From positions 248,001 to 312,000 of the forward strand of contig NZ_MWQY01000002.1 of NCBI RefSeq assembly GCF_002087085.1: a stretch of DNA of 64,000 nucleotides, given 5' to 3'. The translations under genes and the position numbers were made by a program. The DNA comes from Marispirochaeta aestuarii (GTDB lineage Bacteria > Spirochaetota > Spirochaetia > JC444 > Marispirochaetaceae). This document shows, in pieces, positions 1 to 64,000 of the stretch. Each line of letters opens with the position of its first letter. Position 1 is the first letter of the stretch. The notes under the pieces were generated by a model, which was given only the letters and a program-made list of their open reading frames with translations, searched no databases and had not been told where the DNA came from.

Positions 1-801
1 GCGCAGATACCAGTCGTTTCCGAGAAGGCCGAGAGCCCGCTGTACCTCCGCGAGCCGCAGGGTGGAAAGATCCCCCCGGGGTCCGGCGTATCCTTCCTGA
101 AAAATCCCGGATTCCCCGTCGGTAAAGAGAACAAGGGCCGTATCAAGGTCCTTAAGGTCACAGTGGGCCATGAGGGCGCCAAAGTCGATGGACTCATCGT
201 CCGGATGGGCATGGATAAAGAGTATATCCGCCCTTTCTCCCGGCTCCTTACCGGACAAGGAACTGAGGTCGTCAGTTTCCGGCAGCAGAGCGGCGGTTTC
301 CACACCGGGCTGCGTCCCTGTTTCCCGGGGAACATGAAAATTGGCAAAAAATGCAGAAAGCCCGACGCTTATTCCAAGAACGAGAACGACAACTGCGGCA
401 GCGGGCTTCCAGGGGAATCCCGGCCCCGACAGGACCTCCTGATGCTCTTCGAAAAAGCCCGTAAAGCTGATCTTCAGCTTTCCATAGCGGAGAAAGGAGC
501 CCTGACTCAGTCTGCCTGAACGTCCTTCGACACCGGCAATCAGAATCCTCCTGCGGGAACTGACCCGGAGGCTTCCGCCTTCGGGGGCGAAGCAGAGTTC
601 ATCGGAGTACCGGGGACCTTTCCCCGGAACAGCGATAAAATGGCGCAGATCAATGTCGCTTTCATGGGAAAAACCGCAGCAGAATCTCTCGACAGGCAGA
701 TCGACTACATGCCAGACGCCATCGGGAGCATCCAGCCGTATACGAAGGTACCGACGCATTATGGCTGAGGATCTCGTTGTGAACAGTTTCGGCAGCTGCA
801 T
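1..801 (-). CDS. PIG-L/LmbE-family deacetylase with N-terminal domain and membrane anchor (3' end outside window)
   Basis: The minus-strand frame is open without a stop from 801 to the window edge (267 codons read). Residues 1-130 form an unrecognised soluble region. One hydrophobic segment follows at about 134-153 (AAAVVVLVLGISVGLSAFFA), then a linker, then a PIG-L start with the zinc/catalytic motif AHPDDES at about 198-204. The family removes acyl groups from N-acetylated sugars or related amides. The HPDDE aspartates and histidine are the known base and zinc ligands. The anchor suggests the enzyme acts at the membrane. The start is uncertain: ATG 801 gives residues beginning MQLPKLF, ATG 759 begins MRRYLR, and neither has a clear ribosome site. 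A terminator lies just upstream. The rest of the enzyme lies beyond position 1. Confidence 0.75.
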   Translation of the reverse strand, partial: MQLPKLFTTRSSAIMRRYLRIRLDAPDGVWHVVDLPVERFCCGFSHESDIDLRHFIAVPGKGPRYSDELCFAPEGGSLRVSSRRRILIAGVEGRSGRLSQGSFLRYGKLKISFTGFFEEHQEVLSGPGFPWKPAAAVVVLVLGISVGLSAFFANFHVPRETGTQPGVETAALLPETDDLSSLSGKEPGERADILFIHAHPDDESIDFGALMAHCDLKDLDTALVLFTDGESGIFQEGYAGPRGDLSTLRLAEVQRALGLLGNDWYLR

Positions 802-806
802 ATACG

Positions 807-834
807 AAAAATGCCGGGACCTTACGACCCCGGC
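807..834 (-). terminator. Rho-independent terminator of the exported protein gene
   Basis: On the minus strand a GCCGGG...CCCGGC stem (6 bp, loop about 10 nt) is followed by ATTTTT. It lies about 30 nt after the stop codon of the gene ending at 865 and just before the PIG-L reading frame, so PIG-L either depends on readthrough or has a promoter inside this short gap. Confidence 0.7.
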
Positions 835-864
835 ACTGTAACTATTCTTGGGAACAGTACAGAA

Positions 865-1503
865 TTACATGCCGAAACTGGCAGCCATTCCGTTGGTTCG
901 AAGGGCTATCCATTCGCCCTTCATGGGTTTGCCGTCTCCGATGTCAAAATAGACATAGTATCCGGGATACAGGTCACTGTAGATTCTCACCCGGCCGGTT
1001 AAACCGTTTACAACGATCCGCACAGGTACCTCGGTATCAAGGTTTTCCGCATTCAGCAGATAGGCGTATTTATTCAGATCGATGCTCTTGACCAGGTCCA
1101 TTCTGGTATGGCTGACACTGTGATACACCTGAGCGCTTAAACCTTTGGGTATATTGTCAGAAACAGGATCCGCATCATAGTTCAGCCATAACAGATAGGA
1201 TTTTCCGCTTCCCCAGGATTTGCGGGGATGAACAGAATCGGCAAAAACGTGTATGCCGAATCCACCGTGCAGGTCCTCTCCGCCTCCCTCGTAACGAACA
1301 TTGAAAGCGTAAACCATCGGCCCGGCCTGGGGGATTCTGATGTTTGCCTTCGCCAGTGGTTCATCCTCATCCATCTGGTAAAGACGGTCCCCCAAAAGCT
1401 TCCAATCTCCCTGGGCAAACTGATGTTCCGGCATGGGAAAATCCAGACCGAACATCGGGATCAGCAGTCCCAGGATTGCGAAAAGGGTTATAACCTTCTT
1501 CAT
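865..1503 (-). CDS. Exported protein of unknown function
   Basis: A 212-residue protein with a clear signal peptide (MKKVITLFAILGLLIPMFG) and a polar, tryptophan- and tyrosine-rich mature part without further membrane segments or cysteines. The mature part has alternating beta-type patterns and may be a lectin-like or jelly-roll fold, but no family was recognised. The ribosome site GAGGAAGG precedes ATG 1503 at normal spacing. A terminator follows at 807-834. The product probably sits in the periplasm or at the inner face of the outer membrane. Function not assigned. Confidence 0.75.
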   Translation of the reverse strand: MKKVITLFAILGLLIPMFGLDFPMPEHQFAQGDWKLLGDRLYQMDEDEPLAKANIRIPQAGPMVYAFNVRYEGGGEDLHGGFGIHVFADSVHPRKSWGSGKSYLLWLNYDADPVSDNIPKGLSAQVYHSVSHTRMDLVKSIDLNKYAYLLNAENLDTEVPVRIVVNGLTGRVRIYSDLYPGYYVYFDIGDGKPMKGEWIALRTNGMAASFGM

Positions 1504-1704
1504 AATGCTTCACCTTCCTCTCTATGTATTGAAGTATATTAATCAGACTTCTTCTATGGTAGGTCACTCCCCGGATGTCGTCAAGTTTTTTTTCCGCAAG
1601 TTCTTTCCATAAGAGGCGGAGATTCCCGCACAACTTGCCTCGAGGTACTCCCCTCCACTACTTTATACGTATAGAGAAAGATACTACACGCAAGGAGCGC
1701 GCTG

Positions 1705-2124
1705 ATGAAACAGACAATTTCCTGTGAGTGGAAGGGAGAGATGGCCTTTGAAAGCAGATTGGGAAATCACACGGTCCGTATGGACGCCGATGCCGAATCG
1801 GGAGGCAGCGACAGCGGGGTACGTCCCAAACCGCTTCTCCTGACAGCCCTGGCAGGCTGTTCCGGTATGGATGTGGCCGCCATGCTGTCGAAGATGAGAC
1901 AGCCTTTAAGCTTCTTTAACATGCAAGTCGATGCTGAGACCAGTGAAGAACATCCCAAAACCTATACCCGTATTGAGCTGGTCTATCAATTCAAAAAATC
2001 CGACGGGCTGGACGAGAGCAAGGTGGAAAAGGCGGTAAAACTGTCCCAGGAAAAATACTGCGGTGTTTCGGCGATGCTGAAGGAAGCATCCGACCTGTCC
2101 TTCAGGATTGAGTACCTGGACTAA
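1705..2124 (+). CDS. OsmC/Ohr-family protein
   Basis: 139 residues matching the compact OsmC fold: an N-terminal strand region, the helical core segment RPKPLLLTALAGCSGMDVAAML (about 41-62) containing the first cysteine, and a C-terminal half with KYCGVSAML (about 111-119) containing the second. These two cysteines correspond to the redox pair used by the family to reduce organic hydroperoxides through a thiol cofactor. Closely related OsmC-like proteins of this length are often of unknown substrate. The ribosome site AAGGAGC precedes ATG 1705. It is followed tail to tail by hcp, with a terminator between. A role in peroxide or redox stress fits its neighbour but is inferred. Confidence 0.85.
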   Translation: MKQTISCEWKGEMAFESRLGNHTVRMDADAESGGSDSGVRPKPLLLTALAGCSGMDVAAMLSKMRQPLSFFNMQVDAETSEEHPKTYTRIELVYQFKKSDGLDESKVEKAVKLSQEKYCGVSAMLKEASDLSFRIEYLD

Positions 2125-2132
2125 ACCCGGGT

Positions 2133-2170
2133 AAAAAACGTACAGCCGTCCCCGATCAGGGGGACGGCTG
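2133..2170 (-). terminator. Terminator between osmC-like gene and hcp
   Basis: Arms CAGCCGTCCCC and GGGGACGGCTG form an 11-bp stem with a short loop. Read on the minus strand it is followed by a T6 run (A-run at 2133-2138), so it ends hcp. The same hairpin could also slow transcription from the convergent gene, but the plus side lacks a T-run. Confidence 0.85.
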
Positions 2171-2193
2171 CTTACGATACCGCTGAGCTTCTT

Positions 2194-3819
2194 TCAGGCG
2201 CCTGCCATCATGGCTTCCACATCGGCGGAAACCTCTCCAACGGGTTTTATGTCGAAGTTCTCCACCAGTACTTTGGCAACTCCGGGCGAAAGAAAGGCCG
2301 GGAGGGTCGGTCCGAGACGGATTCCCTTGACTCCGAGATGAAGCAGGGCCAGCAGAACCGCCACCGCCTTCTGTTCATACCAGGCCAGGTCGAAGGAGAT
2401 GGGCAGCTTGTTGATATCGTCGAGGCCGAAGACCTCCTTCAGTTTCAGGGCTATTACGGCCAGGCTGTAGGAATCGTTGCACTGTCCGGCATCCAGCACC
2501 CGGGGAATACCGCCGATATCGCCAAGGTTCAGCTTGTTGTAGCGGTACTTGGCGCATCCGGCGGTCAGTATAACCGCGTCCTGGGGCAGGGCTTCAGCCA
2601 CTTCGGTAAAGTAGCTCCGTTTCGGCTGACGGCCGTCACACCCAGCCATTACCACGAACCTCTTGATGGCGCCGCTCTTGACGGCTTCCACAACCTTATC
2701 CGCCAGGGCGATAACCTGCTTATGGGCAAAACCGCCGACGATTTCGCCTGTCTCGATCTCCGTGGGGGGATCACATTTCTTTGCAAGGGCTATGACCTCG
2801 CTGAAATCCTTCCGGGCTCTCCCTTCGGGTTCGGGCAGATGCTTTACTCCGGGGTACCCGGTTACACCGGTGGTAAAGATTCTATCCCTGTAGGCCTCCT
2901 TTACCGGTGTAATACAGTTGGTGGTCATGACGATGGGTCCGTTGAAGCTGGCGAACTCCTTGTCCTGCTTCCACCAGGAGCCTCCGTAGTTCCCCACAAA
3001 ATGGGAATACTTCTTGAAGGCAGGATAATAGTTGGCCGGGAGCATTTCGGAATGGGTATAGACATCCACACCGGTGCCCTCGGTCTGCTTTAAAAGATCA
3101 TCCATGTCCCTGAGGTCGTGTCCGGAGATAAGGATTCCAGGATTTTCCCCCACCCCGATGTTTACCTTTGTAATCTCCGGGGAACCGTAGGTTTCGGTGT
3201 TGGCCTTGTCCAGCAGGGCCATGGCGCTTACAGCGGTTTCTCCGGTCTTGAGGACGAGCTGGACCAGGTCATCGGCGCTCTTCTCTTCGAGACAGGCGTC
3301 CAGGGCTTCAAGTAAAAACCTGTAAATAGACGGATCCTCGAAGCCCAGACGTCCGGCGTGTTCGGTATAGGCGGCAATTCCCTTGCAGCCGTAGATGGTC
3401 AGCTCCTTGAGGGAGCGCACATCCTCGTTCTCCTCCGCGAGCACTCCCACCTGGGCGGCCTTGGCGGTCCACTGGTTTTCCGGAAGCGACCAGGTCGCTG
3501 CGTCTCCTTTAGAGGTCCCGCCGTTCTTTTTGACCAGCCGGTCCCGGAGGGAGAGGGTGTTTCTGATAGAACCCTTTAGTTTTTCATCGTCAAAGTTGGC
3601 ATTGGTGATGGTTGAAAAAAGCCCCAGGACGACCTGCCAGCCGGCACTCCTTATGCTCTCTTCATCTCCGGCCTCCATGGCGACCGCGGAAAGCCCTTTC
3701 AGGCTGTAGATCAGAAGATCCTGAACACCCGCGGTGTGGTCCTCCTTGCCGCAGACCCCTTTTACCGTGCATCCGGTATTCTTTGCTGCTTCCTGACACT
3801 GAAAACAGAACATTCCCAT
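2194..3819 (-). CDS. hcp: Hybrid cluster protein (hydroxylamine/NO reductase)
   Basis: Prismane-type hybrid cluster protein, about 541 residues. It starts [11 protein letters not shown] and carries the N-terminal cluster cysteines C5, C8, C17 and C23. Hybrid-cluster ligands are visible in family order: ISGHDL (His), THSEMLP (Glu), TTNCITP (Cys), MAGCDGRQ (persulfide Cys), [10 protein letters not shown] (Cys), GQCNDSYS (Cys) and WYEQKAVA (Glu). The family reduces nitric oxide or hydroxylamine in anaerobes under nitrosative stress. The start is set at 3819 because AAGGAG lies 6 nt upstream of this ATG, inside what would be the first codons of a longer frame from 3837. A Crp/Fnr regulator is divergent, with a perfect hairpin between the two genes. 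Confidence 0.95.
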
Positions 3820-3848
3820 AGCTTTCTCCTTAATCAAATAATCTCTTC

Positions 3849-3870
3849 CCGGGGGACTGCAATCCCCCGG
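3849..3870. promoter_or_regulatory. Perfect hairpin in the hcp/regulator divergent region
   Basis: Arms CCGGGGGA (3849-3856) and TCCCCCGG (3863-3870) are perfect inverted repeats with a 6-nt centre, followed on the plus strand by TTTTCT. The element sits in the short gap between two divergent genes, where no gene ends. It could be an operator, an attenuator in the leader of the plus-strand regulator, or a leftover terminator. No FNR-type TTGAT-ATCAA pair was found. Confidence 0.5.
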
Positions 3871-3933
3871 TTTTCTAATTCCTTTGCCAGTATGCGCTTG
3901 ATGCAGGAGAGTTTCTGTAATATATGTTACCGT

Positions 3934-4626
3934 ATGGCTGAAATTCCCGAAAGAGCATATCAGGACCTGGCGGCGTCATCCCTGTTTACCGGCTTCAGCG
4001 TAAAGGAGATCCGCAGTCTCTGCCTGGATGCCCGCTGTATTTTTACCGCCTATCACAAGGACGCCCTGGTTGCCTTCCGCGGCGACAGCTACGAGCGGCT
4101 CCTTCTTCTTACCCGGGGCACCCTTATTGCGGAAATTATCGATGAGAAAGGAACCAGTCTGAAAATGGAGAACCTCGTGGGACCGACCCCCGTTGCCACG
4201 GCGGTCCTGTTCTCCAGCGAGGCGGTCCTGCCGGTGCAGCTCCGGGCGGAAACAGACGCCGAGGTCGTAACAGTCTCCCGCCAGGGGGTGCTGGATATCT
4301 GCCGTCGGGATGAGCGCTTTCTGCGTAACTACCTGAAGGATGCGGGGGACAAGATCAGTTTTCTCGCGGAAAAGATACGGCTGCTGCGTTTTACGACCAT
4401 ACGGCAGAAGATAGCAGGTTACTTCCTCGACCTCTCCAACCGGCAGGGATCGGACCATCTGCAGCTGCCCTACAGCCTGGAGAGCCTGGCGGACGTATTC
4501 GGAGTCACAAGGCCGGCCCTTTCACGCTGTCTGTCACAGATGGTGGACCAGAACATCCTTAGCCGGGACGGACGGGATTACAGTATCGTCTCCCCTAGAG
4601 ACCTGAAGGAGCTGCTGGAGGAGTGA
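3934..4626 (+). CDS. Crp/Fnr-family transcription regulator, probable hcp regulator
   Basis: About 230 residues: an N-terminal cyclic-nucleotide-type beta-roll ([26 protein letters not shown]), a dimer helix, and a C-terminal winged helix-turn-helix with [21 protein letters not shown] as recognition region. It resembles HcpR-like and other Crp/Fnr regulators of nitrosative and redox stress, and its divergent position beside hcp supports that role by inference. The start is chosen at ATG 3934 (MAEIPERAY) by alignment with the usual family length. An upstream ATG at 3901 would add a CNIC cysteine pair. No convincing ribosome site separates the two. The stop codon abuts that of the next gene, which runs in the opposite direction. 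Confidence 0.85.
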
Positions 4627-5331
4627 TCAGTCGGATTTCTCTTCCCTCATACGGTATCCGATCCCCCTGACGGTCTCGATAAAGGCCCCGGACTCCTTCA
4701 GCTTTTTCCGGATATTCAGGATCTGAACATCCACGGAACGCTCGGTCACCGGATAATCATCACCCTTTATATTCGATATTATCTGGTTCCGGGAGTATAC
4801 CCAGCCGGGATTTCCCGCCAGAAAGAGCAGAATCTGGTATTCCGTCAGGCTCAGGTCAACAACTTCTCCGCCCCGTTCCACAAGATGGCGCCGGGGATCG
4901 ATGCTTATATCATGGATTGTAACTTTCCCGCCTGCTGCAGTCCCGGTATCACTGCCTGTGCGCCTGCGCAGGAGGGTCCGCACCCGGGCCACCAGCACCC
5001 TGGGACTGAAGGGTTTTGTCAGGTAGTCGTCGGCGCCGATTTCCAGGCCCAGAACGACATCGGAATCCTCATTCCTGGCCGTGACCATCAGAACAGGCAG
5101 GTCCCGTGTGGCCTCCTGCATACGCAGGTGCCTGCAAATATCGATACCGTTGGCTCCGGGAAGCATAAGATCCAGGATCAGCAGGTCGGGTATCCATCGT
5201 GCGACCTCTTTGATTACCTCGTTTCCCCGAAAAACACCATGAACCTGGAATCCTTCCTTTTCCAGATTAAACCGGATAAGTTCGAAAATCGGCTGTTCAT
5301 CCTCGACAACAAGGATTTTAGCTTTTTCCAT
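4627..5331 (-). CDS. PhoB/OmpR-type response regulator, orphan
   Basis: 234 residues. The N-terminal receiver has the acidic pair near residues 10-12 (VVEDE), phospho-acceptor D54 (ILDLMLPG), and the conserved threonine (VTARNE) and lysine (TKPFSP) sites. The C-terminal winged-helix DNA-binding domain includes LSLTEYQILLFLAGNPG and ERSVDVQILNIRKKL. This is the PhoB layout. No histidine kinase gene is next to it, so the partner is elsewhere in the genome. The ribosome site AGGGGGG lies just upstream of ATG 5331. The stop codon touches that of the convergent Crp/Fnr gene with no gap. Confidence 0.93.
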   Translation of the reverse strand: MEKAKILVVEDEQPIFELIRFNLEKEGFQVHGVFRGNEVIKEVARWIPDLLILDLMLPGANGIDICRHLRMQEATRDLPVLMVTARNEDSDVVLGLEIGADDYLTKPFSPRVLVARVRTLLRRRTGSDTGTAAGGKVTIHDISIDPRRHLVERGGEVVDLSLTEYQILLFLAGNPGWVYSRNQIISNIKGDDYPVTERSVDVQILNIRKKLKESGAFIETVRGIGYRMREEKSD

Positions 5332-5471
5332 CCATTCCCCCCTGGCCCTTCAGGGATGGTACCACAGTTCCGGGGCCGGGAAAAGCTGCCAAAAACCCTG
5401 CCGGGGATTGATTTCTGCCTCAACGGGGCGTACACTGAAGATAGTAAAGACTATTGTTAAGAGAGGACTCC

Positions 5472-5855
5472 ATGACAGAAACCGCTCAGAATTACAGAAA
5501 ACGTATAGAGGCGCTCCCCGCTCATGACCGGAATGCCATAGATATAGCCGCAAAGCAGCTGGAAATGCTGCATGCCTCATTTTATACCGGAACAATGGAC
5601 CTCGACCTGAAACGAATGACAAAGGATGATGTGCTGAAAACCATAGACAGCCTGGAATCCATGGATGTGGATGCGATGCGTTCTTCCTGGATGTTCGAGC
5701 CTCCCTTTGACAGCCAGGACCCCGAAGGATGGCTCAAGCAGGCTAAACTGATCAGGATTACCTACCTCGTTGAGCAGTTCGAGCTGGTCTCCCGTCTCAG
5801 GGACGACGATCCCGAAGCCTGGGACGAGATCAATGAACTCTACTTTGACGATTGA
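5472..5855 (+). CDS. Small acidic soluble protein of unknown function
   Basis: 127 residues, strongly helical and acidic toward the end (DDDPEAWDEINELYFDD), with no membrane segment or recognised domain. The start is ATG 5472 (MTETAQNYRK), because GAGAGG lies at proper spacing. A frame extension to TTG 5454 is less likely. It is divergent from the response regulator gene with about 140 bp between, and is followed by an outer-membrane-type gene on the same strand. No function can be assigned. Confidence 0.7.
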   Translation: MTETAQNYRKRIEALPAHDRNAIDIAAKQLEMLHASFYTGTMDLDLKRMTKDDVLKTIDSLESMDVDAMRSSWMFEPPFDSQDPEGWLKQAKLIRITYLVEQFELVSRLRDDDPEAWDEINELYFDD

Positions 5856-5918
5856 CAGGGTATATCCCGGAAAAGCCTCTTTTTAAAAACCCATGAATGG
5901 CTCATACTGCCCTTGAGA

Positions 5919-6887
5919 ATGAAAAACCCGATCATTCTGCTTTTCCCGCTTTTTCTACCGCTGTTTCTTCTGCCCTTGAAACTCCGGGCTGATGAACCGT
6001 CGTGGAAAGTCGGGCTGATCGGAGAATACGGTTTCGGCGAAAGCTCCTATGAGCTCCGGGTGGACGACGGGACCGAGTCGGTGCGGAGCCTCCTGGTTTT
6101 TCCCCTGGATACCCTCTACCTTGGACTGGAGGCGGAGCATGAGAATACATCCGGATCACGGCGGTATGCAGTAAAACTCCTTACCAACGTCGCAGCTCCG
6201 GGAGACAGAATGACCGATGAGGACTGGCTTGATTTACTCGATCCTGCTGAACCTGAATTCATCTTCACCGAGTCCAATCTGGATTACCGCTCCCTGGACC
6301 TGGCTCTTGAGGGGATCTGGGAAATCGGGGATTACCGGTTTTTCCGGCTCTTTTTCGGGGCCGGCTACCGTTTTCTGTGGATACATCAGCTGATTACCGA
6401 TTATCAGGGATTTCGTCTGCATGATGACGATGAAAACGGCAGCATAGACAGGAAAGAGATAATCCCCTACACCGACAAAGATGCCATCGACTACAGCATT
6501 ATTTACCACATAATCGATGCAGGGCTCCACGGAGAGACGGATCTCGGCAGACACTCCCGCGTCGCGATCTCCGCAGCCCCGTCCCTGGGAATGGCCTTCG
6601 ACCGGGACGATCATCTTCTCAGGAGCAAGCTCTCCACAGGCCGGGGATTCGGCTACGGCTTCGTGCTCCGCGGGAATATTGAGTTCCGCAGGCCCGGGAC
6701 GGGACGGACCGTTACTCCCTATCTGAGGATCTACGGCTCCTACAGGTGGTTCTTCTCTCCCGGGGTACAGCGGCAGTACTGGTACGACGATGCGGACAAA
6801 CCCGAAGGAACGGAATACGACGGTCTGGTGCATGATATGGAGCTCATCGATCCCCGCATGGGAATCAGCGCGGGACTGCGTTTTTAA
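5919..6887 (+). CDS. Probable outer-membrane beta-barrel protein
   Basis: About 322 residues with a strong signal peptide (PIILLFPLFLPLFLLPLKLRADEP). The mature region has repeated amphipathic beta-strand patterns rich in tyrosine, glycine and arginine (RFFRLFFGAGYRFLWI, GFGYGFVLRGNIEFRR, PYLRIYGSYRWFF). It ends in GISAGLRF, and a terminal phenylalanine is the usual outer-membrane assembly signal. The segment DDDENGSIDRKE resembles an exposed acidic, possibly calcium-binding loop. Family not recognised. ATG 5919 is preferred to TTG 5913, though neither has a strong ribosome site. The stop overlaps the convergent cyclase gene by a few bases. Confidence 0.75.
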   Translation: MKNPIILLFPLFLPLFLLPLKLRADEPSWKVGLIGEYGFGESSYELRVDDGTESVRSLLVFPLDTLYLGLEAEHENTSGSRRYAVKLLTNVAAPGDRMTDEDWLDLLDPAEPEFIFTESNLDYRSLDLALEGIWEIGDYRFFRLFFGAGYRFLWIHQLITDYQGFRLHDDDENGSIDRKEIIPYTDKDAIDYSIIYHIIDAGLHGETDLGRHSRVAISAAPSLGMAFDRDDHLLRSKLSTGRGFGYGFVLRGNIEFRRPGTGRTVTPYLRIYGSYRWFFSPGVQRQYWYDDADKPEGTEYDGLVHDMELIDPRMGISAGLRF

Positions 6888-7843
6888 GCCTTCTGTTCAG
6901 GCATGATCCTGTTGCGCCCCGCCTCTTTGGCACGGTAGAGGTTATCGTCTGCAACCTGCACCAGCTGTGAGGTGCTCTCCCCGTTCTGCAGAGAGTTCAA
7001 CCCGCCGCTGATGGTAACTTTTACACCCTGCTTACCCCAGGTATGGGACTCAATCTTTGAACGGATACGCTCGGCAATCACGAGCCCGCCCTCGAGGGAC
7101 GTATTGGGGAGAATAAGAATAAACTCCTCCCCGCCGTAGCGGCCCGGTACATCCCCTTCGCGGATACCGGAACGAATAATCTCCGCCACATCCACCAGAA
7201 CCGTGTCTCCAAAGGGATGGCCATGGGTGTCATTCAGCTCTTTAAAATAGTCAAGGTCCAGCATGGCCACGGTAAGGGGATTATCGTAACGCCTGGCATT
7301 GGCCGCTTCGTGCTGGAGCCGATCCATGCAGTGGGAATGGTTATACAGGCCAGTCAGCCCGTCGGTTATGGCAAGCTGCTGCAGCAGGGCATTCTGCTTG
7401 CCGAGTTCATCCATATAATGGATTATCAAACGCCGGTTACGAACCAGTTCAATATGGTTACGCACCCGCACCAGGAGCTCTTCCGCGTTGAAGGGTTTCT
7501 GGATGTAGTCAGCAGCTCCCAGCTTGAAACCCTTGATAACATCTTCGGTTTCTGTCCGGGCGGAGAGGAATATAACCGGGATGTCCTTCATTTCAACGGA
7601 TTCCTTCATAAGCCTGCAGGCTTCAAATCCGTCCATTTCCGGCATCATGACATCCATCAGGACAAGATCCGGCTTGACCCTGGGAATCATCTCCAGAGCC
7701 TTTTTTCCATTGGAGGCGGGGGCAATCTTGAAACCTTCTTCCTTGAGGAGCTTGCCCAGGAACTGGATATTAGCCGGGACATCATCCACAATCATGATGG
7801 CCATCTCTTCCTGTTCCTGAATGGGCGTGAGGGTTTCAATCAC
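6884..7843 (-). CDS. Response regulator diguanylate cyclase (REC-GGDEF)
   Basis: 319 residues. The receiver domain has phospho-acceptor D64 (LVLMDVMMPEMDG) and conserved lysine (IQKPFNAEE), followed by a coiled linker and a GGDEF domain with an intact active-site GGEEF at 237-241. An RxxD inhibitory site (R228-D231) lies five residues before it, so product feedback by cyclic di-GMP is expected. The layout is like WspR/PleD-type cyclases: phosphorylation drives dimerisation and synthesis of c-di-GMP from GTP. It overlaps the upstream hybrid kinase gene by 4 nt (ATGA), so the two are translated together. The kinase is the natural candidate phosphodonor. Confidence 0.95.
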   Translation of the reverse strand: MIETLTPIQEQEEMAIMIVDDVPANIQFLGKLLKEEGFKIAPASNGKKALEMIPRVKPDLVLMDVMMPEMDGFEACRLMKESVEMKDIPVIFLSARTETEDVIKGFKLGAADYIQKPFNAEELLVRVRNHIELVRNRRLIIHYMDELGKQNALLQQLAITDGLTGLYNHSHCMDRLQHEAANARRYDNPLTVAMLDLDYFKELNDTHGHPFGDTVLVDVAEIIRSGIREGDVPGRYGGEEFILILPNTSLEGGLVIAERIRSKIESHTWGKQGVKVTISGGLNSLQNGESTSQLVQVADDNLYRAKEAGRNRIMPEQKA

Positions 7844-10800
7844 AGTGATTCCTCTGATTCGTTATTGTCGACGTCCAGAATACGCGGAAAATCCGCCATT
7901 GCCTTCTCTATCCCCTCGATATCAACCGCGGAAGCTGCCAGATGCAGCCCTATACCCCAGCGGCGAAGATCCTCGGCACCGCGTTCTCCCGCAGTTGCGG
8001 CAACTCGCATCGCGAAATCCTCCAGATCTTCAGTATAATATGAATCGGTCAGATTTCGCCACTCCTCAAGGAATAGTTCACGAAATTCCGCGTAAACTCC
8101 AGGCTCAGCGTGCAATTCTGCGGAAAGAGCTTCTTTTTTATAGGATCCTGCCCCTTTATCGTCTACAACAGGGCTCTGCTGCAGATCCAGAGGCAGATAG
8201 CGTTTCAGCAGGTCCATAAACACCCTGTGCCGCAGGGGTTTAACCAGGACCTCCCGTATGCCGGCTTCCACGGCACGGGCCCGGGTTTCGGGAATAATGG
8301 ATGCGGTGAGTCCGATAATGGGCACCTCGTCTCCCAGCACCTCCTTTAGATCCTCCGCGATTTTCATACCGCTTTTTCCCGTCAGCCCCAGAGAGACGAT
8401 AAGCAAATCCGGTCTCTCTTCTCTGGCAAGATCGACTGCAGTACTGCTGTCGGTGGCACTGATGAGCCGAAGGTTCCTGGCCGCATCCAGGTACTTTTTC
8501 AGCAGCAGCAGATTATCCTCCACATCGTCAACCGCCAGGATCGTGGCATCCCTGAAGTACATATCCCGATGCTCTTCCCGGTACTGATCGTCCCCATCCG
8601 CGGCTTTTCCGTAAACCGGAACTTTCCGGAGTACAAGAGAGAACTCGCTCCCCGAACCTGTTTCACTCTTAAGAGAGATCCCCCCCCCCATTATCCGTGC
8701 AAGACGCTGGGAGATCGTGAGCCCCAGTCCGGTTCCTCCGTACTTGTTGGTATCCTGACTTCGGACCTGATGAAAGGCCTGGAAGATGGCCTCCTGCTCC
8801 TCCGCCGGAATTCCGGTGCCCGTATCCCTGACGGCGAACACGATGTCCGCAGTTTTCTTCCCGCTCTTCAGGAGGCGGGCATCCAGTTCCACCCTGCCTT
8901 TTTCGGTGAACTTTACGGAATTACCGACAAGATTAAACAGGATTTGACGGAGACGGATTCCGTCCAGGATAAGCCTGGGGGGAAAATCATCTTCAATGCT
9001 GAAACTGATGTCGAGCCCCTTCTTTTCGCTGCTGACGGAGAAGATATCCATAACCTCCCGCCCCAGTTCATGGATACTCACCGGGCCGGGATTGAGCTCC
9101 AGTTTTCCGGCATCGATCTTCGAAAGATCGAGGATGTCATTGATCAGGCCCAGCAACGCGGCACCGCTCTTTTGAATAATGGACAGATAGGAACGATGGT
9201 CCGGATCGCCGATCTCCCTGAGAAGGACCTCGGTAAAGCCGAGGATAGCGTTCATGGGGGTTCTGATTTCGTGACTCATGTTGGCGATAAAATGGCTTTT
9301 TGCCTGGTTCGCCTCCTCGGCCTGGTGCTTTGCATCCTTCAGACGAGCCTCGGCGAGCTTTCGCTGGGAGATATCCCTGATAATGATCTGCACAATCCCT
9401 GCCCGGGGATCCAGCAGGGAGGCGGATATCTCAGTGTCGATCTCCTCGCCCTGCTTGTTGAACAGTACCTGCTCCTTTCGCAGCTGAACCCCCTGCTGCA
9501 GCTTGCGGATCATCTGGTCGATGCTGCTCTTCCTGCGATAGAGAGCCAGGACATTGAGACTCTCCAGTTCCTCCTTCTGATACGCAAAGAGAGCCGCTGC
9601 GCTCTCGTTAACCTCCAGGATGTCTCCGGAGGCGTCGTGAATTACAATGGCGTCGTTGGAGTTCTGAAAAAGGGCCCGGTATTTTCGTTCACTGTTCTCG
9701 AGCCGGATATTCCGCTCCCGCTCTTCGGTAATGTCCTCGTAGAGACCCAGGACCGCGACAGCCTTTCCCGAAGCGTCGATAATCGGGATTTTGCTGGAAC
9801 GTACATAATGGACAAGTCCCCCCGACCTGGGCATCGGTTCCTGGATATTCATCTTGGGGGTACGGGAACGAAGGATCTTCTCGTCATCCCGGTAGAAGAA
9901 CTGGGCTACCTCCGCGGGAGAAAGCTGATCGTCAGTCTTTCCGATAATATCCTGCGGCGACTCATACCCGGTATCCTCGGCAAAGCGTTTGTTGCAGCCG
10001 AGATAGACCCCGGAGGAGTCTTTCCAGAAAACGCTCATGGGTATATTGTCCAAAATAAGGGAGAGCATCTGCCGGGACTGCTGCAGCTCCCGTGTCCGGG
10101 AATCGACCAGAGATTCCACCTCCGCCTCGCGGTTGATGCTGTTGAGTAGGTAAGAAAATGCCAGGAGGATAAAGATTATTCCAAAGGAAAGTACTATCTC
10201 CGGTAAATATAGACCGGCCCCGATAAGAATCCACCCGGCAGGCCCCTGATACCAGCTGTTCGCAGTTGCGGAAAGAACCTCGAATGCCACTGCAGTGAAG
10301 ATTATTCCAAGAACCGTCAAAATAAAGACGGAACGATACCGTCCCCTCAGAACCCGGGTCAGGCGCCGTTCCCGCATATAATTGAGGGCCATAACAAAGC
10401 CGTACACAACAACTGCGACGGAAGACAGGAACAATACAATCGGGACCAGAGTTCTGACAATACCGCCCCTGTTGAAAATGCCTCCTTCGTTCAGCGAGCC
10501 CAGTAAAACGACCAGGACAGCACTGTTCAGCAGCATTCCCTGCTGACGCATACTGAAAAACAGGGGGCCGAGGAGAACCAGAAATATGGGCATATAAAGA
10601 AGAAAGGGATCAAGAAAATAACGGTGTAAGACACCGAAAGTCAGAACGGATACAAGAAAAAGAAGAAAGATAATCCGCTGGGTGACGGAATCAAGCTTTC
10701 CCGCAGACCGGGGATCAAAAAAAGAAAGCAGCCACGGGGTCATAACAAGGGCCGCACCAAAAATACTGATAAACCAGAGAATGAAATATCCGCCGGGATT

Positions 10801-11247
10801 GGCTCTGTTTCCAATTATGTAATATAAAACCATTTCCCCGGCTGACGCGGCAACCAGGGCAGCAACTGCAGATGCTGTTATTAATGGGAGAATATCCCTG
10901 CTTCTTCTGAGAGTGCTTCCATCGCCCAAAGACGGCCGCAACAGAAACCCGAAAACCCAGCTGGCTGCAGAGTAACCGATGGACATAATTACTGAAACCA
11001 GGAAAAAGGATATTGATGGAACACTGCGAGACCCTGCGGTATTGATTAAAAAAGGCAGAAATACCCCCAGGGTAATTCCCAGGTAACCATAGGTCCCGAA
11101 CAGATATCCGGCAGCCAGGGCGACTCCTGCAGCGGGCCAATAGGTCGAAACCATGGCATCGCCGAGCTCGAAAAACCGGCCAATTACCATAAACAGGTAG
11201 TACGCAGCAGCTGTACCCAGGACCTGAAGCAGTTTTTTACCCTTCAT
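7840..11247 (-). CDS. MASE1-PAS-PAS hybrid histidine kinase with degenerate receiver and Hpt-like tail
   Basis: 1135 residues. An N-terminal MASE1-like multi-pass sensor (to about 380) is followed by two PAS domains (DNIPMSVFWKDSSG and LFQNSNDAIVIHDASG), then HisKA with H658 (NMSHEIRTPMNAILGF) and an HATPase domain with the G2 box GGTGLGLTISQRLARIMGGG. A receiver-like domain follows (ILAVDDVEDNLLLL), in which the phospho-acceptor aspartate is replaced by S952 (LLIVSLGLTGKSG) while the lysine (VLVKPLRH) is kept. The C-terminal 90 residues look like an Hpt helix bundle in which the histidine motif HxxKG is lost (MRVAATAGERGAEDL). Kinase and ATPase motifs look intact. It overlaps the REC-GGDEF gene by 4 nt, which suggests phosphate goes to that separate receiver. 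Confidence 0.9.
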   Translation of the reverse strand: MKGKKLLQVLGTAAAYYLFMVIGRFFELGDAMVSTYWPAAGVALAAGYLFGTYGYLGITLGVFLPFLINTAGSRSVPSISFFLVSVIMSIGYSAASWVFGFLLRPSLGDGSTLRRSRDILPLITASAVAALVAASAGEMVLYYIIGNRANPGGYFILWFISIFGAALVMTPWLLSFFDPRSAGKLDSVTQRIIFLLFLVSVLTFGVLHRYFLDPFLLYMPIFLVLLGPLFFSMRQQGMLLNSAVLVVLLGSLNEGGIFNRGGIVRTLVPIVLFLSSVAVVVYGFVMALNYMRERRLTRVLRGRYRSVFILTVLGIIFTAVAFEVLSATANSWYQGPAGWILIGAGLYLPEIVLSFGIIFILLAFSYLLNSINREAEVESLVDSRTRELQQSRQMLSLILDNIPMSVFWKDSSGVYLGCNKRFAEDTGYESPQDIIGKTDDQLSPAEVAQFFYRDDEKILRSRTPKMNIQEPMPRSGGLVHYVRSSKIPIIDASGKAVAVLGLYEDITEERERNIRLENSERKYRALFQNSNDAIVIHDASGDILEVNESAAALFAYQKEELESLNVLALYRRKSSIDQMIRKLQQGVQLRKEQVLFNKQGEEIDTEISASLLDPRAGIVQIIIRDISQRKLAEARLKDAKHQAEEANQAKSHFIANMSHEIRTPMNAILGFTEVLLREIGDPDHRSYLSIIQKSGAALLGLINDILDLSKIDAGKLELNPGPVSIHELGREVMDIFSVSSEKKGLDISFSIEDDFPPRLILDGIRLRQILFNLVGNSVKFTEKGRVELDARLLKSGKKTADIVFAVRDTGTGIPAEEQEAIFQAFHQVRSQDTNKYGGTGLGLTISQRLARIMGGGISLKSETGSGSEFSLVLRKVPVYGKAADGDDQYREEHRDMYFRDATILAVDDVEDNLLLLKKYLDAARNLRLISATDSSTAVDLAREERPDLLIVSLGLTGKSGMKIAEDLKEVLGDEVPIIGLTASIIPETRARAVEAGIREVLVKPLRHRVFMDLLKRYLPLDLQQSPVVDDKGAGSYKKEALSAELHAEPGVYAEFRELFLEEWRNLTDSYYTEDLEDFAMRVAATAGERGAEDLRRWGIGLHLAASAVDIEGIEKAMADFPRILDVDNNESEESL

Positions 11248-11273
11248 ACCTTACCATTTTAGATATATTTGAA

Positions 11274-11933
11274 TCATTTTTCCAGCAGAAAACTCCGGAA
11301 ATCCTCCACCCGGGTAAAGTATTTCCGACAGCGCCTCTGCATCTCTTTTCTGATGGATGAAACCTGATGACCCCAGCCGGCCCCCAGGGTATCTATACCC
11401 AGCTGGCTGGCCATCTCTATTCCGGGGGAAAGGTCATCGAGCACCGCTGCCTCCCCTGGAGCTATACCCAAACGCTTCAGAGCCTCCCGGGCGGGCCAGG
11501 GATGGGGTTTGCGTCGCTCAGGATCATCGTTCCAGCCGAAGACCAGATCCGGGACAAAGCCTTCCGCTCCGTGGGAGTAGTCCCGGAGAATATGCTCCTC
11601 CTCCGAATGGGACACCACGACCACCAGACCTCCGGCGTCGCGAAAACTTTTAAGAGTATCGACAATGCCGGGAAAGAAACCGGGGATACGGGTTGTGGTA
11701 TAGCTCCGCCAGATGGAGAACTCTTCCTTCATCTCTTCGGGGCTGAAGTTCAGTTCCCCCGTGTAGTAGTGAAACACGCCGGGATGGAAATTCTTTTCGA
11801 ACCATACATCCAGGGATTCCGGCTCCAGTCCGGGCCGCATCTGCCGAATGATCTCGCAATGGGCCGGATAATGGATGTGCCGGGTACTGTCGACGCAGGT
11901 ATCATCATGGTCGACAAGAAGACAACGATACAT
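11274..11933 (-). CDS. HAD-superfamily hydrolase
   Basis: 219 residues. HAD motif I is CLLVDHDDTCVDSTRH (nucleophile and acid aspartates as DHDDT), motif II VVVSHSEEE, motif III lysine RRKPHPWPAREAL and motif IV AVLDDLSPGIEMA. The helical cap between motifs I and II is like phosphoglycolate phosphatase-type (C1 cap) enzymes. Substrate unknown: a small phosphate ester is likely. The ribosome site GGGGAG precedes ATG 11933. It is divergent from the thioredoxin-like gene at 11997. Confidence 0.9.
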   Translation of the reverse strand: MYRCLLVDHDDTCVDSTRHIHYPAHCEIIRQMRPGLEPESLDVWFEKNFHPGVFHYYTGELNFSPEEMKEEFSIWRSYTTTRIPGFFPGIVDTLKSFRDAGGLVVVVSHSEEEHILRDYSHGAEGFVPDLVFGWNDDPERRKPHPWPAREALKRLGIAPGEAAVLDDLSPGIEMASQLGIDTLGAGWGHQVSSIRKEMQRRCRKYFTRVEDFRSFLLEK

Positions 11934-11996
11934 AACAACTCCCCTGGGATACTGATTTCTTGCGTTTCCCGACGTTTACTGGTACATTATTACAGC

Positions 11997-12374
11997 ATGC
12001 TTGTACGCAATAAAATTACAACGGAACATTTGGATTTCGCAATAGCCAACGGCGAGTTTCCCCGGGAAGTCCTGGAGGCCGCTCCTCTGGTGGCCTGTAT
12101 TATGACCCAGAGCTGGTGTCCCCAGTGGGTGTTCATGCGCAGCTGGCTGAAACAGCTGGAAAAATCCACCGACACTACTGAAGGTCTCAATATTCACACC
12201 TTCGAAGCAGAATACGATAAAATGTCGAATCTTCCCGAATTCCGCACTTTCAAGGAACAGGTCTGGAATAACTGGGAAGTCCCGTACATCCGCTACTACT
12301 CCGGCGGCAATCTTATTCACGAATCAAATTTCGTCTCCGCCATGATGTTCCTGGATAATCTGAAAAATCAGTAA
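11997..12374 (+). CDS. Small thioredoxin-fold-like protein with WCPQW motif
   Basis: 125 residues from ATG 11997. After a hydrophobic strand (PLVACIMTQ) comes SWCPQW, at the place where thioredoxins carry WCxxC, then a helix, and later WEVPYIRYYSGGNLIHES, which looks like the cis-proline strand and following beta hairpin of a thioredoxin fold. Only one cysteine of the pair is left, so a disulfide exchange of the usual type is not possible; a monothiol or binding role is more likely. Start by length and by the hydrophobic pattern; the ribosome site is weak. Fold assignment is from pattern only. Confidence 0.6.
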   Translation: MLVRNKITTEHLDFAIANGEFPREVLEAAPLVACIMTQSWCPQWVFMRSWLKQLEKSTDTTEGLNIHTFEAEYDKMSNLPEFRTFKEQVWNNWEVPYIRYYSGGNLIHESNFVSAMMFLDNLKNQ

Positions 12375-12422
12375 AGGGATGCTCCAAAAACGTGGTATTT
12401 TGGGGAGGTGCCCTGAAGCAGC

Positions 12423-13430
12423 TCAAACAGGCATTTCACCTCCGGGAATATAGAAAAAGCGCAGCATGCTCACAATATAGACGATATACAGGAATATCAG
12501 CACGAATCCCTTCCATCGGTGGAGGGTATGCCGGTGACGGGCAAGCAGAAGCATGGTAACGACCATAATGATCATGGATGGAAAGGCAAAGTAGATTACA
12601 TTTGTCCCCACCTGTATGGTGTTCGCCGCCGCCGCGGCACCGACAATCCAGAGAATGTTCAGAATATCCGCCCCGATAATATCTCCGAAGGCAAGATCGC
12701 CGTGCCCCTTGCGGGCGGCGGTAATGCAGGTGGCGATCTCCGGCAGGGATGTACCGATGGCGATAATCGTCAAACCGATTATGACCTCCGGGACCTGGAA
12801 AAACCGGGCGATATTCAGGGATGAACTGACGAGAAACTCACTGGCGATAATGACCCCTGCAACGCCGATAAAAAAGAGGAGCAGCTGTTTACCCAGGGAA
12901 CCGGGTTTTATGTGTTCTTCAATTTCCTCTTCCGGAGGCGGAGCAAGACCCGCATTCTTTTTGCTGCTGTGAACCATGACGATCAGATATCCCGCCAGGA
13001 TTGCGAGAAGCATGAATCCCTCAAGGCGACTGATTATGCCGTTGACCGCCAGTCCGAAGGCAAAGAGGTCTATAACAACAAGGAAAAGACCCACCCGCTT
13101 GAGGACTCCCGGATTTATAGTGATGGCCTTCGGAGCGACAAGTATTGCCAGGGCCAGTGCCACACCGTCATCGACTATTACCGAACCGATGGCGTTGCCC
13201 AGGGCGATCTCCGGAAAACCCCGTATCGCCGACATAAGAGAAACCGTGAACTCCGGTGCGGTTGTAGCGAAGCCGACCAGAACAATACCGATTATCACCT
13301 TGTCGATCCGGGCCTTCACCGCGACACCGACGGCTCCATCCACCAGGAAATCCGCACTCTTCGCGAGGACATAAAAACTGGCAGACAATACGAGAAAGTT
13401 AAGCACCATGTTTTCAGCGGGTAAATGCAT
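12423..13430 (-). CDS. Ca2+/cation antiporter (CaCA family, YrbG type)
   Basis: 335 residues, about ten membrane segments in two halves. Each half has the alpha repeat of the Ca2+/cation exchanger family: GFATTAPEFTVSL...ALGNAIGS in the first and AIGTSLPEIATCI...AFGDIIGAD in the second. The conserved glutamates and asparagine/aspartate of these repeats bind the exchanged ions. A cytosolic acidic loop (PPPEEEIEEH) separates the halves. The usual job is sodium- or proton-driven calcium export from the cell. Ribosome site GAGAGG before ATG 13430. Single gene between convergent and divergent neighbours. Confidence 0.93.
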   Translation of the reverse strand: MHLPAENMVLNFLVLSASFYVLAKSADFLVDGAVGVAVKARIDKVIIGIVLVGFATTAPEFTVSLMSAIRGFPEIALGNAIGSVIVDDGVALALAILVAPKAITINPGVLKRVGLFLVVIDLFAFGLAVNGIISRLEGFMLLAILAGYLIVMVHSSKKNAGLAPPPEEEIEEHIKPGSLGKQLLLFFIGVAGVIIASEFLVSSSLNIARFFQVPEVIIGLTIIAIGTSLPEIATCITAARKGHGDLAFGDIIGADILNILWIVGAAAAANTIQVGTNVIYFAFPSMIIMVVTMLLLARHRHTLHRWKGFVLIFLYIVYIVSMLRFFYIPGGEMPV

Positions 13431-13579
13431 GAAACGCCTCTCATTTTCGATGGAAAAATCAGGATTGAGTGTAACCGTTGTGCCGTTTCCGTTGCAAGTG
13501 AAGAATACTCGCTGCCAGCTGCAGGGGGCTTTAAAATAATTTTCTGGCCTTCCCGGACTTTATCCGGCATAATGGGATT

Positions 13580-15256
13580 ATGGCAAATGATATCGAAATA
13601 GCCCGGAGTTACACCCTCAGGCCCATCGAAGAGATTGCGGCGGGCATTGGAATCGGAAAAGAAGATTTACGGAATTACGGACCCTACATTGCAAAAATCA
13701 GACAGCCGGCCCTTTCGAGACTCCTGGAAAAACCCCAGCGGGGAAAACTGATTCTTGTCAGTGCCATAACCCCCACCCCGGCGGGGGAAGGAAAAACGAC
13801 TACAAGCATAGCCCTTGCTCAGGGTCTGGCCAGAACAGGGAAAAACCCCATTGTAGCCCTCAGGGAACCGTCCCTGGGTCCGGTTTTTGGAATAAAAGGA
13901 GGCGCAACCGGGGGAGGCCACTCCCAGGTTCTTCCCATGGAGGACATCAACCTTCATTTTACCGGAGACCTCCACGCTGTAACCAGCGCCCATAATCTTA
14001 TTGCCGCTGCCCTGGATAACCGCCTGCATTACCGCCAGGGACTTCGCGTCTCACCGAGGAACGTCCTGTGGCCCCGGGTAATGGACATGAACGACCGCGC
14101 CCTGCGCAGCATGGTCATCGGCCTGGGGGGCAGCAGCCACGGTGTACCCCGGGAGTGCGGATTCGATATAACCGCTGCCTCCGAGATAATGGCGATCCTG
14201 TGCCTCTCCACGGGCTATGAAGACCTCAAGAACAGAATCGCCCGTATTCTGCTGGCCTTTACCGAGGATGGTGATCCTGTCCGGGTGGCGGATCTGAAGG
14301 TCCAGGGTGCTGCAGCCGCTCTTTTACGGGAGGCCCTGCTGCCGAACCTGGTGCAGACCGGGGAAGGCGTTCCGGCCCTGATTCACGGCGGCCCCTTTGC
14401 CAACATAGCCCAGGGAGCCAATTCGGTAATGGCCACAAACCTGGCTCTGCGCTGCTCCGACTACACCGTCACGGAGGCCGGCTTCGGCTTCGACCTGGGA
14501 GCTGAGAAATTCTTCGATATCGTGGCTCCCTCCGGAGGATTTTCCCCGGATGCCGTTGTACTCGTGGCCACCGTTCGGGCCCTTAAGATGCACGGAGAAG
14601 TCCCGAAGAGTGAACTTGACAGGCCGGACCCGGCGGCTGTGGCGAAAGGGGGAGAGAATCTGGAGAAGCACCTGGAGAACATCGCCAAATTCCGGGTTCC
14701 CGCGATTGTTGCCATCAACCGCTTTCCAGGCGATACGGATGAGGAAATCGAGGCGGTCAGGAAAATCTGCGAATCAAAAAATGCTGCCTACGCGGTCTCA
14801 ACGGGCTGGGCCGACGGCGGTAAAGGTGCGGTCGCACTGGCAGAGGAGGTCAGCAGGGTCTGCGAAACCGGAGAAAAGGGCAAGGCAGCCCGTCTGTATG
14901 ACTGGAAGCTCCCGGTGGAAGAAAAGATCGCCATAGTCGCCCACGAGATATACGGTGCCGAGGCGGTTGACTATACCACGGAGGCAAAAAAGGACCTGCG
15001 GCGAATTCAGAAGCTCGGCTACGGAGAGCTTCCGGTGTGCATAGCAAAGACCCAGAGTTCCCTCTCGGACAATCCCAGACTCCTTGGACGACCCAAGGAT
15101 TTCCTGGTTACCGTGAGACGTATTCTGATCTCCGCAGGGGCCGGATTCCTGGTTCCCCTTACAGGAGACATTCTCCGAATGCCGGGGCTGCCCCGTGTAC
15201 CGGCGGCGGAAAATATTGATATCGACGCAGAGGGCAACATCAGCGGTCTTTTCTGA
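13580..15256 (+). CDS. fhs: Formate-tetrahydrofolate ligase
   Basis: 558 residues, full length for the family. The nucleotide-binding loop TPTPAGEGKTTTSIAL lies near residues 62-77, followed by REPSLGPVFGIKGGATGGGHSQV and the family signature DINLHFTGDLHAVTSAHNL. It makes 10-formyl-tetrahydrofolate from formate, tetrahydrofolate and ATP. In anaerobes this feeds purine and formylmethionine synthesis and, where present, the methyl branch of acetogenesis; no partner genes of that pathway are seen here. The ribosome site is weak (ATGGGATT before ATG 13580). Codirectional with ldhA 84 nt downstream. Confidence 0.97.
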   Translation: MANDIEIARSYTLRPIEEIAAGIGIGKEDLRNYGPYIAKIRQPALSRLLEKPQRGKLILVSAITPTPAGEGKTTTSIALAQGLARTGKNPIVALREPSLGPVFGIKGGATGGGHSQVLPMEDINLHFTGDLHAVTSAHNLIAAALDNRLHYRQGLRVSPRNVLWPRVMDMNDRALRSMVIGLGGSSHGVPRECGFDITAASEIMAILCLSTGYEDLKNRIARILLAFTEDGDPVRVADLKVQGAAAALLREALLPNLVQTGEGVPALIHGGPFANIAQGANSVMATNLALRCSDYTVTEAGFGFDLGAEKFFDIVAPSGGFSPDAVVLVATVRALKMHGEVPKSELDRPDPAAVAKGGENLEKHLENIAKFRVPAIVAINRFPGDTDEEIEAVRKICESKNAAYAVSTGWADGGKGAVALAEEVSRVCETGEKGKAARLYDWKLPVEEKIAIVAHEIYGAEAVDYTTEAKKDLRRIQKLGYGELPVCIAKTQSSLSDNPRLLGRPKDFLVTVRRILISAGAGFLVPLTGDILRMPGLPRVPAAENIDIDAEGNISGLF

Positions 15257-15339
15257 ACAATCGTATCATATATTACTGCTCTTCCGGGATTATGTGAGTA
15301 ATTTTATCATATAAGACAAAATCCAGCCCGGGAGGCAGT

Positions 15340-16383
15340 ATGAAGAAAATTGCTTTCTTTGACACAAAACCCTATGACCGCCGCTACTTCGAGGCACAGC
15401 TTGACGGCAGGGAATTTGAAATCAGCTTCTTCGAGACCCGCCTGTCCCGGAAAACCGCGGACCTGGTGAAGGGCTTTGACGGGGTATGTGCCTTTGTCAA
15501 CGATACCATCGATGACAAAGTTATTGAAATTCTGAAGCGGGAAAATATCGGTGTCGTGGCGATGCGCTGCGCCGGCTACAACAACGTGGACCTGAAAGCC
15601 GCCTATAAGAGCGTGCATGTTCTCCGGGTCCCGGCCTATTCCCCCTATGCTGTTGCGGAGCATGCAATGGCGCTCATTCTTACCCTCAATCGCAGGACCC
15701 ATAAGTCCTACTTACGGACACGAGAGAGCAACTTTGCCCTGGCAGGTCTCGAAGGCTTCGATCTTAACAGGAAAACCGCCGGGGTAATCGGTACGGGTAA
15801 AATCGGCAGGGTCATGATCAGTATACTCAAGGGTTTCGGAATGAATATCCTGGCCTATGATCCCTATCCCGACCAGGATTTTGCCGGACGGGAAGGCTTT
15901 TCCTATGTGGATCCCGGCACCCTGTACTCCCGGTCCGACATACTATCCCTCCATTGTCCCCTTACCAGGGAAACCCATCATCTGATAAACGAGGAGGCCC
16001 TGGAGGCGATGAAACCCGGGGTCATGATTATCAACACCAGCCGGGGCGGTTTAATAGATACAAAAGCCCTGGTGGAAGGACTCAAGGGAGGAAAAATCGG
16101 TTACGCCGGCCTTGATGTATATGAAGAAGAGGGGGACTACTTTTTCGAAGACCTCTCGGGAGAAATTATCTCCGATGATATTCTGGCCCGGCTTCTGACC
16201 TTTCCCAACGTACTTATCACAGCTCACCAGGGCTTCTTTACCCGGGAAGCCCTGGCGAACATTGCGGAAACAAGCTTGGAAAACTTCCGTGCCTACTTTA
16301 ACGGCGGTCCTCTGGAAAACGAAGTCTGCTACCGCTGCGACCGTCCGGAATGCCGCAAGGAAACCGCAGGACGCTGCTTCTAG
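15340..16383 (+). CDS. ldhA: D-lactate dehydrogenase (LdhA type) with cysteine-rich C-terminal extension
   Basis: 347 residues, close to Escherichia coli LdhA along its length: opening KKIAFFDTKPYDRRYF, substrate-loop region AMRCAGYNNVDL, Rossmann motif GVIGTGKIG, catalytic arginine in NTSRGGLID, glutamate in YEEEGD and histidine in ITAHQGFF. It reduces pyruvate to D-lactate with NADH, a fermentative step. After the position where LdhA normally ends (NEV) there is an extra tail CYRCDRPECRKETAGRCF with C330, C333, C338 and C346, which looks like a possible metal site. Ribosome site GGGAGG before ATG 15340. The stop overlaps that of the convergent acyl-CoA ligase gene. Confidence 0.93.
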   Translation: MKKIAFFDTKPYDRRYFEAQLDGREFEISFFETRLSRKTADLVKGFDGVCAFVNDTIDDKVIEILKRENIGVVAMRCAGYNNVDLKAAYKSVHVLRVPAYSPYAVAEHAMALILTLNRRTHKSYLRTRESNFALAGLEGFDLNRKTAGVIGTGKIGRVMISILKGFGMNILAYDPYPDQDFAGREGFSYVDPGTLYSRSDILSLHCPLTRETHHLINEEALEAMKPGVMIINTSRGGLIDTKALVEGLKGGKIGYAGLDVYEEEGDYFFEDLSGEIISDDILARLLTFPNVLITAHQGFFTREALANIAETSLENFRAYFNGGPLENEVCYRCDRPECRKETAGRCF

Positions 16384-18284
16384 CGGAAGAGTTTGTCGAT
16401 TTCCTCCTCGTAGAGCTCGGCGATAACATGGCGTTTAACCTCCTGTTTTGCCGAGAGCTCTCTGCCGATTTCAAAACTTCGGGGGATAAGGGCAAAACGA
16501 TAAATACGCTCAAAATGCTTGAAGCCGTTCTTTCCGCTGATAAGTTCCTGTATTTCGCTGTTGAAGAGTTCCCATACATCCGGCAGCTCCAGCATATCTT
16601 CGCGGGTAATATAGGGCACGTGGTTTGCTTTAATGTAATGCTCCACCTCTTTGGCATCGGGAACAATCAGAACCCCAAGGAACTTCCTGTCCTGCCCGAC
16701 CACCATAGCCTGCTCAATGTATATGGACTCCCTCAGTTTGGCCTCGATAGGTCCGGGTTCGATGTTTTCACCGCCGAAAAGGACTATGGTGTCCTTGGCC
16801 CGGCCGCGGATATCGAACTCCCCATCCCTGGTCCAGACGCCGAGGTCCCCTGTGTTTAACCATCCCTCTTCATCGACAATCCGGCGGGTAAGGTCTTCCC
16901 GTTTGTAATACCCCTTCATATTCTGGGGTCCCCGGGCCAGAACCACTCCCCGGGTATTCGGCGGAACATCCCTGCCTTCGTCGTCCACGATACGTATTTC
17001 CGTCTCAGGAAACACATCCAGGGTCAGAGGCACAGGGCGAAAATAATTCCGGACTGCCACAACCGGACCGGTCTCCGTCAATCCGTAACCGTTTAAAAGG
17101 CAGACCCCGGCGGCCTGAAAAAAGGAATCCACCGCCGCGGGAAGAGATCCGCCCCCCGATACACCTGCCCTGAAACGTCCGCCCAGTTTCTTCTTGATGG
17201 CGGAGAAGACGAGGACGTTCCCCAGCTGTTTAAAGGGGAAAAGCAGGATCAGCGGTACCAGACTGATAAGCTTGTCCAGCAGTCTGTTGCGGTATTCAAA
17301 GCGGGGCATCCGTCCGAGAAACATGTTCCGCATGGTGGCATAGACGCCGCCGACCCAGACAAAGAAGTGAAAAAGGACTCTGCTTACCACTGGCTTGGAT
17401 GCAACATTTCGATAGATGCCGGTTTTTACAGCCTCCCATATTCTGGGGACTGAACCCATCCACTGGGGCTGGACAGCCTGAAAATCCTGGAGCATGATCT
17501 TTCCAATGGGTTTTGAATAGGCAAGAGCGCTTACCGTTCCGATGGCGACATACTGTATAACCCGCTCAAAGGAGTGCCATACCGGAAGCACCGAAAGCCA
17601 TATATCCCCGGGCTGTATGTCCACTATTTTCTTGACCCCTTTCACCTGGTGCAGGTAGGAACGGTTTGTCAGCATTACCCCCTTGGGTTCCCCGGTGGTG
17701 CCGGAGGTAAATATTATGGTTACCACATCATCGATATCACCCTTATCTATTTCCTGTTCAAGAAACTCAGGGTCCTTTTTTATTGCTTTGGCCCCCCGTT
17801 CCATTACATCTCCATAGGTATGGAGTTTAAGGCCCCGGGGGATCTTTTCCAGCTCCGAAGGATCGAACTCCTGATCCAGTACAACCATGATTTTCATGGA
17901 CGGCAGTTCGTGAACAACGCTCAGTACCTTTTCCGCCATTTCCCTGTTTTCCACAAAGACAAGGCGGCACTCCGCGTAATTCAGAATAAACGCGATCTCC
18001 TGAGGCATGGAATCGCGTCCCCGGGGCACATCCATGGCGCCGAGACTGATGCTTGCCAGATCAGCCACAAGCCACTCTTTTCTGTTGTCCGCGATCAAAC
18101 CCAGATGATCACTGCGGCGAACACCCAGATCGTGCAGGCCGGAGGCGAATACGGATACCTCCCGATACAACTCAGAAAAGCTGACGGGAACAAAAGCCCC
18201 TCTGGAGTTCTTGGAATACTGGGCGGCATGGTCGGGATAATCCCGTACAATAGATCGAAAAAGTTGAGGTATAGTTGCAGTCAT
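16380..18284 (-). CDS. Long-chain acyl-CoA ligase (AMP-forming)
   Basis: 634 residues of the adenylate-forming family, close to FadD15-type long-chain ligases. AMP-binding motif TIIFTSGTTGEPKGVML, then LLNGYGLTETGPVV, the GWLNTGDLG adenylate-contact motif, and DIRGRAKDTIVLFGGENIEPGPIEAKL with the hinge. It activates a fatty acid to acyl-AMP and then acyl-CoA. Spirochaetes of this type often depend on exogenous fatty acids, so uptake is the likely role by inference. No strong ribosome site before ATG 18284. The 230-bp gap to the next gene holds divergent promoters only; no other feature was seen there. Confidence 0.93.
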   Translation of the reverse strand: MTATIPQLFRSIVRDYPDHAAQYSKNSRGAFVPVSFSELYREVSVFASGLHDLGVRRSDHLGLIADNRKEWLVADLASISLGAMDVPRGRDSMPQEIAFILNYAECRLVFVENREMAEKVLSVVHELPSMKIMVVLDQEFDPSELEKIPRGLKLHTYGDVMERGAKAIKKDPEFLEQEIDKGDIDDVVTIIFTSGTTGEPKGVMLTNRSYLHQVKGVKKIVDIQPGDIWLSVLPVWHSFERVIQYVAIGTVSALAYSKPIGKIMLQDFQAVQPQWMGSVPRIWEAVKTGIYRNVASKPVVSRVLFHFFVWVGGVYATMRNMFLGRMPRFEYRNRLLDKLISLVPLILLFPFKQLGNVLVFSAIKKKLGGRFRAGVSGGGSLPAAVDSFFQAAGVCLLNGYGLTETGPVVAVRNYFRPVPLTLDVFPETEIRIVDDEGRDVPPNTRGVVLARGPQNMKGYYKREDLTRRIVDEEGWLNTGDLGVWTRDGEFDIRGRAKDTIVLFGGENIEPGPIEAKLRESIYIEQAMVVGQDRKFLGVLIVPDAKEVEHYIKANHVPYITREDMLELPDVWELFNSEIQELISGKNGFKHFERIYRFALIPRSFEIGRELSAKQEVKRHVIAELYEEEIDKLFR

Positions 18285-18514
18285 GGCTTAAATATACAAT
18301 GACAATGTCCGGGACACAAGCAAATATTCGGCCGGTGGCCGACAAAAATAGAAGGGGATATTTATTCCCGGCTCCTGAACGGAAAAATAGGTTTATGGAT
18401 ATATTGCCTAGAGCTGATTCATCGTCTATTCTTTTATAAGAGGGCGATAGTAAAGGCTTTTACTATGGCTTCGAATTCACGCGGAACGTTGGAAGAACAG
18501 GTAAAGGAGCACAC

Positions 18515-19399
18515 ATGCAGATCCGCACAACAGGAAACAGCAAATATCTATTTCGAATACTGATCCCGGTATTCATTGTTCTACTGCTAATGGGAAGCTG
18601 CTCGACAATTGAAGGTGTCCTGAATCTGACCAGGCCCACTGCCGAGTTTGAAAAAGTGGAAATTACAGGACTGAGTTTTGACCGGGCAGACCTGCTCTTT
18701 TATGTTACCGTCCGCAACCCGAACTCCATCGGTTTAAAGCTTGCCGGTCTGGAGTACGATCTCGCAATGGAAAACCAATCACTGATCCGGGGTAATCTGG
18801 ACAAAGGGGTGGATCTGAGGGCCGGTGAGTCGGCCCTTCTGGAAGTACCTGTTTCCCTGGGCTATGCAAATATCTTCAATACCGTACAGACGGCCCGGGA
18901 GAAGGATGAGCTTGACTACAAGGTTGATCTGGGTTTTACCTTCACCATTCCCGGCTACAGCAGCCTGAAGGTACCCCTCTCTTTTACCGGGACCGTCCCG
19001 GTACCGAAGCTTCCTTCCCTGAACCTGGCATCCCTGCAGGTGAGAAACGTCAGTCTTACACGAATCGATCTTGAGCTGCAGCTCGAGGTATTCAATCCAA
19101 ACAAATTCACCATCGATCTGAATAATTTCAACTATGATCTGACCGTAGCCGGCCGGCCATGGGTCCGGGGAAGCAAGGTTCGACCCTTGAGTTTTCGCGG
19201 AAAAAGTACGAGTACCGCGGCGATTCCCCTCTCCCTCAACATTGTGGAAGTAGGCCGCTCGGTTGTGGATCTGCTGTCGGGGAACCGCAGGCTGGATTAT
19301 CAGCTCAGGGGCGACACCCGGATTGATACCGGGCTGCCTTTACTGCAGGACTATCTTTTCAGTTTTTCAAAAGACGGACAGGCGGAGGTTTTCCGCTGA
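18515..19399 (+). CDS. Lipoprotein with two LEA-14/WHy domains
   Basis: 294 residues. A hydrophobic signal (ILIPVFIVLLLMGSC) ends in a spirochaete-type lipobox with the lipidated cysteine at about 29. The mature protein has two copies of the WHy/LEA type-2 beta domain: the first around VTVRNPNSIGLKLAGLEYDL and the second around LEVFNPNKFTIDLNNFNYDL, each followed by a (I/V)RG(N/S) turn. Such lipoproteins are usually found at the periplasmic membrane face; their molecular role is not established. AAAGGAG precedes ATG 18515. Converges on the M50B-like gene with only 3 nt between stops. Confidence 0.88.
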   Translation: MQIRTTGNSKYLFRILIPVFIVLLLMGSCSTIEGVLNLTRPTAEFEKVEITGLSFDRADLLFYVTVRNPNSIGLKLAGLEYDLAMENQSLIRGNLDKGVDLRAGESALLEVPVSLGYANIFNTVQTAREKDELDYKVDLGFTFTIPGYSSLKVPLSFTGTVPVPKLPSLNLASLQVRNVSLTRIDLELQLEVFNPNKFTIDLNNFNYDLTVAGRPWVRGSKVRPLSFRGKSTSTAAIPLSLNIVEVGRSVVDLLSGNRRLDYQLRGDTRIDTGLPLLQDYLFSFSKDGQAEVFR

Positions 19400-19402
19400 A
19401 AA

Positions 19403-20113
19403 CTAGTAATCCCTTCGGGAATATCGTCCTCCCCTTCGTTCAGACCGGGAGGACTTTCCGCTTACAAGCCTGACGATGAGAAGAAAAACAATCAGTCCCG
19501 CGGCTGCCCAGAGGAGGGTCCACAGAACGGGGGTTCCAAAAAGATACCCGGCCATACGGGTGGCATCGGAAATATGACCTGAAGGATTAATCAGATCTCC
19601 CCGGATATCAAATAGAACATAAAAAATTCCCAGCATCCCGAAGAGTTTCAGTACAAGATCGTTCAGAATTCCCGGAAGAAGAAACCCGATTAAAAAGAGC
19701 GCGATACCAAAGATAACCGCGTACACCATTGTAAGTCCCACGGAGGCAAAAACAAGGGAGAGAATAACGAGTCCAACCCCCAGCAGCATGGTCACAAGCT
19801 TGTCAAAACGGAAAACTGTGGAAGTCAAAAGAAGGAGAAAACCGAGAACCATGGCTCCGGCATAACCTGCGATAACAGTCAATCCTTCCGCTCCTCCGCT
19901 CACAGCTATGGTGAACCCGGATTCCAGTCCCGCACTGACGGAGTCTATTCTGCCGCCACTGATCACCACGGACAGGGCTCTCCCGCTGTCATACAGAAGG
20001 TCTGCAATAATCCTTATCGGGAGCAAAGCAGGAAACTCCCAGAACAGCCAGATTGCGCCGGTTAAAAGAATCAGCAACAGAAAATGAATCAAAGTAAAGC
20101 CGCTTCGCCTCAT
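19403..20113 (-). CDS. M50B-like multi-pass membrane protein lacking the HExxH motif
   Basis: About 236 residues with roughly six membrane segments and a basic tail (SGKSSRSERRGGRYSRRDY). The layout follows the M50B peptidase-like family: a helix with the site-2-protease-type motif, then a GGRIDSVSAGLESGFT beta segment, then a GYAGAMVLGFLLLL helix. At the place of the zinc motif HELGHA this protein has YDSGRA, so both histidines and the glutamate are lost and proteolysis is not expected. Start at ATG 20113 with GAGGGAA upstream; the longer GTG start at 20125 is less likely. Family assignment is by pattern and should be treated as moderate. Confidence 0.6.
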   Translation of the reverse strand: MRRSGFTLIHFLLLILLTGAIWLFWEFPALLPIRIIADLLYDSGRALSVVISGGRIDSVSAGLESGFTIAVSGGAEGLTVIAGYAGAMVLGFLLLLTSTVFRFDKLVTMLLGVGLVILSLVFASVGLTMVYAVIFGIALFLIGFLLPGILNDLVLKLFGMLGIFYVLFDIRGDLINPSGHISDATRMAGYLFGTPVLWTLLWAAAGLIVFLLIVRLVSGKSSRSERRGGRYSRRDY

Positions 20114-20194
20114 AGGTTCCCTCACTCATCTGCTTTAATGATTTTTTTGTTATCGGATATGTACTGCATTCCCTGAAACACCACCCTGGATGAC

Positions 20195-21406
20195 TCACCG
20201 TGTATTTTGCAGAATGCTGACGATGGTATCTTTAATCGAGAGAAAAACATCTACAAGCTCAGGATCAAACTGTTTGCCCGCCTTGGTCTTTATATATAAA
20301 AATGCCGACTCTTCATCCCAGGGATCCTTGTAGGTGCGGGGAGAAACCAGGGCATCAAAAACATCTGCTATGGCCACAATTCTGCCGGAGAGGGGAATCT
20401 CCTTACCGGTTTTTCCCGGTCCCGGTTTGAGGGTGTCGGAAAATATATTCTCGACATGGCCGGGATACCCGTTCCCGTCCCAGCGTTCATGGTGGGAGAG
20501 GGTTACCTCAAACGCGACCCTGTCCCATACGGAACTGCGCCTGGAAAAGAGACGGGCGCCGTAAATGGTATGCCAGACCATTGTCTCCTTGTCATCCTCG
20601 GAAAACTCATCTCCCTTTGAAAGAAGCTCGGAATCGAGTCCGACCTTGCCGATATCGTGCAGCAGAGCTGCCAGCCGCAGGGCCTCCTTACCTCTGTTAC
20701 GCTGAACCAGGGGCGTACCCATCCGGGCGCCGAAGGCGTCAAACAGAGCGGCGGAGTACTCCCCCACTCTCTGGGCGTGCAGACGCGATTCGTGGGGATC
20801 CCGCAGCTGGGATATCTCCACAAGACGCAGGATCATCTCTTTTGCAAACTCGGCCTTCTCGAGGGCCATTGCAGCGTGCTGGGCAAAGTAGGAAATAAAA
20901 AGCCTGTCCTGCTGAGAAAAGGGCACAGGGTTTCCTGTTTTATCCAGGGCATTGATCAGCTGAATAACCCCCAGGATTTTCCCTTCAGTATCTTTCAGAG
21001 GAACCGCAAGGATGGACCGGGTACGATAGTTGCTTTTCCTGTCAAACTCCGGATTGAACTCAAAAGAGACATCCCCCGGAATGGAATACACATCATCGAT
21101 CAACAGGGACTGACCTGTCTCGGCAACGAACCCGGCAATGGATTTTGTGTTGGCCGGGATACTGCGCGTCGTATACAGGTACTTGTTGTTTTCCCGTTCC
21201 CCCCGGTGGAAGAGGGTATCGTTTTCTATAAAGGCAAAATAGAGTTGATTATCCCTGAGCTGGTACAGAGTCCCGGCATCGGCTCTGACAAAAGTTCTTG
21301 CTTCATGAAGAATGTTTTCCAGGATAATATCAACATCTTTGAGGGAATGCAGTCTTTCAATAACCTTAAGCAAAGCTCCGGCGTCACGTACAGCAGGCAT
21401 ATGCAT
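20195..21406 (-). CDS. GAF / HD-GYP phosphodiesterase (paralogue 1)
   Basis: About 403 residues. The N-terminal GAF domain covers about residues 10-185 (ADAGTLYQLRDNQLYFAF through LGVIQLINALDKTG), and the C-terminal HD-GYP domain has HDIGKVGLDSELL, the HTIYGARLF histidine, LSHHERWDGNGYPG and ADVFDALVSPRTYK. HD-GYP proteins hydrolyse cyclic di-GMP to pGpG or GMP. All metal-ligand histidines and aspartates of the domain are visible. Start uncertain: ATG 21406 is chosen, while GTG 21439 would add 11 residues. A close paralogue lies at 25344-26579, so the two may have arisen by duplication around the hybrid kinase between them. Confidence 0.92.
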   Translation of the reverse strand: MHMPAVRDAGALLKVIERLHSLKDVDIILENILHEARTFVRADAGTLYQLRDNQLYFAFIENDTLFHRGERENNKYLYTTRSIPANTKSIAGFVAETGQSLLIDDVYSIPGDVSFEFNPEFDRKSNYRTRSILAVPLKDTEGKILGVIQLINALDKTGNPVPFSQQDRLFISYFAQHAAMALEKAEFAKEMILRLVEISQLRDPHESRLHAQRVGEYSAALFDAFGARMGTPLVQRNRGKEALRLAALLHDIGKVGLDSELLSKGDEFSEDDKETMVWHTIYGARLFSRRSSVWDRVAFEVTLSHHERWDGNGYPGHVENIFSDTLKPGPGKTGKEIPLSGRIVAIADVFDALVSPRTYKDPWDEESAFLYIKTKAGKQFDPELVDVFLSIKDTIVSILQNTR

Positions 21407-21478
21407 AAGTATACCCGTCTTTGGAAAAAACTCAAACACAGTTTCTATTTTTTCCGATAAAGGATATGCCGATTATAC

Positions 21479-24298
21479 TCAGAGATTCCGGCCGGACATC
21501 TCAATCCTCGCAAGATAGTCCTTGAGTCGCTTAAGCTCCGATTCGATTTCCTGCAGACAGGCCGGAGCATTCTGCATCGTACCGGCTTTTGCTTCAGCCT
21601 CCAGGAGCTTAGCCGCGGCGCCGACACTTTCAGCCCGGAGATTATAGGCCGCCCCTTTTACAGCATGGCTTTCCCGATGGACGACCAGATCGTCCATCGA
21701 ACTGACTCCCTGACGTATCCGCGCGATACGATCCTCCGCGTCGATAATAAAACCGGAAATGAGATCCCGGACGAAGCTTTTATTGTTGTTGAAATCAGAA
21801 AGGAGTCGTGAGAGATCTATGATTTCCCGGTGCGACGGCTCATTTCCATCCTCCCGGAAAAAATCCTCTGAAGCAGAATCTCCGCCGGAACTGCTCCAGC
21901 GCGCCGCCATATCGATCAGTTCATTCCGGCGGAAGGGTTTTACCAGTATATCGTTCATACCGGCCTCCATATATGCAGCGAAGTCCCTGGAATAGGCATT
22001 GGCCGTAAGGGCGATTACCGGAACAGAAATACCGGAGGAACGGATCCTTCTGACAACCTCGCATCCGTCCATATCCGGCATTGAAATATCCATAAAAACA
22101 CAATCGTATTCCCTGGTAAGAAGCAGATCCAGTGCTTCGGCCCCACCCCGGGCACATGCCACCCGGCAGCCTGCTTCAGCTAAATGGTGCTGTGCAATCG
22201 TGAGATTGCTTGGATAGTCATCCACGACCAGGATTCGGCAGTCAGGGGGAGGCAGCATACGGACAAGGGAATCCGGTCTCACCAGGGGATCGAAGATCCC
22301 GTCAGACTCGACACAACGCATCGGAACCTGTACATCAAAAACTGTCCCTTCCCCGTATACGCTGGAGACCCCGATGGTCCCGCCCATTTTATCAATAATC
22401 AGCTTGGAAATAGCTGTGCCCAGGCCAAAGCCCCGGGCACTCCGGGTGCGCCCCGCCTCCACCTGATAAAATTTGTCGAAAAGCCGTTTCAGATCGGCCT
22501 CTTTAATCCCGATGCCGGTGTCGGAGACGGTAAAATGCAGAAATACGATCTCCTCTGATTCATATTCACCGTCGGCGATCAGCGAAACCCTGCCCCGGGA
22601 GGTGAACTTGATACCGTTATCCAGAAGATTAATCAGTACCTGACGAAGTCTCAGTCCATCACCCAGAACCTGACGGGGCAGACCCGGACTGAGTTCCACA
22701 GAAAATCCTATGCCGCGGGCCTCCGCCTTGGGACGCAGGATCTCCTCAATTGACCGCAGAAGCTCGGGCACATCAAAGGGTTCCTCAATAAGGTCGAGTT
22801 TACCCGCCTCTATCTTGGATATATCGAGGAGCTGATCGATGAGTTCTGAAAGCCGTTGTGACTCTTCGACTATCAGTTCCGCGTACTGACGGGATCCTGC
22901 ATCCTGCCCCAGAGAGCCGGAAAGGGCCTCTCCGAATCCCATTATCGCATTCAAGGGGGTTCGCATCTCATGGCTGACATTGGCGAGAAAATCACTCTTC
23001 GCCCTGTTTGCTGTTTCTGCCCTCTCCGTTGCAGCATCGAGTTCAGCGGTTCGTTGAGCTACAAGGTCCTCGACCCTGGAGGTATAGTTTTCCAGCTCCG
23101 TTCTGGCCCGCATGGTCCTGAGAGCAAGGGAGGTAAAAATAGAGAGGTTGAAAATAAACAACCCCACCCCCTGAAGCCACATGAAGGGAGCTGCATACAG
23201 TCTGTTTCCGGAATCCGTCACCTTCAGTATGGCATAAACCATGTCATGCAGCCCGAAAAGAACGGCAATTACGATTCCGGCGAATATAAAGCGGGCGTCA
23301 GGATTACCGGTGAGCATGGCTTTGACGGTAATATGAAAGATATAAATCAGAACCGGAACCAGGGGAATGAGGGTTATGCTGAAAACGTCGTAGGCTTCGG
23401 ACTCATTTCCCGGAATAACAAGAATTATGGCGCTGAGAACCAGACTGTTGAGAAGAATCAGATACCGCAGCCACTTTCGTTCGTATATGGAAAAGTATTC
23501 CATAAAGGAGACGGCACAAAAGCCGATCGCCAGGGGAAGCGCGGCCTTTGATATGACAAAACTGAGCAGGGGGGGAAGAAAAAACGGTTCATAGGCCATT
23601 CGATAGAAGTAAAAGGCAAAGAACAGATTGGCCGCTCCTATGTAGAGATGAAAAATCTCGTTACGGCGCACCCGGAAATAGATAAGCGTATAGTAGACCA
23701 TGAAGATACAGAAAAAGGTATAAAGCTGGGCGTTAAAAAAATTAATACGCCGGGGGTTTATGAAATTGGAGAGTCCGTTCTTGCGGGCAATCTGGACATC
23801 ATGAACAAAGGCTTCCTGTTCCTGAATATCGAAATCCACAAAAACTTCGTTCACTCCGTTAAAATTGATCCTGTCCCGGGGCAGATCTATTAACGCAATC
23901 CTCCTCTGTTTTACGCTTCCGGTGGAAATCGGGCTGTCCTGCTCATCGAGGAGAGAACCATTCAGAAAAACCCGCAAAGAACCCAACACCTCCGTTTTCA
24001 GCAGAAATCCGCCGACGTTTCGGAACTGCGGGTTCACTGTGAACAGCGCGCGCTGCCGTATCTGTTTCGGCATACTTCCCTGGGGAAAATGCAGTATATC
24101 CCCGGGCTCGAGGAGTTGTCGGTGCTCACTGCCGTTATTCCAGATGATCTCCCATTGATACGCGACAGAACTCGGATCTTCTATTTTGTGAATATGTTTA
24201 GCCGCCGGATCTTCTCCCGAGAGGGGAAAAAGAAAGAGTACAAGAGCAGAGACAAACCAGACCCGCCAGACCGAAACGGAAGAACGATAATTCGCCAT
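21479..24298 (-). CDS. 7TMR-DISM-like hybrid histidine kinase with receiver and Hpt
   Basis: 939 residues. Signal-anchored N-terminal sensor domain (about 30-190) of the 7TMR-DISM-extracellular type, seven or so membrane helices (about 195-400), coiled-coil linker, HisKA with H443 (NVSHEMRTPLNAIMGF), HATPase with G boxes (DTGIGIKE, GFGLGTAISKLIIDKMGG), receiver with D737 (CVFMDISMPDMDG) and C-terminal Hpt with H878 (SHAVKGAAYNL). All phosphorelay residues are intact, so an internal four-step relay His-Asp-His is possible; the final receiver protein is not adjacent. Compare the MASE1 kinase at 7840, where the last two are lost. The start codon ATG 24298 has no clear ribosome site. Confidence 0.93.
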   Translation of the reverse strand: MANYRSSVSVWRVWFVSALVLFLFPLSGEDPAAKHIHKIEDPSSVAYQWEIIWNNGSEHRQLLEPGDILHFPQGSMPKQIRQRALFTVNPQFRNVGGFLLKTEVLGSLRVFLNGSLLDEQDSPISTGSVKQRRIALIDLPRDRINFNGVNEVFVDFDIQEQEAFVHDVQIARKNGLSNFINPRRINFFNAQLYTFFCIFMVYYTLIYFRVRRNEIFHLYIGAANLFFAFYFYRMAYEPFFLPPLLSFVISKAALPLAIGFCAVSFMEYFSIYERKWLRYLILLNSLVLSAIILVIPGNESEAYDVFSITLIPLVPVLIYIFHITVKAMLTGNPDARFIFAGIVIAVLFGLHDMVYAILKVTDSGNRLYAAPFMWLQGVGLFIFNLSIFTSLALRTMRARTELENYTSRVEDLVAQRTAELDAATERAETANRAKSDFLANVSHEMRTPLNAIMGFGEALSGSLGQDAGSRQYAELIVEESQRLSELIDQLLDISKIEAGKLDLIEEPFDVPELLRSIEEILRPKAEARGIGFSVELSPGLPRQVLGDGLRLRQVLINLLDNGIKFTSRGRVSLIADGEYESEEIVFLHFTVSDTGIGIKEADLKRLFDKFYQVEAGRTRSARGFGLGTAISKLIIDKMGGTIGVSSVYGEGTVFDVQVPMRCVESDGIFDPLVRPDSLVRMLPPPDCRILVVDDYPSNLTIAQHHLAEAGCRVACARGGAEALDLLLTREYDCVFMDISMPDMDGCEVVRRIRSSGISVPVIALTANAYSRDFAAYMEAGMNDILVKPFRRNELIDMAARWSSSGGDSASEDFFREDGNEPSHREIIDLSRLLSDFNNNKSFVRDLISGFIIDAEDRIARIRQGVSSMDDLVVHRESHAVKGAAYNLRAESVGAAAKLLEAEAKAGTMQNAPACLQEIESELKRLKDYLARIEMSGRNL

Positions 24299-24397
24299 TT
24301 AAATCCTGTTATTGCTGATATCCGGCTAAAATCCTATCCCAGAATTTGAAAGGGGTCAAACATCTTGATACACTGGGATCGAAAAATGGAGACACGC

Positions 24398-25336
24398 ATG
24401 CTGATTGAGGAGTTGAAAAAGAATCCCGCGCCCGGGCTCGGAAGCGCCGCCTTCGGAGTGATCCACCAGGGACATCAGGACGACAGGGATTCCCTCTCTG
24501 CCCTTATGACAGCCCTGGATGCCGGGGTACGTCATATAGACACCGCCGCCGCCTATGGTTCCGGGCACAGCGAAACAGTTATCGGCAGGCTTATCCGCCG
24601 TCGTCCGTCAGTACGGGACGGACTTGTTCTGGCAAGCAAGGGCGGTATCAAGGGCAGCAAAAAAAACTTTTTAAAAGAGATAGACAACAGTCGCCGTCGG
24701 CTGGGATGCGAGGTGGTCGACATATATTACATCCACTGGCCCATGGAAGGGGTTGATCCCAGGCCCTCCCTGGAGGCGCTGGCTGAAGCCAGGGAGAAAA
24801 GGATCATCCGGTACGCAGGGGTCTCGAACTTCAGCCCCCGACAGCTGCGGTCGGCCCATGCATTCATTCCCCTTGATGCCTGCCAGTTCCCGTACAACCT
24901 GATCTGGAGGAACCCTGAAACCGGACTCATCCCCCTCTGCGGAGAGCTTGGTATTGCCCGCGTCGCCTACGCCGCTCTTGCCCAGGGTTTTCTTACGGGC
25001 AAATATCCGCCGGGGAGCCGGTTTCCCCACGGCGATCACCGGGAGAGAACAGCATTCTTTGCAGAAGAAAATGCCCGGGCTCTGGGGGAGGGACTCAAAA
25101 AACTCAAGGGCCTGTGTGATGCCTATAATACGGCACTCCCGGTCGCGGCATTGCAGTGGATTGTCAGCAGGGAGCACATCGAAAGCGGTTTAGTCGGCGC
25201 CCGTACTGCCAGCCAGGCGAAGGAGAATTTTATTCTGCCTGCAGCCGATCCAGCACTGCTTCGGGAAATTGACAATGAGGGTAAAGAGATTGCTGCCTGC
25301 TTTGGGAATGCAGATACCTTTTTTACCTTTCCCTGA
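24398..25336 (+). CDS. Aldo/keto reductase
   Basis: About 312 residues of the AKR TIM barrel. The catalytic tetrad is visible as DTAAAYGSG (Asp and Tyr), LASKGG (Lys) and YIHWP (His). The NADPH-binding end has GLVGARTASQ. It reduces a carbonyl in a sugar or aldehyde, or the reverse; the substrate is not predictable. ATG 24398 (MLIEELKKN) is chosen since GGAG sits 6 nt before it. ATG 24386 and TTG 24365 are alternatives. Divergent from the hybrid kinase and convergent with the second HD-GYP gene. Confidence 0.92.
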   Translation: MLIEELKKNPAPGLGSAAFGVIHQGHQDDRDSLSALMTALDAGVRHIDTAAAYGSGHSETVIGRLIRRRPSVRDGLVLASKGGIKGSKKNFLKEIDNSRRRLGCEVVDIYYIHWPMEGVDPRPSLEALAEAREKRIIRYAGVSNFSPRQLRSAHAFIPLDACQFPYNLIWRNPETGLIPLCGELGIARVAYAALAQGFLTGKYPPGSRFPHGDHRERTAFFAEENARALGEGLKKLKGLCDAYNTALPVAALQWIVSREHIESGLVGARTASQAKENFILPAADPALLREIDNEGKEIAACFGNADTFFTFP

Positions 25337-25343
25337 TCAGGGT

Positions 25344-26579
25344 CTATTCCTTGTCGGCGTACTTCTCGGCGATGGTCTGGATGGAAGGCAATACCTCGAA
25401 GAAAATATCCACAAGCTCGGGATCGAACTTGGTTCCCCTCATGCTGCGCATCTCACTGAGAACGTCATCCTCCGACCAGGCCTCTTTATATACCCTTTTG
25501 GACCGAAGGGCGTCATAGACATCGGCAATTGCCACAATACGGCCGAAGAGGGGGATTTCCGTGCCTTTTCTGCCGACGACCTTTTTTCTTCGTCCTAATG
25601 GTTTATTGGTCATGATATCCACATATCCCGGATACCCGGAACCGTCCCAGTTTTCATGATGGGTGAGGACGATTTCCCTTGCGATATCATCCAGTTCCGA
25701 GTGATTATCCACAAAGAGTTTTGCCCCGCTCAGGGTATGGGTCTTCATGATTTCGTACTCTTCATCGTTGAAGCGGGCGGGTTTTTTCAGAATGAGATCA
25801 CTGATCGCGACTTTACCCACATCGTGGAGCATGGCAGCCATACGCAGGTTATCCCGGTTCCGCTGTATCTCGTCCTCCGAGACACCATGATTCAGGGCCC
25901 ACTTCTCATAGATTTCCACCGAAAATCCGGCGACCCGGTTAACATGGGGTCCGGTCTCCTTGGGGTCCCGCAGCTCCGCCATACTGATCATGCGCAGCAG
26001 AATGGCCCTGGTCATCTGGGCCCTCTGCAGCGCCACCGTAACATTGGCTGCGAAATGGGTAACCAGGATCTCGTCCTCCCGGGTAAAGGGACAAATAACC
26101 CCGTCACATCCGATCTTGTTTATGAACTGGATAACCCCCAGTAAATCGTTATTGTTCGTTTTCAAAGGGATAGTGAGCATGGAACAGGAACGGTACCCCG
26201 AAAGCTGGTCGTACTTTTTGTTATACCCATAGGGTGCCCCTTCGGGGAGCTCATAGACATCGCTGATATTCAGCAGTTCTCCGGTGGCAGCGACATACCC
26301 GGATATGGATTTTTTGTCGATGGGAACCTCAAAAAACTTGTAAATAAGCTTGTTCCCCTTGGGCAGTTTGCGCTGCAGGCTGGCATTCTGTGCATAGGAT
26401 ATGGCAAGCTTATCCGCCTTCTTTATATAAATAGAGCCGGCATCGGCCTGCACAACCCGACGGGCTTCCGTGAGGATCCGCTCCAGGAGGATATCGACAT
26501 CCTTGATCTTGTTCAGTTCGGAATCAAGGGTTATTACATCCAATAGTTTTTCTGCATCAGCGCGGTAATCCCCGCTCAT
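25344..26579 (-). CDS. GAF / HD-GYP phosphodiesterase (paralogue 2)
   Basis: About 411 residues with the same domain order as the gene at 20195: GAF (ADAGSIYIKKADKLAISYAQ to LGVIQFINKIGCDG), then HD-GYP with MLHDVGKVAISDLIL, KTHTLSGAKLF, LTHHENWDGSGYPG and ADVYDALRSKRVYK. Metal ligands are intact. The start is ATG 26579, preceded by GGTGAG. The 26-residue insert between GYPG and IPLFGRIVAIADV (NKPLGRRKKVVGRKGTE) is basic, while in paralogue 1 it is shorter and neutral. It should break down cyclic di-GMP in response to a ligand sensed by GAF. Confidence 0.92.
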   Translation of the reverse strand: MSGDYRADAEKLLDVITLDSELNKIKDVDILLERILTEARRVVQADAGSIYIKKADKLAISYAQNASLQRKLPKGNKLIYKFFEVPIDKKSISGYVAATGELLNISDVYELPEGAPYGYNKKYDQLSGYRSCSMLTIPLKTNNNDLLGVIQFINKIGCDGVICPFTREDEILVTHFAANVTVALQRAQMTRAILLRMISMAELRDPKETGPHVNRVAGFSVEIYEKWALNHGVSEDEIQRNRDNLRMAAMLHDVGKVAISDLILKKPARFNDEEYEIMKTHTLSGAKLFVDNHSELDDIAREIVLTHHENWDGSGYPGYVDIMTNKPLGRRKKVVGRKGTEIPLFGRIVAIADVYDALRSKRVYKEAWSEDDVLSEMRSMRGTKFDPELVDIFFEVLPSIQTIAEKYADKE

Positions 26580-26692
26580 CAAATTCTCACCCCAGGTCTG
26601 GTATAATAATTAAAGGTCATTACCTTAAAATATAAACTGACGGTCCAGGAATGCAAACAGAGCCGTCCCGATTCTTTAAAAGATTTATTGCG

Positions 26693-26926
26693 TCACGCAC
26701 TGAGTTTCTGGAATGCCGGCTCATCCGCTGACAGGGATTCATCTTCAACCAGGTATCCGGTTTCGATACACATCTGAAAAAGCTCGCGGCTGATCCGGTC
26801 CTCATGGATACGTTCATCTTCACCGTTCAGTTTTGTTACAATAAGCAGGATCTCGTCTTCATGTTCTTCAGAAACCTGCACGTAGGTGACTGCCGGATTG
26901 TCTCCCTTAACACGATAGGTCTTCAT
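26693..26926 (-). CDS. Small acidic protein of unknown function
   Basis: 77 residues, rich in glutamate, no membrane segment, one cysteine (LFQMCIETG). The ribosome site GGGAGGAT lies just before ATG 26926, which together with the codon pattern supports a real gene. No family was recognised. It sits alone between the second HD-GYP gene and the ttcA-like gene, with about 110 bp of unassigned sequence on each side. Confidence 0.65.
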   Translation of the reverse strand: MKTYRVKGDNPAVTYVQVSEEHEDEILLIVTKLNGEDERIHEDRISRELFQMCIETGYLVEDESLSADEPAFQKLSA

Positions 26927-27046
26927 ATCTATCCTCCCGATTTTCCATTTCCTCTTGTATCTTGTGTCTCCTCCATATTTTCGACACTTTGCTTCGCGGC
27001 CTTTACGTAATGTGGTATCAGCCGGAAAACCGGGTATGGAAGAAGA

Positions 27047-27823
27047 TTATCCGGCGGAAGGGACTTCCGGTCCATCCTGAACCGGCAGGTAGTCGAGATT
27101 GACCCTGCTCATTGATTCAAACATTTTATCCTTTACATACTCACCCCGGGAGGCAAGAAGCTCCAGGGCTTTTCTGGCTTCCAGACGTTTCGAGGTCTGC
27201 CCGTAGGGGCAGCTTGTCGCATAGGTGGAGAAACCCATGAGTTCCGCGAACTCTACAATCTCCCGCTCCTTTATATAGCACAGGGGACGGATTACCCGCT
27301 GGGGATACCTGTCGTATTTCATGACCGGCATCATGGTGGAGATTTCGCCTTTATAGGCCATATTCATAAGCAGGGTCTCCAGGACGTCGTCCTGATGATG
27401 CCCCAGGGCTATAACGCCGAAATCATGGGCCTCGGCGTAGCGCAGCAGTTCCATCCTCCGCTGGGTGGAACACCAGTAGCAGTTCAGGCTTCGTCCCGGT
27501 TTCAAGCGTCCCCTTATGGGTACATCCAGAATTTCGTAATCAACACCCCAGGAATCAATGATCTCCTCCATTCGTTCATCCGCCGAACAGCCGCTGAAAT
27601 CGCTCCGGATATGAAGGGCTTTTATATAAAACGGTGTTTTCCAGGATTTCTGCAGTCTGGTCAAAAGATAGAGCATGCTGAGACTGTCCTTTCCTCCCGA
27701 GAGGGCAACGAGGAGACGATCGTTTTCCTTCAGCATTGGAAAGTTAAGAAAGGCACGGGCGAGCTTTTTTGACAGTCTGGCTGCAGTCTGCCTGGCTTCC
27801 CGATCAAGAGGCTTCAGAATCAT
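27047..27823 (-). CDS. ttcA: tRNA 2-thiocytidine synthetase-like PP-loop protein (TtcA family)
   Basis: 258 residues. N-terminal PP-loop LLVALSGGKDSLSMLYLL binds ATP. A cysteine pair lies in CYWCSTQRRMELL, a third cysteine in TSCPYGQTSKRLEAR, and family segments GHHQDDVLETLLMNM and RPLCYIKEREI are present. TtcA uses these cysteines to hold an iron-sulfur cluster and thiolates C32 of certain tRNAs after adenylation. Group assignment to TtcA rather than the related TtuA or MesJ proteins rests on the CxxC plus third Cys and the length. No ribosome site is visible before ATG 27823. Divergent from hslO. Confidence 0.85.
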   Translation of the reverse strand: MILKPLDREARQTAARLSKKLARAFLNFPMLKENDRLLVALSGGKDSLSMLYLLTRLQKSWKTPFYIKALHIRSDFSGCSADERMEEIIDSWGVDYEILDVPIRGRLKPGRSLNCYWCSTQRRMELLRYAEAHDFGVIALGHHQDDVLETLLMNMAYKGEISTMMPVMKYDRYPQRVIRPLCYIKEREIVEFAELMGFSTYATSCPYGQTSKRLEARKALELLASRGEYVKDKMFESMSRVNLDYLPVQDGPEVPSAG

Positions 27824-27906
27824 GCCGGGAGGGTAACAAAAATTAGCAGAAATGTCAGCTATACCGGGATTGACATATTCCCGTTCGTCATCACAGACTG
27901 GGGAGG

Positions 27907-28869
27907 ATGAAGCATATCGAAATAGAAGACCCGAAGCTGCTTGCCCACCTGGAACAGCTTCCTGAAGACGGTCTGGACATATTCATTCTGGACGAAGAAC
28001 GGGACAATGCGGTGCGTGGAGCCGTTCTGAACGCCACCGCCCTCGTCAACGCAATGCGGAGTGCCCATGAACTGGGAATTCTGGAATCCCTTATCCTGGG
28101 CCAGGCCTATATAGGCTCTCTGCTCATGACCCGAAGCCTTAAGGGTACAGGACGGCTGAATCTGGAGATTGGCTGTGCAGGGCCCGTGGCGGGACTTTCC
28201 GTGGAAGCCACAGCTGCGGGGGATGTCCGGGGATACCTGAAGCAGGTACCGATCCCGGTGGAAGCGCCTCTGGAGAGCTTCGACACCTCCCCTTTCTTTG
28301 GTCCGGGGATTCTCACGGTACAGCGTTTTGCTGACAACAGCGACGTGCCTTTTACCGGAAATACGGATCTCTATTACGGAAACATCGGAGAGGATATTGC
28401 CCGTTATTACCTGGTCTCCGAACAGACACGGACATCCGTCTCGGTGAGCATGAAGTTTGACAGAGAGGGGAGAATTATCGGGGCGGGCGGTCTGTTTATC
28501 GAGGCCCTGCCCGGTGCTTCGGACAGTTTTCTTGAAGACATTCAGAAAAGAATATCCTCCATGGATTCAATCGGGGAGACAATCGCCGGGGGAACCGCAA
28601 ATCTTGAAATTCTCGAATCAATCTTTACGGGATGCCGCATGGAAAAAATGGAACACCGCAGTGTCCGTTTCCACTGTCCCTGCTCCCGGGAACGCTTTAA
28701 AGGTTTTATCCGGTCCATGAAACTGGAAGACCTGAATGATATTGCCCGGAAGGGCCCGTTTCCCCTGGTAACCCAGTGCCACAACTGTAACAGCACATAC
28801 ACGTTTTCCCGGGATGAGATTCGGGAACTGCTGGACTCGAGGAACGGCAGCGGGCGGAAGGAATACTAA
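27907..28869 (+). CDS. hslO: Redox-regulated chaperone Hsp33
   Basis: 320 residues. The N-terminal Hsp33 fold has AHELGILESLILGQAYIGSLLM and the conserved GP/G-rich segment. The C-terminal zinc switch has all four cysteines as CPC (SVRFHCPCSRERF) and CHNC (TQCHNCNSTY). Oxidation releases zinc and activates holdase activity on unfolding proteins during oxidative stress. A GGGAGG tract lies directly against ATG 27907 with almost no spacing, which is unusual and may weaken initiation. The stop overlaps that of the convergent SDR gene. Confidence 0.95.
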   Translation: MKHIEIEDPKLLAHLEQLPEDGLDIFILDEERDNAVRGAVLNATALVNAMRSAHELGILESLILGQAYIGSLLMTRSLKGTGRLNLEIGCAGPVAGLSVEATAAGDVRGYLKQVPIPVEAPLESFDTSPFFGPGILTVQRFADNSDVPFTGNTDLYYGNIGEDIARYYLVSEQTRTSVSVSMKFDREGRIIGAGGLFIEALPGASDSFLEDIQKRISSMDSIGETIAGGTANLEILESIFTGCRMEKMEHRSVRFHCPCSRERFKGFIRSMKLEDLNDIARKGPFPLVTQCHNCNSTYTFSRDEIRELLDSRNGSGRKEY

Positions 28870-29603
28870 TCGACGTATATCATCCTGCGGGTCATTCCAC
28901 CGTCGACAACGAAATTCTGGCCGGTAATGAAACCCGCCTGGTCAGAAGCAAGATACGCCACCAGGGAGGCAACGTCCCGGGGAACCCCGACCCGTCCCGC
29001 CGGATGCTGACGGTTGTCCTCCAGCGAAAGGGACTCACCCGCGGAGTTTATCCACCCCGGACTGATGGAATTGACCCGGACCTCCGGTCCGAGGCTGACG
29101 GCCAGGGCGTGGGTTAGGGAGGCAAGTCCGCCCTTGCTGGCGGAGTAGGCTTCGGTGCCCGGCTCCGACATGAAGGCCCTGGTTGAACAGATATTGACGA
29201 TAGATCCCCGGGAAGCCCGGAGCATGGGGATACACTGACGGCTCATCAGAAAGGGACCTGTCAAATTGACCGCGAGAACCCGGTTCCAGTCTTCTATACT
29301 CAGGTCCGCCGGGGGGGATGGCTTCCTGACGGCAGCATTATTCACCAGCAGGGACACACCCCCAAAAGCGGATTTGCAGCGGGAAACCGCCAGTTCAACC
29401 TCTGTCTCTGACGCGACATCCGCAGCAATAAAATCGACCCGGCCGGAACCAAAGCGCTCCGACAGGGTCTTCTGTGCCTTCTCTCCCCCGTCGGGGTCGA
29501 TGTCCACAAGCAGAACCCGATAATTATTGGCTTCAAGAAGTACGCGGGCGATCTCAAAGCCGATCCCCCGTGCTGCTCCGCTGATTAGGGCTGTTCTTTC
29601 CAT
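28866..29603 (-). CDS. Short-chain dehydrogenase/reductase (SDR)
   Basis: 245 residues of a classical SDR: cofactor motif TALISGAARGIGFEIA, acidic residue for NAD at LLVDIDPDGG, NNAAVRKP, catalytic serine in NICSTRAFM, and YSASKGG with the tyrosine and lysine. C-terminal VDGGMT as in 3-hydroxyacyl or sugar-alcohol dehydrogenases. It lies 21 nt after the TRAP transporter permease gene and is likely the last gene of that operon, so it may oxidise the imported compound. GGGAGG precedes ATG 29603 at a slightly long spacing. Confidence 0.9.
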   Translation of the reverse strand: MERTALISGAARGIGFEIARVLLEANNYRVLLVDIDPDGGEKAQKTLSERFGSGRVDFIAADVASETEVELAVSRCKSAFGGVSLLVNNAAVRKPSPPADLSIEDWNRVLAVNLTGPFLMSRQCIPMLRASRGSIVNICSTRAFMSEPGTEAYSASKGGLASLTHALAVSLGPEVRVNSISPGWINSAGESLSLEDNRQHPAGRVGVPRDVASLVAYLASDQAGFITGQNFVVDGGMTRRMIYVD

Positions 29604-29624
29604 GGGCCGCGACCTCCCGGAATA

Positions 29625-30971
29625 TTACATTGCCGCTCCGATCATCTTTTCAGGCAGCCAGGTAATTATACCAGGGAAAATAGTACAAAGCAAAAGGGTA
29701 AACATGATGATCATAACAAAGGGGATTACACCCTTGATAATGTGAGCCATGGTCACTCCCGTCTCAGGCGGAGCCGTTCCCTTCATGACAAAAATCGACA
29801 TAGCCATGGGGGGAGTCTGAAAAGCCATCTGCAGGTTTATACAGATCATCATCCCCGCCCAGAGGGGGTTGAAGCCCAGCTCCACAAGGATTGGAGAAAA
29901 GATGGGTACAATGATAAAGACGATACCGATCCACTCGATAAACAGTCCCAGCAGAAAGACTATCAGCATGATCACGAAGAAGGACGCCCAGCGGCCGCCG
30001 GGAACAGCCATGATCATGTCCGCCACAACGTCTCCGGCTCCGGCATTCATGAAGATCCCGACAAAGGCATAACAGAGGGCCGCTATCATGACGACGAAAG
30101 CGGATACCCGCAGTGTTTCCAGAGAGGCATGTTTAATCAACTGCCAGCTGAATTTGCGGTAGACTATGGCAAGGATAAGCGCAGCCGTACATCCCATCGC
30201 CGCAGCCTCAGTGGGAGGAGCTATTCCGGAGAATATGGTACCCAGTACCGCCATAATGAGCAGGACCGGAGGAAGCAGGGCCTTCATGAGACGGACCATC
30301 TTCTTCATGGAGAAGGGGGTAATCTGGTCTTCGGGAATTGCAGGGCCCAGAGCCGGATTCAGCTGACAACGGATCATGACATAGAGAATGTAGAGCCCGG
30401 AAAGGATCAGTCCGGGAAAGACAGCGCCCATGAACATCTGGCCGATGGATAATCCCGCCTGGGGACCGTATACAACCAGCATGATGCTCGGCGGTATAAG
30501 AATACCCAGGGTCCCCGCCGCCACAATTGATCCCGAGGCAAGAGAACGGTCATACCCGCGCTCGATCATCGGCCCCAGGGCGATCAGGGTAAGTATTGTA
30601 ACGGATGCGGCGATTACCCCGAGACAGGCAGCCAGGACCGTCCCGAAGACTATGGTGACTATAAGCAGTCCGCCCCTGACCCTGCCCAGAGCCTCATACA
30701 GGCTTGTATACAGGTCCCTGGTTATTCCCGAATGCTGGAGCACCACTCCCATAAAGGTAAAGAGAGGTACCGCCAGATAAGGATAATTCAGGGAAAGATC
30801 GTAGAACCTGCTGTAGAGAATGTGAAATGTCGTCGTCGGGCCGAAAACAACAAGACCGACAAAGAACGACACGCTTCCAATTACGAAGGCGATGGGATAC
30901 CCGGTTAAGACCAGAGCGAATACACCGCCGAGCATTAAAAATGCGACTATTTCCGCGCTTAATTCAATCAA
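29625..30971 (-). CDS. dctM: TRAP transporter large permease (DctM)
   Basis: About 448 residues with 12-13 membrane segments. Hallmarks of DctM are PYLAVPLFTFMGVVLQHSG, GTLGILIPPSIMLVVYG and GIAPPTEAAAMG. With DctQ and DctP it forms a sodium-driven importer for carboxylates. The start is probably TTG 30971, since GAGGTG lies 6 nt upstream inside the last codons of dctQ; the GTG 9 nt earlier and ATG 31001 are possible. The gene overlaps the end of dctQ by 8 nt, a sign of coupled translation. The substrate is not known. Confidence 0.93.
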   Translation of the reverse strand: MIELSAEIVAFLMLGGVFALVLTGYPIAFVIGSVSFFVGLVVFGPTTTFHILYSRFYDLSLNYPYLAVPLFTFMGVVLQHSGITRDLYTSLYEALGRVRGGLLIVTIVFGTVLAACLGVIAASVTILTLIALGPMIERGYDRSLASGSIVAAGTLGILIPPSIMLVVYGPQAGLSIGQMFMGAVFPGLILSGLYILYVMIRCQLNPALGPAIPEDQITPFSMKKMVRLMKALLPPVLLIMAVLGTIFSGIAPPTEAAAMGCTAALILAIVYRKFSWQLIKHASLETLRVSAFVVMIAALCYAFVGIFMNAGAGDVVADMIMAVPGGRWASFFVIMLIVFLLGLFIEWIGIVFIIVPIFSPILVELGFNPLWAGMMICINLQMAFQTPPMAMSIFVMKGTAPPETGVTMAHIIKGVIPFVMIIMFTLLLCTIFPGIITWLPEKMIGAAM

Positions 30972-31482
30972 TTGATTCACCTCGTATAAGCATGTATACA
31001 TCCCGAACAAGGTTTGCCAGTCCCTGGAGCAGCATTAAAAAAAGTCCCAGGGCAAAAACTGTTCGATACGGTCCTGCCGGGGGGTACCAGAAGCTGTTGA
31101 ACATTATCTCATTGATTTTCCAGGCTTTGATTGCCCACCGGGTTGCAAGAACCAGCATGACAGTCATCAGGGGAAAAAAGAAAAGCAGCGAACAGATTAC
31201 ATTAATCAAAGCCCGCCCGCGATCAGAAAACTGGGAGTAGATCAGGTCCACCCGGGTGTGGGCATCATGCAGGTAATCAAAGGACGCGCCCAGCAGATAC
31301 ACGACACCACCGGCCATACAGAGCGAATCATAGGCCCAGATAGTCGGGGCATTGAAGAAGTGCCGTGATATTGTTTCGTAGGTACCGATAAGAACGAGCA
31401 GAAAGGCGAACCATTTGCCAACGGCTCCCGCTTTCTCACTTACAAGGTCCACGAATCTCAGCAGTTTGCGAATAACGGACAT
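30964..31482 (-). CDS. dctQ: TRAP transporter small permease (DctQ)
   Basis: About 172 residues, four membrane segments, with typical SRHFFNAPTIWAYD and VDLIYSQFSDR regions of DctQ. The start ATG 31482 (MSVIRKLLRF) has GGAGG 6 nt upstream. The frame continues to ATG 31494, which would place the ribosome site inside the coding part. It lies after the binding-protein gene, separated by a strong hairpin at 31507-31529. Confidence 0.92.
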   Translation of the reverse strand: MSVIRKLLRFVDLVSEKAGAVGKWFAFLLVLIGTYETISRHFFNAPTIWAYDSLCMAGGVVYLLGASFDYLHDAHTRVDLIYSQFSDRGRALINVICSLLFFFPLMTVMLVLATRWAIKAWKINEIMFNSFWYPPAGPYRTVFALGLFLMLLQGLANLVRDVYMLIRGESID

Positions 31483-31506
31483 TGTATCCTCCATTCATAA
31501 GAAATT

Positions 31507-31529
31507 CTCCCCGGGTTATTCCCGGGGAG
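31507..31529 (-). other. Hairpin between dctP and dctQ
   Basis: Arms CTCCCCGGG and CCCGGGGAG (9 bp, perfect) with a 5-nt loop lie 21 nt after the dctP stop codon. On the minus strand it is followed by AATTTCTT, not by a proper T-run. It is likely an RNA stabiliser or a partial terminator that raises the level of the binding protein relative to the permeases. Confidence 0.7.
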
Positions 31530-31550
31530 TAGAGAGTCGCGCTTCCTTAT

Positions 31551-32624
31551 TTATTTGATGGAAGCGTATGCCTCGCCAAAATCTTTCATGGAGGTATAGA
31601 TCTCTTTGAAGATGGGAGGCTCGTTCTGGGATTTCTCTTCATAGAAAGCTGCAGCTTCAGCTACCAGAGCATCCGCGACTTCGGTGGGAAGCTTGTAGAC
31701 CTCGTTCCCGGCTTCCTTGAACTTCTCGACTGCCTTGATGGATTCGTTTACCAGATACTCGTGCTGAGCCTGGGTCCAGTAGGCGACCTCGGCCCGTACA
31801 ATACGCTGAAGGTCCGCGGGCAGTTCGTTAAAAGCGTCCTTGTTTACAAAAAACACCTGGGGATCGCTGGGAGCACGGGAAGGAGAAAGAATTACATACT
31901 TCGCAACCTCGTTGAAGTGCATCTCCCAGTTGGACGCCAGAGTGGAATATTCCATGGCATCGATGGTTCCCCGCTGCATTGCCTCATACAGATCACCTCC
32001 GGGAATAATTACCGTTGCAGCACCCATACGCTTCAGGATTTCTCCGCCGTCGCCCATGCAACGGGCCTTAAGACCTTTCAGGTCATCCACACTTTCAATC
32101 TTGACCTTGGAATGGAAGAATACCTCTTCCGGCAGGGGAGAAAGGGCCCCGGGAAAGGTCATTACGTTGTAGCTTTCCATCATCTTGTTCATAAGGTCCG
32201 CACCCCCGGCAAAATCAAACCAGGTACGCAGAGCCTCACCTGGAAGGGCCCCGGGTCGGGAACTTATGAGACCGGCTGCGGACCATTTGTCCAGGTTGTA
32301 CATCGGACAGGTGTAGGCCATCTGCAACACACCTTCGTGAACCGCATCAAGTTCCTTGTAGGCCGGCACAATCGAACCGCCGACAAAGGGTTTGACTTCC
32401 AGACGTCCGCCGGATGCCTCGGTTATTGCCTTACAGCACATGTCATGATAAAGTTGAGACGGGTCTGTAGCAGGACCATGACCGGAAGATTTCCAAACAA
32501 TCTTCTCAACCGTCTTTGCCGGTGCGTCGCCGGCATCGGCGGTTTTTGTCTGCTGGCAGGATAGCAGGGCGATTCCTGCAATGAGTACAACCAGCAACAG
32601 GGGAATTCTTTTTCGCTGAAACAT
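31551..32624 (-). CDS. dctP: TRAP transporter substrate-binding lipoprotein (DctP)
   Basis: About 357 residues. Start at ATG 32624 with AGGAGG upstream. The lipoprotein signal KRIPLLLVVLIAGIALLSC ends with the lipidated cysteine. It has the TRAP binding-protein pattern: GGSIVPAYKELDAVHEGVLQMAYT early, SVDDLKGLKARCMGDGGEILKRMGAATV at the ligand-bridging arginine, and QRGTIDAMEYSTLASNWEMHF. The arginine in the DLKGLKAR segment binds the carboxylate of the ligand in this family. Anchoring as a lipoprotein, unlike the soluble DctP at 44843, keeps it at the membrane. Ligand unknown. Confidence 0.93.
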   Translation of the reverse strand: MFQRKRIPLLLVVLIAGIALLSCQQTKTADAGDAPAKTVEKIVWKSSGHGPATDPSQLYHDMCCKAITEASGGRLEVKPFVGGSIVPAYKELDAVHEGVLQMAYTCPMYNLDKWSAAGLISSRPGALPGEALRTWFDFAGGADLMNKMMESYNVMTFPGALSPLPEEVFFHSKVKIESVDDLKGLKARCMGDGGEILKRMGAATVIIPGGDLYEAMQRGTIDAMEYSTLASNWEMHFNEVAKYVILSPSRAPSDPQVFFVNKDAFNELPADLQRIVRAEVAYWTQAQHEYLVNESIKAVEKFKEAGNEVYKLPTEVADALVAEAAAFYEEKSQNEPPIFKEIYTSMKDFGEAYASIK

Positions 32625-32694
32625 CTGTAACCTCCTAGGTTTACCAATTATTTTAAGGCCTGTTTTCTTAAGCCTCGTAACCTGTTTATAGTTC

Positions 32695-33525
32695 CTACTC
32701 CACATAAAGACTCGAACCTGTCCGGTTGTGAAAATAGCGGCAGTTCGACGCGCGGAGTATATCCATGGCCTTTTCACCGGTGCAGTGAGAAACCCCCAGT
32801 ACCTTGAAGGAATCATCCGCCAGATAGCTGATGGATTTCTCCAGGCTCTCCCTGGAGGCCTCCACCAGGTGGGTTCCGCCGAGTACCGCGTAGACCGGAC
32901 GATTGAGAAGGCTTCTTACGGTGTCGATCATATTTTTCATACCCGGATGGGAACAGCCGAGAAGAATGATGATCCCCCGGGGAGAATCCACTGCAACCAG
33001 GACTTCATCGCTGAACTGGTCCGGGTCGAATCCATCGCTTTTCCGTAAGACAAAACGGGGACTTATGACTTCATCCATATGCCTTCGATCAAAGCCCGTT
33101 ATAACCCAGACCCCCTCCACAATTTCCGTGATCGGTGAATCGACAAAAGCGTAGGAAACACCGGAATCCCGGAGGAAGGCCTCGTTAAAATTGTTTCCGA
33201 TAAACTCGTAAGATCCGTTGTAAAAGGCATATTTCTCATCAAAAAAACCCTGTCCCAGGGTAAGTTCAAACCCGGAATGGACCTGAAGAAGAGAACGCAG
33301 CCCTCCACTGTGATCATAGTGACCGTGGCTGAGTACAACATGATCTATCGCAGTCATATCGAGACGCAGCTGACCGGCATTATGAATAAAATTTGCCGAC
33401 TGCCCTGAGTCGAAAAGTATTGAATGATTATCTTTCTCAATAAAAAAGCTGAGACCGTGCTCATTTTTTAACGCACGATGCTCTCCCTGGCTGTTCTCCA
33501 CCAGGGTTGTAATACGAACAGGCAT
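32695..33525 (-). CDS. Metallo-beta-lactamase-fold hydrolase
   Basis: About 276 residues. Metal motif HVVLSHGHYDHSGGL gives the HxHxDH ligands; further histidines lie in LGCSHPGMKNMI and VSHCTGEKAM. It resembles the group of archaeal and bacterial MBL proteins annotated as 7,8-dihydropterin-6-methyl-4-aminobenzene phosphate synthase-like, whose true functions vary. Start ATG 33525 with AGGAGG. It lies between the GntR regulator and dctP in the TRAP locus, so it may act on the imported ester or lactone; that is inference. Confidence 0.88.
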   Translation of the reverse strand: MPVRITTLVENSQGEHRALKNEHGLSFFIEKDNHSILFDSGQSANFIHNAGQLRLDMTAIDHVVLSHGHYDHSGGLRSLLQVHSGFELTLGQGFFDEKYAFYNGSYEFIGNNFNEAFLRDSGVSYAFVDSPITEIVEGVWVITGFDRRHMDEVISPRFVLRKSDGFDPDQFSDEVLVAVDSPRGIIILLGCSHPGMKNMIDTVRSLLNRPVYAVLGGTHLVEASRESLEKSISYLADDSFKVLGVSHCTGEKAMDILRASNCRYFHNRTGSSLYVE

Positions 33526-33538
33526 AACTCCTCCTGCC

Positions 33539-34246
33539 TTAGTCCTTTTTTTCAGAGGACATTGATTTTCGAATATCATCTAGAGCGTTGTTCAGATGCA
33601 GCGTCATGGCCTGTTCCGCCTTCTGCGGGTTTCGGGAAACGATTGCCTCAACAACTTCCTTATGTTCAGCTACGGTTTTTTCGATACGTCCCGGGGTATG
33701 CAGGCTGGATATCCATCCTTCAGACAGGGAGTCGGTCATTGCCTTCATGAGGAAGTAGAGGGTCCTGTTCTTGGTTGCCTTTGCCAGGAGACGATGGAAC
33801 TCCTCGTCACACTTGATGATACCGGCGGTATTGTTGCTTCCGGAAAGCTGTTTGAACTTGTCACAGACCGTCGTCAATGATTCAATATCCTGCTCATCCG
33901 CCTTTTCCGCAGCGTAGGCCGCTGCTTTCGGATCGATCATCAATCTGACCTCAAAATGTTCAACGATGGATTGGGCATTATTCCTGAGCCAGCCGGAAAA
34001 CGCGGAAAAGGGATCTTCCACGGAATCGGTAATAAAGATTCCCCGCCCATGTTCCACCCTTACCTTTCCCACGGCCTCCAGGATACGAATCGCTTCGCGA
34101 ATGGAAGAACGGCTCACATTGAGTTTGGCGGTAAGCTGGTTTTCGGAGTAGAATTTGTCCCCCGGATTAAAACCATCCTTGACGATCATCTCTTTTATTG
34201 CGTCGATAACCTGTTCGGAAAGCCGGATCTTCGTTATAGGTTCCAT
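33539..34246 (-). CDS. GntR-family regulator, FCD (FadR) subfamily
   Basis: About 235 residues. The N-terminal winged helix has SEQVIDAIKEMIVKDGFNPGDKFYSENQLTAKLNVSRSSIREAIRILE; the C-terminal all-helical FCD domain has RLMIDPKAAAYAAEKA, EEFHRLLAKATKN and EHKEVVEAI, with the aspartate and histidines that hold a metal near the ligand. Start ATG 34246 because GGAGGAG precedes it. It heads the TRAP operon and likely represses it until its organic-acid ligand is present. A candidate operator is at 34276-34286. Confidence 0.92.
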   Translation of the reverse strand: MEPITKIRLSEQVIDAIKEMIVKDGFNPGDKFYSENQLTAKLNVSRSSIREAIRILEAVGKVRVEHGRGIFITDSVEDPFSAFSGWLRNNAQSIVEHFEVRLMIDPKAAAYAAEKADEQDIESLTTVCDKFKQLSGSNNTAGIIKCDEEFHRLLAKATKNRTLYFLMKAMTDSLSEGWISSLHTPGRIEKTVAEHKEVVEAIVSRNPQKAEQAMTLHLNNALDDIRKSMSSEKKD

Positions 34247-34275
34247 GGAGCTCCTCCGCTCATCTACTCTTATAC

Positions 34276-34286
34276 TCATCAGACAA
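34276..34286 (-). promoter_or_regulatory. Candidate GntR/FCD operator before the regulator gene
   Basis: TTGTCTGATGA on the minus strand matches the FCD-type operator pattern TNGTNNNACNA at all but one fixed position. It lies about 30 nt before the start codon, next to a -10-like TATAAG (34268-34273). Autoregulation of the TRAP operon would be normal for this family. A single site, unproven. Confidence 0.4.
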
Positions 34287-34575
34287 GTTGATTCTATCCC
34301 AGCTTTTCCGGCAGGTCAAGGGAAAGTTTTGAAAAAGGGTGGTGTTCCGAAACGTGGGGATAAAAACCGGTTTATCAGGCAGCTGTAACAAGTTAGCTGA
34401 AAACGCCACTCTAATCCGGTATTTTTTCCAGATACATCGTGTGACATCGCTAATATGAATACCTGTCCCCACGATTCGGGACAGTACATTTCTACACTGC
34501 AACAATTAGCCGGGACTTGATATGCCGCGGAATCTCCCCTATTCTTGATCGCAGCACAAAATACGGGAGTAACGG

Positions 34576-35550
34576 GTGAAAATATTGATACTCGGCGGGG
34601 CAGGATACATCGGCAGCCATGTTGCCAGGGAGTTTCTTGATAACGGGGCGGAGGTTACGGTATTCGACAACCTCTCCTCGGGACTGCGGGAGAACCTCTT
34701 CCCGGAAGCCTCTTTTATCCACGGATCAATACTTGATTACAATGCTCTTCGTCTGGCAATGGCCGGAGGCTTTGACGCCCTGGTTCATCTGGCGGCATTC
34801 AAGGCTGCCGGAGAATCCATGTCGGCTCCGGAGAAATACTCGGTAAACAATATTTCCGGGACCATCAATATTCTCAATGCCGCCGTGGAGACCGGTATCA
34901 GGCGCTTCATTTTCTCCTCATCCGCTGCTGTTTATGGCGAGCCCGAGTATCTCCCCATTGACGAAAAGCACCCCCTGAATCCGGAGAACTACTACGGTTT
35001 TACCAAGCTGGAGATTGAACGCATGCTCACCTGGTACGAGCGGCTCAGGGGAATAAAGTTTGCCTCCCTGCGCTACTTCAATGCCGCCGGATACGACGCC
35101 TTCGGGCGCATTCCCGGTCTTGAGCAGAACCCGGCGAATCTGCTGCCCGTCATAATGGAGGTCGCTGCGGGTGTCAGGTCCTCCCTGTCGATTTTCGGCA
35201 ACGACTACGACACAGCCGACGGAACCGGAATCCGGGACTACGTGCACGTCAGCGACCTGGCACGGGCTCACTATCTTGCCTGCGACTATCTCGAGGCGGA
35301 AAACTCATCCATTACCGTAAATCTCGGCAGCGAAAGCGGCTTGAGCGTCATGGACATTCTTGAGGCAGCCCGCAGGATCACCGGAAAGGTGATCCCGGCA
35401 GAAATATGCCCGCGACGGCCGGGGGATCCGGCCAAACTGGTCGCATCCTCCCGGCTCGCCCGGGAACGTCTGGGGTGGGAGGCACGGCACAGCGATGCTG
35501 AAAACCTCGTCACCACATCCTGGCGGGTATACGCTCCGGAGCCTGTTTAA
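34576..35550 (+). CDS. galE: UDP-glucose 4-epimerase
   Basis: 324 residues of the extended SDR family: GGAGYIGSHVAREF binds NAD, VHLAAFKAAGES, catalytic SSSAAVYGEP serine and YYGFTKLEIERML tyrosine-lysine pair, RYFNAAGYDAFGRIP and IRDYVHVSDLARAH. It interconverts UDP-glucose and UDP-galactose. GTG start with GGGAG upstream. The gap of about 330 bp before it, on the far side of the GntR gene, holds the GntR promoter, an 8-bp inverted pair too far apart to judge, and nothing else seen. Converges on the next gene with 6 nt between. Confidence 0.94.
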   Translation: MKILILGGAGYIGSHVAREFLDNGAEVTVFDNLSSGLRENLFPEASFIHGSILDYNALRLAMAGGFDALVHLAAFKAAGESMSAPEKYSVNNISGTINILNAAVETGIRRFIFSSSAAVYGEPEYLPIDEKHPLNPENYYGFTKLEIERMLTWYERLRGIKFASLRYFNAAGYDAFGRIPGLEQNPANLLPVIMEVAAGVRSSLSIFGNDYDTADGTGIRDYVHVSDLARAHYLACDYLEAENSSITVNLGSESGLSVMDILEAARRITGKVIPAEICPRRPGDPAKLVASSRLARERLGWEARHSDAENLVTTSWRVYAPEPV

Positions 35551-35556
35551 GTCCGC

Positions 35557-36555
35557 TCAGGGACGTACTATGTACTCCCAGGGGTTCAGGAGCAGGCGTA
35601 CGTACTGGGAACGCTTGTAGATCTTCGGGTCCTTGTTATGTCTGGCATCCAGGCTTCCCCGGAAGTCCTTGATTGACTCGTAGCCTTTGGACCGCATCCA
35701 GCGTTTCAGTTCATCGTTGATTTCACCGATCAGGTCCACAGAGTGACGGTATATACCGCTTACAATCTGTACCGCATCCGCACCGGCAAGTATCTGTTTT
35801 TTCACTGTATCAGCCTTTTCGATTCCCCCGGAGGCGCAGATGGAGGCTCCGATCTCTCCGGAAAGCAGTCCTGCAAAGCGGAGGGGAAGCTGGTACTCAT
35901 TTCCGGTACTCAGATTATAGCGGTAATCGTTCTTGAGGTTCGCCGGATCAATGTCGGGCTGGAAAAAGCGGTTGAAAAGTACGACACCCTCAACACCGGC
36001 GGCGTCCATCCGCTTGATGATATTCAGGGGATTGGTGTAATAGGGACTGAGTTTAACCGATACGGGAACCGAAACAGCCTTGACTACAGCCTGTACGATC
36101 TTGACCTGTTCATCCTCGATCTGTGAAGCCGTCAGCTCCGGATCGGTGGGGAGGGAATAAAAATTGAGTTCCAGGGCATCAGCGCCGGCCTCCTCCAGCT
36201 TTTTGGCCCAGGGGACCCAGGTAGACTGTGTAACAGCGTTGAGACTCGCGATAACCGGAATATTCAGGGCCTCCTTTGCCTTCTTGACCCACACCAGGTG
36301 TTCATCCACACCGGAATACTCGAGGTCGGGAAAGATATCGGTCATTTCGGCATGCCAGTCATCGTACTGGACCATGTCCTCATCATGGCGATAGTGCTGC
36401 AGCTGGATCTGTTCTTCAAAAAGGGACGAGATCACCACTGCACCTGCTCCCGCTTTTTCCGCTTTCTTTATCGAGTCGATGTCGCTGGTCAAGCGTGAAG
36501 CACCGACGATAACCGGGGACTTAAGTTCAAGACCACAATAGCGTGTTTCGATCAT
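35557..36555 (-). CDS. Dihydroorotate dehydrogenase-like flavoprotein
   Basis: 332 residues of the FMN TIM-barrel family: NIPVIASLNAVTQSTW, ELNFYSLPTDPELTASQIEDEQVKIV, VPVSVKLSPYYTNPL, GVVLFNRFFQPDID, ICASGGIEKADTV and GADAVQIVSGIYRHS. The opening LELKSPVIVGASRLTSD is that of the group named dihydroorotate dehydrogenase-like, often found in anaerobes away from pyrimidine genes; whether it uses dihydroorotate is unknown. The lysine in SVKLSP and the asparagine in ELNFY match conserved sites. AAGGAGAG precedes ATG 36555. Confidence 0.88.
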   Translation of the reverse strand: MIETRYCGLELKSPVIVGASRLTSDIDSIKKAEKAGAGAVVISSLFEEQIQLQHYRHDEDMVQYDDWHAEMTDIFPDLEYSGVDEHLVWVKKAKEALNIPVIASLNAVTQSTWVPWAKKLEEAGADALELNFYSLPTDPELTASQIEDEQVKIVQAVVKAVSVPVSVKLSPYYTNPLNIIKRMDAAGVEGVVLFNRFFQPDIDPANLKNDYRYNLSTGNEYQLPLRFAGLLSGEIGASICASGGIEKADTVKKQILAGADAVQIVSGIYRHSVDLIGEINDELKRWMRSKGYESIKDFRGSLDARHNKDPKIYKRSQYVRLLLNPWEYIVRP

Positions 36556-36628
36556 CTTTTCTCTCCTTATTCTCTATCTTTCCGATATACTTAAAGGTCT
36601 TTATGCTTAGACGAATAGTCAAGTTCTA

Positions 36629-36661
36629 ATAAAAAAAACCCGTTCCTCCCCGGAACGGGTT
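36629..36661 (-). terminator. Terminator of the peroxiredoxin gene
   Basis: Arms AACCCGTTCC and GGAACGGGTT (10 bp, perfect) with a 5-nt loop, followed on the minus strand by a run of eight or more T. A classic rho-independent terminator directly after the peroxiredoxin gene. Confidence 0.92.
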
Positions 36662-36683
36662 CAGAGAGCGCCGCAGACGGGAG

Positions 36684-37331
36684 CTACAGTTTTTTATGAC
36701 AGAACCACCAGTCATAGCCTTCGTAGCGGGAGAGTCTTTTCGCAGCTTCTTCGGTACTTCCGGGAGGGGGAATGATTACCCGGTCTCCAATCAATTCATT
36801 ATCGGGCCAGCCCGCGGGTACGGCGACTCCCTTGGAGTCCGAGATCTGCAGGGCCTTTACGGCACGAACGACTTCATCAATATTCCGGCCAATCTCCTGA
36901 GGATAATAGAGGACAAGCCGCACTTTTCCTTCAGGATCGCCGACAAAGACAGCCCGAACGGTATTTGTCCCCTTTCCGGGGTGAAGCATTCCCATTTTAC
37001 CGGCAATCGAATCATTGGCAGCTACAACAGGATAGGTAATCTCCACGCCGAGTTCCTCTTTTATCCATTCAACCCATTTGATATGGCTGAATACCTGGTC
37101 AACGGACATACCGATCAGTTTGACTCCCAGCTCATCAAACTGCTCAATGCGCTTCTGGAAAGCGACAAATTCGGTTGTACAGACCGGGGTAAAATCAGCG
37201 GGATGACTGAAGAGAACAAACCAGCTCCCTTTAAAGTCCCCGGGAATGTTCATCCGTCCATGGGTGGTGTTTACCTGTAATTCCGGAAAGTCATCCCCCA
37301 GCAAAGGCATCGTTAGTGCATGTTCTTCCAT
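36684..37331 (-). CDS. 1-Cys peroxiredoxin (Prx6-like)
   Basis: 215 residues. Peroxidatic cysteine in the motif [13 protein letters not shown], with arginine in GTNTVRAVF. The C-terminal extension [21 protein letters not shown] and the [19 protein letters not shown] region are of the Prx6 type, as in archaeal PrxQ/Ahp homologues. A second cysteine is near the end (WWFCHKKL). It reduces hydrogen peroxide and organic hydroperoxides. AAGGAG precedes ATG 37331. It is a single-gene unit with its own promoter, a palindromic operator and a strong terminator, so it is likely induced by peroxide. Confidence 0.95.
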
Positions 37332-37368
37332 AGAGTTGCTCCTTATCGCATTTTTGTTTGGAATCGCT

Positions 37369-37399
37369 TAATAGTAATAGTTACTATTATAAGTGTCAA
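37369..37399 (-). promoter_or_regulatory. Peroxiredoxin promoter with overlapping palindromic operator
   Basis: On the minus strand TTGACA (perfect -35; 37394-37399) is separated by 17 nt from TACTAT (-10; 37371-37376). A perfect 9-bp inverted repeat, arms TAATAGTAA (37369-37377) and TTACTATTA (37381-37389) with a 3-nt centre, covers the -10 and part of the spacer. Such placement is that of a repressor operator. A Fur/PerR-type protein would suit the AT-rich sequence and the regulated gene, but no regulator gene is in the window. Confidence 0.75.
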
Positions 37400-37512
37400 T
37401 TAGGCCAGCCTAATTTTACTCTATTTTGTTCAGTTGCAAGATAGTCTCCGGGCGGCTACAATAAGGACATCTCCCACCTTCAGTGAAGGGATACATCAAC
37501 AAGGAAGGGATT

Positions 37513-38685
37513 ATGGAAAAAGGAATGGCCCATATAATCTCCGGTTTGGGTGATCTTGAGGAACGCATCCGGGATTTACGAGAAATAATCCTCGCCAACC
37601 TGGTGATGCTATCGGAAATTCCCGCCCCCACCTTCAGTGAAGCGGCCCGGATGGAGTTCCTGGTCAACCGTTTTACCGAGCTTCAGCTTCTTAACTGTTC
37701 CACCGACGAGGTCGGAAACGGCCTGGGCATCATACCCGGAGAGACGGGGGACCGGAACATTCTGATCGTGGGACACATGGACACGGTTTTCGACGCCAAG
37801 GTTGATCACACAATAACCGTGGAACCCCATCGGATCATAGGTCCAGGAGTCGGGGACAACGGACTGGGACTGGCGGTTATTGCAACGCTTCCCCTGGTTC
37901 TCCAGCATCTGAACATAAAACCAAAGAGCAATATAATCCTGATGGGCAGCGCCCAGTCCCTGGGTATGGGCAATATCCGGGGCCTGAGGTTTTTCCTCGA
38001 CCATACGGATCTTCCCATAAATGCCGGAATCTGTGTGGAGGGGGTCAAACTCGGGAGGATCTCCTATTCTTCCATAGGTATGATGCGCTGCGGTATCAGC
38101 TTTTCCGTACCCGAGCAGTACGACTGGACCCGCTTTGGCGCGGTGGGCGCCATAGTAACCATAAACGATGCCATAAACCGTATCCTGGAAATCCCCCTGC
38201 CCAAGCGTCCGAAGACCAACATCGTTCTTGGATCGATCAGCGGGGGTACCGGCTTCAACACCATAGCGACCCAGGCTTCCCTCAAGTTCGAGATACGTTC
38301 CGAGTCCGGACGAATGGTCAAGAATATCGGCCAGAAGACCGAGTACATTGCCCACGAGGTCGCGAGTCACTCCGGGGCTGATGTCGATTTTCGCATCTAT
38401 GCCCAGCGGCGGCCCGGGGGAATCCCGTTTTCCCATCCCCTGGCACGAACCACCCGGGAAATAATGAAGGCCCTGGATATCCCCCAGCGCATTACCCCCT
38501 CCACCTCGGAACTCTCGGCTTTTATCGACAAAAAGATTCCGGCGGTAACCCTTGGACTCACCAACGGCGAGAACCTCAACCAGATGAACGAGACGATCGA
38601 TATAGAACCGATATTCAAGGGAGTGGCGCAGCTTCTGGGGCTTATTCTCGCCATTGACGGAGGACACTGTGACGAATCTAAATGA
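37513..38685 (+). CDS. M20-family peptidase homologue with lost catalytic residues
   Basis: About 390 residues with the M20 two-domain layout. Metal ligands are H88 and D90 (VGHMDTVFD) and D115 (GPGVGDNGLG). The segment that in M20 enzymes reads GEEGLGDLRG, with catalytic and metal glutamates, is here SAQSLGMGNIRG (Q148, S149). The last metal histidine appears replaced by N356 (GENLNQMNETI). The lid domain is present (TNIVLGSISGGTGFNTIATQASLKFEIRS). Hydrolysis is therefore doubtful. Start at ATG 37513 with AAGGAAGGG. The end overlaps the gpgS start, so they are coupled. Confidence 0.8.
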   Translation: MEKGMAHIISGLGDLEERIRDLREIILANLVMLSEIPAPTFSEAARMEFLVNRFTELQLLNCSTDEVGNGLGIIPGETGDRNILIVGHMDTVFDAKVDHTITVEPHRIIGPGVGDNGLGLAVIATLPLVLQHLNIKPKSNIILMGSAQSLGMGNIRGLRFFLDHTDLPINAGICVEGVKLGRISYSSIGMMRCGISFSVPEQYDWTRFGAVGAIVTINDAINRILEIPLPKRPKTNIVLGSISGGTGFNTIATQASLKFEIRSESGRMVKNIGQKTEYIAHEVASHSGADVDFRIYAQRRPGGIPFSHPLARTTREIMKALDIPQRITPSTSELSAFIDKKIPAVTLGLTNGENLNQMNETIDIEPIFKGVAQLLGLILAIDGGHCDESK

Positions 38686-39709
38686 ATGGCTTAATAATAA
38701 CACTTACCATCACTCACAGTTCTGGGACTTGAAGCAGCTGGTCAAGGAAAAGGAGAAACAGGGAATAAGCGTCTCCCTGTGCATTCCGACCCTCAACGAG
38801 GAGAAGACCATCGGCAAGGAGATCGTGGTTTTCAAATCGGAACTGGTAAACCGCTATCCCCTGCTGGATGAGATTGCGGTGATCGATTCCGGCAGCGACG
38901 ACAAGACCCTGGAGGTCGCCGCATCCTTCGGTGCGGATACCTATCTGAGCTCCGAGATTCTGCCCGACCTTGAACCCAAACGTGGCAAGGGAGAGAACCT
39001 GTGGAAGGCAATATACCAGCTGAAGGGAGACATAATCGTCTACATCGACGCGGATATCAAAAATATCCATCCCCGTTTTGTTTACGGGCTTGTGGCTCCC
39101 CTGATCTATCGGCCGGAGGTAAAATACGTCAAGGCTTTCTACGACCGGCCACTGGCCTTCAGTCAGGGAGTCAGACCCTCCGGAGGCGGACGGGTCACGG
39201 AAATACTGGTGCGTCCTCTTTTCAGCCTCTTTCTGCCGGAACTGAGTGCCATAATTCAGCCCCTGAGCGGGGAATACGCCGTCCGCAGGTCCGTGCTGGA
39301 GGAGATCCCCTTCCCCATCGGTTACGGAGTGGAAACCAGCCATCTGATAGACGTCCACCAGATCTACGGCATGAGCGCCTTTGCGCAGACCGACCTTGAC
39401 CAGCGGGTCCATCGCAACCAGCAGACCAGGTCCCTGGGACGAATGTCCTTCGGCATCCTGCAGACCTTCCTTTCCCGATTGCAGAAGCTCGAGATTATCG
39501 GACAACTTCCGCCCCTGGAAACCGTTCTGCGTCAGTTTCAGGTCCATGACGAACGTTTCGAGGCCGTGGAGCATCTTATCGTGGAGGAAGAACGGCCGCC
39601 CATGCTTGACATCCCGGCGTACCAGGAAAAAAAGAAGGCTCTGCAGAAATCCGCAAAAAAAGGAACCCGAAAAAAACGAAGCGGAGAAGAAAAACAGACA
39701 GCGGGATAA
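38669..39709 (+). CDS. gpgS: Glucosyl-3-phosphoglycerate synthase (GT81)
   Basis: About 346 residues. GT-A fold with SVSLCIPTLNEEKTIGKEI, VIDSGSDDKTLEVAASFGAD, KRGKGENLWKAIY and metal-binding VYIDADIKN. Acceptor region GEYAVRRSVLEEIPFPIGYGVETSHLID is that of GpgS. The enzyme moves glucose from a nucleotide sugar to 3-phosphoglycerate, the first step to glucosylglycerate, a compatible solute; the phosphatase that follows (GpgP) is not next to it. A highly basic tail (KKGTRKKRSGEE) ends the protein. GTG 38669 is preceded by GGAGG at 5 nt; it overlaps the M20 homologue by 17 nt. Confidence 0.88.
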   Translation: MTNLNEWLNNNTYHHSQFWDLKQLVKEKEKQGISVSLCIPTLNEEKTIGKEIVVFKSELVNRYPLLDEIAVIDSGSDDKTLEVAASFGADTYLSSEILPDLEPKRGKGENLWKAIYQLKGDIIVYIDADIKNIHPRFVYGLVAPLIYRPEVKYVKAFYDRPLAFSQGVRPSGGGRVTEILVRPLFSLFLPELSAIIQPLSGEYAVRRSVLEEIPFPIGYGVETSHLIDVHQIYGMSAFAQTDLDQRVHRNQQTRSLGRMSFGILQTFLSRLQKLEIIGQLPPLETVLRQFQVHDERFEAVEHLIVEEERPPMLDIPAYQEKKKALQKSAKKGTRKKRSGEEKQTAG

Positions 39710-39792
39710 TGAATCCTCAACCCTCTGCTCCGGGCAGCCGAAGATTAATCTGTACAGCTGAAGCCATTAAGATACAGGGGTAAGAATACCGG

Positions 39793-40248
39793 ATGGACGA
39801 TAGCATGAACTCAGACGAAATCTACTCACGGTTATCCGCTGTCCGGGAGCAGTACATGAGCTGCTTTGATCAGACCTGGTTTCGTATTCTTGCAGAAGAA
39901 TGCCCCATGGAACGGGGTCTTCAGGGAGAAATCCGGCTATTTCTTGATTCTCCCCGGGACGAGCTGGAAAAAAAGGACCTGCTGTACGGGGTTTCAAATC
40001 TGGAACACTTTGTCCGCATAATAGAAGCCTATCTTCTGCCCAATATCAAGGAGCTCCTCGGGGTCTCCGGGCTGCGTCCGGACCGACGGCTGAAGAACAG
40101 GGACCAGTATGTACATCATCGTCTGCTTGCCGAGGTCCTGCCGTATAACGTTTCGGTGCTGAAAAGCCGGGTGGGAGAGCTGAAAAAGGCTGCCGGAACC
40201 TGTACCCCTCCGGTTCTTCCCGAACTGCCGGAGTATCGCAGCGCCTGA
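39793..40248 (+). CDS. Helical protein of unknown function
   Basis: 151 residues, soluble and mainly helical, with one tryptophan near the start (QTWFRILAEECPMERGLQGE) and a basic central portion (GLRPDRRLKNRDQYVHHR). No recognised domain. Start ATG 39793 or 39805; no strong ribosome site. It lies between gpgS and the uracil-DNA glycosylase gene on the same strand, spaced 83 and 53 nt, so it may be co-transcribed. Function not assigned. Confidence 0.65.
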   Translation: MDDSMNSDEIYSRLSAVREQYMSCFDQTWFRILAEECPMERGLQGEIRLFLDSPRDELEKKDLLYGVSNLEHFVRIIEAYLLPNIKELLGVSGLRPDRRLKNRDQYVHHRLLAEVLPYNVSVLKSRVGELKKAAGTCTPPVLPELPEYRSA

Positions 40249-40301
40249 TTCCTCTTCGACCACTTGCGGGCTCCGGTAACGGAAGTTATACTCCTATCTG
40301 C

Positions 40302-41030
40302 ATGAACCTTCTTCAACTCACAGAAAAACTTGCAGCAGAAGTGGAAACACTGAAGTTTGACGGAAAAGTCGCCGCTGTTTACAATCCCCTCCGGTATGCG
40401 GAAAAACCGCACAGTGAGTATCTGAAACGTTACGGAGGGGGAAAAAAACGGGTACTGTTTCTGGGAATGAATCCCGGCCCCTGGGGCATGGCCCAGACCG
40501 GTGTACCCTTTGGCGAAATCGATGCAGTTCAGAACTGGCTCGGTATCCGGGAAAAGGTTGGCAAACCTCAAAGGGAACACCCGAAGCGCCCGATCGAGGG
40601 ATTTGAATGTACAAAAAGCGAGGTCAGCGGACGCCGCCTGTGGGGTCTTTTTCGGGAAAGGTTCGAATCCCCGGAGGCTTTTTTCCGGGACCATTACGTC
40701 GCCAATTACTGCCCCCTGGTCTTCATGGAGGAATCCGGCAAGAACCTGACTCCTGACAAGCTTCCCGCCCGGGAGTCCGCGGCGCTGTATACTATATGCG
40801 ACCGTTATATCGCAGGACTGATTGAACTGATGCGGCCCGAGTTTCTGATGGGTATCGGCAAGTTCGCTGCCAGACGCCTTTCCGACATCGCCTCAGATAT
40901 GCCGGTAGAGCTGATCCGGGGATGTACCATCGACTCTGTTCTCCATCCGAGTCCTGCGAATCCCGCCGCCAACCGCGGCTGGTCCGAAGCGGCGGAGAAA
41001 AAACTGAAGGCCATCGGAATCTGGAAATAG
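40302..41030 (+). CDS. SMUG1-type uracil-DNA glycosylase
   Basis: 242 residues of UDG family 3. The first motif is VLFLGMNPGPWGMAQTGVPFGE with the active-site asparagine at about 57; the second is the intercalating loop LHPSPANPAANRGW. Both are nearly those of animal SMUG1, which removes uracil and 5-hydroxymethyluracil from DNA. Bacterial members of this family exist but are uncommon. No ribosome site stands out before ATG 40302. It is followed by the Nudix gene 8 nt later, a reasonable repair or nucleotide-clean-up pair. Confidence 0.92.
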   Translation: MNLLQLTEKLAAEVETLKFDGKVAAVYNPLRYAEKPHSEYLKRYGGGKKRVLFLGMNPGPWGMAQTGVPFGEIDAVQNWLGIREKVGKPQREHPKRPIEGFECTKSEVSGRRLWGLFRERFESPEAFFRDHYVANYCPLVFMEESGKNLTPDKLPARESAALYTICDRYIAGLIELMRPEFLMGIGKFAARRLSDIASDMPVELIRGCTIDSVLHPSPANPAANRGWSEAAEKKLKAIGIWK

Positions 41031-41038
41031 ACTCTCTT

Positions 41039-41833
41039 ATGGCAAACAGAAGGGGATCGTACCCGGCGGAAATCGAAAAGCGCCTGCATAATTCTATACA
41101 CAACAGACTCAGGGAAACAAAAGTCGCCGGCAGCGGGGCTTCGGCGGTACTTTTTCTGCTGTCTGAAAACCAGAAGCAAGAATTATCCCTGGTGCTGACA
41201 AAGCGTTCGGCCCTTGTCTCCCAGCCGGGAGACCTCTGCAGTCCGGGAGGAAGGGTTTCCCCGGTCCGGGACAGGCTGATAAGCCGCCTGCTGATGCTCC
41301 CGGGGATGCCCCTGAAGAGCTGGAAAACCTGGAAGAATATCCGAAAGCAGGATCAAAAAACCGCCGAATCCGCAGCAATGCTGGTATCTGCCGCTCTGAG
41401 GGAGACCTGGGAAGAGATAGGCCTCAATCCCTTCCGGGTGGAGCTCCTCGGAATACTGGAACCGCGACAGCTGACTGTCTTTGACAAGACGATTTTCCCC
41501 GTCTGCGCCTGGACCCGCACTATCCGAAGGCTACGGCTCAACCGGGAGGTGGAAAGCATCCACTGGATACCCCTTTCCCGGCTGCTTGACCCCGCAAACT
41601 ACGCGGCCTACACCATTCGCTCGGTTCAGGCAGTCTCCGGAGACCAGGCGCTGGAAAAGAAAACCATCTGCTACCGCCACAGGGAAGGAGAAAGGGAGGA
41701 GATTCTCTGGGGCGCGACCCTGGGGGTCACCCTCTCTTTCCTGAAGACTGTCTACGACTTTTCTCCACCGTCCAGGGAGACACTTCCCCTGGTGGAGGAT
41801 GTATTCAGTGAGAATTACTTTGGAGGGATTTAA
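41039..41833 (+). CDS. CoA-pyrophosphatase-like Nudix hydrolase (NudL type) with an insertion
   Basis: 264 residues. The NudL-type leader LVLTKRSALVSQPGDLCSPGG ends in the Gly pair at 70-71, and the second half of the Nudix box is ALRETWEEIGLN (121-130). Normally 13-15 residues part these; here about 49 do, with a basic inserted segment SRLLMLPGMPLKSWKTWKN. REtxEE metal ligands are intact. NudL proteins cleave CoA and acyl-CoA to phosphopantetheine and 3',5'-ADP. Start ATG 41039 close behind the SMUG1 gene. Converges with the AllD-like gene with 3 nt between stops. Confidence 0.85.
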   Translation: MANRRGSYPAEIEKRLHNSIHNRLRETKVAGSGASAVLFLLSENQKQELSLVLTKRSALVSQPGDLCSPGGRVSPVRDRLISRLLMLPGMPLKSWKTWKNIRKQDQKTAESAAMLVSAALRETWEEIGLNPFRVELLGILEPRQLTVFDKTIFPVCAWTRTIRRLRLNREVESIHWIPLSRLLDPANYAAYTIRSVQAVSGDQALEKKTICYRHREGEREEILWGATLGVTLSFLKTVYDFSPPSRETLPLVEDVFSENYFGGI

Positions 41834-41836
41834 GCC

Positions 41837-42835
41837 TCATCCTGCAAGATACTCGTACACCCCCTGGGGGATGCTGATTCCTTCCCGCCGGGACTTCTGC
41901 ATTGTCTGGTTTTCAATTTCTCCGGGAATCATAACTCTCGAAAAACCCTCTGCGGGAGCCTGGCTGTGAAGCTCGTCTATCATCCTCTGGGTAGTCTCGA
42001 GATATGCATCTCCCCCGAATACAGCCGGATCAATTACGAGGATGAAGTTTGACAGATCCCGGGATTTATCCATGTCGCCGTACATCTTTGTCAAATGCGG
42101 GCCGAAAACTCCTCCTATCATGAGACCGGTAAGGGCTTCAACCATAATATTGATGCCATAACCCTTGGCCCCGCCGAAAGGAAAGAGGGATTTTGCCGCA
42201 TTGGGATCCGTCGTGGGGTTCCCCCGGGAATCCACGGCCCATCCCGCCGGAATGGGCTGCTCCTTTTCCCGGGCGTAGAAGATCTTGCCGAAGGCTACTT
42301 CGCTGGTGGCCATGTCCAGAAGTATGGATTCCTTTTTTCCCGGAAAACCGAAGGCGAAGGGATTGGTCCCGAAGAACGCCTGCCTTCCCCCGAAAGGGAC
42401 CACACAGGCATCGGTATTGACCATTACCATGGCCGCCATTCCGGCATTCAGGGCCATCTGCACATAATAGGCCAGGGCCCCGCAATGGCTGTTGTTGCGG
42501 ATTCCCATCATACAGATTCCCTCGGTTCCGGCAAGCTTTATGGCTTCGGCGCATGCAAAGCGGGTTGTGACATGGCCGGCTCCCCCCTGGGCATCCACGA
42601 GGCCGATGGAAGGTTTGAGCATCTCCACCCTAAGCTCAGGATTGCGGTTCATACCGCCGGATTTTATCCTGTTTACGTAGTGCTCGACCCGCAGGACCCC
42701 GTGGGAATGAACCCCCCGCAGATCGGCAAAGACCAGGACATCGGCGATAACCTCCGCATCCTTCCGGGGGATATCAACCTCCAGCAATCGCTGGACTACA
42801 AGTTTCTTGAGTTCGTCTTCGTTTATGCTGACCAT
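41837..42835 (-). CDS. Malate/ureidoglycolate dehydrogenase-family oxidoreductase (AllD-like)
   Basis: About 332 residues of the LDH2/MDG2 family. VFADLRGVHSHGVLRVEHYVNRI near the start holds the catalytic histidine; further motifs are NNSHCGALAYYVQMA, GTNPFAFGFPG and FGGAKGYGINIMVEALTG. These enzymes oxidise 2-hydroxy acids (malate, ureidoglycolate, 2,3-diketogulonate) with NAD(P). Start ATG 42835 matches the N-terminus of AllD, and GGAAG precedes it; a longer ATG at 42862 overlaps the -10 hexamer. The TRAP terminator lies upstream, yet context links it to that transporter and to larA. Confidence 0.9.
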   Translation of the reverse strand: MVSINEDELKKLVVQRLLEVDIPRKDAEVIADVLVFADLRGVHSHGVLRVEHYVNRIKSGGMNRNPELRVEMLKPSIGLVDAQGGAGHVTTRFACAEAIKLAGTEGICMMGIRNNSHCGALAYYVQMALNAGMAAMVMVNTDACVVPFGGRQAFFGTNPFAFGFPGKKESILLDMATSEVAFGKIFYAREKEQPIPAGWAVDSRGNPTTDPNAAKSLFPFGGAKGYGINIMVEALTGLMIGGVFGPHLTKMYGDMDKSRDLSNFILVIDPAVFGGDAYLETTQRMIDELHSQAPAEGFSRVMIPGEIENQTMQKSRREGISIPQGVYEYLAG

Positions 42836-42861
42836 ACATACTTCCATTCCGGTTTTCTTCA

Positions 42862-42867
42862 ATTATA
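42862..42867 (-). promoter_or_regulatory. Candidate -10 element of the AllD-like gene
   Basis: TATAAT (perfect -10) lies 27-32 nt upstream of ATG 42835 on the minus strand. The -35 region (TTCCCT at 17-nt spacing) is poor, so activation may be needed. Its position argues against the longer reading frame starting at 42862. Confidence 0.4.
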
Positions 42868-42890
42868 GGATATAAACGGTCTGGAGGGAA

Positions 42891-42922
42891 TAAAAGTCCG
42901 CCCGGGAACACGACCCGGGCGG
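42891..42922 (-). terminator. Terminator of the second TRAP operon
   Basis: Arms CCGCCCGGG and CCCGGGCGG (9 bp, perfect) with a 7-nt loop lie 12 nt after the dctM stop and are followed on the minus strand by ACTTTTATT. It separates dctPQM from the AllD-like gene. Confidence 0.85.
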
Positions 42923-42934
42923 TTAAGCATCTTT

Positions 42935-44242
42935 TTACAGGAATTCCGGCATAAACAATCGGGGCAGGAACATCGTCAATCCGGGGAAAACGATAATTGC
43001 CGAGAGTACCAGAAGCATAATGGCCAGGAAGATCCCGACCTCCTTGATTGCGTCCATACTGTTTATTCCGCCGATTTCACTGGATATCAGCAGACACAGT
43101 CCGTAGGGAGGTGTAATCAGCCCGAAACTTAATGCCACGATACCGGAAATGGCGTAATGCAGAGGATGGATGCCCGCGTGCTCCGCCAGGGGCATCAGCA
43201 GGGGCGTCATTATAACGATGGCCGGAATTGCATCCATGAAGGTTCCGACAATAAGAAAGAGCCCGACGATAATAAAGAGCATCACCGTTGGGGAGCTGGT
43301 AATATAGCCGATGGCCTCCACCATGTAGGCGGGCAGGCGATAGTAGGCCAGAACCCAGCCGTAAATTGATGCTGTTCCCACCGCGAAGAGAGAGAGGCCC
43401 CCAAGCTTTGCCGTTTCAAGGAGCAGACCGGAAACCCTTCCCGGTTTTATTGTCCGATAGACAAACAGCGCCAGGAACAGGGCGTAGGCTACCGCCAGCA
43501 GCGAAGCCTCCGTGGGGGTAACAAAGCCGCCCACTATACCGCCGATGATTATAACCGGAGTAATACCCGGCAGTATGGCGGCCTTGAAACTCAGCCCAAG
43601 TTCCTTCCAGTCCATGGCGTGTTCCTTGGGATACTTTCTCTTGATGGAAAAGATGTGTACCAGTCCCATCTGAGAAAGGGCGACCATAACTCCCGGAACG
43701 AACCCTGCGAGAAAGAGGGCCGCCACGGAGGTGTTGGACACGCCGCCCCAGACAACCATGATAATGCTGGGCGGTATAATCACCCCCATTACGCTGGAAC
43801 AGGCGGTAACCGCAACGGTGAAGAACCGGTCGTATTTTTCCTTTATCATGGCGGGGATCAGCACCGATCCGATACCGGCGGCATCCGCAGTGGAAGATCC
43901 GGATATGCCGGCAAAGAACATGCTGACAACAACATTTACATGGGCAAGCCCGCCGGGCAAATGCCCCACCAGGGCCTTGGAAAAGCGGATCAGCTTGTTG
44001 GTAATTCCCGAGGCGTTCATTACATTTGCGGCCATGATAAAGAAGGGGACCGACAGAAGAATGAAGGAATCGTAGGACTTCAGCATCCGCTGCAAAAGCA
44101 TTACGGGAGTCAGCCGGGGTTCCACGAGCAGAACCGGCACAACCGCCAGGGCCAGGGCATAGGCAACAGGAATTCGTAATACGATAAGCAGGATCAGACC
44201 GCCAAAAAGCAGAATGCCGACTATGGCTGGATCAAATATCAC
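42935..44242 (-). CDS. dctM: TRAP transporter large permease (DctM)
   Basis: 435 residues, 12-13 membrane segments, with DctM motifs SVPFFIMAANVMNASG, GISGSSTADAAGIGSVLIPAM, SSVMGVIIPPSIIMVVWGG and GFVTPTEASLLAV. The last is the usual position of the sodium and substrate site. It overlaps the upstream dctQ by 4 nt (ATGA). Clearly a different subgroup from the DctM at 29625. The operon carries SBP first, then DctQ and DctM; substrate likely a 2-hydroxy acid given the flanking larA and AllD-like genes. Confidence 0.95.
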   Translation of the reverse strand: MIFDPAIVGILLFGGLILLIVLRIPVAYALALAVVPVLLVEPRLTPVMLLQRMLKSYDSFILLSVPFFIMAANVMNASGITNKLIRFSKALVGHLPGGLAHVNVVVSMFFAGISGSSTADAAGIGSVLIPAMIKEKYDRFFTVAVTACSSVMGVIIPPSIIMVVWGGVSNTSVAALFLAGFVPGVMVALSQMGLVHIFSIKRKYPKEHAMDWKELGLSFKAAILPGITPVIIIGGIVGGFVTPTEASLLAVAYALFLALFVYRTIKPGRVSGLLLETAKLGGLSLFAVGTASIYGWVLAYYRLPAYMVEAIGYITSSPTVMLFIIVGLFLIVGTFMDAIPAIVIMTPLLMPLAEHAGIHPLHYAISGIVALSFGLITPPYGLCLLISSEIGGINSMDAIKEVGIFLAIMLLVLSAIIVFPGLTMFLPRLFMPEFL

Positions 44243-44751
44243 GGTAGTTCCCCCTCTTCAGGTTCTTGCTGCTTTGGCAGGCCTTTTCCAGTAATCAGCC
44301 GTGCGACCTGCTCAATAAGAAAGATGGTCCAGGTAAAACCCGCGAACGGGACCGAGGCATGAATCCAACCGAGATTTATGCCCGTCAGCTCTGACTGCTG
44401 AATGGTACCCATCTTCCAGTACCTGAACCCGAAGCGCAGGAAAATGTAGGAAACAGCAAACAGAAGAACATAGTAAAGAATGTCGAGGACCAGGTTGACC
44501 TTTGGGGACAGGTTGCGGGGCAGAAAGTCGACGTAGAAATGCCTCCGCTCCCTGAGCCCGATCATGGACCCGAGAAAGATCACCCAGATCAGCGACATTC
44601 GCGCCACCTCTTCCGCCCAGAGATAACGGGGAATAAAATGGATATAGCGGCCCATGATCTGCAGCGCGACGGAAAACATGAGCAGGTACATGAGCAGAAT
44701 AATTACCGCATTTATAATACGCACATAAACATCCAGAATCTTTGTAAACAT
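44239..44751 (-). CDS. dctQ: TRAP transporter small permease (DctQ)
   Basis: About 170 residues, four membrane helices, with the conserved LWAEEVARMSLIWVIFLGSMIGLRERRHFYVDF region of DctQ. Start at ATG 44751 (MFTKILDVYV) after GGAAGG at somewhat long spacing; the frame is open further to 44805. An intergenic hairpin lies between it and dctP. Confidence 0.93.
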   Translation of the reverse strand: MFTKILDVYVRIINAVIILLMYLLMFSVALQIMGRYIHFIPRYLWAEEVARMSLIWVIFLGSMIGLRERRHFYVDFLPRNLSPKVNLVLDILYYVLLFAVSYIFLRFGFRYWKMGTIQQSELTGINLGWIHASVPFAGFTWTIFLIEQVARLITGKGLPKQQEPEEGELP

Positions 44752-44792
44752 GGGAGTATTCCTTCCAGAAGATTTGACAGGAAGATAGAACA

Positions 44793-44819
44793 GGACAGGC
44801 AGCATGCAGCCGCCTGCCC
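44793..44819 (-). other. Hairpin between dctP and dctQ (second TRAP operon)
   Basis: On the minus strand GGGCAGGCGGC and GCTGCCTGTCC pair over 11 positions (two as G-U) around a 5-nt loop, 23 nt after the dctP stop codon. No T-run follows. Same place and kind as in the three other transporter operons. Confidence 0.65.
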
Positions 44820-44842
44820 CGGTTTCAGGCCGACCCTGGGGG

Positions 44843-45850
44843 TCAGCGCATGCTGTCTACATTCGCAAGGATCTCTTCAGCGCCGATTTCCTTGGCGAAA
44901 GCTTCAAGAGCCGGCCGTGCAGCAGCCTGCATCCTGGCCAGGTCCTCCGGAGGAAGTTCGATCAGCTTGATCTTGCCTTCGGCTTCCATCTCTTTCAGGG
45001 CCTCGGCGTCTTCCCGGGTTTCCGTAGCACGGTGCCAGGCAGCGGCCTCTTCTCCTGCCTTCAGAATGGCGTCCTGGAGCTCCTTCGGGAAACTCTGGAA
45101 GCGCTTTTCGCTGAAGAAAAGGGGCCGTACGGTAATAGCATGCCGGGTAAGCACGATATTCGGGGCTACCTCGTAGAATTTCATGGAGCGCAGTGCCGCC
45201 GACTCATTCTCGAGACCGTCAACTACACCGGTTTTGATTCCGTTATAGACCTCGAGATAATCCAGAGGAGTGGCCTTGAATCCGACTGCGTTGAAAACAT
45301 TTGCCTGAATGGGAGATCCCATTACACGAAGCAGGATATTGGGAAAGTCCTCAGTTCCCTTTACAGGCTGGTTCAGAATCAGGTTCCGGGTACCGCCGCC
45401 GCCGTATCCAACGATGCGCAGCCCCTTCTTGATCAGGTCCTCTTTTATAGGGGCAAAGGCATCTTCACTGAGGGCTCTGTCCCAGTGGTCCAGGTCCTTG
45501 AACAGGAAGGGAGGATCCATAAAGGAGACCCTCTTGTCCCAGGTAGCGGCCCAGGAGGGAGCGGCAATGGCGAAATCGACGGAGATACCTTCGATCATGA
45601 ACTCTACAAAGTCCTTCTCCTGACCAAGATCACCGGAGTGGTGTACCTCAATTTCGATGGGACCATCGTAGTATTCTTTAACCTTTTCGGCGAAAACCTC
45701 CATCATCCTGTAGAACACATAGTCGGCAGGAAGGTGGGTGGCACCCACCAGGCGGATGGGTCGCTCGGCACCGGCTTCTCCCTGGGCCCCGGCGAACAGG
45801 GTCCCGAATCCGATGATCAGCACAAGGGACACAATTAAAAACTTCTTCAT
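44843..45850 (-). CDS. dctP: TRAP transporter substrate-binding protein (DctP)
   Basis: 335 residues with a signal peptide MKKFLIVSLVLIIGFGTLFAGAQG. TRAP binding pattern: FAEKVKEYYDGPIEIEVHHSGDLGQEKDFVEFMIEGISVDFA, then FPNILLRVMGSPIQANVFNAVGFKATPL, with the ligand-binding arginine in LLRVMGS, and EVYNGIKTGVVDGLENE. Soluble periplasmic receptor, no lipobox. AAGGAGG before ATG 45850. A good promoter lies at 45890-45918. The ligand is probably a hydroxy acid, by context only. Confidence 0.95.
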   Translation of the reverse strand: MKKFLIVSLVLIIGFGTLFAGAQGEAGAERPIRLVGATHLPADYVFYRMMEVFAEKVKEYYDGPIEIEVHHSGDLGQEKDFVEFMIEGISVDFAIAAPSWAATWDKRVSFMDPPFLFKDLDHWDRALSEDAFAPIKEDLIKKGLRIVGYGGGGTRNLILNQPVKGTEDFPNILLRVMGSPIQANVFNAVGFKATPLDYLEVYNGIKTGVVDGLENESAALRSMKFYEVAPNIVLTRHAITVRPLFFSEKRFQSFPKELQDAILKAGEEAAAWHRATETREDAEALKEMEAEGKIKLIELPPEDLARMQAAARPALEAFAKEIGAEEILANVDSMR

Positions 45851-45889
45851 ACAACCTCCTTTACGGATTGTCCAAAATAAATATGCTTA

Positions 45890-45918
45890 ATTGTAATCGC
45901 CAAAATTCAAAACCGCAA
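45890..45918 (-). promoter_or_regulatory. Promoter of the second TRAP operon
   Basis: On the minus strand TTGCGG (45913-45918) and TACAAT (45890-45895) are separated by exactly 17 nt, about 40 nt before the dctP start codon. Four of six and five of six bases match the sigma-70 consensus. The 186-bp gap also holds a short GTGAA-TTCAC hairpin near 46010-46023 after larA, which may be a weak terminator. Confidence 0.6.
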
Positions 45919-46036
45919 TCTTTTTAGGTAAACAATCTGATATTTTCTGGAACAAATATCCGAGAAATTTCGAATACAAAAAAACAATCCGCAAAAAGCA
46001 TTATACAAAGTGAATAGTTTCACGGCATCCTGCTTT

Positions 46037-47308
46037 TCAGTCCAGAACAGGCAGCATATCAGCGGCATGAGTCAGGACGGTAATACCCGAAGAGGATCCT
46101 TTGCGTTTCAAAGCTTCGTCCAGGGCCTCCTGCACAGAGGAGAAATGGATAAACCCGAGTTTATCCGCCGTTTCCTTATCGATTCCGTGGGAAACAATAA
46201 AGACAGTCTCCCGTTCCTTTACCTGGGCCCAGGCGATAGCCAGGGCAGCAGCGACCTTGTCCCTGACCTCTCCCCTCTCCACCATTTCACGGAGTCTGCC
46301 TGAGGATTCTCCGGTTACTTCCAGAATATCATCATGGGTCATGGCCACACCTTCGTAACAGGGGGTAACGATAATGATGATACCCTTTTCCTTAACCGCC
46401 AGGTCCGAGGGATACAGGGTCTTGTGGGCCTGCCAGAACTCTATGTCGCAGGGATGGGAACTGGAAACAACAATATCCGCGGCTTGCGGGATGTTGACGG
46501 AAAAGACCTTTTTTGACCGCTCCACACCCTTTCGAAACGCGGCCTCCACATCACCGAAAAAAGCTTCCACCACCTCGCCGTAGCGATTCAGGACGGTATT
46601 GAATATGATATTCAGACCGACTTTTCTGGCTATGGAATCGAGCTCCCTGCGTACGGGGTTCTCGAGGACCCCCAGGTAGGAGCGCGGGGCCCGGACGGAC
46701 AGCAGATGGGTCTCTGCTGTGGTATCCTCACCGGACACTCCCGGCTGTATAATCTTTGAGCCCCCGGCAAAGCCTGGAATATGGTGGGGAACGATGCTGC
46801 CGACACCGATTACGAAATCCGCTTCACAGACCTCCCGGTTTATCATGATTTTCGTACCATTTTCCGTCGTCCCAAGATCCACAAGACTATCAAGGTCCCT
46901 GAAGGGATGGTTCCTGATTGTAATGCGGCGTACAACCTCGGGACCGAATTTCTTAAGGATCTCCTCGTCCGTCATGAAGCGGTGGGTCCCCAGGGCAATA
47001 ATCAGGGTAATCGCGCCGTCCGGGACACCCGCGGCATTCAAGGCATCCAGAACAGGAGGCAGAATCAGATCAGCAGGGGTAAGACGGGTGTTGTCGTCGG
47101 CTACAATGACTACCCTCTTTTTCCCCCTGGCCAGCTCATCCAGCCTTCCGGATCCGATGGGGTTTTCCAGAGCCCGCCGGACTTCCCGGCGGATATCGGA
47201 AACGGGAGGCACCTCCTCCGGGGAATAGACCCCGATGATGTTTTCTTCAGGGATATCTACACCGACCTCCGTATCGCCGTAGGGAAGACTTACATGCCTG
47301 GTTTTCAT
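46037..47308 (-). CDS. larA: Nickel-dependent lactate racemase family protein (LarA)
   Basis: 423 residues. LarA residues match those known in Lactobacillus LarA with an offset of one or none: DDNTR at 71-75, H109 in GTHRFMTDEE, H175/H176 in HHIPGF, K185 in GGSKIIQPG (site that links the nickel-pincer cofactor) and H201 in AETHLL. The C-terminal HPCDIEFWQAHK is also conserved. The family racemises or epimerises 2-hydroxy acids. LarB, LarC and LarE for cofactor making are not in the window. AGGAGG before ATG 47308; only 27 nt separate it from the opp terminator. Confidence 0.93.
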   Translation of the reverse strand: MKTRHVSLPYGDTEVGVDIPEENIIGVYSPEEVPPVSDIRREVRRALENPIGSGRLDELARGKKRVVIVADDNTRLTPADLILPPVLDALNAAGVPDGAITLIIALGTHRFMTDEEILKKFGPEVVRRITIRNHPFRDLDSLVDLGTTENGTKIMINREVCEADFVIGVGSIVPHHIPGFAGGSKIIQPGVSGEDTTAETHLLSVRAPRSYLGVLENPVRRELDSIARKVGLNIIFNTVLNRYGEVVEAFFGDVEAAFRKGVERSKKVFSVNIPQAADIVVSSSHPCDIEFWQAHKTLYPSDLAVKEKGIIIIVTPCYEGVAMTHDDILEVTGESSGRLREMVERGEVRDKVAAALAIAWAQVKERETVFIVSHGIDKETADKLGFIHFSSVQEALDEALKRKGSSSGITVLTHAADMLPVLD

Positions 47309-47334
47309 TTTGTACCTCCTGAGGGGATAAGCAT

Positions 47335-47362
47335 AAAAAAGAGGCCCGCTTTCGCGGGCCCT
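47335..47362 (-). terminator. Terminator of the opp operon
   Basis: Arms GGCCCGC and GCGGGCC (7 bp, with further flanking pairing) around a 4-nt loop, followed on the minus strand by C and a T-run. It lies 13-40 nt after oppF and ends only about 27 nt before larA. Confidence 0.88.
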
Positions 47363-47374
47363 TACGGGCAGAAT

Positions 47375-48397
47375 CTACTCAGTAGTACCCGCCTGTTCAG
47401 ATTGTATGGCATCCAGTCGAATACATGCAACCATATGCCCCTTTCCTTTATCCACCAGTTCAGGTACACGCTTTTTGCACTCCTCCGCCGCAAATCTGCA
47501 GCGCGTGTGAAATCGGCACCCGGAAGGCGGATCTATTGCATTTGAGACATCTCCTTTCAGAATAATCCTCTTTCTGCTTCGCTCGATGTCGGGGTCAGCT
47601 TCCGGGACTGCAGAAAGCAGGGCCGTGGTGTAGGGATGCAATGGATTATCGAAAATCTCCTTCTTGTCAGCGATCTCCATGAGTTTACCCAGATACATAA
47701 CCGCGACACGATCGCTTATATGCCGTACAACCGCCAGGTCATGGGCAATAAACAGGTAGGTAAGATTATATTTTTCCTGAATGTCCATCAGCAGATTTAT
47801 TATCTGGGCCTGAATGGACACATCGAGAGCAGAAATCGGCTCATCGCATACAATAAACTCAGGATCACTGGCCAGAGCCCTGGCTATACAGATACGCTGT
47901 CGCTGCCCCCCGGAAAACTCGTGGGGATAGCGGTTGGCGACATTCGGACTCAGACCCACATCCCGGATCAGCTGAGCGACTTTTGGCTGGATTTCCTTCT
48001 CTGAGCAGATCTTGTGTACCCGCATGGGTTCTGCCAGGGCTTCACCGATAGTCATACGAGGATTCAAGGTGGAATAAGGGTCCTGAAAGACGATCTGCAC
48101 GTTCTTACGTACGCTCCGGAGTTCCTTTTCCTTGAGTTTGGATAGATCGACTCCGTCATATTCAACTGTTCCGGAGGTAGGCCGATACAGCTGCAGCAGG
48201 GTAAAGCCGGTTGTAGATTTCCCGCAGCCCGACTCACCCACCAGTCCGAGGGTTTCTCCCCGGTAAATATCGAAGGAAACTCCATCTATGGCATGCACGA
48301 TTGCCGATTTTTCACCAAAGGCACCGATTTTGACTGGAAACTCTTTTACCAGGTTTTTAACCCGCATTATCGGCTGTCGGCTTTCTGTTTCAGCCAT
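47375..48397 (-). CDS. oppF: Oligopeptide-type ABC transporter ATPase (OppF)
   Basis: 340 residues. Walker A GLVGESGCGKSTTGF, Q-loop QDPYSTLNPRMTIGE, signature YPHEFSGGQRQRICIARALA, Walker B FIVCDEPISALD, and switch histidine FIAHDLAVV. C-terminal oligopeptide/dipeptide domain with the cysteine set SGCRFHTRCRFAAEEC, which may hold an iron-sulfur cluster as in DppD. Start overlaps the oppD stop by one base (TAATG). Energises import of an Opp/Dpp/nickel-family substrate. Confidence 0.95.
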   Translation of the reverse strand: MAETESRQPIMRVKNLVKEFPVKIGAFGEKSAIVHAIDGVSFDIYRGETLGLVGESGCGKSTTGFTLLQLYRPTSGTVEYDGVDLSKLKEKELRSVRKNVQIVFQDPYSTLNPRMTIGEALAEPMRVHKICSEKEIQPKVAQLIRDVGLSPNVANRYPHEFSGGQRQRICIARALASDPEFIVCDEPISALDVSIQAQIINLLMDIQEKYNLTYLFIAHDLAVVRHISDRVAVMYLGKLMEIADKKEIFDNPLHPYTTALLSAVPEADPDIERSRKRIILKGDVSNAIDPPSGCRFHTRCRFAAEECKKRVPELVDKGKGHMVACIRLDAIQSEQAGTTE

Positions 48398-49395
48398 TAC
48401 CGCACCTCCCCGGTTTTAATATCAACCCAGCAGGCAATCCTGTGCCGCGATCCCGACTCCGCCCCGGGGATTATTTCCAGAGGCGGAACCTGTTTCGCGC
48501 AGATCTCCTTTTTGAAGGAACAGCGTGGCGCAAAAGGACAGCCCGTCGGTTTTACAAAAAGATTCGGAGGAGCTCCGCCTATGGAAGGCAGTCGGCTGCC
48601 CGCTTCAGTCTTGAGGCTGGGTATTGATTTCAGGAGTCCCAGGGTGTATGGATGCCGGGGGTCCTTGTAAATATCATCGAGCTTTGCCTCTTCTACAACG
48701 AAACCTGAATACATGACCATTATCCGGTCAACCATTCCGGCAAGGAGGCTGAGGTCATGGGTAATCCAGATAATGGATGTATTCATCTTCTCCCGCAGAT
48801 CCTTGACCAGCTCTACGATCTGGGCCTGTATGGTTACATCCAGTGCCGTCGTTGGTTCATCGGCGATAACCAGGGATGGTTCCCCCAAAAGCGCCATGGC
48901 GATCATAACGCGCTGCCGCATACCGCCGGAAAGCTGATGCGGGTACTCGTAGAGGCGATGCTCGGCGTTGGAAATACCAACCAGTTCAAGGTATTTTGCC
49001 GCTCGTTGCATAGCCTCGGTTTTTTTAATACTTTTATGATACATAAGACCTTCGCAAAGCTGTTTTCCGATTTTCATAAAGGGATTCAGCGATGTCATGG
49101 GATCCTGAAAAATCATCCCCACCTTCGAACCCCGTATTCTGTTCATTTCCGTTGTATTTGCCTTGCTGATATCTTTTCCGTCCAGAACGACACGACCGTT
49201 CGTAATTTCTGCGGACGGGGGGAGCAGTTTAATAAGGCTCATCATGGATACACTCTTGCCGCATCCGGACTCACCGACCACCCCCAGCATCTCTCCCTTA
49301 TCAAGGGTAAAAGAGACACCGTTTACTGCATACACAAAACCGTTTCTGGCTTTAAATCGTGTCTGCAGGTTCTCAACTTCCAGCAGTTTAGCCAC
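48397..49395 (-). CDS. oppD: Oligopeptide-type ABC transporter ATPase (OppD)
   Basis: 332 residues with Walker A GVVGESGCGKSVSMMSLI, Q-loop QDPMTSLNPFMKIGKQL, signature YPHQLSGGMRQRVMIAMALL, Walker B LVIADEPTTALD, and ITHDLSLLAG. Cysteine-rich tail TGCPFAPRCSFKKEICAKQVPP as in OppD/DppD. Paired with OppF as a heterodimeric motor. Ends in a 1-nt overlap with oppF; 32 nt after oppC. Confidence 0.95.
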   Translation of the reverse strand: MAKLLEVENLQTRFKARNGFVYAVNGVSFTLDKGEMLGVVGESGCGKSVSMMSLIKLLPPSAEITNGRVVLDGKDISKANTTEMNRIRGSKVGMIFQDPMTSLNPFMKIGKQLCEGLMYHKSIKKTEAMQRAAKYLELVGISNAEHRLYEYPHQLSGGMRQRVMIAMALLGEPSLVIADEPTTALDVTIQAQIVELVKDLREKMNTSIIWITHDLSLLAGMVDRIMVMYSGFVVEEAKLDDIYKDPRHPYTLGLLKSIPSLKTEAGSRLPSIGGAPPNLFVKPTGCPFAPRCSFKKEICAKQVPPLEIIPGAESGSRHRIACWVDIKTGEVR

Positions 49396-49427
49396 TGGTA
49401 TCCCCCTTTCTCTGTCTGATCATTCTG

Positions 49428-50381
49428 TTACTTCCATTGCCGCGGGTTCAGGGCGTCATTCAATCCATCCCCAAGAAAACTGAATGCAATAATTACGACA
49501 GCCAGTACAATGGCGGGAGCAGCCAGAATGTGGGGATATAACTGCCATACCCGCAGTCCATCGGAAATCATGTTTCCCCAGCTTGGTATGGGAGGGCGGA
49601 CACCTACACCGAGGAAGCTGAAGGAGGATTCGAAGACCATGGCCTCTCCCAGTGAGGCACTCACAAACACGATAATCGGTCCAAGGGCATTGGGTACCAC
49701 GTACTTGCGCACGAGCTTTGAGGTAGGAACACCGAGGGCCCTGGCGGCCAGAACGTAATTCTTGTTTCGGATAGACAGAACCTGCCCCCGTATTATACGA
49801 GCAGCCTTGGGCCATTTGATAAGTGCGAGAGAACCGAACACCAGGACAAAATCGGCCCAGATGGTCTGACGGAAGAATTCGTTTCCCGTCAGAAGAAACT
49901 GTGCATCCATCCAGTTTACCAGCCGCGGCTTAAGGGACACGTTGATTACAATAACCAGCAGCAACGAAGGGATCGACATGGTAACGTCGATAAGCCAGCT
50001 TATGAAGGAATCAACCTTCCCGCCGAAATACCCGGCAATTGATCCCATAATCAATCCGATAATCAGACTCAATATGGTCGTTGAAAAAGCCACGATTACT
50101 GCAGTACGAGCACCGTAAATAACCCGACTCAATATATCCCTGCCAAGATCATCGGTACCAAACCAGTGCTGCCACGAAGGAGCCTGATTCCTGGCCTGAA
50201 GGTCCTGGGACAGAAAATCGTAGGGTGTAATATACGGACCGAAGAGTGCAATGAAAAACAGAAGAAAAACGATGGCGAGACCGATTATTGCAAGTTTATT
50301 GGCAACAAGGCGATCAAAAGCATCTTTCAGAAGGTTGTACTGTTTTTCTTCCTGCTCAAGCACAAGAGCTTTATCTTCCAT
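49428..50381 (-). CDS. oppC: Oligopeptide-type ABC transporter permease (OppC)
   Basis: 317 residues, six membrane helices with a long N-terminal stretch. Signature FGTDDLGRDILSRVIYGARTAV and the EAA loop YVLAARALGVPTSKLVRKYVVPNALGPIIV, together with FLGVGVRPPIPSWGNMISDGL, identify the OppC/DppC type. Start overlaps the oppB stop by one base, which couples translation of both halves of the channel. Confidence 0.95.
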   Translation of the reverse strand: MEDKALVLEQEEKQYNLLKDAFDRLVANKLAIIGLAIVFLLFFIALFGPYITPYDFLSQDLQARNQAPSWQHWFGTDDLGRDILSRVIYGARTAVIVAFSTTILSLIIGLIMGSIAGYFGGKVDSFISWLIDVTMSIPSLLLVIVINVSLKPRLVNWMDAQFLLTGNEFFRQTIWADFVLVFGSLALIKWPKAARIIRGQVLSIRNKNYVLAARALGVPTSKLVRKYVVPNALGPIIVFVSASLGEAMVFESSFSFLGVGVRPPIPSWGNMISDGLRVWQLYPHILAAPAIVLAVVIIAFSFLGDGLNDALNPRQWK

Positions 50382-51337
50382 TACTCATCTCCTGTTTTTT
50401 TGGCGGCAGCCCTGGGATCAAGCAGAGGATAGGCTATATCCACCAGCAGATTCGAAGCCATGACTACGGCGGAAAAAATAAAGACAATAGCCAGGATCAC
50501 CGGATAGTCCGAGGATTTTATTGCAGTTTCTGTCAAACGGCCCAGACCGGGAAGTCCGAATACCTTTTCAATAAGAATGGAGTTGTTCAGGGTCGCAATT
50601 ACCAGGAGCCCGATCTGGCTAACCACGGGGGTCATTACCGGGCGAAGTATATGACGAAAAACCACGATATGCCGCGGAAGGCCCTTGGCCCTGGCGGTGC
50701 GAACGTAATCTTCACTCAGGACTTCCAGTACCCCCGCCCGCGCCTGTCGGATAATCAGGGCCATGGGATTGAGTCCCAGTACAAGGAGCGGCACAATAAC
50801 CTGTGGACTGAAGAGCCCCTCCCAGCCGTAGGGTACATCCATTCCCATAACCAGAACGAGAAAAACAATCAGAAGAGGACCGGCGACAAAGACCGGCACC
50901 CCCCAGACCATAAGAGCGAACCCGACGATTATGTTATCCACCAGTTTATTTTGGTTCAGAGCTGCAATAACTCCGAGAAGTATTCCTATTAATGATAGAA
51001 GAAAGATCGCCGACAGTCCTATCTGAAAGGTTACCGGAACAGCGGCCTTGAGCATCGAGTTTACCGAACGGCCGGAAACCAGGGAGTTTCCGAAATTTCC
51101 GTGTAGAATATTCCAGACATAACCACCGAACTGTACCAGGAAGGGTCGATTAAGGCCGGCGGATTCACGTATGGCTTCAACGCGAGCTTCATCGTAGGCG
51201 ACATCTCCGGGGGCACGAAGAAAAATCAGTTTAATCGGGTCCCCGGCGCCGAAAAAAACAAGGGCGTAAATAAGCAAAAGTATAAACAGCACCGATGGAA
51301 TCCAGCGGAGCAGCCTATTCAATATATAGCGTCCCAT
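50381..51337 (-). CDS. oppB: Oligopeptide-type ABC transporter permease (OppB)
   Basis: 318 residues, six membrane helices, with the OppB/DppB signatures LGVIAALNQNKLVDN, the EAA loop YVRTARAKGLPRHIVVFRHILRPVM, and LTETAIKSSDYPVI at the end. AAGGAA lies near ATG 51337. A hairpin between oppA and oppB probably keeps the permease level below that of the receptor. Confidence 0.95.
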   Translation of the reverse strand: MGRYILNRLLRWIPSVLFILLLIYALVFFGAGDPIKLIFLRAPGDVAYDEARVEAIRESAGLNRPFLVQFGGYVWNILHGNFGNSLVSGRSVNSMLKAAVPVTFQIGLSAIFLLSLIGILLGVIAALNQNKLVDNIIVGFALMVWGVPVFVAGPLLIVFLVLVMGMDVPYGWEGLFSPQVIVPLLVLGLNPMALIIRQARAGVLEVLSEDYVRTARAKGLPRHIVVFRHILRPVMTPVVSQIGLLVIATLNNSILIEKVFGLPGLGRLTETAIKSSDYPVILAIVFIFSAVVMASNLLVDIAYPLLDPRAAAKKTGDE

Positions 51338-51367
51338 TTCAGTTCCTTATACGGGGTTTAATAAAGC

Positions 51368-51391
51368 ACCGGGCTGCCAGGGCAACCCGGT
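51368..51391 (-). other. Hairpin between oppA and oppB
   Basis: ACCGGGCTGCC and GGCAACCCGGT pair over 11 positions with one mismatch or wobble and a very short loop, 15 nt after the oppA stop. No T-run follows. It matches the other post-receptor hairpins in the window. Confidence 0.65.
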
Positions 51392-51406
51392 ACCATACGG
51401 AGCCTG

Positions 51407-53029
51407 TTACGGCTTCATTGACTCGTCAATACTCACATTCCAGGGCTCGATAACCTGCCAGTCATCGTTCTTGTCGAAGTTCATAACCCAGGGCATGGCC
51501 CATTTGGACATGACATCATAGTAATAGGGAATGTAGTTCCATTCGTCCCGGAAGATCCGCTGAGCTTCCCGGGCAAGTTCGATTCTTGCGGGATCTTTAA
51601 CTCCCTTTCCGGATGCCTCTTCCAGAAGAGAATCAATTTTGGGATTTTTGTATCCCCCCATCTTGACGGTTGCATTTCCCGAACCGGAATAAATAGAACC
51701 CATCAGATAGGAAACGGCATCGGGAACACGGGTCCCGACATCGTCACGAAAGATCTGTACACTTTTCTGGTCGGGACCGGAGTAGGTCTCGATGGCGGGT
51801 TTCATTTCCACGCCCTGAATACCGAGGATGCTTCTCCACTGTTCGGCTATGTACTGCGCTGCCGCTTCATGAGTGGGAGTACTAATTCCTACAAACATGA
51901 TTTTTGGCAGTTTTGCAGCACTGCCGTATTTGGATGCGGCAAGAGCAGCTTTGGCAGCCTCCGGATCAAAGGGATACTCGGGATAATCAGGATCTACACC
52001 GGGAACCTTGTTCAGGATCTGGGTAGCCGGGGTAAAAGGTCCGTCCGGGAAGGCTGCAAGGGCAAGCTCTTCCTTGTTGACCGACATGATCAGTGCCTTG
52101 CGCACGTTGATGTCGTCCATGGGAGGCTTATGCGCATCCAGCCAGAACTGCTGGCCCTTGGCAAGAGGAGGTCCGCCAAGAAAGCCGGGGCCAAGATCCT
52201 GGATAATCGTGGGAGTAATCAGCTCGGTGTGGGCATCCATTTCTCCGCGTTTCAGCATAAGGGTAGCCGTACTTGCGTCGGAAACGGTTTTAATTACGAT
52301 CTTGTCGAGCTTCGGTGCAGGACCAAAGAAGTTGGGATTCGGAACCATCACAATAATTCCCTGATCAAGATCCATGGATTCCGGCATGAAGGGACCGGAT
52401 ACAACTACTCCGTTGTCCGGATGCCACCATTCAGATTTTTCCCGACCGGAAGCATCCTCAGCCTGGGAAATCTTTACCGGAGGAATCAGGGCTGTCGAGA
52501 TCTTCTGATCGAAAATAGGATCGGGAGAAGACAGTGTAACCACAATGGTCTTGGCATCTTTAACAGCAAGCCCGGTCATGTCGTCAGCTTTGCCAAGCTT
52601 TACGTCGTCAAAGCCCTTGACCCCGCTGAGAAAGAGGTCAATTCGGGCATGCTTGGTATCCGGACGGGCACACAGGTTCCAGGTTCCCACAACATCTTCC
52701 ACGGTTATGGCTGAGCCGTCGGAGAAGACCGCATCGGGATTCATTTTCAGTGTCCAGGTTTTGTACGAGGAATCCGACTCTGCGCTGGAAAGAACATAGG
52801 GGGTGATATTCCCGTCCTTGTCGAAGTACATGGGGGCTGCCCACCAGAGGGACTGCCAGCGGGCGGAGTGTCCTCCTCCCTGCAGGGGCGACCAGTTCTG
52901 CTGCAGCACCGGATGGGCAATATTCAGGACCTGCCCTGCTTCTTCAGCAGCGGCATCTCCCTGTCCGCCTGCAAATACAAGACCCGTCAGTGCGAGTCCG
53001 AACAAAAGGATCAAGATACATCTTTTCAT
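51407..53029 (-). CDS. oppA: Family 5 extracellular solute-binding protein (OppA/DppA type)
   Basis: 540 residues. Signal peptide MKRCILILLFGLALTGLVFAGGQGDA, spirochaete-like, no lipobox cysteine. Family 5 landmarks: YKTWTLKMNPDAVFSDGSAITVEDVVGTW, then VSGPFMPESMDLDQGIIVMVPNPNFFGPAPKLDKIVIK, and PMDDINVRKALIMSVNKEELA. Ligand is not clear: the family binds peptides, nickel, glycans or sialic acid. Downstream of an aldolase and an iron alcohol dehydrogenase, a sugar or organic acid rather than a peptide may be the ligand, by inference. AAGGAG-like site before ATG 53029. Confidence 0.93.
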   Translation of the reverse strand: MKRCILILLFGLALTGLVFAGGQGDAAAEEAGQVLNIAHPVLQQNWSPLQGGGHSARWQSLWWAAPMYFDKDGNITPYVLSSAESDSSYKTWTLKMNPDAVFSDGSAITVEDVVGTWNLCARPDTKHARIDLFLSGVKGFDDVKLGKADDMTGLAVKDAKTIVVTLSSPDPIFDQKISTALIPPVKISQAEDASGREKSEWWHPDNGVVVSGPFMPESMDLDQGIIVMVPNPNFFGPAPKLDKIVIKTVSDASTATLMLKRGEMDAHTELITPTIIQDLGPGFLGGPPLAKGQQFWLDAHKPPMDDINVRKALIMSVNKEELALAAFPDGPFTPATQILNKVPGVDPDYPEYPFDPEAAKAALAASKYGSAAKLPKIMFVGISTPTHEAAAQYIAEQWRSILGIQGVEMKPAIETYSGPDQKSVQIFRDDVGTRVPDAVSYLMGSIYSGSGNATVKMGGYKNPKIDSLLEEASGKGVKDPARIELAREAQRIFRDEWNYIPYYYDVMSKWAMPWVMNFDKNDDWQVIEPWNVSIDESMKP

Positions 53030-53053
53030 CTTTGTTCTCCTTATTGGATATTT

Positions 53054-53950
53054 TTAAGCATGCCAGGCACGCTCAAGACCAAAATTGTCAATAACCTCGT
53101 TCAATGCCGCATCTACTTCAGTCGATGGAACAAGGGATGGCAGCCGGTTGTTTCCAACCTCCCTGTCAAGCAGGTAGAGGATACGCTTGACCATGGCGGG
53201 GGGATATCCCGGAGCATAGAGGGCTTCCCTGAACCGGTTGACCCTTTCCTGGGCGGCATCGGCCGCTTCGGCGTCGCCCGATTCAAAGCTGTCCGCCACA
53301 TTACGGATCCAGGATGGAATCACATTCGCCAGACCGGATACACATCCGGAAGCACCCTTCCGCAGTCCATAGAGGATAAGTGAATCGGTTCCGGCGTAGA
53401 GTTCAAATCCCGGGTTTTCCGCCACTACCTGGGCCAGAGCATCCAGGCGTTCCTTTTTTCCGCTGGAATCCTTGACTCCCTTTACGTTCGGATGTTTTGC
53501 CAGTCGGGCGACGGTGTCCACATCTATCGAGTTTCCCGTCCGCGCAGGGATCTCGTAAATGAACACGGGAACCGGAAGGGAATCAGCTATCCGCGAGTAA
53601 TGACGGTAGAGCCCTTCCTGGGTACAGGAGATGAAATATGGGGTAATGGCGGCGACGGCCTCAACCCCGATCCGGGCAAACTCCCTGGCCAGGAGAATTG
53701 TTTCGTGGGTTGACGGGCAGCCCGCATTCGCAATCAGCCGGTTTTTCCCCTGCGTAACGGCAGCACAGGATTCCACGACTTTTACCTTTTCATCGAAAGT
53801 AAGGCTGGAAAAATCTCCGTTGGTGCCGCAGGCGAATATGTCGTTTCCGGCTGCTATCTGCCGGCGGGCCTCATCCCTGATCTTTTCGAAATTGACGGAT
53901 TCGTCTTCCCGGAAGGCCGTAACCAGGGCTACAAAGGTCGAAATACTCAT
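53054..53950 (-). CDS. DapA/NAL-family aldolase
   Basis: About 298 residues of the dihydrodipicolinate synthase / N-acetylneuraminate lyase TIM-barrel family. Schiff-base lysine K160 in VKGVKDSSG, catalytic tyrosine Y132 in FIYEIPARTGN, and GTNGDFSSLT in the place of the usual GTTGE. The GTNG(E/D) form is more usual in lyases of sugar-acid or hydroxy-acid use than in lysine synthesis, and the neighbours fit catabolism. Start ATG 53950 with AAGGAG. It lies 13 nt after the iron alcohol dehydrogenase and 24 nt before oppA in one operon. Confidence 0.9.
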   Translation of the reverse strand: MSISTFVALVTAFREDESVNFEKIRDEARRQIAAGNDIFACGTNGDFSSLTFDEKVKVVESCAAVTQGKNRLIANAGCPSTHETILLAREFARIGVEAVAAITPYFISCTQEGLYRHYSRIADSLPVPVFIYEIPARTGNSIDVDTVARLAKHPNVKGVKDSSGKKERLDALAQVVAENPGFELYAGTDSLILYGLRKGASGCVSGLANVIPSWIRNVADSFESGDAEAADAAQERVNRFREALYAPGYPPAMVKRILYLLDREVGNNRLPSLVPSTEVDAALNEVIDNFGLERAWHA

Positions 53951-53963
53951 TAACTGTTCTCCT

Positions 53964-55124
53964 TTAACGTATACTCTCATAGAGTGCTTCAATATCTTTA
54001 ATGCTCATCTCTTTCGGATTATTGTTTAAAAGACGTTTGACCTGAAAAGCCGCTTCCGATAGTTCGGGGATTTTATCCGGTTTTATGCCGAACTCGGCCA
54101 TACTGGAGGGGATTTTAATCTCCCGCATCATTTTACGAAGATGCTCGATATATCTGTCCACTGTAGAGGAAGGATCAGCACCTGGTTCAATGCCGACTGT
54201 CCCGGCAACCTTCAGAAGCTTGTCCCGGACCGCGGTCTTGTTGAACTCGATGACCGGTACCAGCAGAATGGCATTGGAAACACCATGGGGAATCCGGTAG
54301 CGGCCGCCCAGGGGGTAGGACAGAGCGTGGACGGCGGTCGTTCCGGAAGAGGCAATGGCCATTCCTCCATAGAAAGATCCCAGCAGCATATCCGCCCGGG
54401 CCTGCATATTATCACCGTTCCTGCAGGCTTCACGGATCGCTCCGTCGATAAGGCGAATCCCCTCCAGCGCGACCATGTCGCTGTGGGGATTGGCTTTGTT
54501 GGAGATATAGCACTCAAGAACATGGCAATAGGCATCAACACCGGTCGATGCAGTAAGTGCAGGAGGAAGGGTTCTGGTCACGGCGGGATCGAGCACCACA
54601 TAATCCGGCATGAAGAAGGGACTGACCACCCCTACCTTGAGCTGTTTTTCCTTTAAAGCGACAATCGCATTGGGTGTCGATTCCGATCCGGTGCCGGCTG
54701 TTGTTGGAACCATAACACAAGGCAGCCCCGCCCCGGGAGCACCGGACTCCATAAGGGTAGCGACGGTACCTCCCCACTTCAGCAGAATCGAAAGAAACTT
54801 GGCGGTATCCAGTACGCTGCCGCCGCCCAGACCGACGATACAGCAGATATTCCTGCTGCCCAGGGATGAGGCCAGGGTCTCGATATCTTCGGAATATGGC
54901 TCCGGAGGAACCGAGTCGGCAAGTTCGGTCCTGAAACCTGCATCTGCAATACTCTTTGCAAGGGATGAGGGAATACCGGTTTTGCCGAAACCGGAATCCG
55001 TCAAGACAAGAACTGTTCCGCTTTTTTCGGGATTCAATATGGAAAGAAGGATTTCCGGAACGCGTTTGAGTTCACCCTCCCCAAAGAATACGTTTTTTGG
55101 AGCTGAAAAAGAAAAGCCTTTCAC
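53964..55124 (-). CDS. Iron-containing alcohol dehydrogenase
   Basis: 386 residues. NAD motif IVGLGGGSVLDTAKFLS, then MVPTTAGTGSESTPNAIVALKEKQLK. Metal ligands are D and H in STGVDAYCHVLECYI, H in TAVHALSYPLGG, and H in RIPHGVSNAILL, as in family III dehydrogenases (butanol, lactaldehyde, maleylacetate, glycerol types). Starts at GTG 55124 with GAGG upstream. First gene of the operon ADH-DapA-oppABCDF. It likely handles an aldehyde released by the neighbouring aldolase; that is inference. Confidence 0.93.
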   Translation of the reverse strand: MKGFSFSAPKNVFFGEGELKRVPEILLSILNPEKSGTVLVLTDSGFGKTGIPSSLAKSIADAGFRTELADSVPPEPYSEDIETLASSLGSRNICCIVGLGGGSVLDTAKFLSILLKWGGTVATLMESGAPGAGLPCVMVPTTAGTGSESTPNAIVALKEKQLKVGVVSPFFMPDYVVLDPAVTRTLPPALTASTGVDAYCHVLECYISNKANPHSDMVALEGIRLIDGAIREACRNGDNMQARADMLLGSFYGGMAIASSGTTAVHALSYPLGGRYRIPHGVSNAILLVPVIEFNKTAVRDKLLKVAGTVGIEPGADPSSTVDRYIEHLRKMMREIKIPSSMAEFGIKPDKIPELSEAAFQVKRLLNNNPKEMSIKDIEALYESIR

Positions 55125-55444
55125 GCTGCTTTACCTCACTCTTAGTTAAACTCTGCACTTTTCAGTCAAAGGGACTATATACACACATAGTGCAGGTTTA
55201 GTGCCAAGTATCCATAATCCCTGAACCCGGATTACCCGATTGATCATATATTTTACATGATGTGCAATGGAGATATATAAAATCTTTCAAGAAAATAAGT
55301 TACGTAGACATACATTCAGCAATGAGGATTGTTGCAGGGGAGGAATTGTAAAGCCGGAAAACGATCTTCAGTGATGAAACATGTAATTGGTGAGGATTTA
55401 TCTATTAGCGGTGATATTCTCTACAGCTTTTACAGCATCATTCT
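55125..55444 (-). other. Promoter region of the ADH-DapA-opp operon, no gene seen
   Basis: About 320 bp of AT-rich sequence without a credible gene. It holds a loose promoter (TTGGCA, 18 nt, TGTATA on the minus strand), an inverted pair CTGCACT (55153-55159) and AGTGCAG (55189-55195) around it that could serve a dimeric repressor, and the motif at 55221-55234. Confidence 0.5.
55221..55234 (-). promoter_or_regulatory. 14-bp motif shared with the acid-sugar operon (copy 1)
   Basis: Plus-strand CTGAACCCGGATTA differs by one base from CTGAACCGGGATTA at 63660-63673. Both are upstream of, and in the same orientation as, a catabolic operon of this block: here about 100 nt before the ADH start codon. 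Confidence 0.4.
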
Positions 55445-55482
55445 AAAAAACCCCTTGAATGAACTGGTATACATTCAAGGGG
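55445..55482 (-). terminator. Terminator of the acid-sugar operon
   Basis: Arms CCCCTTGAATG and CATTCAAGGGG (11 bp, perfect) with a 10-nt loop, followed by TTTTTT on the minus strand, 28 nt after the tctA stop. Confidence 0.93.
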
Positions 55483-55509
55483 CGGCTGTATGCTGATCAG
55501 GTTTGCAGC

Positions 55510-57015
55510 CTACTCGGGCAAAACGGCAATCTCGCGCTTCAGGGTTGCCCGGATGTTAAGGGTAACGGTAACCGCTGTAATGGCAAGAAAAACAAGTGCT
55601 ATTGGCCGTGAGAAGAGAGAAAAAGCATCCATGGCAAACAGCTGAGACGATTTTCTAAGATTCATCTCGAACATGGGCCCGAGTATGAAACCGAGGATCA
55701 TTGGCGTCAACGGAACCCCGGCCTTGATAAGACCGTACCCGACAAGCCCGAACAGGAGGACACCCCAGACGTCGAAAATACTGTTACTGTCGCCGATGGC
55801 ACCGACACAACAAAGAATCACTATCAGAGGAAACAGGTACTGCTTGGGAATTTTCAGGATCCGTATAAATACCCTCATTCCCCCGAACTCGAGAATAAGC
55901 ATGGCTACGGCAGCTATGACCATCGCGACAAAAATGCCATATACCACCGGTCCGTTCCTGTCGAAAATGAGCGGTCCCGGTGCGATATCATGAACCATGA
56001 GACCGCCGAGCAGCATGGCAGTAACTGCATCACCGGGAATTCCCAGGGACAACAGTGGAATCATGGCACCCCCAATACTCGCATTATTCGCCGATTCCGA
56101 TGCCACAACACCATCCATTATACCAGTACCGAACTTGTCCGAATGTTTGGAGCTGTTTTTCGCGACCGTGTACGAAATCATACAGGCCGGACCACCGCCG
56201 ATCCCGGGCAGAATCCCGATACCAACGCCGATCAGGGCTGAACGTATCGTGTTGAACCACTGGGAGAAGAATTCCTTCAAGGAAAAACCGAATCCTCTGA
56301 TTTTGAAATCCTCATTTACTTCCGCTTCGTTATTGTTACGTACCTGTTCTGCATATTTTACCACTTCGGTTATTGCAAAGAGACCGATCAGAAAAACCAG
56401 CAGCTTGAATCCCGCAGTCAGGTTAACAGATCCGAAGGTAAAACGGGCTCTGGAGTCTATCGGCGATAGCCCTATAGTGGCGAACATGCAGCCGAGAATG
56501 GCGCTGATAAGACCTTTTACAATATCATCACCCGTTAATGCTATTACAAGGGAAAGGGAGAAGATTGCCAGCGCACAATATTCATATGCTCCGAATTTCA
56601 GTGCAAAACTCGCAACCTTCGGGGCCATAAACACCAGAATCCCGATTCCGATCAGGGTGCCGAAGAAGGAAAAAACAATTCCTGTACCAAGGGCTTTGCC
56701 GGCCATACCATTCTTCGCCATGGGTGCCCCGTCAAAGCAGGTCGCAACAGACGAAGGTGTACCCGGAATATTGAGCAGAATAGCCGAGATAAGGCCTCCC
56801 GAAATACCGCCTATATACAGGGCCACAAGGGTTGAAATTCCCTGTATGGGGGTCATCGTATAGGTCATGGGAAGAAACATCACTATCGACATCGTGGCAG
56901 TAAGTCCCGGAACAGATCCGAAAACAATACCCACCCCGACTCCGGAAAAAATCAATAACAGGATAAACGGATTGAAGGCGACGTTCGTCAATCCTTCTAT
57001 AAACGCAGAATACAT
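55510..57015 (-). CDS. tctA: Tripartite tricarboxylate transporter large permease (TctA)
   Basis: 501 residues, about 12 membrane segments, with the TctA hallmarks GIVFGSVPGLTATMSIVMFLP, LNIPGTPSSVATCFDGAPMAKNG, and the second-half copy GIGIGILPGIGGGPACMISY with GIPGDAVTAMLLGGL. With TctB and TctC it forms a secondary importer driven by an ion gradient; ligands include citrate, other carboxylates and aromatic acids. Last gene of the acid-sugar operon, 15 nt after tctB. Confidence 0.95.
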   Translation of the reverse strand: MYSAFIEGLTNVAFNPFILLLIFSGVGVGIVFGSVPGLTATMSIVMFLPMTYTMTPIQGISTLVALYIGGISGGLISAILLNIPGTPSSVATCFDGAPMAKNGMAGKALGTGIVFSFFGTLIGIGILVFMAPKVASFALKFGAYEYCALAIFSLSLVIALTGDDIVKGLISAILGCMFATIGLSPIDSRARFTFGSVNLTAGFKLLVFLIGLFAITEVVKYAEQVRNNNEAEVNEDFKIRGFGFSLKEFFSQWFNTIRSALIGVGIGILPGIGGGPACMISYTVAKNSSKHSDKFGTGIMDGVVASESANNASIGGAMIPLLSLGIPGDAVTAMLLGGLMVHDIAPGPLIFDRNGPVVYGIFVAMVIAAVAMLILEFGGMRVFIRILKIPKQYLFPLIVILCCVGAIGDSNSIFDVWGVLLFGLVGYGLIKAGVPLTPMILGFILGPMFEMNLRKSSQLFAMDAFSLFSRPIALVFLAITAVTVTLNIRATLKREIAVLPE

Positions 57016-57030
57016 TTGACGTCTCCTCCT

Positions 57031-57537
57031 TTAGAATCCGAGAATGCCCCTGGGCAGAAGAACAGATAACAATCTTACAAAGAGAAAATCGATCACCACA
57101 GAAGAAACGATCGCAATAATCGCTGCGGTCCTGTAATTCCTCTTACCTGGAGGTGTAAGTAATACTGATAAAAAGAAGATAAAAAGAATCGACATTATCG
57201 TGAAACCGACATATCCCAATAAAGCGGTATATACCCCTAGACCGACAAAGGTCAGAATCACTTCGTAATTTCGGTTATAGAAATCTCTTAAGGTCAGTTT
57301 TTCTGTTGAAATATCCATGCCCTCTTTTATAGCAATCCTCCTGCCCCTGAACCCTCGCAATAAGAGACTGAGGCTCAACGCCAGAAGACAGATACCCCAA
57401 AATCTCGGAATGAATGTGGCATCCAGAGGAGTGGCCCCCAATCCAAGAAAAGGCACGATATCAAAAGAAAAATACAGATAGAGTACAGAAAAAATGGACA
57501 AGGAACTGCCTGCCACAATGTTGGTTCGATAGGTCAA
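57031..57537 (-). CDS. tctB: Tripartite tricarboxylate transporter small permease (TctB)
   Basis: About 168 residues, four membrane helices, with the TctB-type PLDATFIPRFWGICLLALSL and the LRDFYNRNYEVILTFVGLGVYTALLGYVGFTIMSILF region. TTG 57537 is taken as start because AAGGAGG sits 6 nt before it; the longer frame to 57654 has no signal. About 206 bp lie between the LarA-like gene and this start, without a gene; no terminator was found there, so the operon probably continues. Confidence 0.88.
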   Translation of the reverse strand: MTYRTNIVAGSSLSIFSVLYLYFSFDIVPFLGLGATPLDATFIPRFWGICLLALSLSLLLRGFRGRRIAIKEGMDISTEKLTLRDFYNRNYEVILTFVGLGVYTALLGYVGFTIMSILFIFFLSVLLTPPGKRNYRTAAIIAIVSSVVIDFLFVRLLSVLLPRGILGF

Positions 57538-57743
57538 AACCTTCCTCCTTATGGATTTGAACTCACATAAAACCCGTACCGGTTCTCCAGGGCATCTCCA
57601 AAAACTACTCTTTTTCCCATTTTCAGGGTCGTCAAGATTTCCCGCGGTCCTCAACTCATGTTATCACAAGAATTTGCGGTCCTTACAAAATCTTTCTTTC
57701 CTGACTATGAAAAAACTACCACGTTCTTAGAGCTTCCCTCTAT

Positions 57744-59036
57744 TTAAACGAACTCCAGGAGATTCCCTTCGTTATCGAATTTCATTTTCCTGGCATTTTC
57801 CACTATTTCTACCCCTTCAGTCTCCATAGCTTCCTGCTGCATCGCTTCAGATATATAGAGTTCGTCAAGACTCAGGGTATTTTTAATAAGGACGATTCTT
57901 ACCGTCTTCTTTTCAATATTTGTACATGTTTTTATTGCCGCTTTAATAGCCAGTTCATCATCTTCCATTACCATCGCTATTTTTCCCGGCGTAATAACGG
58001 TGGATGTAAGCATATTCGGATAAAGGGCAGTAAAATCGATCTTGTTAAACAGTCGCAGGGTAGTTACATCGGCCATCCCCACTCCCATTGCATTTCCATG
58101 GGATTTATCGGAGACATCGAGAACAACGGTCTTCTGCTTATAAATACCACCCGACCCATAGGGGGTTGCCCAGGTCCCGGTAACATTCGGATCCATACCA
58201 CTCCCGGAAAAATTCTTCCCGATCTGGGTTACAACAAGTACATCCGTTTCGGGAAAAAGGATTCTTGGCATCCGCTTTTTGGCATACTCCAAAAGAGGAG
58301 GTTCCTTTTCCGCGATCTCCTCCCCTTTGATAACTTCAATACGGCAGGTCTGATCATAAGCGTTCTCAATGACACCGACACCGAAAACTACATTATTATT
58401 ATTCATTATGACGCGGGCAAACTCCGGGATTCTTTCCTTGAAGGCGCCGAATCCCGCGGCATGAAGGGAATCCGCTCCCTTCTGTTTGCCAAGTCCGATG
58501 CCGAGCATCTTAAATAGTCCGGACTCATAGGGACCGCGAAATGCCGTGTGGGCTTTTATGCGTCCCACCACAACGATTGAATCAGACTCAGCTGTAAATT
58601 TATCGAAATATACAGGCAAACCATCCGGGGTGTAACCGGTAACGACGGTATCCATTGAGGAGTGAATCGGACAGGCGCAGAATTCTTCTGTAATACCGTA
58701 GTCTTCCAGGATCTCTTTCTGTCCCTCTGCCGAAGAACCTCCATGACTGCCCATGGCAGGAACAATGTACGGATGGGCCCCACAGCTTGTAATAAATGCA
58801 GCCAGCTCCCGGAGAATCACGTTCATGTTCGCAATTTCACGACTGCTCCCGGTCAGGACCACCCTGTCACCCTGTCGTATCCTTGCACTCAGGGACTGTT
58901 CTTTGAGTTGAGTTCTGATTGTTCCAGGAATATCCTCAACTCTGCTTCCGTCGAAGTGCTGCCGAACCTTTATCACTCCCGGTATTGGTACATCTTTGAG
59001 AAGATGTCGTATATTTGTCTGTTTCTTTATCTCCAT
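57744..59036 (-). CDS. LarA-superfamily protein (putative nickel-dependent hydroxy-acid epimerase)
   Basis: 430 residues, a distant LarA homologue. The key positions can be followed: H98 in PAMGSHGGSSAEGQ, H163 in GRIKAHTAFRGPYESGLFK, K176 in GLFKMLGIGLGK and H192 in DSLHAAGF. Spacing K176 to H192 is 16 as in LarA (K184, H200). LarA relatives with other substrates are known (malate, hydroxyglutarate, phenyllactate, D-gluconate 2-epimerase). Inserted between tctC and tctB in an acid-sugar operon, it should act on the compound that the transporter brings in, most likely at C2. Real substrate unknown. Confidence 0.82.
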   Translation of the reverse strand: MEIKKQTNIRHLLKDVPIPGVIKVRQHFDGSRVEDIPGTIRTQLKEQSLSARIRQGDRVVLTGSSREIANMNVILRELAAFITSCGAHPYIVPAMGSHGGSSAEGQKEILEDYGITEEFCACPIHSSMDTVVTGYTPDGLPVYFDKFTAESDSIVVVGRIKAHTAFRGPYESGLFKMLGIGLGKQKGADSLHAAGFGAFKERIPEFARVIMNNNNVVFGVGVIENAYDQTCRIEVIKGEEIAEKEPPLLEYAKKRMPRILFPETDVLVVTQIGKNFSGSGMDPNVTGTWATPYGSGGIYKQKTVVLDVSDKSHGNAMGVGMADVTTLRLFNKIDFTALYPNMLTSTVITPGKIAMVMEDDELAIKAAIKTCTNIEKKTVRIVLIKNTLSLDELYISEAMQQEAMETEGVEIVENARKMKFDNEGNLLEFV

Positions 59037-59065
59037 AATTCCTGCTCAGCTCCGTGCATATAATT

Positions 59066-59095
59066 AACCCGAAAAGCCTTAAGGCTTTTCGGGTT
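59066..59095 (-). other. 30-bp perfect palindrome between tctC and the LarA-like gene
   Basis: Arms AACCCGAAAAGCCTT and AAGGCTTTTCGGGTT are complementary over all 15 positions without a spacer, 17 nt after the tctC stop. On the minus strand the sequence after it is AATTATAT, so it is not a strong terminator there; it is more likely an mRNA stabiliser or partial terminator that sets receptor against downstream gene levels. Confidence 0.75.
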
Positions 59096-59112
59096 TTAAC
59101 CTGTATTTTCAG

Positions 59113-60090
59113 TTATCGCAGGTATTTGGAGAATTTCATGAAATGTTCACGCTGCTTCATCAGCTCCGCAATGGTGTCATCTACACTCAGAGCCCAGGGA
59201 TCCTGCAGGTTGAATTTTCGACACTCTGCAGCGTATTCAGGGTCATTGTTGACAACATCCAGAATCGCTGCGTTCATCTGTTCAACGATCTCCCTGGGAG
59301 TTCCTTTAGGAGCAAGACACACATACATGGTGTCCATAACAAGATCAGGAACACCGGTCTTGCTGGCCGAAGGAACATTCTTGAGCAGTGAGGGAGAATC
59401 GCTCAGCAATGTAGCAAGGGTTCTGATCTGCCCTGATTCTATATACTGTTTCGCCGTCGCATAGGGAACGATAGTCGCATCAACATGTTTTCCCAGAAGA
59501 GCAGTCATCCGGGATGCACCGTCACCCTGATCCATGACCGCAAACTCCGCACCTGACTGAGCCAGTATGACCGAAGCGATATAAACACCACCGCCGGTGG
59601 ATATTCCAAAGCGGATAGTATTCGGATTGGCTTTTGAAGCTTTTACCAGATCGTCAATGGACTGGTAGGGAGAATCGGCGGGAACGATAATGTTTTCGCC
59701 GGACTGCTTGCCGTAAATAGCGACCGGTTCAAAGGCATCCCATCCGAAAGAAGAAAGCCCGGTAGCCTCATTACCCATCACAGCCGTCGTATTGGTCATG
59801 ATAAAGGTATATCCATCGGGTTTGGCATTCCGGTACTGTTCCATGGCGATATTACCGTTGCTTCCGGTAACGTTGGTGGGAACAAGGGAAACCCCAAGTT
59901 TCTTTTCCACAAACCGGCTGATCAGACGACCGTTATAATCCGTATCTCCACCGGCACCATGGGTACCGATAATGGTGATATTCTGCTTTGGCCATTCAGC
60001 GGCCCCACTGCCTGCACTTTCCGATTTCCCTTCGGAAAAAACTGAAACTGTAAACAATAATACAAGCGCAGCTACAAGAAATTTTTTCAT
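59113..60090 (-). CDS. tctC: Tripartite tricarboxylate transporter receptor (TctC)
   Basis: About 325 residues. Signal peptide MKKFLVAALVLLFTVSVFSEGKSES. TctC landmarks: ITIIGTHGAGGDTDYNGRLISRFVEKKLG, VTNVTGSNGNIAMEQYRNAKPDGYTF (P-x-N-x-x-G-x-N/G), and DATIVPYATAKQYIESGQIRTLATL. Start at ATG 60090 with AGGAGG. Binds the substrate in the periplasm and hands it to TctAB. Lies 52 nt after the 2-hydroxyacid dehydrogenase gene. Confidence 0.95.
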   Translation of the reverse strand: MKKFLVAALVLLFTVSVFSEGKSESAGSGAAEWPKQNITIIGTHGAGGDTDYNGRLISRFVEKKLGVSLVPTNVTGSNGNIAMEQYRNAKPDGYTFIMTNTTAVMGNEATGLSSFGWDAFEPVAIYGKQSGENIIVPADSPYQSIDDLVKASKANPNTIRFGISTGGGVYIASVILAQSGAEFAVMDQGDGASRMTALLGKHVDATIVPYATAKQYIESGQIRTLATLLSDSPSLLKNVPSASKTGVPDLVMDTMYVCLAPKGTPREIVEQMNAAILDVVNNDPEYAAECRKFNLQDPWALSVDDTIAELMKQREHFMKFSKYLR

Positions 60091-60142
60091 GTAACCCCTC
60101 CTTAATAAATTATCCGATCCAGGACCGGATTGCGTAACATTG

Positions 60143-61120
60143 TCAAACACCCTTCCATTTCGGGTGCTCATAGACCTCCGGGTTGCATACATGAGGCCAT
60201 TTTTCTCCCTCAATAACCGCGAGGGTTCCCTGTACAGCCATGGTGACAACGGCGCTTGTCGTCTCCCTGGTCTGAGCCGCCATATGCGGACTGACGATGA
60301 GGTTGCTCAGCTTCATTAAGGGGTGCTCAGCTTTCATGGGTTCATCGGCCAGCACGTCCACCGCCGCTCCGGCTATACTTTCGTTCTTCAGGGCTTCAAA
60401 GAGTGCCGTTTCATCGACTATATCGCCCCGTGCACAGTTTATGAGAAATGCACTCTTCTTCATTGCAGCGAGGATTTGACTATTGATCATGTTACGGGTT
60501 TCCGGCATGGACGGCATATGGAGGCTCACGTAATCCCCAGCCTCAACAGCCTGTTGCAGGTCCCCTGCATAGGTGTATCCCAGAGCTTCCACGTCTTTTC
60601 GGTCGAGGAAGGGATCGTAGGCGCATACTTTCATGCCCACACCGGCGCAGAGCTGCGCGACGGTCCTGCCGATATTTCCCAGGCCTATTACACTGACTGT
60701 TTTTCCCAGCAGTTCGACGGCGGCATACTTGTTGCGAATGCCGAAATTCCCTTTTCTCGTCTCGACATCGCTTTCCACAATATTTTTTGATATGCCGAAG
60801 ATCAGGGCCAGAGTATGCTCGGCAACTGCCCGGGCATTGGCGGCGGGACAGATCACAACCGGAATACCCCGCTCCGTGGCGGCCTGAACATCAACATTAT
60901 CAACACCCACACCCGGACGGGTTATTACCTTGAGCTTTTCACAGGCATCAATAGCCTTACGATCGATCTTCCCAATTCGCAGAATGAAACCGTCGGCTTT
61001 TTTTAAATCCTCGATAATGATGTCACTGTCTCCATTATTCGGAATTATAAGATCTGCCTTACCGTTGATGGCATCCATCCCCGGTTTGTACAAGGGATGC
61101 GAGATCAGGACAGTAATCAT
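60143..61120 (-). CDS. NAD-dependent 2-hydroxyacid dehydrogenase (SerA-like)
   Basis: 325 residues. TRPGVGVDNVDVQAATERGI, Rossmann motif VIGLGNIGRTVA, catalytic arginine in NCARGDIVDE, glutamate in LADEPMK, and histidine in SPHMAAQTRE. It has the short form without ACT or regulatory domain, so a catabolic hydroxy-acid oxidation (or reduction) is more probable than serine synthesis. It lies 4 nt after pdxA2. In the proposed pathway it could oxidise C2 of the imported acid sugar or recycle a keto acid. Confidence 0.92.
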   Translation of the reverse strand: MITVLISHPLYKPGMDAINGKADLIIPNNGDSDIIIEDLKKADGFILRIGKIDRKAIDACEKLKVITRPGVGVDNVDVQAATERGIPVVICPAANARAVAEHTLALIFGISKNIVESDVETRKGNFGIRNKYAAVELLGKTVSVIGLGNIGRTVAQLCAGVGMKVCAYDPFLDRKDVEALGYTYAGDLQQAVEAGDYVSLHMPSMPETRNMINSQILAAMKKSAFLINCARGDIVDETALFEALKNESIAGAAVDVLADEPMKAEHPLMKLSNLIVSPHMAAQTRETTSAVVTMAVQGTLAVIEGEKWPHVCNPEVYEHPKWKGV

Positions 61121-61124
61121 ATCT

Positions 61125-62150
61125 TTACACCATCCTCACGCCCATCTCGATGGCCTGCAGCATGCTCTCAGGATTTGCCCGGCCTTCGCCGGCCTTTCCG
61201 AAGGCGGTACCGTGGTCCACGGAGGAGCGGATAATCGGCAGCCCCAGGGTAATGTTGACCCCGGACATGGAGAGCCAGGTATTGGTGTTACGGTCGTAGT
61301 TGAATCCCGCCAGCTTGGTGGGGATATGCCCCTGGTCGTGATACTGAACAACCACTATGTCGTACTGCCCGCCCTTCATTTTGGAAAAGACCGTATCCGG
61401 AGGGATCGGTCCTTCCACCGTCATGCCTTCGGCAACAGCCTGCTCGATGGCGGGAATAATCTCATCGATCTCTTCCCGGCCGAACATGCCGTTTTCACCG
61501 GCGTGGGGATTCAGACCTGCCACGGCAATTCTGGGCTGTTCGATGCCCAGCCGCTTCAGGGCCTCGTCCGCCAGCTTGATAACCCGGTAAACCCGTTCCT
61601 TTTTGCAGCGGTTTATTGCCTCCTGCAGGGATACGTGGGTGGAGACATGGACAACCCGGAAGTCCCCTTCGGCGAGCATCATGGCGTAATCCCTGGTCCC
61701 GGTAAGACGGGCGTAGATCTCAGTGTGTCCGGCTTCCTTGATACCGGCGGAGTTAATGGCCTCCTTGTTTATGGGGCCGGTGATAGTCGCATCAACTTCT
61801 TTTGCAAGGGCGAGCTGGATAACCTTCTCGATATATTCATAGCTGGCCTTTCCGGTCATGGCGGAAACGGTTTTATATTTCAGCCTGCTCATGTCTATAT
61901 TCTGCATATCGAGCACGTCTATGGTTCCGAATTCGTACCTGCCCTCCGCCGGAGACGAAACGGCCCTGGTTTTCAGGGAAAGCCCGGAAAACTCAATGGC
62001 CGCTTCCATGACTTTCAGATCACAGACTGCCAGGGGCCTGCAGATATCGTATACGTGCTTTTCATTCAAGGCCTTGGCGGTAATCTCCGGTCCGATACCC
62101 GCCGGATCGCCAACGCTGATTCCTAAAATTGGTCTCTTCTCAGTTTTCAT
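61125..62150 (-). CDS. pdxA2: PdxA2-type 4-phospho-hydroxyacid dehydrogenase
   Basis: 341 residues of the PdxA family. GISVGDPAGIGPEITAKAL, ATITGPINKEAI, KEAGHTEIYARLTG, and metal histidines H172 (STHVSL), H216 (LNPHAGENG) and H271 (QYHDQGHIP), then SVDHGTAFGKAGEG. PdxA2 members act with DUF1537 kinases on 4-phospho-threonate or erythronate, with oxidation at C3 and loss of CO2 to give dihydroxyacetone phosphate; PdxA itself serves pyridoxal synthesis. The kinase gene directly upstream (22 nt) favours the PdxA2 role. Confidence 0.92.
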   Translation of the reverse strand: MKTEKRPILGISVGDPAGIGPEITAKALNEKHVYDICRPLAVCDLKVMEAAIEFSGLSLKTRAVSSPAEGRYEFGTIDVLDMQNIDMSRLKYKTVSAMTGKASYEYIEKVIQLALAKEVDATITGPINKEAINSAGIKEAGHTEIYARLTGTRDYAMMLAEGDFRVVHVSTHVSLQEAINRCKKERVYRVIKLADEALKRLGIEQPRIAVAGLNPHAGENGMFGREEIDEIIPAIEQAVAEGMTVEGPIPPDTVFSKMKGGQYDIVVVQYHDQGHIPTKLAGFNYDRNTNTWLSMSGVNITLGLPIIRSSVDHGTAFGKAGEGRANPESMLQAIEMGVRMV

Positions 62151-62172
62151 GGTCTGTTCCTTCTAGAAATAT

Positions 62173-63477
62173 TCATTTACGTTCCGGCTGCTGTTCCTGT
62201 CTGCCGGTAACGATTTTACACACCTGTGTCATTGCATTTTTCCTGCCGAAACCGCCGGCCTTTGAAATAAGGTAGACCGGCTTATCGGCATAGGGGGTAT
62301 CAAACCTTCCAATGGGGATGCCGGGCAGGATTTCGTCGAGTAATTCCACACCCTTGACTTTCAGTGACTCACTGACTCCGGCGGCAGTATTGCCCCCGGT
62401 AATAAATACTGCTTCAATCTGGCGCTGCATAAAGATACGGGCAACCAGCCTTCCCAGGAAACTGGAAACCCGCTCTCCCAGCTCCTTCTCATTTATACCC
62501 AGTTCCGCTGCATATGCGATGTCGTTCTTGTATTCACAGTCACCATCGAAGGTTTTGATCAGCACCGGAACATCCTTCCTCGACTGAGAATCCTCATGCA
62601 GAAGACGGGACAGTTCCTTTTCTTCGTCGTTAAGCAGGTTCTGCATGGCGACACAAAGGGATACAGGATCGATACTTTTTTCAAGTTCCGCCACCTGGGT
62701 TCTGGTAGTTTCCGTTACACTCCCTGCAACAAACAGCAGCTTCCCCTCATCGATAACGGGGAACTCCGGAGAGGACCCTTCCCCTGCGTCGGTGAGGGCT
62801 TCTGCAAGACCGGAGGCACCGGCAAACAGAACCGACTCATCTTCCCGGGCTGAAGCAAGGATCCGGAGGTCCTCCAGTGTTTCTGCATCGGCGACGATGG
62901 CCCGTGCGCCCTCCTGTCTCAGCTCTTTGAATCGTGTTAGAAAGGCATCCGAACCTTTGCGTATCGTTTCAAGATCGATATGCCCAACGCTGTTGCGAAA
63001 CCACCGTTCAAGAAGTCCCGGGACAAATGCAGACGCAACAGGAGTGAAAGGATCGATCTGGTGTCCGTTCTCACCGATGGGCACCCCGTTTACCAGACAG
63101 TTGCCTGCCACAACAGTACGCCCGTTCTTGGGAGCCGAAGGGGCCACAAGGGCGCAATCAAAATCTCCGGCATCCATGACGGCGGCAATCTCTTCGGGAA
63201 CATTTCCGCGAATGGTTGAATCGATTTTTTTGAAAAACTGCCGTACACCAAGTCTTCTGCAGGTTTCGACTACACTCCGCACCTTGTCATAGGAATCACT
63301 GGGAAGCATGAACCTGGATTCGGTACTGACGACAAGTACGTTATATAATTCAAGATCAACACCGGAATCCCAGTTCTGGAGGGCGAGAAACGGCGTATAT
63401 CCGTTCTTTCTGAACTGTACGGCAGAATCGCCGGCTCCGGTAAAATCATCAGCTATTATGCAAAGTTTTAAACCCAT
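62173..63477 (-). CDS. Four-carbon acid-sugar kinase (DUF1537)
   Basis: 434 residues. N-terminal half has CIIADDFTGAGDSAVQF, KKIDSTIRGNVPEEI and VAPSAPKNGRTVV; the C-terminal nucleotide-binding half has VFITGGNTAAGVSESL and PGIPIGRFD. This is the DUF1537 family, shown to phosphorylate D-threonate, D-erythronate, L-threonate and related acids at O4 (or O3). Exact substrate cannot be read from the sequence. First gene of the operon that ends at tctA. Start ATG 63477; a weak ribosome site. Confidence 0.93.
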   Translation of the reverse strand: MGLKLCIIADDFTGAGDSAVQFRKNGYTPFLALQNWDSGVDLELYNVLVVSTESRFMLPSDSYDKVRSVVETCRRLGVRQFFKKIDSTIRGNVPEEIAAVMDAGDFDCALVAPSAPKNGRTVVAGNCLVNGVPIGENGHQIDPFTPVASAFVPGLLERWFRNSVGHIDLETIRKGSDAFLTRFKELRQEGARAIVADAETLEDLRILASAREDESVLFAGASGLAEALTDAGEGSSPEFPVIDEGKLLFVAGSVTETTRTQVAELEKSIDPVSLCVAMQNLLNDEEKELSRLLHEDSQSRKDVPVLIKTFDGDCEYKNDIAYAAELGINEKELGERVSSFLGRLVARIFMQRQIEAVFITGGNTAAGVSESLKVKGVELLDEILPGIPIGRFDTPYADKPVYLISKAGGFGRKNAMTQVCKIVTGRQEQQPERK

Positions 63478-63659
63478 ACTTGGAAGTATTAAGCAATGAA
63501 CGTGCCAAGGTCACAGGTTTTTCATTTTCATTTTTCCATTTTCTCCCCGTTATCCGTAACGGAGACAAAGCATCGTCCATACTCGTATCTAAGTCTTTAC
63601 ACTGATGTACTTTAAGAAATTCCCCGAAACTGAAGGGCCGCACACCCGACGAAAAGTGT

Positions 63660-63673
63660 CTGAACCGGGATTA
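63660..63673 (-). promoter_or_regulatory. 14-bp motif shared with the ADH-DapA-opp operon (copy 2)
   Basis: Plus-strand CTGAACCGGGATTA, one mismatch to the copy at 55221-55234, about 185 nt before the kinase start codon. The 266-bp region has no gene; the promoter itself was not recognised with confidence. Confidence 0.4.
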
Positions 63674-63693
63674 TAGACTTTTGCGGAAAACAT

Positions 63694-63724
63694 CCGCTGG
63701 TGATGATTATATCACCACCAGCGG
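63694..63724 (-). terminator. Probable terminator of the gene ending at 63746
   Basis: Arms CCGCTGGTG and CACCAGCGG (9 bp, perfect), loop 13 nt, about 22 nt after the stop codon, followed on the minus strand by ATGTTTTCC. The T-run is short, so strength is uncertain. Confidence 0.6.
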
Positions 63725-63745
63725 AGTAAAATATCCACATTGGGA

Positions 63746-64000
63746 CTATCTAATATGGAGCAGATATTTATTTACGATAATTACCAGCAGTGCAATAATG
63801 AGCCACACAAGAACAGATAACAGTATTGATGAACGATAGCTGTACCGGTTAAGAAAACAGTAAAAGGATATGAGAAAACCAAGGGTTGTCGGAAAGGATA
63901 CGATACTGAACAGGGCAATATTCTGCAGCTGCCGGGGAGAAGCACTTCTGCCTATGAAGAAAAATCCTATAACCGTCACTATTGGAAACAGGACCAGCAG
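63746..64000 (-). CDS. Small membrane protein, GlpM/DUF3147-like (5' end outside window)
   Basis: The minus-strand frame runs from the window end to the stop at 63746 (about 84 residues seen) and is open at its 5' side. Two to three membrane helices are seen: LLVLFPIVTVIGFFFIG, IALFSIVSFPTTLGFLISFYCF and SILLSVLVWLIIALLVIIV. The order and the short positively charged loops resemble the end of GlpM/DUF3147 proteins, a family of small inner-membrane proteins of unclear role. GTG 63979 is a possible but not needed start. Its link to the acid-sugar operon is unknown. Confidence 0.55.
   Translation of the reverse strand: MLVLFPIVTVIGFFFIGRSASPRQLQNIALFSIVSFPTTLGFLISFYCFLNRYSYRSSILLSVLVWLIIALLVIIVNKYLLHIR

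Follow-up and report, generated by a model that had tools for sequence, protein, structure and literature searches.

The described system nearest to the gene pair analysed here is Hk1–Rrp1 of Borrelia burgdorferi, for which kinase-to-cyclase transfer is presumed from operon structure and genetics (PMC4013479). The present pair lies in a 64,000-nucleotide stretch of Marispirochaeta aestuarii DNA (contig NZ_MWQY01000002.1), referred to below as the window. In both cases a spirochaete hybrid kinase gene is directly followed by a REC-GGDEF gene, but the sensor of Hk1 is periplasmic while that of the window kinase is MASE1-like. Hk1-type pairs are found in four further, small genomes (G021, G043, G059 and G073), presumed to be Borreliaceae, and all four retain the receiver aspartate and the histidine of the Hpt site; the window kinase differs from these presumed relatives in having serine (S952) and methionine (M1080) at the two positions. 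The presumed Hk1 kinases L187–L190 have a conserved helical tail behind the Hpt domain, which is covered by no profile used.

Several other described systems resemble parts of the window kinase. Receivers that lack the acceptor aspartate, known as ALR or PsR, are reported to make up several percent of bacterial receivers (PMC12632262, PMC4395418). By their definition—a receiver recognised by Pfam that lacks a key active-site residue—the receiver of the window kinase belongs among them. It differs from the usual case in lying inside a kinase, ahead of a His-less Hpt-like bundle, and in having serine rather than glutamate, the commonest replacement. As to the Hpt histidine, a survey reports 90 of 10,312 Hpt domains without it (PMC12632262). 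In Agrobacterium VirA, a C-terminal receiver is described as recruiting the cognate response regulator without a phosphate relay (PMC4705274). There the recruiter is a receiver that binds the DNA-binding domain of VirG, whereas the recruiter proposed here is the Hpt-like bundle. Caulobacter ShkA also has a pseudo-receiver within a hybrid kinase (PMC7010744), but it keeps a second, phosphorylated receiver that has no counterpart in the window kinase. The features of the window that are discussed below, with the evidence for each, are as follows.

7840..11247, minus strand: sensor kinase, 1135 aa (ORF; Pfam; MASE1 above the cut-off in a homologue)
9106..9303, minus strand: HisKA domain, residues 649–714, with the phosphorylatable H659 in SHEIRTP (Pfam; residue check)
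8623..8964, minus strand: HATPase_c domain, residues 762–875 (Pfam)
8212..8541, minus strand: pseudo-receiver, residues 903–1012 (Pfam; residue alignments; structure model)
8392..8394, minus strand: codon of S952 (residue check)
7843..8160, minus strand: Hpt-like four-helix bundle lacking His, together with the linker that precedes it, residues about 1030–1135 (alignments; model; fold match; profile match)
6884..7843, minus strand: partner response regulator REC-GGDEF, 319 aa, GTG start (ORF; Pfam; residue check)
21479..24298, minus strand: control hybrid kinase with 7TMR-DISM, receiver D737 and true Hpt H878 (residue check; Pfam)

The window kinase consists, in order, of a MASE1-like membrane region, two PAS regions (Pfam), HisKA, HATPase_c, the pseudo-receiver and the His-less bundle. 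The MASE1 match (PF05231) scores 23.6 bits, below the Pfam cut-off of 29.8, while the homologue in genome G002 exceeds that cut-off at 31.2 bits. The initial annotation had described a seemingly intact kinase core with H658. Pfam recognises both HisKA and HATPase_c, in agreement with an intact core, but residue 658 is serine and the histidine is H659.

The receiver of the window kinase is recognised by PF00072 (53 bits; cut-off 30.2), and S952, in the context PDLLIVSLGL, occupies the position of the phospho-acceptor aspartate. The acidic pair D907 and D908, T981 and the lysine K1003 are all retained, as the initial annotation had stated for the pair and the lysine, and V1000 lies at the aromatic position three residues before the lysine. 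Aspartate is otherwise the rule at the acceptor site, being present in 157 of the 165 distinct receiver domains in the fetched loci (E<1e-5). A search of 148 related genomes gave matches at E 1e-100 or better in four, including the window's own. The nearest homologue, and the sole close one, is the G002 kinase (72% identity). It shares the serine at 952 and has asparagine in place of D907. The next homologue, in G001, has kept the aspartate but has a shortened receiver, scoring 20.8 bits against the receiver profile compared to 62.4 for the window kinase and a median of 106 over 91 internal receivers. In the kinase of the G003 pair, no receiver separates HATPase from the bundle.

A sequencing or assembly error at S952 might be considered, since the genome of the window is a 78-contig assembly. 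However, the G002 kinase carries serine here too, and the neighbouring P956 position is T in both kinases, so chance or error is ruled out as the source of S952. The G003 kinase was also considered as a plain orthologue that had lost its receiver. This reading was weakened by the kinase-core tree, which places the G003 kinase with L150, on a long branch and outside the clade of the window kinase, and by the finding of no MASE1 in it; G003 is therefore treated as a related pair.

Comparison of the window kinase with that of G002, given as dN alone and without dN/dS because dS is saturated, yielded 0.255 for the pseudo-receiver, 0.211 for HATPase, 0.202 for the membrane region, 0.143 for the bundle, 0.032 for HisKA and 0.030 for the receiver of the partner. 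The value for the pseudo-receiver is the highest among the folded domains tested. Because the serine is shared by the window kinase and G002, and the domain is shortened in G001 and absent from the related G003 kinase, the internal receiver is losing its function in this lineage, and these homologues support a recent loss of the aspartate.

The pseudo-receiver is nevertheless modelled with a receiver fold of alternating strands and helices, most of which reaches a pLDDT of about 90 or higher. In ShkA, the pseudo-receiver is reported to bind c-di-GMP on its beta5–alpha5 face, relieving autoinhibition (PMC7010744). A predicted domain that still folds, next to a partner that would make c-di-GMP, could similarly sense a ligand such as this product and feed back on the kinase. 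That a domain serving as a feedback site should be eroding or gone in relatives would be odd, and the pseudo-receiver of ShkA is followed by a second, real receiver where the window kinase has none. A ligand-sensing role, for which the likeness to ShkA is drawn at the level of domains, is decidedly unlikely.

The C-terminal bundle was said in the initial annotation to lack the HxxKG histidine, and M1080 does occupy the aligned position. The region can be aligned with kinase tails across the Spirochaetota. In one alignment, histidine is present at the Hpt site in none of 39 bundle copies and in all four true Hpt proteins, and the 39 bundle rows have D, E, K, M, S, N, Y, R, Q, L or A in this column. 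An AlphaFold2 model of the bundle has four helices with a mean pLDDT of 82, 69 of its 109 residues being at 90 or more. Of the solved structures, the one that matches best is the E. coli YojN (RcsD) Hpt domain, with Z 11.0 over 85 residues at 2.8 Å, followed by P. aeruginosa HptB with Z 9.6 and then by unrelated and designed four-helix bundles with Z 7 to 9. A Z of 11 falls in the range that helical bundles can reach by chance, and the fold match alone is indecisive. With hhalign, a bundle profile aligned in register with a profile of 12 true Hpt domains, at E 1.5e-6 and a probability of 90%.

Standard libraries do not name this domain. PF01627 (Hpt) gave no match at E up to 1 in the 16 bundle members scanned or in the full window kinase, and for this reason the family probably lies outside the Hpt survey mentioned above. 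The matches from Pfam and NCBIfam were weak and scattered, each confined to a single member, and a profile search of PDB sequences with the bundle returned weak unrelated rows and no Hpt. At 1e-8 or better, 29 of the phylum's 392 sampled genomes have a bundle match, and these represent 24 of 167 genera; at the looser 1e-3, 28 genomes in a sample of 198 have one, but the weakest of those matches include true Hpt proteins. Judged from these sequence comparisons, the bundle forms an old family with a distant relationship to Hpt and no covering model in Pfam or NCBIfam, and its missing histidine is not the product of recent decay. No description of a comparable His-less Hpt family in bacteria was found in the literature searched, to which most subscription journals do not belong, and the term 'pseudo-HPt' was found there only in plant papers. 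Searches of plasmids for spread beyond the phylum gave mostly receivers when receiver and bundle were used together, and no match when one bundle was used alone. A plasmid of Rhizobium sp. Q54 (L167) does encode a hybrid kinase with a weakly similar tail, whose gene overlaps that of a DNA-binding response regulator by 8 nt.

The initial annotation viewed both sites as lost from an internal relay that decayed into regulatory domains while output moved to the separate cyclase. A decay of both sites in one event was rejected, as the histidine is absent in 39/39 bundles while the aspartate is present in 29 of the 34 attached receivers. Since, in addition, 25 of 32 bundle kinases with an internal receiver already have a receiver gene behind them, the His-less bundle and the adjoining partner gene predate the loss of the aspartate at 952. 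Of the earlier view, then, the loss of the receiver aspartate and the intact cyclase are borne out, but neither the joint decay nor the notion that output 'moved' is. The bundle was most likely never a relay station in the recent past of the lineage.

The partner gene shares four nucleotides (7840–7843) with the kinase gene, at the start of the cyclase and the stop of the kinase. Its product has D64, GGEEF and RxxD, and the earlier observation of a 4-nt overlap with a REC-GGDEF gene with an intact D64 was thus confirmed. The pair was found in G002, G001 and G003, with partner identities of 90, 70 and 52%, respectively. In all four pairs, that of the window included, the aspartate, lysine, GGEEF and RxxD of the cyclase are kept, and the bundle of the kinase is retained. 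As the receiver is failing while the motifs of the cyclase are kept in 4/4, direct output to the separate cyclase is the sensible reading. Beyond the cyclase lies a convergent gene (5913–6887) that overlaps its end by 4 nt; its 324-aa product has no Pfam match and an N-terminus that looks by eye like a signal peptide. This gene is conserved beside the pair in G002 (65%) and G001 (43%).

Phosphate from H659 cannot be routed through the window kinase, because there is no acceptor at 952 or 1080, and D64 of the overlapping gene's product is the sole linked acceptor. We favour, at a probability of roughly 60%, a two-component pair rather than a phosphorelay, in which phosphate would pass directly from H659 to D64, the pseudo-receiver would be at most regulatory and the bundle would dock or tune the partner. 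Autophosphorylation of H659 would be controlled by the membrane and PAS sensor. As expected from established two-component chemistry, the phosphate would then be transferred without an intermediate to D64 in the REC-GGDEF product of the overlapping gene, and phosphorylation of D64 would turn on c-di-GMP synthesis. The internal receiver, which cannot take phosphate, would at most persist in a regulatory role, still folded but eroding in the genus. The bundle would keep the kinase core and the receiver of the neighbouring partner close together, or tune the reaction. The kinase probably switches the adjoining cyclase directly. The usual practice of counting domains makes a hybrid kinase a phosphorelay; here this would give the wrong wiring, since the two downstream domains cannot carry phosphate.

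Alternatively, H659 may feed an unlinked receiver or Hpt protein, with the overlapping cyclase being phosphorylated from elsewhere. Partners for such cross-talk exist, since the genome of the window has 13 Pfam Hpt matches and many receivers, but the 4-nt overlap of the genes and the retention of the pair in four genomes make this very improbable.

A docking role for the bundle is suggested by its fold, by the company of receiver genes and by its survival without an internal receiver, and on these sequence-based grounds it may be a docking device. To be weighed against this, the structure model (pTM 0.56) has a disordered linker and no fixed packing of the bundle on the pseudo-receiver. It could be argued instead that a receiver-then-Hpt phosphorelay is vanishing and has left these two domains behind as passive relics, only the kinase core and the cyclase being of consequence. 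The pseudo-receiver fits such a fate, being fast-evolving (dN 0.255), shortened in G001 and absent from the related G003 kinase. The bundle does not: each of the four pairs retains it, as do seven kinases that lack an internal receiver—six of which are still followed by a receiver gene—and its dN is below that of HATPase and the membrane region. As a relic would not be expected to outlast the receiver in several lineages, this explanation appears unlikely.

The company of the bundle was examined across the phylum by classing the kinases in the fetched loci by profile matches, and counting a receiver gene as following when it shares the strand of the kinase and its receiver domain begins between −60 and +450 nt relative to the kinase stop. 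As tail-less controls served the kinases with the highest similarity to that of the window, ranked by score, together with any others present by chance in the fetched loci. A receiver gene follows 25/32 kinases with bundle and internal receiver and 4/4 with a bundle but no receiver, compared to 2/30 tail-less hybrids (29/36 versus 2/30, Fisher p 6e-10, kinship ignored). The corresponding figures are 4/9 for true-Hpt kinases, 5/8 for hybrids with other tails and 2/7 for kinases with neither receiver nor tail. Because true-Hpt kinases also have a receiver gene behind them in 4/9 (p 0.04 against the bundle group), it is not beyond doubt that the link is special to the bundle. The association also tracks the kinase tree, with only 7 independent contrasts, 4 of them on well supported branches, and a sign test that is not significant. 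A later batch of four bundle kinases, three of them receiver-less and one (L202) sharing its genus with L088, gave a receiver gene behind three. Of the 36 bundle kinases, seven lack a following receiver gene, although two of these (L101 and L102) have one in front.

The outputs of the partners are varied. GGDEF and HATPase were assigned by profile, and SpoIIE, HD-GYP, HisKA_2 and a sigma-54 activator by Pfam; in five of ten partners scanned with Pfam, the receiver stands alone or is joined only by a weak match below threshold. We tentatively suggest, as a possibility with the odds somewhat against it, that Spirochaetota kinases share a pseudo-Hpt family, a phosphotransfer fold without its histidine that now serves to dock the receiver encoded by the adjacent gene, be the output of that gene a cyclase, phosphodiesterase, phosphatase, kinase or sigma-54 activator, and that docking frees the internal receiver to decay. 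Docking of this kind would explain why receivers are repeatedly lost or crippled while the bundle stays. A His-less Hpt-like family missed by standard libraries and mostly found beside a partner receiver gene offers a concrete and cheap test of how partners are chosen.

Impaired receivers occur in 9/37 bundle kinases and 1/32 tail-less kinases (p 0.016), a post hoc count that ignores kinship and is not used as evidence. The receivers of two bundle kinases, L092 and L121, have neither acid pair, aspartate nor lysine, and no receiver gene lies behind them. The HisKA domain of L121 is barely recognised (E 0.0056), and both may be wholly degenerate kinases. Three loci in other genomes of the phylum (L094, L095 and L098) have a receiver-less bundle kinase flanked upstream by a gene ending in an Asp-less receiver, with S, S and N at the site, and downstream by a receiver gene, which is REC-GGDEF in L094 and L095. 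The upstream gene of L094 encodes 7TMR-DISM and a class III nucleotide cyclase. A similar kinase with a REC-GGDEF gene is found at L199.

The 7TMR hybrid kinase elsewhere in the window (21479–24298), put forward in the initial annotation as a control that keeps all its sites, does have D737 and H878, and Pfam recognises its Hpt domain at 33.1 bits. Genes of GAF and HD-GYP type flank it on both sides (20195–21439 and 25344–26582), and its surroundings are likely a c-di-GMP neighbourhood.

Follow-up and report, generated by a model that had tools for sequence, protein, structure and literature searches.

A probable four-carbon aldonate 2-epimerase of the LarA superfamily in an acid-sugar locus of Marispirochaeta aestuarii

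What does a LarA protein do when its gene lies beside a TRAP transporter and an LDH2-family dehydrogenase, and do these three units make up a pathway of their own? The question is raised by a stretch of 64,000 nucleotides of the Marispirochaeta aestuarii genome (hereafter, the window). A preliminary description saw here a module for a simple 2-hydroxy acid, separate from another LarA-centred module located at 55-63 kb. That larA adjoins a TRAP operon and an LDH2-family gene was confirmed by the open reading frames and Pfam matches, all five genes being on the minus strand:

46037-47308, minus strand: larA, member of the HI/WQAHK clade of LarA proteins, predicted to act as a 2-epimerase on C4 aldonates (threonate/erythronate)
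44843-45850, minus strand: dctP, TRAP solute-binding protein, variable part, missing from the sister species' cluster
44239-44763, minus strand: dctQ, small membrane subunit of TRAP
42935-44242, minus strand: dctM, large membrane subunit of TRAP
41837-42844, minus strand: LDH2-family (AllD-like) 2-hydroxy-acid dehydrogenase
47342-47361, minus strand: strong terminator-like hairpin with a T tract, ending the Opp operon just before larA
42898-42922, minus strand: GC-rich terminator-like hairpin with a weaker tail, after dctM and before LDH2

LarA matched Lar_N with 213.6 bits (cut-off 23.3) and LarA_C with 39.6 (cut-off 25). The adjacent P, Q and M subunits (198.9, 96.8 and 331.6 bits) make a complete DctPQM transporter and, like the Ldh_2 match (389.3 bits), exceed the curated cut-offs. 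The TRAP operon had been credited with its own promoter and terminator. The hairpin after dctM agrees with the latter, but the promoter is doubtful, since no promoter-like site passed the scan in the 186 bp between larA and dctP, a gap that contains a TATAAT at about 46004-45999.

Aligned with the Lactobacillus plantarum enzyme, the window LarA has D72, R75, H109 and H175 in place of D72, R75, H108 and H174, and K185, H201 and K296 in place of K184, H200 and K298. Every catalytic (D72, H109, H175, K296) and nickel-pincer nucleotide (NPN)-binding (R75, K185, H201) residue is therefore kept, as had been claimed, except that the H176 named earlier belongs to the substrate loop and the second catalytic histidine is H175. 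The active site carries a signature of its own, with His-Ile (HI) in the loop and WQAHK in helix alpha-11. None of the curated NCBIfam LarAH equivalogs was matched above its cut-off, and the best structure match was the malate racemase Mar2 (LarAH6, 238 bits), the nearest characterised member of the superfamily, which is matched over the full length. Using published signature residues (PMC7583248, PMC11770544), we rejected a lactate racemase (286 vs. 460 bits for NF033504; HI and not FF in the loop; Ala/Leu at 358/359, with no W358) and a malate racemase (LarAH5/6, 354 vs. 500 and 280 vs. 462 bits; no Lys for the second carboxylate, where H/Q-K is expected at 358/359). Scores and signature residues also ruled out a 2-hydroxyglutarate racemase. 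The D-gluconate 2-epimerases (GntE, LarAH18-20) share with the window LarA a Trp at the Y294 position, an alpha-11 Trp being reported for these aldonate epimerases too (PMC7583248), and they resemble it in the 2-epimerisation of an aldonate that we propose, but their loop residues differ and NPN_18_hexonate gave 80.6 of 500 bits.

In a phylogeny of the kind called for earlier, the window LarA, below every LarAH equivalog cut-off, is among the proteins with the WQ signature, which fall together on one side of a single branch (support 84/92). These come from Spirochaetota, Bacillota, Thermodesulfobacteriota, Chloroflexota and others, and keep the HI loop and WQAHK down to about 44% identity with a single exception (WQAGK). 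To our knowledge, no member of this clade has been assayed.

The genes that accompany these relatives point to a substrate. We counted neighbours on the same strand within 6 kb of larA for 58 clade members and 17 other LarAs. Of the 58 clade loci, 40 had a kinase of the DUF1537 (DtnK-type) family, a dehydrogenase of the PdxA2 type or both; the kinase was present in 35 and PdxA in 34, compared to 2 and 3 of the 17 others, although these raw counts overstate independence because many of the Chloroflexota loci are near-copies. Two of the other LarAs with such neighbours share their loci with clade members. The remaining 18 clade loci, several on short contigs, include the window and its sister species, whose kinase and PdxA copies are further off. 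Gene order varies by phylum (kinase-PdxA-LarA, LarA-kinase-PdxA or PdxA-LarA-kinase), and the spirochaete f28 loci have LarA and kinase without an adjacent PdxA. There is also a second, independent set of partners, an IlvD-type dehydratase in 10 clade loci and PanB in 6, and in one locus (L060) LarA is followed by a gluconate-type GntP permease. Known DUF1537 kinases act on D-threonate (DtnK) or D-erythronate (DenK) (PMC10971088), and dehydration of D-threonate yields 2-oxo-4-hydroxybutyrate (PMC10079672), which a PanB-type enzyme could plausibly cleave. Both sets of partners thus indicate a four-carbon aldonate, and they set the clade apart from Mar2, with the caveat that gene context has misled for some earlier LarAs (PMC7583248). 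Our searches for LarA together with PdxA or erythronate found nothing beyond PMC11770544, and the per-group context table of PMC7583248 may already note the PdxA link.

A kinase and a PdxA of these families are encoded in the window itself, at 61-63 kb, 14 kb from larA and inside what had been taken for the other module. The features of this wider region are:

62173-63477, minus strand: DUF1537 acid-sugar kinase, DtnK-like, with a 74% identical ortholog in the sister's cluster
61125-62150, minus strand: PdxA2-like 4-phospho-tetronate dehydrogenase, with a 94% identical ortholog in the sister's cluster
60143-61120, minus strand: D-2-hydroxyacid dehydrogenase family (PGDH-like), variable part
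59113-60249, minus strand: TctC of a tripartite tricarboxylate-type transporter (TTT), variable, 35% identical to the sister's
57744-59036, minus strand: second LarA, NCBIfam group 22, the sister's copy just 49% identical
57031-57654, minus strand: probable TctB, by position
55510-57015, minus strand: TctA of the TTT around the second LarA, variable, 53% identical to the sister's
53964-55124, minus strand: iron-containing alcohol dehydrogenase (FeADH), part of the conserved core, 86% identical to the copy in the sister's cluster
53054-53992, minus strand: DHDPS-family aldolase/lyase, variable part
47375-53029, minus strand: OppFDCBA-type ABC transporter operon, separating larA from the remainder of the cluster

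The second LarA is real, as had been said, scoring 518.7 bits with NF052515, whose cut-off is 400. The PdxA2-like protein exceeds the cut-off of TIGR00557 (340 vs. 290 bits) and has the metal-binding histidine motifs AGHTE, STHV and YHDQGH. With the equivalog model for D-threonate kinase, the kinase scores 259 bits where 450 are required (OtnK comes next, 179 vs. 350), and it is just 25-35% identical to the kinases adjoining clade LarAs. A search with the Opp binding protein, run without a positive control, gave no match at E<=1e-60 in two congeners.

The separation into two modules is not supported by comparison with the sister species (G002). There, the genes that flank the locus in the window enclose a single cluster with larA, LDH2, FeADH, pdxA2 and dtnK, which has no TRAP or Opp genes and just 55 bp between larA and LDH2. 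LarA is 85% and LDH2 88% identical to the sister's, and the flanking genes 62-95%, compared to 35-53% for the other cluster genes. The two modules would therefore be one rearranged locus, and our best reading of the sequences is a single acid-sugar catabolic unit on the minus strand, from 41.8 to 63.5 kb.

The TRAP operon, regarded earlier as integral, is absent from the sister's cluster and is a variable part. Its nearest relatives (57-66% identity) are found in other contexts, some with an adjoining aldonate-dehydratase-like gene of the arabinonate/galactonate dehydratase type. The TRAPs found beside clade LarAs in other loci are not its orthologs, their DctPs being only 24-29% identical. 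A fold search confirmed the TRAP binding-protein fold of DctP, whose closest solved relatives are 4ovp/4nx1, which we take to be uronate-bound. The operon is probably an acquired sugar-acid importer. The LDH2 protein is closest to ureidoglycolate dehydrogenase (AllD; nearest structures 4h8a/4fjs), but it falls below the cut-offs of both AllD equivalog models (348.3 vs. 356 and 339.6 vs. 496.2 bits) and its context here is one of acid sugars, not allantoin. Its paralogs in this genome and in relatives (58-63% identical) are often beside TRAP, LacI-type and sugar-kinase-like genes.

On this evidence we consider it probable that the window LarA is a 2-epimerase of four-carbon aldonates (threonate/erythronate) within one catabolic locus, the most likely reaction being the interconversion of D-erythronate and D-threonate. 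The earlier alternative, in which TRAP would import lactate, malate, glycerate or ureidoglycolate, LarA would racemise it and LDH2 would oxidise one isomer, draws on the adjacency of the three units on one strand and on the best matches of LarA and LDH2, Mar2 and ureidoglycolate dehydrogenase. We judge it improbable: LarA is under the malate and lactate racemase cut-offs and has neither the second-carboxylate Lys nor the FF/W pocket, its relatives accompany genes for four-carbon acid sugars, the sister has the larA-LDH2 pair without TRAP, a terminator-like hairpin stands between dctM and LDH2, and neither the scores of LDH2 nor the company of its paralogs suits such a module.

An acid that is longer or branched, either an aldonate of five or six carbons or a 4-hydroxy acid resembling pantoate, with kinase and PdxA acting further downstream, is a somewhat better candidate, if still an unlikely one. 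It would fit the alpha-11 Trp common to LarA and the gluconate/mannonate epimerases, the presumably uronate-bound relatives of DctP, the arabinonate/galactonate dehydratase-like enzymes next to TRAP relatives and the PanB of some clade loci. However, both partner pairs, DUF1537 kinase plus PdxA2 and IlvD plus PanB, suit a C4 acid, and a pantoate-type acid offers PdxA no C3 hydroxyl. The gene order is heavily rearranged relative to that of the sister, core genes being separated by the Opp and TRAP operons, and this could also mean that larA is a relic cut off from its partners in a chance mixture, outside any working pathway. This we find very improbable, as the protein is highly similar to its sister ortholog with residues intact and frame open, and the core genes are still on one strand within 22 kb.

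The genome is rich in LarA proteins, encoding nine with a Lar_N domain. The earlier description of the two LarAs as nickel-cofactor enzymes is less than certain for this assembly, in which larB, larC and larE were not recognised and a gap is possible. The sister carries all three (locus L102), and among 60 relatives the three genes co-occur without exception, in one set of 20 genomes; 15 relatives with a canonical LarA have no larBCE, 7 of these being at least 95% complete. Placing larBCE by synteny failed: the sister's LarAH18 adjoining larCEB is only 46% identical to the LarAH18 of M. aestuarii, so the loci are not equivalent, and the RNR gene neighbouring the sister's larCEB was also not found in this assembly. 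It is conceivable, though we hold it doubtful, that the clade, spread over several phyla, consists of tetronate 2-epimerases with a nickel-pincer cofactor and that these work without LarB/C/E in this spirochaete lineage, in which case the cofactor would have to be imported or made by some other route.

In the four-carbon pathway that we favour, tetronate would enter by the TTT and/or TRAP carrier and LarA would invert C2 by reversible hydride transfer on the nickel-pincer cofactor. The DtnK-type kinase would then phosphorylate the acid at O4, and PdxA2 would oxidise C3 with loss of CO2 to give dihydroxyacetone phosphate. LDH2 may oxidise one C2 epimer in a side or alternative branch, and some role of FeADH may be supposed. 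Catabolism of D-threonate and D-erythronate through a DUF1537 kinase (DtnK, DenK) and PdxA2 is known (Zhang et al., 2016, as cited in PMC10971088), and the same enzyme families are found here, in the same locus or operon. The difference is the added LarA, through which either C2 epimer would enter the same branch, an arrangement for which we found no precedent in the literature searched. If this is true, the picture of two separate modules is corrected and a widespread LarA clade gains a substrate class; NPN epimerases would be joined to DUF1537/PdxA2 acid-sugar catabolism, which would explain the use of both tetronate C2 epimers and raise the question of where LarA proteins obtain their cofactor in genomes without the genes for its synthesis.

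The five genes that the preliminary description had placed here, a lactate racemase-type gene, a TRAP operon and an LDH2-family dehydrogenase gene, were all found as it gave them. Together with three further genes of the window, they are:

46037-47308, minus strand, larA
45850-42935, minus strand, dctPQM (TRAP operon)
41837-42844, minus strand, LDH2 (AllD-like dehydrogenase)
57744-59036, second LarA gene (group 22)
61125-62150, PdxA2-like gene
62173-63477, DtnK-like DUF1537 kinase gene

The claim that LarA keeps all the residues of the racemase was borne out for every catalytic and NPN-binding position, with the correction that the second catalytic His is H175 and not H176. The nearest solved structure is the malate racemase Mar2, and none of the LarA equivalog models reached its cut-off against this protein. 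A scan of 84,980 species genomes detected 55 relatives. In the alignment, the members of this clade have His-Ile in a loop where LarA has Phe-Phe, and Trp-Gln-Ala-His-Lys replaces the Tyr-Gln-x-Val-Lys of LarA, the exception being one archaeal member (WQAGK). A single branch of the likelihood tree sets apart all WQ members (support 84/92), with sequences from Spirochaetota and Bacillota as the neighbours of the window LarA.

The sister species (G002) has, between the same flanking genes, one cluster comprising LDH2, larA, a group-22 LarA, TctABC, a DHDPS-family gene, a 2-hydroxyacid dehydrogenase, FeADH, pdxA2 and dtnK, all in a single orientation. This does away with the proposal of two separate LarA-centred modules, as genes of both lie there in one cluster. 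LDH2 (88%), LarA (85%), FeADH (86%), PdxA2 (94%) and DtnK (74%) show identities between the two species comparable to those of the flanking genes (62-95%), whereas the remaining genes of the cluster reach only 35-53%. By this difference, these five make up the conserved core, and the carriers, the second LarA, the aldolase and the 2-hydroxyacid dehydrogenase are the parts that are exchanged. LDH2 follows larA in G002 with a spacing of 55 bp; in the window the two are separated by the TRAP operon, which ends in a hairpin, and an Opp operon with a strong terminal hairpin lies ahead of larA.

The closest relatives of the window TRAP in the class (57-66% identity) do not adjoin a LarA of this clade, and several are found beside a LacI-type regulator and an enzyme resembling arabinonate or galactonate dehydratases. 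The predicted model of DctP (pLDDT 84.6) has 4ovp as its best match, at 45% identity. The ligand might reasonably be guessed to be a sugar acid. LDH2 likely acts on a sugar acid; its score is near the cut-offs for ureidoglycolate dehydrogenase, yet below them, and a paralog in the same genome (62% identical) adjoins a different TRAP. There is also a TRAP paralog with ca. 51% DctP identity, both in M. aestuarii (L149, G000:C2:5001-25000) and in the sister species (L155, G002:C4). After it come two genes that resemble those for a CoA-transferase and an enoyl-CoA hydratase, then one for an unassigned enzyme of the glycyl radical type, with an activase coming next in G002.

The search of the M. 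aestuarii genome for the cofactor genes gave no LarC, and no LarB or LarE at the cut-off. It is possible that this reflects a gap in the assembly (4.2 Mb in 78 contigs, 97% complete). Among 60 relatives searched, LarB, LarC and LarE were found in an identical set of 20 genomes (co-occurrence 20/20), and LarA-type proteins were present without them in 23 others, with canonical LarA in 15; in the orphan LarAs inspected (G012, G030, G038) the residues were intact. Across the class, the pattern of LarA without LarB, LarC and LarE looks real. Near-complete genomes with canonical LarA and lacking all three are G012, G025, G028, G030, G038, G053 and M. aestuarii itself (G000). In the sister species, a gene for a hexonate epimerase (LarAH18), missing its first ca. 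65 residues in frame, lies immediately ahead of larC-larE-larB (L102:8633-12730).

M. aestuarii has nine Lar_N proteins, spread over contigs C1, C2, C4, C5, C9, C10 and C19 (loci L108-L114). Several belong to group 22; one, scoring 659 bits against a cut-off of 500, is a putative hexonate epimerase, and another, at 488 bits, falls barely below the 500 required for malate racemase. A group-22 gene adjoins a canonical LarA gene in three families (L118 in G047, L120 in G040, L103 in G002), the partner having the lactate/glycerate-type FF/WQ signature in two of the three. Syntrophaceae and relatives (L049, L050, L053) have two facing units close together, one with IlvD and an HI-type LarA, the other with a YM/WV-type LarA, TRAP genes and PanB.

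Within 6 kb and on the same strand, a DUF1537 kinase accompanies 35 of 58 clade members vs 2 of 17 other LarAs, and a PdxA-family dehydrogenase 34 of 58 vs 3 of 17. The order of kinase, PdxA and LarA genes varies from phylum to phylum, which argues against mere shared descent, a case qualified by the Chloroflexota loci being near-copies of one another. Other loci have, instead of or besides these partners, an IlvD-type dehydratase (10) and PanB (6). The DUF1537 enzymes described in one source include D-threonate kinase and D-erythronate kinase (PMC10971088), and 2-oxo-4-hydroxybutyrate can be obtained from D-threonate by dehydration (PMC10079672). A PanB-type enzyme could split this dehydration product into pyruvate and a C1 unit. 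The common starting compound of the kinase/PdxA and IlvD/PanB routes is a 2,3,4-trihydroxybutanoate, and the earlier hydroxy-acid interpretation, which stands in part, is redirected accordingly. Inversion at C2 converts D-erythronate (2R,3R) into D-threonate (2S,3R). LarA would be the enzyme carrying out this inversion, with both epimers feeding one downstream branch; since the inversion links the two, a single such branch would suffice for both.
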